Shown piece after piece: positions 1 to 26,430 of a DNA stretch of 26,430 nt (positions are counted from its first letter, which is position 1; the number at the start of each line of letters is the position of its first letter). This DNA is from a virus, in the IMG/VR virus record IMGVR_UViG_3300025949_000413, positions 1-26,430 of that record; one strand, written 5' to 3'. The translations under genes were made by a program, and so were the position numbers. Under the pieces are notes generated by a model, which was not told where the DNA came from, did not search any database, and saw nothing but the letters and a program-made list of their open reading frames with translations.

Positions 1-324
1 CATTTAGGCAAATACTATCCAGAAACTTGTCAATTTGAATTCTTTGAATCTGATGGAGGTCAACCAGTATATGCAATAATAGTCAGATTGAGTCAACATG
101 GTTTTTCTTCCCCTAGTGGAATTTGGGAAAAGGCGCTCAAAGATGAATTGTGTAGCAAAGTTTATAGAGGCCTGCCATTGATGTTAAAAAAACATAATAT
201 CTTCAGGTTGGGTGAAGGTACATTTCTCTGCAAGGAAGATGGAAATTTTGTTCTTAGTGGCGATGAGTTTATGTTGGGCCCAGACGGATACACAATAAAT
301 CGTTTTAAGGTGTTTTTTAAATGA
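1..324 (+). CDS. Small protein of unknown function, 5' end outside window (paralogue A)
   Basis: The frame is open from base 1 (reading HLGKYYPET...) to a TGA at 322-324, so the start codon lies upstream; 107 residues are visible. A TTG at 88 could be scored as a start, but the coding sequence before it aligns with the next gene, so it is internal. I do not recognise a domain. The protein resembles its downstream neighbour along its whole length: a GKYYPE motif near the N-terminus, a central RLS segment, an L.PDGYT / LDQDGFT pair, and a closing FFK / YFK. The stop overlaps the next start as ATGA, which suggests translational coupling. Function unknown; confident that it is a real gene because of the paralogy. 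Confidence 0.75.
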   Translation, partial: HLGKYYPETCQFEFFESDGGQPVYAIIVRLSQHGFSSPSGIWEKALKDELCSKVYRGLPLMLKKHNIFRLGEGTFLCKEDGNFVLSGDEFMLGPDGYTINRFKVFFK

Positions 325-608
325 GTTACGGTAAATATTATCCAGAATCTCTTGACTATGATACCAAAAGAAAAGCGTTTTATATAAAATTGCGGTTGTC
401 TGAACTTGGCAACAAGACGGGTTTTGGTGATCTAAAAGATAAATTAAAGGAAACCCTGGTTGCGCGAAATGATGGGATTATGATGCCGGACCAGAACTTT
501 TTAGATTCCTATGCCTTAAAAAGAGAAGATGGTGGTGAAGTAACGGATAGAACTTTTTATCTCGATCAAGATGGCTTTACGAAACTAATGAGGATATATT
601 TTAAATGA
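321..608 (+). CDS. Small protein of unknown function (paralogue B, tandem duplicate of preceding gene)
   Basis: This 95-residue protein starts at the ATG of an ATGA overlap with the preceding gene and ends with another ATGA overlap onto the next. It shares the N-terminal GKYYPES, the central RLSELG (RLSQHG in its neighbour) and the C-terminal DGFTKLMRIYFK (DGYTINRFKVFFK) with the preceding gene, so the pair looks like an old tandem duplication. It is mixed alpha/beta in character, with no signal peptide, membrane segment or cysteine cluster. Function unknown. It sits in the small-ORF run just ahead of DNA polymerase, where T4-like phages usually keep early genes. Confidence 0.75.
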   Translation: MSYGKYYPESLDYDTKRKAFYIKLRLSELGNKTGFGDLKDKLKETLVARNDGIMMPDQNFLDSYALKREDGGEVTDRTFYLDQDGFTKLMRIYFK

Positions 609-886
609 TTAACGAGAACGGAAGCATTGACACTGTTGCAGTTGCAAAGCGTTATTTTGGTCCTAAAGCCACTGGTTCGAAAGTGGACTGTATGGAACGT
701 GAGTTTGATGGGCGTTGGGAAATGATCAAGCTGATGCAGGACCCAACATTAGAAAAAGAACAGTTGGACCAGTTGCGCGACAGGAAGATTCCAATTCCGT
801 ATCGTTGGGTAACTGTTGAAGTCGTGGACCCCTATGTTGTTTTGGGGATTTTAAAGTCTATCAATAAAGCGGAGGCACAGCAATAA
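605..886 (+). CDS. Hypothetical protein, 93 aa
   Basis: The start ATG overlaps the stop of the upstream gene (ATGA), and the frame closes with TAA at 884-886, one base before the next ATG. The product is small and charged, with a short acidic/basic helix around residues 44-62 (DPTLEKEQLDQLRDRK) followed by a beta-like stretch with the words RWVTVEVVDPYVVLGIL. I do not recognise the family. Coupled translation with both neighbours argues that it is genuine. There is no signal peptide or membrane helix. Confidence 0.7.
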   Translation: MINENGSIDTVAVAKRYFGPKATGSKVDCMEREFDGRWEMIKLMQDPTLEKEQLDQLRDRKIPIPYRWVTVEVVDPYVVLGILKSINKAEAQQ

Positions 887-887
887 T

Positions 888-1262
888 ATGAGCGTTAACA
901 GGGATAATGTTAGAGTTATTAGACTTCTAACGGGCGAAGAAGTCATTGGTGAAGTTGTTGCATCTGAAAAGAAAAGTTTTCTGACCGAAAGTGCTGCATA
1001 TGCACTTGAGAAGAAGCCAGAACTTGACATGAGCGGCGATATCGTTCTTAGAAATCCATGTTTGCTGGTAATGAGAGCAGAAGACAAAGGTAAAATCAAC
1101 ATTGGTTTGATTCCATGGTTGATCTACAAGAAAGGCGATTCTATCACCATCAGAACTGGTTCAATCATTTCTGTGGTAGAAGTAGATGCTGGACTAGTAA
1201 ACAAGTATGCTGCTAATTTCTCGTCTATTACATTGCCTGACACGGGCTTAATTACACGTTAA
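888..1262 (+). CDS. Sm-like (LSm/Hfq-fold type) small phage protein
   Basis: The 124-residue product begins with a strand-turn-strand signature, VRVIRLLTGEEVIGEV at about 9-24, of the kind that opens Sm1 motifs in LSm proteins: a ligand-like LxxGxxhxGxV pattern. Further on it has DIVLRNPCLLVM (about 51-62) and GLIPWLIYKKGDSITI (about 73-88), wording I associate with a small Sm-like family common in marine T4-like phages. LSm proteins form rings that bind RNA, so a role in RNA handling or regulation is possible but not shown. It lies directly before DNA polymerase, with a 9-base gap to that start. The Sm assignment is a motif-level judgement; an unrelated beta-barrel remains possible. Confidence 0.6.
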   Translation: MSVNRDNVRVIRLLTGEEVIGEVVASEKKSFLTESAAYALEKKPELDMSGDIVLRNPCLLVMRAEDKGKINIGLIPWLIYKKGDSITIRTGSIISVVEVDAGLVNKYAANFSSITLPDTGLITR

Positions 1263-1271
1263 AATGATTGG

Positions 1272-3863
1272 ATGAAAAAACAGAAAGAATTCTATACTGA
1301 CGTTCAGGTAATCGGCAATAGCATTTATTATCGTGGGTTGTCAAATGGGCAGGAAGTCAAACTTCGTGTTCCATGGCAACCCACTTTGTTTTTGCCATGC
1401 AAAAACCAAACGTCTGAATGGCAGACTATAAATGGTTTGCCTGTCAAGCCTACTATCCTAGGCGACATAAGAGAGACACGCGAATTCCTGCGCGCCCATG
1501 AGGGTGTCGCGGGTTTTGGTGTTTATGGAAACACAAGACTAGAATACAATTACCTAGCCGAAGCTTTCCCCGAAGATGAAATCGATTGGGATATTGATCA
1601 TGTGCAGATTGCAAATATAGATATTGAGGTCATCTCAAAACAAGGCTTCCCCGATCCACAGAAGGCTGATTTTCCAATCACGTCTATTACTTGCCGCGCA
1701 TCAAAGAATGGTAAATACACCGTCTTCGGTTTGAAAGAGTATAATGTAGATGCAGCATTCATTGAAACTGCAAAGGGCGAAAAGATCAAGCTTGATGTTG
1801 AATATCGTCAATATGCATCTGAGTCTGAATTGCTGATTGGCTTTCTGGACTATTGGCAGAAAGAACTTCAACCACATCTGATTACTGGCTGGAACGTGAA
1901 GACATTCGATGTGCCATACATCGTGAATAGAACCAGAAAATTACTTGGTGAAAATGCAATCAAGCGATTATCAGTCTGGCAGATGGTCAAGGATGAATCT
2001 GGCTACTTCATGGATCGCCCATACCAAGGATATAACATCATTGGAACACCAGTTCTGGATTATCTAGAATTGTACTGGAAGTTTGCAACAAAGCAATCTG
2101 AATCGTGGAAGCTTGATTATATTGGTTTCGTAGAACTAGGTGAACGAAAGCTTTCCTACGAGGAATATGCAAATCTACCAAATCTGTATGAACAGAATCA
2201 CCAGAAGTTCATTGAATATAACATTCGTGACGTTTGGTTGGTGCAGAGTATTGACGACAAGAAGAAATTGCTGTTTCTAGCCTTGATGCTCGCATATGAT
2301 TCGCACACTAACTATGAAGACGTGTTTGCTCAAGTTACGATGTGGGATCAGATCATTCATAGGCATTTGCTGAAGAAGAAGATAGTAATCCATCCGAAGA
2401 AGGTACAGGACAAGAAATATGCATACGAAGGTGCATATGTAAAAGCACCGATCCCGGGTCTGTATGAATGGATTTCATCTTGGGACTTGGACAGTTTGTA
2501 TCCGCACTTGATCATGCAATACAACATCTCACCGGATACTATTGTTGAACCAGAACAATATACACTTGAGATGAGAAAATTGCTTGCAGAAGGTGTCAAT
2601 GTAGACAAGTTGCTAGATAAGAAGCTAGACTTAAGTTTCATGGGCAAACAAAAAGTTACGTTGACTCCAAATGGTCAATTCTTCAGAGTTAGTAAGCAAG
2701 GCTTCCTAACTGAATTGATGGATACAATGTATAAGGATCGCGTCAAGTTCAAGAAACATATGTTGGAGACAAAGAAACTTGCAGAAGTAGAGAAAGATGA
2801 TAAGAAGAAGCAAGAACTTCTACGTGAAGCTGGCCGTTATGATATCATGCAGAACGTTAAAAAAGTTTGCTTGAATTCAGCATATGGAGCGTTGGGTAAC
2901 GAATACTGTCGTTGGTTTGATGTGAGACAGGCTGAGGGAATCACAATGGCAGGACAGTTGTCTATCCGTTGGATTGCAAATCACCTGAATGAATATCTAA
3001 ATGTAACTCTCAAGACAGAGGGTATTGATTATGTTATTGCCTCTGATACTGATTCAGTCTATCTAAATCACAAGAGACTGGTTGAACTTGTCTACCAGGG
3101 CAAAGAACTACCACCCAAAGAAAAAATCATTGAAATGATGAACAAGTTCTGTGAAGATCGACTTCATCCTCAGATCGTTAAGATTTGTAAGGACCTTGCA
3201 TTGTATGTAAACGCATATGAACAGAAGATGAGCATGAAGCGCGAGTCTCTTTGCGACAAGGGAATCTGGACAGCACCAAAGAGATACATTCTGAATATCT
3301 ACAACAAAGAAGGTGTCCAGTACGCAAAACCTAAGATTGCTATTTCTGGTTTGGAAGTTATCAAGTCAAACACACCTTCATCTTGTAGAGATGCAATGAA
3401 ACAGGCTATCGAAATTATAATGAATGGCAAGGAATCTGAGTTGCATGATTTCAGCAAGAAATTCAGGAAAGAATTTGCCACATTGCCTGTCGAGGAAATT
3501 GCATTTCCATCGGGTGTTAAGAATGTAAATGAATATGCCGATAAGCATACGATATATGGTAAAGGTGCACCGGCGCATGTTAAGGCTTGCCTGATTTTCA
3601 ATCATAAACTTAGGGAAATGCAGCTACATAATAAATACAGATTGATTCCAGAAGGTGAGAAAATCAAATGGGTTTATCTGAAGAAGAATAATCCAATTGG
3701 TGAAGGAATCATAGGCTTCATCGATACAATGCCGCCTGAATTTGGGCTTGATCCATTCTATGATAGATCAACTCAATTTCAGAAAGCGTTTATTGACAAA
3801 CTTGAAATCATAACAAATTGTGTTGGATGGAGCGTTGAAAAACAAGCAAGACTAGACATATAA
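1272..3863 (+). CDS. 43: Family B replicative DNA polymerase (T4 gp43-like)
   Basis: This 863-residue enzyme (T4 gp43 is 898) copies the phage genome and proofreads. The exonuclease motifs are complete: Exo I D117-I-E119, Exo II around N208 and D213 (GWNVKTFDVPY), Exo III Y316-N-I-R-D320. The polymerase motifs are also complete: motif A D405-LDSLYP, motif B K531-VCLNSAYG (to 539), motif C SDTDS with D592 and D594, and the KRY motif at 670-672. In motif A the usual SLYPS is SLYPH, wording I recall from cyanophage polymerases. The C-terminus is short (QARLDI) and lacks an obvious T4-type clamp-binding tail. UvsX and the helicase follow. Catalytic residues are all present, so it should be active. 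Confidence 0.97.
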   Translation: MKKQKEFYTDVQVIGNSIYYRGLSNGQEVKLRVPWQPTLFLPCKNQTSEWQTINGLPVKPTILGDIRETREFLRAHEGVAGFGVYGNTRLEYNYLAEAFPEDEIDWDIDHVQIANIDIEVISKQGFPDPQKADFPITSITCRASKNGKYTVFGLKEYNVDAAFIETAKGEKIKLDVEYRQYASESELLIGFLDYWQKELQPHLITGWNVKTFDVPYIVNRTRKLLGENAIKRLSVWQMVKDESGYFMDRPYQGYNIIGTPVLDYLELYWKFATKQSESWKLDYIGFVELGERKLSYEEYANLPNLYEQNHQKFIEYNIRDVWLVQSIDDKKKLLFLALMLAYDSHTNYEDVFAQVTMWDQIIHRHLLKKKIVIHPKKVQDKKYAYEGAYVKAPIPGLYEWISSWDLDSLYPHLIMQYNISPDTIVEPEQYTLEMRKLLAEGVNVDKLLDKKLDLSFMGKQKVTLTPNGQFFRVSKQGFLTELMDTMYKDRVKFKKHMLETKKLAEVEKDDKKKQELLREAGRYDIMQNVKKVCLNSAYGALGNEYCRWFDVRQAEGITMAGQLSIRWIANHLNEYLNVTLKTEGIDYVIASDTDSVYLNHKRLVELVYQGKELPPKEKIIEMMNKFCEDRLHPQIVKICKDLALYVNAYEQKMSMKRESLCDKGIWTAPKRYILNIYNKEGVQYAKPKIAISGLEVIKSNTPSSCRDAMKQAIEIIMNGKESELHDFSKKFRKEFATLPVEEIAFPSGVKNVNEYADKHTIYGKGAPAHVKACLIFNHKLREMQLHNKYRLIPEGEKIKWVYLKKNNPIGEGIIGFIDTMPPEFGLDPFYDRSTQFQKAFIDKLEIITNCVGWSVEKQARLDI

Positions 3864-3917
3864 CATGGGTAATTTGTGGATAAATCAAATACAACATACA
3901 CACACGGAGAAATATAA

Positions 3918-5006
3918 ATGGCTAAAGATAAATCGTCCTTAATGGACAAAATCAAAAAGAACTCTACACTAGAGCATACGGCAGTTCTAGCGGAATCACA
4001 ACTCCTATCAGACAGTAAGGAAGATATCGTAACTGATGTTCCTTTGATCAACGCGGCTCTTTCTGGTGAACTAGACCGAGGAATGGTTCCGGGACTTCTT
4101 CAAATCGTCGGAAAATCCAGAATGTTCAAGAGCGGATTCATGCTTCTGATGTTGAAGTCGTTTCAAACAAAACACCCAGATGGTGTTGCAATCTTCTATG
4201 ATTCTGAATTTGGAACACCAGATTCGTATTTCAGCGCATTTGATATTGATACATCCAAGATTCTACACTGTCCAGTTACGGACGTAGAAATGTTGAAGTT
4301 TGATATCTCAGCACAGCTAGAAGCAATTGATAGAGGTGATAAAGTCTTCATCGCAATCGACTCACTTGGTAACCTAGCATCGAAGAAGGAAGTAGAGGAT
4401 GCAAAGGAAGCAAAGTCGGTTGCAGATATGAGTCGTGCGAAGGCAATTAACTCCCTATTCAGAATCATAACACCACACTTGACATTGAAATCCTTATACA
4501 TGGTTGTTGTGAATCATGGATACAAAGAAATCGGTTTATTTCCTAAGACAATCGTTGGTGGTGGAGAGAAAAGCTATTTGTCTTCCGACAATATTTGGAT
4601 TATTGGGCGCGAGCAGGAAAAGGAAGGAAAAGAGATTGTTGGTAATACGTTCATGATCAAGATTGAAAAGTCGAGATATGCAAAAGAGAAATTGACGATT
4701 CCTGTCAAGATCACACACACCGGTGGTATGGATCGTTATTCTGGACTGCTGGATTTTGCACTGAAAGCAGGATGTGTGAAACAAGTTGGTCAGAGACCAA
4801 AGACATATGTTAAGGTTGACTTCGAGACTGGTGAATTTAGAACGGAAGAATTTACTGAGGAAGAAACATCCAGTCCGAAGTTCTGGAATGATATTCTAGA
4901 AGACCCGACATTCAAGGAATTCATCAAGACGGAATTCAAAGTAGCATACAACACGTTGTTGCCTGAATATGAACAAACAGAATTGGAGAGCGGAGAAAAT
5001 GAGTGA
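3918..5006 (+). CDS. uvsX: UvsX-type RecA-like recombinase
   Basis: The 362-residue product is the phage strand-exchange protein, which coats single-stranded DNA and drives recombination-dependent replication and repair. The Walker A loop reads GKSRMFKS (65-72), the divergent P-loop form typical of UvsX. Walker B ends in AIDSLGNLASKK with D148, and the L1/L2-type regions follow (GYKEIGLFPK and VGGGEKSYLSSDN, about 201-225). The length is close to that of T4 UvsX. The start ATG at 3918 follows a GGAG ribosome-binding site at 3906-3909 with 8 bases between. The stop overlaps the next start by 8 bases. Its place between polymerase and gp41 helicase matches the compact order seen in cyanophage-like T4 relatives. 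Confidence 0.96.
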   Translation: MAKDKSSLMDKIKKNSTLEHTAVLAESQLLSDSKEDIVTDVPLINAALSGELDRGMVPGLLQIVGKSRMFKSGFMLLMLKSFQTKHPDGVAIFYDSEFGTPDSYFSAFDIDTSKILHCPVTDVEMLKFDISAQLEAIDRGDKVFIAIDSLGNLASKKEVEDAKEAKSVADMSRAKAINSLFRIITPHLTLKSLYMVVVNHGYKEIGLFPKTIVGGGEKSYLSSDNIWIIGREQEKEGKEIVGNTFMIKIEKSRYAKEKLTIPVKITHTGGMDRYSGLLDFALKAGCVKQVGQRPKTYVKVDFETGEFRTEEFTEEETSSPKFWNDILEDPTFKEFIKTEFKVAYNTLLPEYEQTELESGENE

Positions 5007-5379
5007 GATTTTAGAAGGTGAGTTTAAACCTCTTCCGAAGGAAGGGATTGATTTCGATTATGTTGAAATTCCAGACCCAACAATAACGGAAAGAAGCACA
5101 AATCCGATTGTTCTTTTACATGGAGAATTCGAGGGAATCTTGATTCAATATGGCAGAATTCAACTGCATATTGAAGATGTGCCACCCAAAGTTTCCTTCG
5201 ATTTCAACATCTTAAGGGGAAATCAAAAATATGATCGTGATTTTCTAGGATCAGAGGCTAGCTTTAAGAACCTATTAGGTGATATAATCATGTCAACATT
5301 AATTGATATGGCGCAGAGAGAGGAAGCAAAACAAAATGAGAGTGGAAACGACGATTCTCAAATCATTAGTCAAGAATGA
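4999..5379 (+). CDS. Conserved-type small protein between uvsX and the helicase
   Basis: I chose the ATG at 4999 (126 aa) rather than the one at 4969, because a GGAG lies just upstream at 4991-4995 and the overlap with uvsX shrinks to 8 bases. The protein has a proline-rich acidic N-terminus and a beta-type core (IVLLHGEFEGILIQYGRI, then LHIEDVPPKVSFDFNILRG). A helical stretch near 90-105 (NLLGDIIMSTLIDMAQ) follows, and the tail is acidic. No catalytic motif is visible. A small ORF at this position is also found in marine T4-like phages, as I recall, so it may belong to the replisome or recombination set. Function unknown. Confidence 0.75.
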   Translation: MSEILEGEFKPLPKEGIDFDYVEIPDPTITERSTNPIVLLHGEFEGILIQYGRIQLHIEDVPPKVSFDFNILRGNQKYDRDFLGSEASFKNLLGDIIMSTLIDMAQREEAKQNESGNDDSQIISQE

Positions 5380-6760
5380 GCCATATGCCAGAAAGGTGCT
5401 TCCGTTCCTAAAGAAAGAATATTTTAAGGGAACGGATGAAAAGCTTTTCGGGCATATTGCAGAATTTTATGGCAAGTACAACGGACCTCCATCATTGGAG
5501 GTTTTGTTGGTTGATATCAGTAAGTCTAACAATATGTTGGATTCTGAGGTCAAGGAAGCAACTGATATTGTAAATGAATTCAAGACTTCGGATTCAGTTG
5601 ATCTAAACACATCACAAGAATGGTTGATTGATACGACAGAGAAATTCTGTCAGGAAAAAGCATTGTACAATGCAATCTCAAAGTCAATCGAAATCATGGA
5701 CGGTAGAAGCAAGCTACACTCAAAAGGTGCAATTCCATCATTGTTGTCTGAAGCCCTCGCGGTTTGTTTTGATCCTGATGTTGGACACGATTATCTGGAA
5801 GATGCAGATAAGCGATATGCATATTACCATAATCCAGTCAGGAAGATTCCATTTGATTTGACAATGATGAACACGATAACAAATGGTGGGGTCAGCCCAA
5901 AGACATTGAACATTGTCATGGCTGGAACCGGTATTGGTAAGACCATTTTTCTGTGCCATCTAGCAGCAGCATATCTATCTCAATGCAAAAATGTCCTGTA
6001 CATAACATTGGAGATGGGAGAAGAAGAACTAGCAAAACGAGTCGATGCAAACCTATTGAATCTAGATATTGATGATTTGTTAGTTTTGCCACAAGCTGAC
6101 TATGATAGAAGAATTGGTAAGCTGAAAGAAAACATCAAGACGGGAAAGTTGATCTTCAAGGAATTCCCAACTGCGGGTGCGTCTGTTCTTCACATCGAAT
6201 CAGTCTTGAATGAGTTACACTTGAAGAAAAGCTTCAAGCCAGACATTATCATTATTGATTACTTGAATATCATGTTGTCTTCCAGAATCAAATCTGGAAC
6301 GACTGGAATGTACCAATATGTGAAATCCATTACAGAAGAAGTGCGCGGTTTGGGCGTCAAATATGACGTACCAGTATGGTCCGCGACTCAGGTCAACAGA
6401 ACAGGATTTGGTGATTCCGATCCAGACATGGATGCAACTTCGGAGTCATTTGGTTTGCCAATGACGGCTGACTTGCTTGTTGTCTTGATTTCGTCTGATG
6501 AGCTAGCAAGCTTGCAGCAGATCATGGTCAAACAACTGAAGAATCGTTATAGAGATGTGAACAAAGATAGACGATTTGTTCTTGGTCTTGATAAAGACAA
6601 GATGCAATTCTCTGATGCAGACGAAGACGATATCAAAAAAGATACCGGCGGTGTTCCGATGGTTTACTCTCAGACTGGTGAGCGCGAAGAACTTCCATGG
6701 GAAGAATACAGAGAAAGAGTGGAAAAGATAACTAATAAGACTAGCAAGTTCACTTATTAG
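5336..6760 (+). CDS. 41: Replicative DNA helicase, DnaB family (T4 gp41-like)
   Basis: The ATG at 5336 gives 474 residues, almost the same as T4 gp41; it follows a purine-rich GAGAGAGGAAG. The upstream in-frame TTG at 5303 lacks that support. The product forms the hexameric 5'-3' helicase that opens the fork and works with primase. It has an N-terminal helical domain (1-150), then Walker A GTGIGKT (197-203), the catalytic glutamate in LYITLEM (E227), Walker B IIIIDYL with D308, and a late KQLKNRY arginine-finger region. Wording such as VGHDYLEDADKR, LNIVMAG and LNELHLKKSFKPDIII parallels T4 gp41 closely. It overlaps the preceding gene by 44 bases, suggesting coupled translation. Confidence 0.96.
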   Translation: MRVETTILKSLVKNEPYARKVLPFLKKEYFKGTDEKLFGHIAEFYGKYNGPPSLEVLLVDISKSNNMLDSEVKEATDIVNEFKTSDSVDLNTSQEWLIDTTEKFCQEKALYNAISKSIEIMDGRSKLHSKGAIPSLLSEALAVCFDPDVGHDYLEDADKRYAYYHNPVRKIPFDLTMMNTITNGGVSPKTLNIVMAGTGIGKTIFLCHLAAAYLSQCKNVLYITLEMGEEELAKRVDANLLNLDIDDLLVLPQADYDRRIGKLKENIKTGKLIFKEFPTAGASVLHIESVLNELHLKKSFKPDIIIIDYLNIMLSSRIKSGTTGMYQYVKSITEEVRGLGVKYDVPVWSATQVNRTGFGDSDPDMDATSESFGLPMTADLLVVLISSDELASLQQIMVKQLKNRYRDVNKDRRFVLGLDKDKMQFSDADEDDIKKDTGGVPMVYSQTGEREELPWEEYRERVEKITNKTSKFTY

Positions 6761-6773
6761 TAGGAGGTTCACC

Positions 6774-7208
6774 ATGAAGAAGATGCTGTTGATTTGTTTT
6801 TTAGCTTTGTTGTTGTCGTCATCCAAAGAATCAGCAGCCGATTGGCTTCTTGTTCCAGGTCTGAGCCATCATGTTAACACATCCACGAAACACAATGAAC
6901 GAAATTGGGGTCTTGGATATGAATGGCAAAGTTCAAGTGGGAGAAACTGGCAAATTGGTGCTTATGATAATTCCTACTGGAAACCGACCACTTTTGTCAT
7001 GACAGAATTGACAAATTACCAATTTTCTGATACACTTAGATTTCGGCTTAATGGAGGGCTGGTGACTGGTTACAAGTACACTGTCACACCAATGGTTTTG
7101 CCAGTTTGGACATATGAAGGAAAGAAGTATGGTTTTGATGCATTGACAATCCCTGCTGTCCGTGGACACATGGGAATCTATGCAATTCAATTTAAGGTGA
7201 GATTCTAG
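6774..7208 (+). CDS. Secreted beta-barrel-like outer-membrane protein
   Basis: This 144-residue protein begins with a signal peptide: MKKMLL, a hydrophobic core to about residue 15, then SSSKESAAD, with a plausible cut after AA near 22. The mature part alternates polar and hydrophobic residues, is rich in Gly, Tyr and Trp (GLGYEWQSSSGRNWQIGAY), and ends in FKVRF. A terminal Phe is the usual recognition signal for outer-membrane assembly. Size and style recall small eight-stranded barrels. The start has a strong AGGAGG site at 6762-6767. A phage-coded outer-membrane protein may alter the host surface or block superinfection, but that is inference. It shares no obvious role with its neighbours. 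Confidence 0.7.
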   Translation: MKKMLLICFLALLLSSSKESAADWLLVPGLSHHVNTSTKHNERNWGLGYEWQSSSGRNWQIGAYDNSYWKPTTFVMTELTNYQFSDTLRFRLNGGLVTGYKYTVTPMVLPVWTYEGKKYGFDALTIPAVRGHMGIYAIQFKVRF

Positions 7209-7223
7209 AGAGAAAGAGACATT

Positions 7224-7733
7224 ATGAAAAATCGTCGTGATGAAAATGTGATCGCATTCTATACAACCAAGGAAGTCCCATATGGTTGTTTTTCCAACTT
7301 CTACAGAGCGCCAATTGATTTAGATGGAAGGCGCTGGCCAACCTCGGAGCATTATTATCAAGCTAGAAAATCAGACAACTTCGAGGATGCGGAGAAAATC
7401 CGCCATGCAACAACCCCAAAGGATGCTGCATTTATGGGTAGGCGCCTAGCCTCTATTCATGCAGATTGGGACAGCATGAAATACAATGTCATGCTAGTTG
7501 CTGTCAGAGCAAAATTCACTCAACACAAGGACCTAGCAGAAATCCTTCTATCGACTGGTGACAAGGAAATCGTTGAGTGGACTGAGGGAACAGAACTAGC
7601 TGATTCTGTTTGGGGAAATGCACCAGACAAGGATGGTAAGCCTGGTCAGAACTTGCTTGGAAAAGCATTGATGCAGATCAGAGCCGAACTAGTGAAACAA
7701 AAGGATGAGCAACCGAACGAATTGGATATCTAA
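7224..7733 (+). CDS. NADAR-domain protein (YbiA-like)
   Basis: The 169-residue product is a single NADAR domain. Hallmarks are FSNFYRAPIDLDGRRWPT followed by SEHYYQARK (E42 being the expected catalytic acid), the DAAFMGRR segment, and the closing GQNLLGKALMQIRAEL. The family includes YbiA/RibX-type N-glycosidases and enzymes that remove ADP-ribose from guanine in DNA, pairing with DarT-type toxins. In this phage it could reverse host ADP-ribosylation of phage DNA or handle ADP-ribose compounds; the sequence alone does not say which. Two ADP-ribosyltransferases lie about 2 kb downstream. The start is preceded by an AGAGAAAGAG purine stretch. The family call is firm, the biological role is not. 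Confidence 0.9.
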   Translation: MKNRRDENVIAFYTTKEVPYGCFSNFYRAPIDLDGRRWPTSEHYYQARKSDNFEDAEKIRHATTPKDAAFMGRRLASIHADWDSMKYNVMLVAVRAKFTQHKDLAEILLSTGDKEIVEWTEGTELADSVWGNAPDKDGKPGQNLLGKALMQIRAELVKQKDEQPNELDI

Positions 7734-8238
7734 ACACATGATGCGAAAGATTTGTGAAAAACTGTCTTCCTTCTATGAGCGTCATGGAAGGAAGCGTGTA
7801 ATATCATCGGATGAATATATGTGGCGACACTATATTCTTTTTCTCGGTCGTGAGTACGATCCAGACGGTAATGTTAAAGAACATAACTTCAATGCTTTTC
7901 TTCACAATATTCGTGGTTCAGACGAGCCGACGTACCATGATCATCCATGGCCCTATATGACTATTATTCTATGTGGTGGCTATTGGGAGCATGTTCCTAT
8001 CATCGACAGCGAAGGTTATGTAATTGGCGACAAGAAAATCTGGCGCGGTCCGGGAACGGTTCGGTTTGCAAAATCTTCCCAATATCACTGGTTGGAGATG
8101 GGAGAAAAATCAACATGGACATTGTTCCTGCGCTTCAAACGATGCCAAGAATGGGGATTTCTTCAGTTCATGACTAACGAAAAGATTCACTGGAAGGAAT
8201 GGACCGCAAAACGACAAGCAATGGGATTTACACGATAG
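7705..8238 (+). CDS. Cupin-fold protein of unknown substrate
   Basis: The longest reading (ATG at 7705, 177 aa) overlaps the NADAR gene by 29 bases. The ATG at 7738 or 7741 would give a non-overlapping product of about 166 aa and cannot be excluded, since neither has a clear ribosome-binding site. Residues 73-96 carry a cupin-like first motif, DEPTYHDHPW then GGYWEH, with H78 and H80 as likely metal ligands. RGPGTVRFAKSSQYHWLEM (about 114-132) forms the second motif with H128. The tail WGFLQFMTN is typical of phage cupins of this kind. Substrate unknown; such domains bind or epimerise sugars or small acids. The next gene starts immediately after its stop. Confidence 0.75.
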   Translation: MSNRTNWISKHMMRKICEKLSSFYERHGRKRVISSDEYMWRHYILFLGREYDPDGNVKEHNFNAFLHNIRGSDEPTYHDHPWPYMTIILCGGYWEHVPIIDSEGYVIGDKKIWRGPGTVRFAKSSQYHWLEMGEKSTWTLFLRFKRCQEWGFLQFMTNEKIHWKEWTAKRQAMGFTR

Positions 8239-9093
8239 ATGGATTTCAAATATTATGATCTAACACCAGTAGAGGTGCACAATGGAATGTTACTCAAACG
8301 AGACGATCTATATGACCCTTTCGGCGACTTCGGGATCACTGGCGGAAAAGTACGTCAATGCCTCTTTCTTGTCGAATCCAACCTTGATTCAATCATGGCA
8401 GACCATGGTGCCACAATTGCAACCGCCGCCTCGGTTCATTCACCGCAAGCTTGCATCGTAGCTAGAGTTGCAAAGGAATTTGGTCTGAAGTGCATCATTG
8501 GACACGGCGCAAAGGACCCGCTGAAACATCCTGCAATGAGGATGTGTGCAGACTTGGGAGCCGAGCTAGTTTGTCTGACAGAACACAATGCATATAACAA
8601 TGTCCTTTATGCTCGCCTTGCAGACCTGAACAAAAATCGCAGATTTTTCACAATAAACTTCGGGTACCAAGCTGCAACGAATCCAGATGCAATTTTGGAA
8701 ATGAATGCAAACCAGGTCAGGAATATACCGCCTATCTTGGATGCACTTGTGATAAACGTAGGTTCTGGTGTCTCTGCTGCTGGTATCCTAGCCGGTGTTG
8801 CAAGATATAACCCATATTTACTGATAACTGGCCGGGTGCACCTGATCCAGCCATTTGGTTATGATAGACGCGATGTTGCATCTCAAGCATTGGATTTTGG
8901 AAAGGCTAATTTCATATACCATAAGGGAAATTATCCATATCACAAACCATTACAAATAGCTGTAGACGGTGTTAGACTAGACGATATCTACGAAGCAAAA
9001 GCCTTTGACTTTATGATGAAGGTCATAAAGCCAGTAGAGTTGGGAAAAGTCTGTTACTGGATTATTGGAAATTCGAATGTCTTGCGCTCATAA
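8239..9093 (+). CDS. PLP-dependent enzyme of the tryptophan synthase beta / ACC deaminase fold
   Basis: The 284-residue product has the family's opening LKRDDLYDPFG and GGKVRQ with the probable Schiff-base lysine K37. SVHSPQACIVARVAKEFGLK (66-85) matches the SNHxRQ segment of ACC deaminase and D-cysteine desulfhydrase relatives. A glycine-rich phosphate-binding loop, GSGVSAAG, follows in the second half. Known members remove ammonia or sulfide from small amino acids; the exact substrate here is not visible. It is somewhat shorter than typical cellular members (about 320-340). The ATG abuts the stop of the cupin gene, so the two may be co-translated. It looks like an auxiliary metabolic gene taken from a bacterium. 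Confidence 0.8.
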   Translation: MDFKYYDLTPVEVHNGMLLKRDDLYDPFGDFGITGGKVRQCLFLVESNLDSIMADHGATIATAASVHSPQACIVARVAKEFGLKCIIGHGAKDPLKHPAMRMCADLGAELVCLTEHNAYNNVLYARLADLNKNRRFFTINFGYQAATNPDAILEMNANQVRNIPPILDALVINVGSGVSAAGILAGVARYNPYLLITGRVHLIQPFGYDRRDVASQALDFGKANFIYHKGNYPYHKPLQIAVDGVRLDDIYEAKAFDFMMKVIKPVELGKVCYWIIGNSNVLRS

Positions 9094-9096
9094 ATA
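9089..9096 (+). promoter_or_regulatory. Candidate T4-type late promoter box (CATAAATA)
   Basis: CATAAATA differs in one base from the T4 late promoter TATAAATA and fits the NATAAATA form reported for cyanophages. It overlaps the stop codon of the preceding PLP gene (TAA 9091-9093) and lies 36 bases before the next ATG. The start of a predicted late module follows. Similar short boxes occur by chance inside AT-rich genes, so this rests mainly on position. Confidence 0.5.
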
Positions 9097-9126
9097 CCAG
9101 ACAAAATAACATCTCTGGAGGTCTGG
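9097..9126 (+). repeat. Inverted repeat flanking the ribosome-binding site
   Basis: CCAGAC (9097-9102) and GTCTGG (9121-9126) can pair across an 18-base loop. The loop carries most of the GGAGG ribosome-binding site of the gene at 9133 (9117-9121), and the final G of that site falls in the right arm. The hairpin would sit at the very 5' end of a transcript from the box at 9089. It could modulate initiation, but with only six pairs chance is possible. Confidence 0.35.
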
Positions 9127-9132
9127 CAAAAC

Positions 9133-9864
9133 ATGGCTGGTGAGAATTTCGAGCGCCAAGAAAATGGCATAACAAAAGCCGTCGATGGCGCATACCGCAA
9201 GAACAATAAGAAGCCAATCACATTGATCGCTGGTAAGGTCAAGGTGACTGGAGTCGTGAACGCAAACAAATACACCGGTCGCCAGGCTGGTGGTTCAGAA
9301 CCATACACCGATGTTGTAATCTCCCTACAAAACAAGAAACAATTAAACCTATCATGCAAGGGTGAGTCTGCACCTAGTCTTGCTGGTGGTGGATTGAAAG
9401 GAATCGAGCTAGCCATTCCCGGGCTGGCTCGATCTTTTTTTACCAAAGCACACGACCATCTTCTAAAAAACCTGAAGCTAAAAGCGGGTTCTAAGGTTCC
9501 GGATATCTATGGAAAAATCTCTCTAGAAGATAAGATGATCCTAGCAATTGGTAACAAGCAAATGGGTGGACCAATTGATTTTATGTATATTGGTCCTATG
9601 AATGTTGAGTCTAAATACGATGCAAAGACCGGTACTCTGACGCTGAATGGTAACCTGATTCCAGCAGACGAATTTGCAAGGACTCATGATCTATATTTCA
9701 GACTAAGAGCAAGAAGAATTGATCAAACATTTGATCCAAAAGCAGTTGATTCTAGTGGCACACCAAAAATCTACGGAAAGTCTCCATCAAAAGGTGACTC
9801 TGCTGGTAGACTTGTAGTAACAGATTCAGTTCCAAAAAATGCGGTCATAATCCAGATATCATGA
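9133..9864 (+). CDS. Conserved-type phage protein of unknown function containing an internal terminator
   Basis: This 243-residue protein starts at an ATG behind GGAGG (9117-9121). It is basic at the N-terminus (DGAYRKNNKK) and beta-rich, with the phrases VKVTGVVNANKYTGRQ, a SAPSLAGGGLKGIE segment (about 79-92) and GGPIDFMYIGPMNV (about 145-158), which look like family signatures. I recall similar proteins in marine T4-like phages without known function. It overlaps the next gene's ATG by 4 bases (ATGA). Codons 91-103 form a perfect intrinsic terminator at RNA level, described separately. A virion or packaged protein is possible from its place at the head of a late-type module. Confidence 0.75.
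   Translation: MAGENFERQENGITKAVDGAYRKNNKKPITLIAGKVKVTGVVNANKYTGRQAGGSEPYTDVVISLQNKKQLNLSCKGESAPSLAGGGLKGIELAIPGLARSFFTKAHDHLLKNLKLKAGSKVPDIYGKISLEDKMILAIGNKQMGGPIDFMYIGPMNVESKYDAKTGTLTLNGNLIPADEFARTHDLYFRLRARRIDQTFDPKAVDSSGTPKIYGKSPSKGDSAGRLVVTDSVPKNAVIIQIS
9403..9441 (+). terminator. Intrinsic (Rho-independent) terminator inside a coding gene
   Basis: The left arm ATCGAGCTAGCC (9403-9414) pairs with GGCTGGCTCGAT (9422-9433): 12 continuous pairs, one of them U-G, around the 7-base loop ATTCCCG. The stem is followed at once by C and seven T (9435-9441). This is textbook terminator geometry on the + strand, within codons 91-103 of the gene at 9133-9864. The minus strand lacks an equally good T run, so the signal is directional. 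Confidence 0.8.
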
Positions 9865-12041
9865 ATTTTCTGACGTTTCTAACAGAAGCCTCTGAAGGCA
9901 AAAACCTCCACCTAGAACACCTGGAAGATCAAATCTTCAATAAAGGTGTCGTGGGTGCGCGAGACTCTATTCTGTTCTTGAGAAGTCTCCGTGATATGCT
10001 CGCTGGTCATACACAAAATCCAATCTTCGTAACAACCAAGTTTGATGGGGCACCAGCTATTTTTGCCGGCATCAATCCAGACAACGGAAAGTTCTTTGTT
10101 GGTACAAAGAGTGTCTTTATTAAGAATCCAAAATTAAATTACACCGTAGAAGATATCGTAGCAAATCATGGCTCAATGCCTGGTCTTGTCAGAAAATTAA
10201 AGGTTGCACTTCAATATCTACCACAACTAGGAATAACTGGTGTCTGGCAGGGCGACGTTATGTTCACGCGAGAGGACCTGAAGGAAACTGTCATTGATGG
10301 TGAACAATATCTAACCTTCCAACCAAATACAATTGTCTATGCAGTTCCATTAGACTCTCAATTGTCTCGTTCAATGCAACGAGCCCAGATCGGTATTGTC
10401 TGGCATACTCAATATTCTGGTGATAAATTGTCTGATATGACAGCATCTTTTAAGCCAAATACAAATCAATTGAATCTTACACCTGATGTTTGGTATAGAG
10501 ATGCTAGGTTCATCGATGCATCCGGTGCTGCTACATTCACCGAAGCTGAAACCGCATATGTCACAAACCTATTATCGAATGCAGGAACACTATTTCAGAA
10601 GATGGATGGTGCGTTGTTAAATTACATTGCACAGAACAGCACAATCAAGACAGAAATAAAGACGTTCAATAACAGTAGAATCAAATCTGGCATTCCATTC
10701 ACGAATTCACATGATCATGTTGTAGCACTGATAAAATGGGTTGAGGATCGAGCAAACAAAGATATTTTAATCTCAAAGCAAGCACCGACCACTGTTAAGA
10801 GAGAAGGTGCAAAGACAGCCAAGTTCAAGTTCTACAGATCGAATTTTAATGGATTGGTTAGTATTTTTGACATGTTGAACTATATCCTAGCTGCGAAGCA
10901 TTTCATCATAAAGAAGCTTCAGACGGTTAAGGGGCTTGGGACTTTCTTGAGAACAGAAAATGGTTTTAAGGTTACCTCACCTGAAGGCTTTGTTGCAATC
11001 GACCATGAAGGAAAAGCACTGAAACTAGTTGATAGATTGGAATTCTCAAAGGCTAATTTTGCTGCAAACAAGAATTGGGATGAGGACTTTTATCTAGACG
11101 GAAATCTACCATTCCTGACAGAATCAGGACGCGGCGGTAAGGCTGCTGAGATTGCAAATGACTTAGGTCTTAAATACCTAGGATTTGGTCGCTATGGTAA
11201 CAAAGGGAAAGCAACTCACGAAGCAAATCCACTAAGAAGTAAACTCGTCAAGCTTAAGAAACCATTAGAACATGCTGGACATGTTGACTTCAAGGCTAAG
11301 AATATAAAGGCTAAGATTAAAGCAGTAGCTCTTAAATCTCTAAAAAACCAAAGCAACATCAAATATAAAACGGCTGCTGTGGTAAAAAGAGCTAATCTAG
11401 AACAACTAGAAAAAGAAACAAATGCGTGGATGGCAAAAGCTTCGAAGAAAGAAAAGGAAGCATTGAAAGAATATTCTGGTGAAGGCTATGAATATATTAA
11501 TGATGCCCTTTGGAGTGGCAGATACGACCCAAAGAAAGCCGGAAAAAAGAAGCCACCTGTTATACCAAAAATATCTGATTTTCCAAACTATGATGCTTAC
11601 TTTGCAGCCATGAAAAAATATTGGCGAGAGTTAGACGATTATCAAAGTGATTCTTCTGATATAATAAAAGCAATAGATGACGTTTTCAGCAAACACAAGA
11701 CAACTCAAGAATTGGTTGTCTATAGGTCTGTTTCAAAACGAGATAATTTGTCTAATATGAAACCTGGCGATGTGAAAGTTATGAAGGGATACACATCAAC
11801 ATCATTGGTTCCCGAAGTATCGTTGGAATTCAATGGTGATCCATCTCTGATTATCATACGAGTTCCAAAAGGATCAAAGGCGATCTATATGGGTGTCATT
11901 TCGCACCAAAAGCACGAAAACGAAATCTTATTGGCTCGCGGAGCTAAATTAAAAATGATCAGAAAAGAAGAAAGCAAGACAATGTATCAGTCTGATAGAA
12001 ATAGATACATCTTCGATTATATAGGCAACGATGACAAATAA
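9861..12041 (+). CDS. Ligase-like N-domain fused to Alt-like ADP-ribosyltransferase, probable head-packaged effector
   Basis: The product is 726 residues. The N-terminus MNFLTFLTEAS has a T4-style capsid-targeting look with LTE (7-9) as a prohead-protease site. Residues about 15-415 belong to an unknown family of marine T4-like phages (DUF6267, as I recall). They contain K60-F-D-G63 and GVWQGDVMF (127-135), which resemble motifs I and III of nucleotidyl-transferring ligases. A second LTE at 419-421 precedes a YLGFGRYG module (439-446). The C-terminal ART domain has EYSGEGYEYINDAL (537-550), R622 in VVYRS, TSTS (645-648) and E686-N-E688, the R-S-E set of arginine-type ADP-ribosyltransferases, with wording close to T4 Alt (EYVGSGYVDINNAL). 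It would modify host proteins using NAD+. The ART call is strong, packaging is inferred. Confidence 0.85.
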   Translation: MNFLTFLTEASEGKNLHLEHLEDQIFNKGVVGARDSILFLRSLRDMLAGHTQNPIFVTTKFDGAPAIFAGINPDNGKFFVGTKSVFIKNPKLNYTVEDIVANHGSMPGLVRKLKVALQYLPQLGITGVWQGDVMFTREDLKETVIDGEQYLTFQPNTIVYAVPLDSQLSRSMQRAQIGIVWHTQYSGDKLSDMTASFKPNTNQLNLTPDVWYRDARFIDASGAATFTEAETAYVTNLLSNAGTLFQKMDGALLNYIAQNSTIKTEIKTFNNSRIKSGIPFTNSHDHVVALIKWVEDRANKDILISKQAPTTVKREGAKTAKFKFYRSNFNGLVSIFDMLNYILAAKHFIIKKLQTVKGLGTFLRTENGFKVTSPEGFVAIDHEGKALKLVDRLEFSKANFAANKNWDEDFYLDGNLPFLTESGRGGKAAEIANDLGLKYLGFGRYGNKGKATHEANPLRSKLVKLKKPLEHAGHVDFKAKNIKAKIKAVALKSLKNQSNIKYKTAAVVKRANLEQLEKETNAWMAKASKKEKEALKEYSGEGYEYINDALWSGRYDPKKAGKKKPPVIPKISDFPNYDAYFAAMKKYWRELDDYQSDSSDIIKAIDDVFSKHKTTQELVVYRSVSKRDNLSNMKPGDVKVMKGYTSTSLVPEVSLEFNGDPSLIIIRVPKGSKAIYMGVISHQKHENEILLARGAKLKMIRKEESKTMYQSDRNRYIFDYIGNDDK

Positions 12042-13869
12042 TAAAAGAGTTGCGATCCTAAAGAGAATCGCACTAAGATCAGAACGAGTTGAACTGCCTC
12101 CAGACAATAAACTTCTATTGGAGAAAGCAGCTAATCCAGCCACCATCATGGGTAAGAGCATGGGGTTGGAATATCTCGGCTTCGGTTATTGGGGAAGAAA
12201 CCATATTGCGACTCATAAGGAAAACGAAGACAGAACATGGCTTGAACCCCTAGAAAAGAAGCAGAAGATTATTAAGTCTCACAAATTAAAGAAGCTAAAC
12301 ATTGACTTTGCAACAAACTATGATCAAGAAGCGCCGAAACATAAGTTTTCAAGCGATCTTAATTATACTTCAAAGGTTAAAACTGGCGTTGGTTCTATGG
12401 CAACGCCACATTCAAAATGGGACTCAGAAACCCAATCGTATAAACAAGTTCCTAGTGAAGCATTGAAATATTCGTCATTGAATAGGTTTGATCTACCAAA
12501 ACTAATTGCAGACTCCCACGAACAATATGAGAAATTAAAACCAAATGAGAAAACTGCTCTAAGACGATATACGGAAGATTTATATGGTCCTCTGAATGGT
12601 GCACTAAGGCGCATGGCTAGGATTGTGAGCGGCGAAGGTCGGGGTGACCAGTTCAATTCAGAACGAATTGAATTTGCTGGAGATATGGATGATGCATTCA
12701 AGAAACTACGTCTTCCACAGGAACTTGTTGTCTATAGAGGTGCTTCTCCGGAAGAAGTTGAAAAGTTTGCAAAGGGTAAGGTGATTGATGTTCAACAATA
12801 TCTATCAACATCAATTTCAGCCCCGAGAGCATACACCTTTAACACAGGCCAACACCTGCTAGCAATTCGTGTTCCAAAAGGACACCGTGGTATCTTTGCG
12901 GCTGGAATTTCTAGTTACGAAGGTGAAAACGAAGTGATCTTGGATCGTGGAATGCAATTGAAAGTTGTCAGAATAGAAGCCAAGATTCCTGGTGGAATGA
13001 AGGGCGATATTGCTGCTGACGCCATCAAAAAATTAAGAAGACAACATGATGATCTAAACTACATGCCATCTAGAGATGAGGTAGTTGAAGAACTAGCTAG
13101 GTCAAATGATGTCTATCAGGGCCTTAAATTTACTCATGTGATGGAAATTGTTGGTAATAAAAAATTGATTTCTAAAGCGGAACTAGACGATCCATTGAAA
13201 TTTATTAAGAAGCATATTCCAGAACGTTTCGCAGCATTGGAGGCGGAGAAAAAAGAAGAAGAAAAACGTATGAAGAAAGAGCTAGCTCAACAAAAGAAAG
13301 AACAAAAAGAGAAAGCTGAGGCTCTAGCCAAGAAGAAAGCCGCATTGAAAGCATTAGGTTTGTTATATGAGCCGGTTCAACTACCAAAAGATTTTGGTGT
13401 ACATGAAGTTGGTGAGGACGACAAGGAAAATCTAACCGATATAGATTACGAAAACTTCATTGCTTTGAAGATAGAACCAAATGATAAAAAGCCGCTGATT
13501 ATCTTTAATCCAACGGAAAATCCAGACTATTCACCAAACATGGGCAGAAAGGCATTGTATACTGTAAATGGATTAAGCTATTATTCTGATACTGAAGAGA
13601 GCCTGAGTCATGGATTTATACCAGTCTATGCAATAAACCACTATGATGAAAATGGTGTCAAACATCCAGCATTAGAAATTTATTTGACACCTACAGATAA
13701 TTTAACGACAGATGATTCGGAAAATTTCTACAATGCAGCACATAGGTTGGCTAAGATTACAAACAAAGTTGTGAAAGTCATGGATGATTTTAACAACAGA
13801 ATGGTATACATTAGACCTGATGGCAAAACTAATACACCTGACGAAGAAGATGCAGACCCGTACAAGTAA
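12031..13869 (+). CDS. Second Alt-like ADP-ribosyltransferase with coiled-coil and C-terminal extension
   Basis: This 612-residue protein overlaps the previous gene by 11 bases. It has LLE (29-31), then a YLGFGYWG module (48-55), then an ART domain: RRYTEDLYGPLNGAL (178-192), R236 in VVYRG, the STS triplet at 259-261, and E299-N-E301 in GENEVILDRG. All three R-S-E elements are intact, so activity is expected. Residues about 398-442 are a highly charged helix rich in K, E and A (EAEKKEEEKRMKKEL and onward), likely coiled coil. A separate C-terminal domain of unknown type (about 445-612) ends in an acidic tail. Compared with its neighbour it lacks the ligase-like N-domain. Target protein unknown; T4 Alt and Mod enzymes modify RNA polymerase and other host proteins. 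Confidence 0.85.
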   Translation: MTNNKRVAILKRIALRSERVELPPDNKLLLEKAANPATIMGKSMGLEYLGFGYWGRNHIATHKENEDRTWLEPLEKKQKIIKSHKLKKLNIDFATNYDQEAPKHKFSSDLNYTSKVKTGVGSMATPHSKWDSETQSYKQVPSEALKYSSLNRFDLPKLIADSHEQYEKLKPNEKTALRRYTEDLYGPLNGALRRMARIVSGEGRGDQFNSERIEFAGDMDDAFKKLRLPQELVVYRGASPEEVEKFAKGKVIDVQQYLSTSISAPRAYTFNTGQHLLAIRVPKGHRGIFAAGISSYEGENEVILDRGMQLKVVRIEAKIPGGMKGDIAADAIKKLRRQHDDLNYMPSRDEVVEELARSNDVYQGLKFTHVMEIVGNKKLISKAELDDPLKFIKKHIPERFAALEAEKKEEEKRMKKELAQQKKEQKEKAEALAKKKAALKALGLLYEPVQLPKDFGVHEVGEDDKENLTDIDYENFIALKIEPNDKKPLIIFNPTENPDYSPNMGRKALYTVNGLSYYSDTEESLSHGFIPVYAINHYDENGVKHPALEIYLTPTDNLTTDDSENFYNAAHRLAKITNKVVKVMDDFNNRMVYIRPDGKTNTPDEEDADPYK

Positions 13870-13875
13870 CTGATA

Positions 13876-13881
13876 TATAAT
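13876..13881 (+). promoter_or_regulatory. Possible -10 box (TATAAT) before the glycan island
   Basis: In the 30-base gap before the first glycan gene, the stretch TGATATATAATAG contains a consensus TATAAT. I see no good -35 element, so it could be a middle-type or activator-dependent promoter or just AT-rich spacer. An AAAGGA ribosome-binding site follows. Confidence 0.3.
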
Positions 13882-13899
13882 AGTGAGAAAGGAAATTAG

Positions 13900-14793
13900 A
13901 TGATGAGTGAAGAACAATTATTAACAGAAAAAGATGATGTGATTGTAGGGTGTATCACCAACTACGATTTCGCAGCCATCAAACCTTGGGTTAATTCCCT
14001 AGATTCTTGTGGTTTCTCAGGTAAGAAAGTCATGCTTTGTTACAACATCAAAGCAGACGTGATTGAAGAACTAAGACAAAGAAACTACACTGTCCTAGCA
14101 TTCAAGCTAGATGGTGATGGTAATGCGGTCTACAATGATGGCAAACCATTCTCCATTGTGGTTGAACGTTTCTTTCATATCTGGGCTATGTTAAATGTAT
14201 TGAAGGGAAAGTGTAGGTATCTTCTGCATACTGACGTAAAGGACGTGATATTTCAACGCAATCCCTCGGAATTCATCAATTATACGTTGGACAATGGTTC
14301 TAAGATCATTGCAGCCTCAGAATCCATCAAATATAAAGATGAAAACTGGGGTCGTGAAAACATCCGCCAAGCATACGGTGATGTTATATATGAGGCTCAC
14401 AAAGAAAATGTGATCGTGAATGCGGGAACTCTTTCTGGTGACTTCGACACAATGATCGATTTATTCCTGAATGTCTATATGGCTTCGGTTGGTGCTAGGA
14501 TTCATAATCCAGACCAAGCGGCTGTCAATATCTTATTATCAAAATCCCCATATAAGGAAGTTACATATGTCGCAGAGCCATGGACTGCATGGGCATGTCA
14601 GGCTGGTACGACAAATGATCCGACAAAAATAGGTGAATATAAATCAAAGCTAATTAATTTTACAGCAGCCGAGTCTTATTTGAATGATCTTGGCTCTATC
14701 TGCAATGGTCATGATGAACCGTTTTACATGGTGCACCAGTATGATAGAGTACCAGAATGGAAAAAACACGTTATGGAGAAATACGGAAAATGA
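13900..14793 (+). CDS. GT-A-type glycosyltransferase-like protein
   Basis: The 297-residue product opens with VIVGCITNYDFAAIKPWV, an N-terminal Rossmann-like segment. It carries LLHTDVKDVIFQRNP at about 108-122, where D112 and D115 form the DxD-like metal site seen in nucleotide-sugar transferases of the 'TDxxDVxFQ' type. VNAGTLSGD and NPDQAAVN (about 173-210) are further landmarks of that group. The start follows AAAGGAAATTAG; the ATG at 13903 is an equal alternative. It is the first gene of a nine-gene glycan island and ends with an ATGA overlap onto a methyltransferase. Sugar donor and acceptor cannot be told from the sequence. Confidence 0.75.
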   Translation: MMSEEQLLTEKDDVIVGCITNYDFAAIKPWVNSLDSCGFSGKKVMLCYNIKADVIEELRQRNYTVLAFKLDGDGNAVYNDGKPFSIVVERFFHIWAMLNVLKGKCRYLLHTDVKDVIFQRNPSEFINYTLDNGSKIIAASESIKYKDENWGRENIRQAYGDVIYEAHKENVIVNAGTLSGDFDTMIDLFLNVYMASVGARIHNPDQAAVNILLSKSPYKEVTYVAEPWTAWACQAGTTNDPTKIGEYKSKLINFTAAESYLNDLGSICNGHDEPFYMVHQYDRVPEWKKHVMEKYGK

Positions 14794-15368
14794 GAATTGA
14801 TAGAGTCCGAGAAATGAAGCAAGCTGGTACATGGAAGGATAGGTATATTTCAGCACCGGGGCTTGCACCAGAATACAAGAAATTAGGTGATTCTATAACA
14901 GGTATTGAAATTGGTGTTGCTGCTGGTGAGAACATTGTCTATATGTTGGATGAATGCGAAAACATCAGTAAGATATATGCAATCGATCCTTGGTTGCCAT
15001 ATACGGATTGCAATGGAACTGGTACTGAAGAAATTGTTGAGGCTTCATATGAAGTTTCATTAGACAATTTTTCTGATTATCCGGGAAGGGTTTCTGTGTT
15101 CAGAGTAACTTCGGATCAAGCTATGGTTCTATTTGAAGATGGTTCCGTTGACTACATATTTGTAGATGGAAATCATGACTATGAGTTTGTCAAAAACGAT
15201 CTATTGAATTATTATCCAAAGGTCAAAAAAGGTGGCTTAATAACAGGTCATGATCTTGGTTTGCCATCAGTTAACAATGCAATCAGAGATTTTGTGAAGA
15301 CATTGGATTATATTCCAAACATTCAGGGTGCCGCAAATGGTGCTTGGTTCTTCACCAAAGAAAGATAA
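14790..15368 (+). CDS. Class I SAM-dependent methyltransferase (Methyltransf_24-like)
   Basis: I place the start at ATG 14790 (ATGA overlap with the glycosyltransferase), giving 192 residues; the in-frame ATG at 14757 would add 11 residues inside the upstream gene. Motif I is GIEIGVAAG (38-46). A later VDYIFVDGNHDYEFVKNDL followed by VKKGGLITGHD is the acidic-motif and post-motif pattern of the class often found beside glycosyltransferases (cephalosporin hydroxylase / Methyltransf_24 group). It probably methylates a sugar or glycan hydroxyl, inferred from the neighbours. No target-recognition domain for DNA is visible, so DNA methylation is unlikely. Confidence 0.8.
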   Translation: MRIDRVREMKQAGTWKDRYISAPGLAPEYKKLGDSITGIEIGVAAGENIVYMLDECENISKIYAIDPWLPYTDCNGTGTEEIVEASYEVSLDNFSDYPGRVSVFRVTSDQAMVLFEDGSVDYIFVDGNHDYEFVKNDLLNYYPKVKKGGLITGHDLGLPSVNNAIRDFVKTLDYIPNIQGAANGAWFFTKER

Positions 15369-15370
15369 AG

Positions 15371-16354
15371 ATGAGAAAAAAACTATGCTTCGTGGTTCAT
15401 AGGTATCCACCATATGCCGGTGGTTCGGAATATTATGTCTGTGCAATGGCTGAAGAATGTGCCAGAAGAGGTTACGATGTTACTGTCTTCACTGGTGCGC
15501 ACCAGGGCGATAGAAATGGTGTCAAGGTCACCTCCGATGCTGCTATCTTCGATGGTATCAATCCATTTGACCTGATTGTCATTCATGGGGCTGACGTATC
15601 AGTTCAGAACTACGTTCTTATGAATCTACACAAAATAAAATGTCCATCGCTCTATATGGTTATTCTACCATCCGAGTCTGAAGCTGCCATGACAGGTCTT
15701 CGTGATGCTACATTCGTTGGTTGTTCTACTCAAGCAGATTTCAATCACGTAACAAAACATGGCCAACAAAACAAGATAATTTCAGTCAGGCACTCGATTC
15801 CAGACAAATTCGAGGATGTTCTTGGAACAGCCGGTGTTTTCAAGAAGACCATGAAAATCGAGACACCATATATGTTCCTTTCATCTGGTGGATTCTGGCC
15901 ACACAAGGGAATGGATGAACTAGCGCAGATATTTGAGGAATGCAAGAGAGATGATGTTACATTGGTCTTGACAGGCTATCAGAATCCAGAATTTGTGCCC
16001 TCTGAGCGAAAGAACGTTCGTTCTTTTATTTGTGATGATAGACAGGATGTTCTGAATGCACTAGCAGATGCAGATTTGTATATCATGAATTCTACTGTAG
16101 AAGGATTCGGTCTTGTCTTGTTAGAAGCAATGGCAAATAAAACACCATGGGTTTCAAGACACATTGCAGGTGCGGTTGAATTACAACAATATGGATTTAC
16201 ATACACCAAACCACAAGAGTTAAAGAACTTTATTCTTGACTTTATAGGTAAGGACGATGTAACCAATACCCTAGACATAAATCAAAACTATGTGAAGGAA
16301 CACCGTCAGATTGGCAACACAGTAGACGATATCGAAGCATGTTTCAAGAAATGA
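15371..16354 (+). CDS. GT-B glycosyltransferase, GT4 family
   Basis: The start is ATG 15371, just after the upstream stop; a TTG at 15344 is in frame but internal to the previous gene. The 327-residue enzyme has the N-terminal sugar-transferase opening FVVHRYPPYAGGSEYYV (7-23). The donor-domain hallmark is EGFGLVLLEAMA (244-255), the E-x7-E signature of GT4 retaining transferases. The segment FLSSGGFWPHKGMDEL (169-184) matches the usual beta-strand plus loop that opens the second Rossmann domain. It is slightly short for GT4 (usually 350-400). It probably adds a hexose to a surface or virion glycan. Confidence 0.88.
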   Translation: MRKKLCFVVHRYPPYAGGSEYYVCAMAEECARRGYDVTVFTGAHQGDRNGVKVTSDAAIFDGINPFDLIVIHGADVSVQNYVLMNLHKIKCPSLYMVILPSESEAAMTGLRDATFVGCSTQADFNHVTKHGQQNKIISVRHSIPDKFEDVLGTAGVFKKTMKIETPYMFLSSGGFWPHKGMDELAQIFEECKRDDVTLVLTGYQNPEFVPSERKNVRSFICDDRQDVLNALADADLYIMNSTVEGFGLVLLEAMANKTPWVSRHIAGAVELQQYGFTYTKPQELKNFILDFIGKDDVTNTLDINQNYVKEHRQIGNTVDDIEACFKK

Positions 16355-17001
16355 ATTTCACATTTGCGATCATAACAGATTGGTTGCACAAGGAAAGACT
16401 CTTTGAGATAGTCAACAATATAGAACATGTTGCTGGTCTAAGAAACTTTCAGGTCTTGGTGGTTGGTGGTCCGAGACAAGTTTGCGAAGACGAAGAAATT
16501 CTAGAATTTTCCTTTAATAAGATGTATCTTGAAATCATTCCGGCAGAAGATGAATGGATAACAACAAAGAAGAATACCGCAGCATGGCTAGCTAAGTACA
16601 ATAACATTGTCTTCATGCATGATTATTTTCTGCTGGATGATTATTGGTGGACTGGATACGAAGAATTTGGTGATGATTGGGATATTTGTAGCAATCCACA
16701 ATACCTGATGAATGGTAAGAGACATTTCACTGATTGGGTTACATGGGATTCGTCAATCTATCCAAGGTATACGTCATTAGATTATTGGAATTGGAATCAC
16801 ACTCGAAACCAATATATCTCTGGTGGTTATTTCCTGGCAAAGAGAAAAGTCTTGCTAGAAGAACCTTTCAATGCCGCAATGAGACCTGGACAACCAGAAG
16901 ATGTAGAATGGTCATTACGAGTGCGAGATAAGTATAAGATTAGATGTAATCCATATTCGATTGTACGACATAACAAGATTCACAGAGATTGCCATGACTG
17001 A
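16351..17001 (+). CDS. GT-A-type glycosyltransferase-like protein, 216 aa
   Basis: I favour the ATG at 16351 because it forms an ATGA overlap with the previous stop; ATG 16339 would add four residues. Landmarks are FAIITDWLHKERL near the N-terminus, FMHDYFLLDDYWW (88-100) as the acidic metal-site region, ISGGYFLAKRKVL, and PEDVEWSLRVRDKY with the ED acid pair expected before the acceptor helix. The pattern fits a small GT2-like transferase. Only about 216 residues leaves little acceptor domain. It overlaps the next gene by 8 bases. Confidence 0.7.
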   Translation: MNFTFAIITDWLHKERLFEIVNNIEHVAGLRNFQVLVVGGPRQVCEDEEILEFSFNKMYLEIIPAEDEWITTKKNTAAWLAKYNNIVFMHDYFLLDDYWWTGYEEFGDDWDICSNPQYLMNGKRHFTDWVTWDSSIYPRYTSLDYWNWNHTRNQYISGGYFLAKRKVLLEEPFNAAMRPGQPEDVEWSLRVRDKYKIRCNPYSIVRHNKIHRDCHD

Positions 17002-18373
17002 ACCTACTAAGCTAATAATCTTTGATCTAGATGGTGTTCTTCTAGACAGCAGAGAACTTCATTATATTGCATTGAACAAAGCACTGAAATTTCATGGACA
17101 ACAAGAAATAACAAAAGAAGAACATCTCTCGAAATATGATGGTTTGCCAACCAGAAAGAAATTGGAGATGCTTTCTAGTGAAAAGGGCTTGCCAACCAAC
17201 CTTCATGAAAAGGTGGCTGGCATGAAACAAATTTATACTGTTGAAGAATTCCAAAAGATACCACCAAATTCTTTTTTAACAAATATCTTTAGCATCCTAA
17301 AGAAACGTGGTTACAAACTTGGCGTTGCATCTAATTCAGTCAGAAGCACAGTAACAGTAGCCCTCTGCAAATTGGGATTAATGCAGTACATTGATGCATT
17401 TGTTTCAAATGAAGACGTTAAACACAGCAAACCATTTCCAGAAATGTATTGGCAGTGTATGACTAAATGTAAAGCACTTCCAAAGAACACTGTCATAATA
17501 GAAGACAGTCATATCGGTAGACAAGGTGCATTGGATTCGGGCGCACATTTAGTAGCAGTAGAAAATGTGGCTGATCTTGATTGGGGAAAAATTCAAGATG
17601 CAATCGATATCCTAGAGCATGTAAAGAGAAAACCAATTCCGTGGAGAAGTAAGAATATGAATATCTTGATTCCAATGGCAGGTGCTGGGTCTAGATTTGA
17701 AAAGGCCGGTTACACATTTCCAAAGCCATTGATCGAAGTGAATGGCAAACCAATGATTCAGGTTGTCCTAGAGAATTTAAACATCGAAGCACACTATATC
17801 TTTATCGTGCAGAAAGCACATTATGAAAAATACAATCTCCAATATCTGCTCAATCTTTTGGCTCCCGGTTGTGACATTGTGCAGGTGGACGGACTTACCG
17901 CCGGTGCTGCTTGTACAACTTTGCTTGCTCGTAACTATATTGACAACGATGCTCCTCTCGTCATCGCCAATTCTGATCAGTTCGTTGATTGGGATTCTAA
18001 TCAATGCTTGTATGCCTTTTCCGCTGATGGTATTGATGCAGGAATACTCACTTTCGAAGCCTCACATCCAAAATGGTCATATGCTAGACTTGATGCTGAT
18101 GGATTCGTAGCAGAGGTAGCCGAAAAAAAGGTTATCTCGAATCATGCGACTGTCGGAATTTATTATTGGAAGAAGGGTTCCGATTATGTCAGAAATGCAC
18201 TAAGGATGATAGAAGCCGAAGATAAGACAAATGGTGAATACTATGTTTGCCCTGTCTTTAATTATGCAATACAAGAAGGTAAGAAAATCAGAGTGAAAGA
18301 CGTGTCTGGAATGTGGGGACTAGGCACGCCAGAGGACCTTAATTATTTCCTACAGAATTATAAACATGAATAA
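16994..18373 (+). CDS. HAD phosphatase fused to sugar-1-phosphate nucleotidyltransferase
   Basis: The 459-residue protein joins two enzymes. Residues 5-215 are a HAD hydrolase: D11-L-D13-GV (motif I), ASNS (112-115, motif II), a K146 in HSKPFPE (motif III) and IIEDSHIG with E170/D171 (motif IV), plus a helical cap. Residues 222-459 are a GT-A nucleotidyltransferase: LIPMAGAGSRF (225-235), GYTFPKPLIEVNGKPMI and a later NSDQ metal site. The pair could dephosphorylate and then activate a sugar to its NDP form, or act on consecutive pathway steps. The start overlaps the preceding stop by 8 bases. It probably supplies the donor used by the neighbouring transferases; the sugar is unknown. Confidence 0.85.
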   Translation: MTEPTKLIIFDLDGVLLDSRELHYIALNKALKFHGQQEITKEEHLSKYDGLPTRKKLEMLSSEKGLPTNLHEKVAGMKQIYTVEEFQKIPPNSFLTNIFSILKKRGYKLGVASNSVRSTVTVALCKLGLMQYIDAFVSNEDVKHSKPFPEMYWQCMTKCKALPKNTVIIEDSHIGRQGALDSGAHLVAVENVADLDWGKIQDAIDILEHVKRKPIPWRSKNMNILIPMAGAGSRFEKAGYTFPKPLIEVNGKPMIQVVLENLNIEAHYIFIVQKAHYEKYNLQYLLNLLAPGCDIVQVDGLTAGAACTTLLARNYIDNDAPLVIANSDQFVDWDSNQCLYAFSADGIDAGILTFEASHPKWSYARLDADGFVAEVAEKKVISNHATVGIYYWKKGSDYVRNALRMIEAEDKTNGEYYVCPVFNYAIQEGKKIRVKDVSGMWGLGTPEDLNYFLQNYKHE

Positions 18374-19070
18374 TTTCTTCGCAAACGATACATCAGAATC
18401 TCATTACAGAGAATGGTGCCAAAAAAGAGTTAACTTCATTGTTGGCTTGTTTGGCACGGACTATTTTCAGAACAAGACTATTATAGAACTAGGCTGTGGG
18501 ATGGCGTTCGTTAGCGAAGAATTGCAGAAGCTAGGAGCAAAGGTGACAGTAGCGGATTGTAGAGAAAAAACACTTGAAGCTCTTACAGAACGCTTTGACG
18601 ATGTTGTGTTTTTAGATCAAGATAGTGATTGGTGCTTTGATAGAAAGTTTGATATTGTCCTCCACTGGGGTGTTCTGTACCACCTAAATAACTGGCAACA
18701 TGATTTATATAGAGTAAAGAAACACTTAATGCACGATGATTCCTTGCTATTACTAGAAGCTGAGGTGATAGACAGCGAGGATTGTGAGTTCGAAATAAAG
18801 GTCTTAGAAGACCCGATAATTTGGGATCAATCCTTATCGGGGATCGGTACAAGAACAAGTGCATCCAGAATAGAACATTGTTTATTTGATCTTGATATGG
18901 CATGGGCTCGTTTAGATGAAAACAAGCTTAATGTAGGTCAAGTTCATACATATGATTGGAAACATGATCCAATGACAACAATTGGAAAGCCTGACCATGC
19001 AGACAGAAATCTATATTCAAAGGGACAATTCAAGGAAGGTTTGAGAAGGTTTTGGATCGTATTAAAATAA
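18366..19070 (+). CDS. SAM-dependent methyltransferase
   Basis: This 234-residue protein begins 8 bases inside the preceding stop. Motif I reads IIELGCGMAFVS (39-50), followed by VTVADC (motif II acid), FDIVLHWGVLYHLNNW (about 94-109, motif IV region) and LMHDDSLLLLEAEV. This is a normal class I core with a substrate cap in its C-terminal 90 residues. The family resembles the small-molecule or sugar methyltransferases that accompany glycosyltransferases. No DNA-methylation motif (NPPY type) is present. It is the second of three methyltransferases in this island, suggesting a multiply O-methylated sugar or several substrates. Confidence 0.8.
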   Translation: MNNFFANDTSESHYREWCQKRVNFIVGLFGTDYFQNKTIIELGCGMAFVSEELQKLGAKVTVADCREKTLEALTERFDDVVFLDQDSDWCFDRKFDIVLHWGVLYHLNNWQHDLYRVKKHLMHDDSLLLLEAEVIDSEDCEFEIKVLEDPIIWDQSLSGIGTRTSASRIEHCLFDLDMAWARLDENKLNVGQVHTYDWKHDPMTTIGKPDHADRNLYSKGQFKEGLRRFWIVLK

Positions 19071-19082
19071 AGGAAATTTATT

Positions 19083-19898
19083 ATGCCACAATGTTGGATT
19101 TTGACGTTCAACCGACCAGCAGCACTGTCTAGACAAATCAAGACATGGGGTCGCGCAGGATATGATGTTCATGTGTTTAGCAACTACCCAAAGCTTCAAT
19201 ATGAAGATAATGAGACATTTGATCTAGTAAAGTCAGCACATTTCAATTCTCTCTCATATGAAGAATCAAATTCTTGGTGTGCTCGTTCTTGGAATTCAAT
19301 CTTTATTAAAGCCTTCATGAATGGTGCAGAGGATTCTGTATTCGTGCAGGATGATACCCAATGCGATAGTGATGTGCCAAAATTAGTCAATGATGCATCA
19401 AAAGATTTGGATTTTATCTGGGCGCCGGCGGGCGACCAATTTTTCTACATGAAAAAGAGGATTCTACGGAGAGTTGGATGGTTCGATGAACGATATCTGG
19501 GCTGTTATTGTGGAGACGCCGACTTTATGTATAGAGTCTGGAGATATCATAAAATTGGCAATTGTCTCGATTTGATATCAATAGAAGAATCTCATGATTG
19601 GGGATGGAATCATAATTCAATTGGTTTGAGTAAACATATACCAACGCATATTCAATCCAAGTGCATAGATGCATCATATGTAAATCAGCACGAAGAAATG
19701 GAAGCAAAGTTCAAGGTGAATAAAGTCTTGATCCATAGTCAAGGTCATTTCAAAAATAAGTGGGGTTTGCCTGGAAATGGTATAAATGGAATTGGTCCGT
19801 TGATAAATTGGACTCATGATAGGCTAATAAATGAAATAGACTGGTATCCTTGGTTTACTGAAAAATATCTAAATGGAGGCGGGAATTGGAATATCTAA
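19083..19898 (+). CDS. GT2-like glycosyltransferase
   Basis: The 271-residue product starts after an AAAGGAAA ribosome-binding site. CWILTFNRPAALSRQI (4-19) is the family 2 opening, followed by FVQDDTQCDSDV (87-98) with the DxD-type metal site, and GWFDERYLGCYCGDADFMYR (about 132-151) holding the acceptor-side acids. These fit an inverting GT2 fold. The remaining 100 residues are Trp- and Asn-rich, with no recognised domain. Its stop lies 11 bases beyond the unusual TTG start of the next gene. Acceptor unknown. Confidence 0.75.
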   Translation: MPQCWILTFNRPAALSRQIKTWGRAGYDVHVFSNYPKLQYEDNETFDLVKSAHFNSLSYEESNSWCARSWNSIFIKAFMNGAEDSVFVQDDTQCDSDVPKLVNDASKDLDFIWAPAGDQFFYMKKRILRRVGWFDERYLGCYCGDADFMYRVWRYHKIGNCLDLISIEESHDWGWNHNSIGLSKHIPTHIQSKCIDASYVNQHEEMEAKFKVNKVLIHSQGHFKNKWGLPGNGINGIGPLINWTHDRLINEIDWYPWFTEKYLNGGGNWNI

Positions 19899-20632
19899 GA
19901 ACTAATCATGATTTTTGGGATGGAATTGCAAAGAAATGGCAGCCTCATGGTGATGCTGTTAATCACGTTGTTGGCTGGTATGATGCACACAACAACTGGC
20001 CTGATTACGAAACAATCCTATTTGAAGGAATTGAAACAAAGGATAAAATAGCACTAGAATATGGTTGTGGACCTGGAAGAAACATCATTAAGTTCATGAC
20101 TGAGAAATGGGGCTTTGATGTGATTGACGGCGTTGATATTTCAAAGACAAACATAGTCAATGCATGGACTAATATTCAAGTCAGAGGTGACGATTATCTC
20201 TTGAGTAGACAGAAAAAACCAATGTTGTTCTACAATGATGGTTGCCATTTTTCTGGTACTGCTGTCTATCAGGACGGTTCTGAAGGTCCCGTAACAGCAA
20301 TTGATGGATTGTATGATGTTGTTTTCTCAGTCATTGCACTTCAACACATTCAAAGCCACAAGGCTCGCCAGACCATATTTGAAGAAGCATTTAGAGTCCT
20401 GAAACCGGGCGGTTGGTTTACAGCCCAGATGGGATTCGGTCCCGGGCACCCACGATCAGTTGACTATTTCAATGACGATCAACCACACATCGATGGTGAT
20501 GTAAGAGTAGAAAATGTAGATCATCTATGGCAGGATTTAGACAAAGCTGGTTTTTATGACATGCAATATTGTCTACGCCCGACAGTCCATGATGAACATC
20601 CTAACTGGATTTGGTTTAAGGTGCACAAATAA
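19886..20632 (+). CDS. SAM-dependent methyltransferase with TTG start
   Basis: The only well-supported start is TTG at 19886, because GGAGG (19875-19879) lies exactly 6 bases upstream and the first in-frame ATG is deep inside the fold. The 248-residue product has motif I ALEYGCGPGRN (56-66), VDISK (motif II region), LYDVVFSVIALQHI (motif IV region) and FRVLKPGGWFTAQM (post-motif). This class I pattern is complete. It overlaps the preceding glycosyltransferase by 13 bases. The likely substrate is again a sugar or lipid intermediate, inferred from position only. Confidence 0.82.
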   Translation: MEYLRTNHDFWDGIAKKWQPHGDAVNHVVGWYDAHNNWPDYETILFEGIETKDKIALEYGCGPGRNIIKFMTEKWGFDVIDGVDISKTNIVNAWTNIQVRGDDYLLSRQKKPMLFYNDGCHFSGTAVYQDGSEGPVTAIDGLYDVVFSVIALQHIQSHKARQTIFEEAFRVLKPGGWFTAQMGFGPGHPRSVDYFNDDQPHIDGDVRVENVDHLWQDLDKAGFYDMQYCLRPTVHDEHPNWIWFKVHK

Positions 20633-20633
20633 T

Positions 20634-21131
20634 ATGTACAGAGAACCAAAACTAATCAGCCATCGTGGTAATACCTCCGGTGCTCACACACCGGAGTTTG
20701 AAAATAGACCAGATTGTATCGACTACGCACTGAAAACATATGAATGCGAAGTCGATCTTTGGGTCATCGACAACTTCTTTTACCTAGGTCATGACAAGCC
20801 ACAATATAAGGTAGACTACCGTTGGTTGGATGAGAGAGCAACCAAACTCTGGATTCACTGTAAGAACATGCCAGCTTTCAAGTTCTGTAGGCCAACTCCA
20901 TGGCACTATTTCTGGCATGACACCGACCAGTACACACTGACCTCCAAGAACATCATCTGGTCCTATCCGACAGCACTAGCAATTCCAGACGCAATCATAG
21001 CGGTTCCCGAGTCATTTCATGGAATTCAGGGAACAATTCAACTCCTGAAAACAACCGGAATCTTGGGTATCTGCACTGACCATCCACAGACATACAAAGC
21101 TATGCTCGATCCTGATTTCAAAATCCCCTAA
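20634..21131 (+). CDS. Miniature GDPD/PI-PLC-like phosphodiesterase
   Basis: The 165-residue protein starts one base after the previous stop. It keeps the signature of glycerophosphodiester phosphodiesterases: SHRG (9-12), EN (23-24), E39-V-D41 and GHD (52-54). These are the catalytic histidines and metal ligands of the TIM-barrel family. Full enzymes are about 240-300 residues, so the second half of the barrel is short or missing. It may cut a glycerol- or inositol-phosphate group, or bind a phosphorylated sugar. A strong hairpin lies within its first 21 codons. It closes the glycan island; the late-type box before the next module overlaps its stop codon. Confidence 0.7.
   Translation: MYREPKLISHRGNTSGAHTPEFENRPDCIDYALKTYECEVDLWVIDNFFYLGHDKPQYKVDYRWLDERATKLWIHCKNMPAFKFCRPTPWHYFWHDTDQYTLTSKNIIWSYPTALAIPDAIIAVPESFHGIQGTIQLLKTTGILGICTDHPQTYKAMLDPDFKIP
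20675..20696 (+). repeat. Perfect 8-bp hairpin near the start of the GDPD-like gene
   Basis: CTCCGGTG (20675-20682) and CACCGGAG (20689-20696) pair without mismatch around the 6-base loop CTCACA. Only three T follow, so it is weak as a terminator. The position, about 40 bases after the ATG, would make a stable structure in early codons and could slow translation or mark an RNA end. Confidence 0.5.
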
Positions 21132-21134
21132 ATA
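21127..21134 (+). promoter_or_regulatory. Candidate late promoter box (CCTAAATA)
   Basis: CCTAAATA is one base from the CATAAATA at 9089 and likewise overlaps the stop codon of the gene before it (TAA 21129-21131). It lies 52 bases before the GTG start of the next module. Downstream leaders also share an AATAACAT...TCTG-AGAGG-like stretch. A chance match is possible, since CCTAAATA also appears inside a gene near 18685. Confidence 0.45.
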
Positions 21135-21186
21135 GAGGATAGAATTTCAACAATAATAACATATCTGTAGAGGATGTGTAAAAGAA

Positions 21187-22755
21187 GTGGCAAAGATCAT
21201 CAAAACCTTTGGTGACTTCGTTGTTAACAATTTAACTGAAAATAACGAAGCTACCGACACCTTAGTTCTGACATATGGGCGCTTCAATCCGCCCACGACT
21301 GGTCACGAACTCCTAATCCGCAAAGTCAGAGAGATTGCAGAACATCGCCATGCTCTTTCGACAATCTTCGTAAGTCGCTCAGTAGATAAAACCAAAAATC
21401 CTCTTTCTGTGGAAGATAGAATTCACTATATCCACAAGATGTTTCCGAGTCAATCCGTAATGCCAGCCCATGAGGTTCAGGGAACAAGTGGGTTGCTAGG
21501 TGTCTTGAAATATATCTACAAGGAAGGTCACCTGGGCAAGAAAATCAACAATGTCTACATTGTTGTTGGTTCAGACAGAGTTCCTGAATTCACGAAAAAA
21601 CTAAATCAATATAATGGCAAAACATACAACTTCGACAAAATAGAAGTTGTTTCTGCTGGCGAGCGCGATCCAGACGATGAAGCTTCTGCGGCTGGAATGT
21701 CGGGAACCAAAATGAGAGCAGCCGCAATGTCTATGGATTTTGAAAAGTTTAGACACGGCATCTCAAAAACTATCTCTGATCAAGAAGCAAAAGAAATGAT
21801 GCAAAAGATCAGAAAAAATCTGTCAGTCAAGGAATCTTTTGACGATATAAACAAAAAGATTATGATCAAGGAAGGTGTTCATGATAAACCACTGTTCAAG
21901 TGTGTTTTCTTGATTGGTGGTACAGGTTCCGGGAAAGATTTCGTCCTGAGTAAAGTCTTGTTGGGACACGGTTTCATTGAGTCGAATCCAGATATCGCAC
22001 TAGAATATTTCATGGACAGGGAAAAACTGTCAAAGTCAATGCCAGAGGATGAGGCTGAGAAGAGGTATGTAATCAGAAGTAAGGCCATCAACCTAACAAA
22101 AAAGAAAAGAGAATATGCAATAAATGGTAGACTTGGTTTGATCATAAATGGAACTGGTGATAACTACCAACGATACGAAGAACTAAAGAAGGACCTAGAG
22201 AGCCTAGGCTATGAGTGCAAGGCTATTTTCGTAACAACATCAAATGAAGTCTCTAAGAAAAGAAACATCGAACGAGGTCAATTAGGTGGAAGAATGGTAC
22301 CGGAAAACGTCCGTGCAGTAAAGTGGCAAGAAACAATGAAGAACAAGGACAAGATAAAGTCTCTGTTTGGAGATAAGGATTTCATTGAATTTGACAACTC
22401 CGCTGACCTACGAAATGCAAACGCACAGATCAGAAAACAGAAGGGTGACGAATTGCTACGAATCTTCAAGGAAATGAGAAAGTTTGCCGAAAAGCCTCCA
22501 TCTTCGCCGATTGCACATCAATGGATAGAACACAACAGAAACAGAAAATCAGTATCAAAAACAAATGAAGCGTTTGATTCTTCTTTCAACCATTTGGATA
22601 ATGTCTTTGAGTCTTTGTTTCATGCGGGAAGTTCTAGCGAGCCCGTAATACACAAAATAGACAAGACAGTAAAGAAAATCAAAAAGAAGGGTGCAGCATT
22701 GGTACCTGTCATTATGATGAAAAAGAAAAAGAAACACATAATAAAGGACAGATAG
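21187..22755 (+). CDS. NMNAT/cytidylyltransferase-like domain fused to P-loop kinase, probable head cargo
   Basis: The GTG start gives 522 residues; an AGGA lies about 12 bases upstream and no better start is in frame. The N-terminus TFGDFVVNNLTENN looks like a capsid-targeting peptide with LTE at 16-18. Residues 25-215 form a HIGH-class nucleotidyltransferase: GRFNPPTTGH (31-40) and SGTKMR (172-177). Residues 236-400 are a kinase-type P-loop domain: GGTGSGKD (244-251), GLIINGTGDN and a KRNIERG lid-like segment. The order recalls NadR (NMNAT plus riboside kinase), though the kinase half looks closer to the zeta-toxin/polynucleotide kinase group. The C-terminus is strongly basic (KKIKKKG, MKKKKKH). 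Substrates unknown. Confidence 0.8.
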   Translation: MAKIIKTFGDFVVNNLTENNEATDTLVLTYGRFNPPTTGHELLIRKVREIAEHRHALSTIFVSRSVDKTKNPLSVEDRIHYIHKMFPSQSVMPAHEVQGTSGLLGVLKYIYKEGHLGKKINNVYIVVGSDRVPEFTKKLNQYNGKTYNFDKIEVVSAGERDPDDEASAAGMSGTKMRAAAMSMDFEKFRHGISKTISDQEAKEMMQKIRKNLSVKESFDDINKKIMIKEGVHDKPLFKCVFLIGGTGSGKDFVLSKVLLGHGFIESNPDIALEYFMDREKLSKSMPEDEAEKRYVIRSKAINLTKKKREYAINGRLGLIINGTGDNYQRYEELKKDLESLGYECKAIFVTTSNEVSKKRNIERGQLGGRMVPENVRAVKWQETMKNKDKIKSLFGDKDFIEFDNSADLRNANAQIRKQKGDELLRIFKEMRKFAEKPPSSPIAHQWIEHNRNRKSVSKTNEAFDSSFNHLDNVFESLFHAGSSSEPVIHKIDKTVKKIKKKGAALVPVIMMKKKKKHIIKDR

Positions 22756-22765
22756 AGAGAGAAAA

Positions 22766-24037
22766 ATGAAATACTGTGTCTATGATAAAGACGGCAAACA
22801 AGAAGGCGAATATGAATCACGCCGAGAAGCTACAAGGAAAGCCGCAGCAATCGGTGGCTCTTGGAAGAAGATCGGCAGCCATGTCATTGTTTCCAAGGAC
22901 CTACAGGAAAATCCAGCAATTGAAGCTGCACTAGAGTATGGTGTAGAATCACAGGAAGATAAACTGTGGCACGCACTTCCAAAGGAAGCAAGAAAAAAGA
23001 TCAAACATCTTGATCCTGTTAGAGTCGTTAAGCACACACCACACGTAGATAGAAGAATGGGTGTCGGCAAGGGTTTGACTCGCCTTGCAGCAAGAGGTTT
23101 AGACAAAGTTGTTGGTGAGGAGACTGCAATAAATGAGATATCAACAAAAGTCTTGAACAGCTATATTTTCCATGCAAGCAAGGAAGCAAAGTCAATGGCC
23201 ACAGCCCGTTCTGCACTTGTCAAAGCTGGTGGTGTCTCTAAACCAGAATATTATGTGACAAACTACAACGTCAAACCCAAATACCTAACAAAAAAGCTTC
23301 AAAATAGGGAAGCTGGTATTGAAAGAGCAATAAACAAAGTAGGGTCGCGATACCGTTATGCGAAAGCAGCAATGAAGGATGAATCTTTTGATGCACTACA
23401 GGAAACAAGCAAAGCAAAGCTATTCAGATATGTCTTTAGTGGCACAAAGAGCCTGAAGAAACTTGGCAAACGTGGTGGCGAATTGAATCGCCGCCATGAG
23501 GCGGGATATTCTGTTCCAGAACAAGAAGCTTCGGAAACATTTAGAAAGTTAAAGAACAGAATTGTTGGCATAACAATCGCAAAGAGTCGTCTATCCGGTG
23601 TGCCAACAGGTAAGGTCTTTCCAACTAAGCTGAAGGATAGAAAACAGCTAGGGCTTGCAAACAACATCGGTAAGGACATGAATGATGCTGTTAGGAATAA
23701 AAAGAAGCTAGATGAAACCTCAAAGTTTCGTGCTGCCTCCTATATTGTCAAGAAATCTGGTGGTTTCCTGAAACATATTGCAGGCGTAAATAGAAAGAAA
23801 CTGTTCAATGATCCGGGTGTCGTAAGGGCTGGTCTGACAATAGAAAGACCACATGGATTTGTACCAAGAAGAAATGCAGCTAGCAATGCAATCAAGCTAA
23901 GATCGGATCATATTGCTCGCGTCGATAGAGTCCTAAAATCAAAACAAACTATACCAGATAAGACAGAAGCTATTATTAGTTCAGCCCACAGGATGACAGA
24001 TTCAGTAAAACAAGCAGCCTACAAGAAAAAGACATAA
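22766..24037 (+). CDS. Basic repeat protein with LxE-type processing sites (internal head protein candidate 1)
   Basis: The 423-residue product begins after an AGAGAGAGAAAA site. Residues 1-42 form a small unit (YCVYDKDGKQEGEYESRREA) resembling a segment of the next protein. Then come three modules headed by INEISTKVLNSY (122-133), LQETSKAKLFRY (211-222) and LDETSKFRAASY (315-326). Each has the (L/I)xE cut signal, a short helix ending in Y, and a basic stretch; the first ends in NREAGIERAINK. The protein is very rich in K, R and A, as in DNA-bound internal head proteins of T4-like phages. No enzyme motif is seen. Cleavage by the prohead protease is inferred. Confidence 0.75.
   Translation: MKYCVYDKDGKQEGEYESRREATRKAAAIGGSWKKIGSHVIVSKDLQENPAIEAALEYGVESQEDKLWHALPKEARKKIKHLDPVRVVKHTPHVDRRMGVGKGLTRLAARGLDKVVGEETAINEISTKVLNSYIFHASKEAKSMATARSALVKAGGVSKPEYYVTNYNVKPKYLTKKLQNREAGIERAINKVGSRYRYAKAAMKDESFDALQETSKAKLFRYVFSGTKSLKKLGKRGGELNRRHEAGYSVPEQEASETFRKLKNRIVGITIAKSRLSGVPTGKVFPTKLKDRKQLGLANNIGKDMNDAVRNKKKLDETSKFRAASYIVKKSGGFLKHIAGVNRKKLFNDPGVVRAGLTIERPHGFVPRRNAASNAIKLRSDHIARVDRVLKSKQTIPDKTEAIISSAHRMTDSVKQAAYKKKT
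23129..23743 (+). repeat. Three LxE-IS repeat units in the 423-aa protein
   Basis: Unit heads start at 23129 (INEIS), 23396 (LQETS) and 23708 (LDETS), spaced 89 and 104 residues apart. All three place a Tyr 11 residues after the first residue of the tripeptide. The units are diverged at DNA level, so they are protein-level repeats. Confidence 0.7.
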
Positions 24038-24051
24038 AAGACATAAAGAAA

Positions 24052-25809
24052 ATGGCAAATAGAAAAATAATAAAAGAGGTAAACTACCAGACTTTGTTGC
24101 GTTATTACAACAAAGCATACAAGTCCGGTCTAAGCTTAAAGCGAGAACATGGCTTGACTCGTTTCATGAAGAAAGCGGCGCCAGATTATCCCGGCATTGA
24201 CGATACACTGAAATCGATCAAGCACAAGCTTGGTAGAAGATTAATGGGTGTAACGGCAGCCGAGTCTAGATTGGGTGGCACAAAACCATCAAAGAGAGTC
24301 GCAGACCATTTTGACCAGAAACATATGGATAGATTCCTGAAAAAGCAATTAGGAGAGGAAAATCTTCATGAAATCTCTGCTAAACTAGCAGCCAGATATC
24401 TAGTTCGTCGTGGCGTCATGAAGCTAGAGCCAAATACAGGCAGAATGATCATTCCATCAAAAGGATATGAATATGAGAAGAAAAAGGCAAATCAGTTTCT
24501 AGCTCAAAAGGACAGAAGGTCTCTAACTGATTATGAGAAAGCCCACATCAGAAAATTCAATAATGTAACAAAGGGGACAGAAAGAGCCCTAAAAAGAGTC
24601 AGCAAGGGAGCCAAATCAATGAATGATGTTAAGAGTAAACTATTTGCAGCCGAACGAGACAAACTAGCTGAAAATACAACAACAACAACTAGAAAGCCAT
24701 TGCACGAAATCTCAGCCAAATTGGCTGCAAGATATCTGGTCCGCCGCGGTGCTATCTTCGTTGATAGCAGGAAGAAATCTATCCGTTTCCCATCCCAACA
24801 ATATAATTACCTGGAAAAGAATGCACAACAAGCTGTCGAGAGAGCAAAGACTCGCGGCCATGCAACCCATTTCGAAAAAGAGACAATCAGAGCGCACAGA
24901 AAAGTAACAAAAGCCACAAACTATGCGATAAGAAAGATACACGATAAATATGCAGGACCTAATAAAACTGGTGGTATGGACAAAGTTAGAGATGTTCTAT
25001 TAGATGCTGAAAAGGAACGTCTAACTCATGCATTGTTAGTTGGCAAAACACCAACAATCAAGATGCAGGTCAAACATTATGCAAACAAACCAACCACGGT
25101 GCCACCAGAGGAATTGAACAAACCTAAGTTTAAGGACATTAGGAAGAAGGAACATGCAAGGGCGGAGAGAGATATGCCGCCTATCACGCATATCGAACCT
25201 GATGTTCCAACTCAGCATCACGTGGTTACAAGTGCAGGCCGTGTCATGTTTTCTGGATCACGTGACCAAGCACACAAGACAGCATTCAAGGTTGCTGGAA
25301 ATAGGACTGGGGCTGGCGCAGTAAAGGTTATCGAAACAAACCATCCGAAGGTCAAAGTCGGAGCAAGACTATCTTCTAGTGAAATAAAGGAACTGGAAAG
25401 AATGACAAAAAGAAGAAGCGGTGAAACAAATGAGTCTTTTCAGATTCAAGAATTGAGCAATGGCAAATTGATCAAGTATCTGGGTGCGTCTCTCAGAGAC
25501 AAAGCAAAAGCTACTGATATTAGAAATGCTGTTATGCAAAATACAAAACCATCTGCCTACACAAGGACTGTTTCTGGAGTTTTGTTGAAAAGGGTTAACA
25601 GAAGAACAAAAGGCGCAGAAAGAGCAATCACGAAACTAGAAAAACGCGGTGTCATGAAGACAGAGGAAGTCATGAAGCTAGATGAACTAGGACGTGGGAC
25701 ATTAATCAACTATGCAGTAAAAGCAGAGAAAGCATTTAGAAGTGGCGCAGACAAAAGGGCCCCGGGCTTAAAGAAAGTCATGGGGCTTCTAAGAAAGAAG
25801 GGTGTATGA
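24052..25809 (+). CDS. Basic multi-repeat protein with five LxE-type sites (internal head protein candidate 2)
   Basis: This 585-residue protein contains five unit heads: IKEVNYQTLLRYY (7-19), LHEISAKLAARYLVRRG (105-121), an identical LHEISAKLAARYLVRRG (217-233), IQELSNGKLIKYL (465-477) and LDELGRGTLINYA (543-555). Units d and e continue with a helical region and a TKGTERALKR / TKATNYAIRK closing motif; unit f closes with TKGAERAITK. Residues 388-436 (HHVVTSAGRVMFSGSRDQA and on) are a small alpha/beta insert like the N-terminus of the previous protein. It is strongly basic throughout. The start has only a weak AAAGAA site. The stop overlaps the next ATG (ATGA). Likely packaged with DNA and processed, by inference. 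Confidence 0.75.
   Translation: MANRKIIKEVNYQTLLRYYNKAYKSGLSLKREHGLTRFMKKAAPDYPGIDDTLKSIKHKLGRRLMGVTAAESRLGGTKPSKRVADHFDQKHMDRFLKKQLGEENLHEISAKLAARYLVRRGVMKLEPNTGRMIIPSKGYEYEKKKANQFLAQKDRRSLTDYEKAHIRKFNNVTKGTERALKRVSKGAKSMNDVKSKLFAAERDKLAENTTTTTRKPLHEISAKLAARYLVRRGAIFVDSRKKSIRFPSQQYNYLEKNAQQAVERAKTRGHATHFEKETIRAHRKVTKATNYAIRKIHDKYAGPNKTGGMDKVRDVLLDAEKERLTHALLVGKTPTIKMQVKHYANKPTTVPPEELNKPKFKDIRKKEHARAERDMPPITHIEPDVPTQHHVVTSAGRVMFSGSRDQAHKTAFKVAGNRTGAGAVKVIETNHPKVKVGARLSSSEIKELERMTKRRSGETNESFQIQELSNGKLIKYLGASLRDKAKATDIRNAVMQNTKPSAYTRTVSGVLLKRVNRRTKGAERAITKLEKRGVMKTEEVMKLDELGRGTLINYAVKAEKAFRSGADKRAPGLKKVMGLLRKKGV
24070..25716 (+). repeat. Five LxE repeat units in the 585-aa protein
   Basis: Unit heads begin at 24070, 24364, 24700, 25444 and 25678. 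The second and third encode the same 17 residues but differ in 12 of the 17 codons, all synonymously. The match is therefore held by selection on protein, not by a recent DNA copy. Confidence 0.75.
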
Positions 25810-26430
25810 GCGATAATAATAAAAACAAAAAACAATTGTCCGAAGTCTCAAGGGATTTGATTATCAGATACATGAAGGGAGCAATCCCATCATTGGAAAA
25901 GAACTATCGCCAAGTAGATAGATTCACCGCAGGTGGTGGTCTAAAAGGTCGAATTCCGCCGCACATTGAGATTGCCTCTAGAAAAGTCGCAACTCGTTCC
26001 GTTGGTCTCCAAGTTGCTGGTGCAAAGCTTAGGGGAGCAAAGCCTGGCAAGACATATGCAAATATCAGAGACACTGAAGGAATGGACCAACACATCAACA
26101 AAAAAGCAGCAAACGAACAGGTTGAAAATCTAGACGAAATCTCTGGAAAACTAGCATCACGCTATCTATTCAAGAGAGCATTGTGGCATGGAACACCAAC
26201 AGGTGTCATGAACACAATGAAGTCTGCTAGTTCGCTTGCAAAAAACACACTGAAACACGGAAGCCTAGAGAAAGGGTACAGGTCCTCACTGAAGACTTCA
26301 CCCGCATCCAGAAAAGCGCTTAAAATAAACCACGGGATGGTTAGAGCCCAAGAAATCGTAGCCAAGAAAGGGAGCCAGATGAAAGAAGAAAATGACATTG
26401 TTTCTATCCAAGAAGGTGAAATGAGTAGAA
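25806..26430 (+). CDS. Third basic repeat protein, 3' end outside window (internal head protein candidate 3)
   Basis: The ATG of the ATGA overlap at 25806 opens a frame that stays open to the window's end (208 residues visible). It begins MSDNNKNKKQLSEVSRDL and carries LSEVSRDLIIRY (11-22), LDEISGKLASRYLFKRA (109-125) and IQEGEMSR (201-208). These fit the same unit head as the two upstream proteins; the second is closest to the LHEISAKLAARYLVRRG pair. Composition is again Lys/Arg-rich. It completes, or continues, a tandem family of paralogous genes. No enzymatic motif is visible. Confidence 0.75.
   Translation, partial: MSDNNKNKKQLSEVSRDLIIRYMKGAIPSLEKNYRQVDRFTAGGGLKGRIPPHIEIASRKVATRSVGLQVAGAKLRGAKPGKTYANIRDTEGMDQHINKKAANEQVENLDEISGKLASRYLFKRALWHGTPTGVMNTMKSASSLAKNTLKHGSLEKGYRSSLKTSPASRKALKINHGMVRAQEIVAKKGSQMKEENDIVSIQEGEMSR
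25836..26430 (+). repeat. LxE repeat units in the last partial protein
   Basis: Unit heads start at 25836 (LSEVS), 26130 (LDEIS) and 26406 (IQEGE), spaced 98 and 92 residues apart, close to the spacing in the 423-aa protein. The last one is cut off by the window edge. Confidence 0.65.

Follow-up and report, generated by a model that had tools for sequence, protein, structure and literature searches.

A repeated basic hairpin headed by (L/I)xE marks predicted head-interior proteins of T4-like phages

Three consecutive genes, ORFs A, B, and C, in the 26,430-nucleotide stretch of DNA from a T4-like environmental phage analyzed here (the window) probably encode prohead-core or internal head precursor chains that are cut by the protease gp21 into basic hairpin peptides. 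The observations that carry this reading are (i) a tandem array, (ii) a two-part repeat unit, (iii) a large phage family sharing that unit, (iv) the siting of relatives in gp22 and gp67-like core genes, and (v) an invariant glutamate at the predicted cleavage position. Head maturation in T4 is textbook knowledge; among the many extra head proteins that environmental T4-like phages encode and that are called "hypothetical", hundreds gain a place and a testable role from the unit family. Hundreds of related phages carry the unit in proteins of the inner core, which suggests that they fill their heads with precursors to be cut up into small basic peptides.

Tandem genes built from a two-part unit

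ORF A (22766..24037, plus strand, as are all features below; 423 residues, pI 10.2) contains three units, and ORF B (24052..25809; 585 residues, pI 10.4) contains five. ORF C (25806..26430; at least 208 residues, pI 10.2) is open at the contig end and holds two units plus a possible third head. An earlier note had described a family of basic proteins in three consecutive genes with eleven (L/I)xE heads, ten of them followed by a helix; the ORFs and their pI values agree with it. In all ten helix-bearing heads (L/I)xE occupies P3–P1 of the predicted cut and a tyrosine lies exactly nine residues after the glutamate. The repeat unit proposed in that note is real and profile-supported, but it is bipartite, and its second block (e.g., NREAGIERAINKV, RRTKGAERAITKL) had been missed. 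The layout is an acidic linker, [LIV]xE, helix 1, a variable loop, and helix 2 (RxxGIxxAxxKL); the core of the second block, RxxGxxxA, is present in seven of the ten window units. AlphaFold2 models the unit as a helical hairpin with helices of pLDDT >90, the [LIV]xE glutamate lying in coil directly N-terminal to helix 1.

The head pattern (L/I)xE-(I/V/L/T/G) has 12 matches (three in A, six in B, and three in C), the twelfth, IKELERM at residue 445 of ORF B, being without the helix motif and absent from the eleven heads previously listed. Taken alone, the pattern is only modestly above chance, with 3 observed vs 0.95 expected in A (p 0.07), 6 vs 1.5 in B (p 0.003), and 3 vs 0.5 in C (p 0.013), while the head plus tyrosine is far above chance in each ORF (p ≤ 0.0015). 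Four (L/I)xE sequences lie outside units (A46, B100, B205, and B445). The weak excess in ORF A would suit ordinary basic proteins of low complexity that match LxE by chance; that explanation is refuted by profile matches of 6e-14, 2e-10, and 1e-7, at least 510 loci, invariant positions, and a confident fold, and it retains a negligible probability.

In ORF A, unit 1 (INE/ISTKVLNSY … NREAGIERAINKV; 23129..23338) scores 31.3 bits against a profile built without the window and is modeled as a two-helix hairpin with INE in coil, unit 2 (LQE/TSKAKLFRY … NRIVGITIAKSRL; 23396..23596) scores 17.5 bits, and unit 3 is reduced to a head and helix 1 (LDE/TSKFRAASY; 23708..23758; 3.1 bits), its second half having diverged with the Glu–Tyr spacing retained. 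ORF B begins with unit 1 (MANRKIIKE/VNYQTLLRYY … RRLMGVTAAESRL; 24070..24273; 10.4 bits). Unit 2 (LHE/ISAKLAARYLVRRG … NVTKGTERALKRV; 24364..24606) and its duplicate, unit 3 (LHE/ISAKLAARYLVRRG … KVTKATNYAIRKI; 24700..24939), were placed by unit alignment, and a second block was found in each. Both carry LHEISAKLAARYLVRRG, whose 17 codons differ by 14 nucleotides and 0 amino acids (hand count); these synonymous-only differences point to purifying selection on the stretch. Unit 4 (IQE/LSNGKLIKY … RRTKGAERAITKL; 25444..25644) scores 24.7 bits, and the short C-terminal unit 5 (LDE/LGRGTLINY; 25678..25806) scores 9.1 bits. ORF C also starts with a unit (MSDNNKNKKQLSE/VSRDLIIRY … TRSVGLQVAGAKL; 25836..26030; 11.9 bits), followed by a head and helix 1 (LDE/ISGKLASRYLFKR; 26130..26177; 8.1 bits) and by a possible third head, IQE/G (26406..26414), a pattern match within IQEGEMSR that is truncated by the contig end and is the eleventh of the series. 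Unit 3 of A, units 2, 3, and 5 of B, and unit 2 of C are diverged and score weakly.

An extended family of unit-bearing phage proteins

The decisive profile was built solely from units of other phages, with the window excluded. It matches ORFs A, B, and C with E-values of 6.1e-14, 1.8e-10, and 1.4e-7, respectively, and all other window ORFs have E > 1. The best-scoring single unit reaches 31 bits, compared with 8.3 bits for the best of 600 shuffled proteins. The family is large: its confirmed loci in IMG/VR number at least 510. It first came to light through a unit consensus, a lead that real matches then confirmed; ORF B as a direct query found nothing in viral contigs or in a set of 50,697 phage records, and a query combining all 18 units was fruitless because they share no conserved stretch.

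Unit-bearing isolates include Caulobacter phage Cr30 (gp064), P-TIM68 (AIR93496), S-SKS1 (SWZG_00082), and BUCT-ZZ01 (UTS52006), and the cyanophage protein P-SSM4_160 (T4-GC119) has one unit. Cr30 gp064 has four units, whose predicted cut products would start with ISKKTLANY, ISGGTLGEY, ISKATLGSY, and VSKSLLARY, and lies directly after a cytidylyltransferase gene; phrog_5709 ("unknown function") is built on it, and no other library family derives from a clear unit protein. In one relative (L090) the chain is almost entirely units, and the unit appears in multiple unrelated genes of the same phages. No clear unit was seen in S-SM1 SSM1_191 and SSM1_192 or in the tested S-CREM2 and S-CRM01 proteins. 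The unit itself has no definition in Pfam, PHROGs, or the PDB, and no description of it was found in the open-access literature. A PDB sequence search gave no match, and PDB sequence and fold searches returned no solved DNA-binding protein similar to it. The top matches in a fold search of viral models are uncharacterized phage proteins with 36–51% identity to the unit. The other fold search gave nothing but generic helical bundles of the rubrerythrin/ferritin type (E above 0.6), which were rejected as meaningless for a two-helix hairpin.

Gene contexts in relatives

Members of the family are found in three settings: (i) within the gp22 scaffold, (ii) in gp67-like genes between portal and gp21, and (iii) beside a cytidylyltransferase gene, as in the window. 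One gp22 orthologue (L022:9608-11479) combines three units with phrog_237 head scaffolding (3.7e-59) and Pfam T4_CASP (7e-53), and another (L056) combines two units with phrog_237 (1e-76) and T4_CASP (2e-68). About 20 loci are ordered TerL-sheath-tube-portal-[UNIT]-gp21-gp22-MCP, with the unit gene in the position of T4 gp67/gp68. A search of 84,980 prokaryote genomes gave one match, a phage contig whose genes are arranged in this way. In unit-bearing relatives gp21 adjoins the unit genes. Fusion to a gp22 or gp67-like domain is limited to some relatives, and in A, B, and C no match to phrog_237, T4_CASP, or phrog_1064 was seen. The window is a 26.4-kb fragment of a phage genome, and gp21 is not among its genes.

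The window's units form long basic proteins remote from the core operon. Their upstream neighbor (21187..22755) encodes a cytidylyltransferase with a Zeta-toxin-like kinase (Pfam CTP_transf_like 2.6e-10, Zeta_toxin 2.3e-13) and marks a conserved locus; units follow the cytidylyltransferase gene in P-TIM68, Cr30, and many IMG/VR loci, and HTVC008M and Melnitz share the locus with the window by synteny, without units. It is because of these relatives and this locus position that A, B, and C are expected to enter the head.

The core settings would also fit another, less likely explanation, in which the unit is a packing element of the prohead core: the hairpins bind each other or gp22 and shape the core, the cut debris exits the shell before DNA entry, and the charge does no more than balance an acidic scaffold. 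Units do lie within gp22- and gp67-like proteins, and in T4 the corresponding proteins are broken down, with most of the fragments leaving the head. Of 133 units, 131 are basic, with a mean charge of +7.2, and the 12-residue linkers average −3.6; acidic linkers and basic hairpins suit pairing within the core. Against such a filler role, the window's units sit in long basic proteins off the core operon, beside genes with virion-retained products, and the header of the units, (K)EEVE.[LIV]DE, also stands ahead of other basic modules, among them GRGRPPK, which resembles an AT-hook.

The invariant glutamate as a candidate gp21 site

T4 gp21 cuts after (L/I)-x-E, and gp22, gp67, and gp68 are chopped into peptides (PMC9026906; PMC9958956). 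The proposal of a gp21-cut polyprotein array is partly supported: the family most probably belongs to T4-type head-interior proteins, and the heads behave like gp21 sites, related units lying within gp22, in gp67-like genes beside gp21, and right behind a T4-type targeting leader. In vivo cutting at the unit glutamate is a well-supported prediction. P1 is Glu in all 138 distinct hairpins found with a head-less model, and the residue is as invariant as the Tyr, Arg, and Gly of the unit fold. P3 is Leu in 67, Ile in 45, and Val in 26 of these hairpins, so that L/I accounts for 81% family-wide and V, which is outside the T4 rule, for 19%. P1′ is L/I/V and not Ala in units, while capsid proteins have A/T/N/D; together with V at P3, this preference may mean poor cutting or a structural role of the glutamate. 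The N-terminal parts of the capsid proteins of 13 relatives carry [LI]xE/(A/T/N/D) at residues ~45–65 (sites by eye), which suggests that the phages' own proteases are LxE-specific. The header (K)EEVE.[LIV]DE also precedes unrelated small domains in unit proteins, 83 times vs 20 expected, and therefore acts like a signal in its own right, independent of the fold. LxE counts were tried as a discriminator and dropped: gp22 (1.9×), unit proteins (1.7×), and cytidylyltransferases (1.6×) are enriched, but so are gp21 (2.5×) and some tail genes. No proteomics for a unit-bearing protein was found in the open-access literature.

If the glutamate were purely structural, [LIV]xE-[LIV]S would cap helix 1 of intact DNA-binding or assembly proteins. 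The always hydrophobic P1′, which is unlike that of capsid proteins, the tolerance of V at P3, and an invariance equal to that of the fold's own residues are all in keeping with such a cap. We nevertheless consider it improbable, as AlphaFold2 puts the glutamate in coil outside the hairpin, the header stands before other domains at four times expectation, the residue coincides with a leader cut site in one relative (described below), and any LxE in a gp22/gp67-type protein beside gp21 would be exposed to the protease.

Neighboring genes and capsid-targeting leaders

A DUF6267 and ADP-ribosyltransferase protein of the window (9861..12041) has a T4-like capsid-targeting N-terminus, MNFLTFLTE/A. 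Leaders of this type occur in 15 of 18 DUF6267 relatives, 17 of 51 cytidylyltransferases, and 3 of 7 kinases, vs a background of 94/1951. The pattern was rejected as single-match evidence, and single matches are weak, because UvsX also matched it by chance (6/11). Virion mass spectrometry detects cytidylyltransferases of the neighbor type in S-SM1 (PMC3037559) and S-CREM2 (PMC10665884). S-CREM2 gp160, found in virions, has two small modules in common with the P-TIM68 unit protein (by eye).

A 64-residue protein (L075; MLTFSEYLTE/LSKRTLNTY...) joins a T4-type targeting leader directly to one unit, the leader's cut glutamate being the unit's glutamate. Units start at the N-terminus in Cr30, in another relative (L082), and in ORFs B and C. 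The site of B unit 1 falls after residue 9, the position of the T4 capsid-targeting leader cut; the N-terminal sites of B (MANRKIIKE/) and C (MSDNNKNKKQLSE/) are of the (L/I)xE type without the aromatic pattern of the leader, and the N-terminus of ORF A has no recognizable targeting leader. The leader–unit fusion, the N-terminal units, the leader frequencies in neighboring genes, and the modules shared with a virion protein would all fit a unit or head that is an internal capsid-targeting sequence and recruits cargo into the core, with cutting to free this cargo and other small domains as the injected payload. Such a tag has no need for fivefold repetition, and chains made almost only of units (L090-like) carry scant payload, making this explanation rather unlikely.

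Proposed mechanism and significance

In the precursor-chain model that we favor, each unit would consist of a flexible, acidic linker with (L/I)xE at its end and a basic helical hairpin of about 60–90 residues. Chains of A, B, and C would be placed into the prohead core, where gp21 would cut after each glutamate and turn ~1,200 precursor residues into roughly ten basic peptides. The released peptides may stay with the incoming DNA or help to accommodate it. Retention in the head is presumed; DNA binding, the weakest step, is plausible on the basis of charge. In T4 most of the cut core peptides end up outside the head, and cutting by itself therefore implies neither retention nor DNA binding. 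The two ideas of the earlier note, a nucleoprotein packaging kit or a carrier of several injected peptides, stand as alternatives to a core filler that is chopped and expelled. We offer more speculatively, with the odds somewhat against it, a mobile "cut-here hairpin" that spreads across scaffold, core, and cargo genes of T4-like environmental phages, the protease-released mixture of basic peptides in every head acting as a counter-charge or condensing agent for DNA and being injected with the genome; this would amount to a phage polyprotein with processing inside the capsid.

A single unnamed unit, present at no fewer than 510 loci, ties together proteins of the scaffold, the core, and the head interior, and it specifies exactly which new N-termini are to be expected. 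If the peptides stay with the DNA, T4-like phages would have a histone- or protamine-like step brought about by proteolysis; if they leave the head, the unit would be a modular, reusable component of the prohead core.

Comparison with known systems

PHROG 5709 models one whole protein, Cr30 gp064, and not the unit. The ejection and inner-body proteins of phiKZ and SPN3US are large, internal, and matured by a gp21 homologue at S/A-x-E, and some are DNA-associated (PMC9026906); their motif differs from that of the units, no such repeated unit is described there, and no sequence relation was found. T4 IPI, IPII, IPIII, and Alt have a leader that ends in (L/I)xE near residue 10, a site that recurs in the N-terminal units and in neighbors at the window locus, and ADP-ribosyltransferases are likewise found near the window's units. 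The T4 internal proteins are trimmed of a single short leader (and Alt of a C-terminal piece as well), whereas the unit site recurs along the chain. T4 gp22, gp67, and gp68 share with the units the head core compartment (by gene position and gp22 fusion), (L/I)xE sites, and several cuts per protein, the cuts being predicted for the units. In contrast to these T4 proteins, A, B, and C themselves are without a gp22 or gp67 domain, and the unit is a discrete, repeated, basic hairpin of conserved sequence.

Basic genes at the right end of the window

The window, 26,430 bases long, is an entire IMG/VR record and a fragment of a T4-like phage. It encodes a T4/cyanophage-type DNA polymerase (1272-3863), with ~45% identity to cyanophage and marine-virus polymerases, and other genes that read as UvsX- and gp41-like replication genes on the basis of blast of related loci against them. 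Three successive, strongly basic ORFs, A (22766-24037), B (24052-25809), and C (25806 to the window end), lie on the + strand at the right end; the gene immediately before A encodes a cytidylyltransferase/kinase.

The (L/I)xE heads that the earlier note claimed in these ORFs are real, and ten have a tyrosine exactly nine residues past the glutamate. The three-letter motif by itself is unimpressive; the head combined with tyrosine at nine residues is far above chance in each (p ≤ 0.0015). Two B units share 17 identical residues despite codons differing at 14 positions (manual count), which argues that the head and first helix are under selection. A unit profile built without window sequences matches A (6.1e-14), B (1.8e-10), and C (1.4e-7) and no other window ORF.

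Distribution and predicted fold of the unit

Each unit comprises an acidic linker, an [LIV]xE head, and a two-helix hairpin with a variable loop. Searches with the unit consensus (tblastn) recovered four units in gp064 of Caulobacter phage Cr30 and others in cyanophages P-TIM68, S-SKS1, and BUCT-ZZ01 and a marine single-cell virus; P-SSM4 and P-RSM6 carry one apiece. When window and phage units are aligned, the glutamate and tyrosine are invariant, and a second conserved block follows the variable-length loop. A pattern scan of IMG/VR gave at least 600 matches, at least 510 of which were confirmed, and the 80 loci read hold 200 units in 108 ORFs, with up to five per protein. Head conservation is not a selection effect, because the scan pattern contained no head. 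Among 84,980 prokaryote genomes, the single unit match is itself a phage contig. The unit is undefined in Pfam, PHROGs, and PDB, and no description was found in the open-access literature.

AlphaFold2 predicts a typical unit to be a confident helical hairpin (helices 12-38 and 42-71, pLDDT >90 in helices) with the glutamate, residue 9, in coil. Window unit A1 is modeled likewise at lower confidence.

The head as a putative cutting site

T4 gp21 cleaves after (L/I)-x-E (PMC9958956), and the heads had been read as such sites in a polyprotein. Five tests on sequences and models support this reading. In 13 relatives, the capsid protein carries [LI]xE where such a site is expected, with A, T, N, or D as the next residue (picked by eye). 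A head-less hairpin model collected 138 distinct hairpins, with glutamate at P1 in 138/138 and P3 limited to L, I, or V. The acidic [LIV]xE header precedes other, unrelated small domains 83 times vs 20 expected and therefore travels independently of the hairpin. At locus L075, a 64-residue protein begins with a T4-type capsid-targeting leader, MLTFSEYLTE, whose last glutamate is the unit glutamate, followed by LSKRTLNTY. Lastly, the putative cut site lies in coil in the AlphaFold2 models. However, P1' is L, I, or V rather than Ala, and P3 is V in 19% of units; both count against a simple cutting-site reading.

Domains behind the header include AT-hook-like GRGRPPK/ARGRPKK, DUF3008, and a possible zinc ribbon (loci L030, L025, L048, L084, and L090); these proteins resemble mosaics in which putative cut sites separate one small module from the next.

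Genomic context and probable head cargo

Unit proteins recur in two places among the loci read. The first is the head operon (TerL, sheath, tube, portal, unit protein, gp21 protease, gp22 scaffold, capsid protein), where they hold the position of gp67/gp68 in T4. Several phages have units built into gp22, as PHROG and Pfam scaffold matches as strong as 1e-76 prove; the link to gp67 is weaker (phrog_1064 at ~0.003, plus blastp to Melnitz). BUCT-ZZ01 UTS52006 (L007:11800-12171), annotated as hypothetical, is a 123-aa protein in the gp67 position with one C-terminal unit, directly upstream of gp21.

The second place, to which the window belongs, has the order helicase, DUF6267, cytidylyltransferase, unit protein, S-layer-like gene, primase, and ribonucleotide reductase. 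Glycosyltransferase, methyltransferase, and HAD/nucleotidyltransferase-like genes (13900-20632) form an insertion between the ADP-ribosyltransferases and the cytidylyltransferase, in a stretch (helicase, DUF6267, cytidylyltransferase) whose order is otherwise conserved. Two adjacent ADP-ribosyltransferase proteins (9861-12041 and 12031-13869) match each other (blastp 7e-20) in the transferase domain and in a module (GLKYLGFGRYGNKGKATHE / GLEYLGFGYWGRNHIATHK). The former carries a DUF6267 fusion and a targeting leader like those of T4, and could therefore be an Alt-like enzyme carried inside the head.

Targeting-type leaders occur in 15/18 DUF6267 proteins and 17/51 cytidylyltransferases, vs 94/1951 of all ORFs; UvsX hits of the pattern are false positives. 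The DUF6267 leader, M..F..[FY][LIF]xE, resembles T4-type capsid-targeting leaders (loci L003-L091 and window 9861), and this family, whose function is unassigned, is probably packaged in the head. In S-SM1 virions (PMC3037559), mass spectrometry detected the cytidylyltransferase of the unit locus; in S-CREM2 virions (PMC10665884), it detected the cytidylyltransferase, the products of the two genes that follow, and gp160, also from this locus. No clear unit is present in those S-CREM2 proteins. By eye, two other small modules, CWxGYxxxGxK...NC and KDACYxKVKxxxxVWPSAYASGxLVxCR, appear to be common to gp160 (L095), P-SSM4_156 (L092), and the unit protein of P-TIM68, AIR93496 (L008). Virion detection and the common leaders together indicate that the locus encodes proteins that enter the head as cargo, and we infer the same of A, B, and C themselves.

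Proposed mechanism

Acidic linkers (mean charge -3.6 over 12 residues, 189/197 negative) and basic hairpins (mean +7.2, 131/133 positive) alternate along unit proteins. Precursor chains could be accommodated within the prohead's acidic protein core, where activated gp21 would cut after each unit glutamate. Predicted products are peptides of 89, 104, and 106 residues (net +9, +16, +17) from A; 93, 100, 228, 78, and 40 residues (net +12, +15, +24, +11, +9) from B; and 98 and 92 residues (net +7, +11) from C. Once released, these basic peptides would be in a good position to bind the incoming DNA, the DNA-binding role that the earlier note proposed. Alternatively, they might be expelled, as most core debris is in T4.

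Comparison with T4

From sequences and models, we class the units as probable gp21-type substrates with multiple cut sites, as in the T4 head. The probable head compartment, the presumed protease (gp21), and its motif are shared with T4. In contrast to T4, a defined, repeated hairpin occurs in scaffold, core, and cytidylyltransferase-locus proteins and forms a large family; the hairpin as defined here, its spread over these three kinds of protein, and the family size are new.
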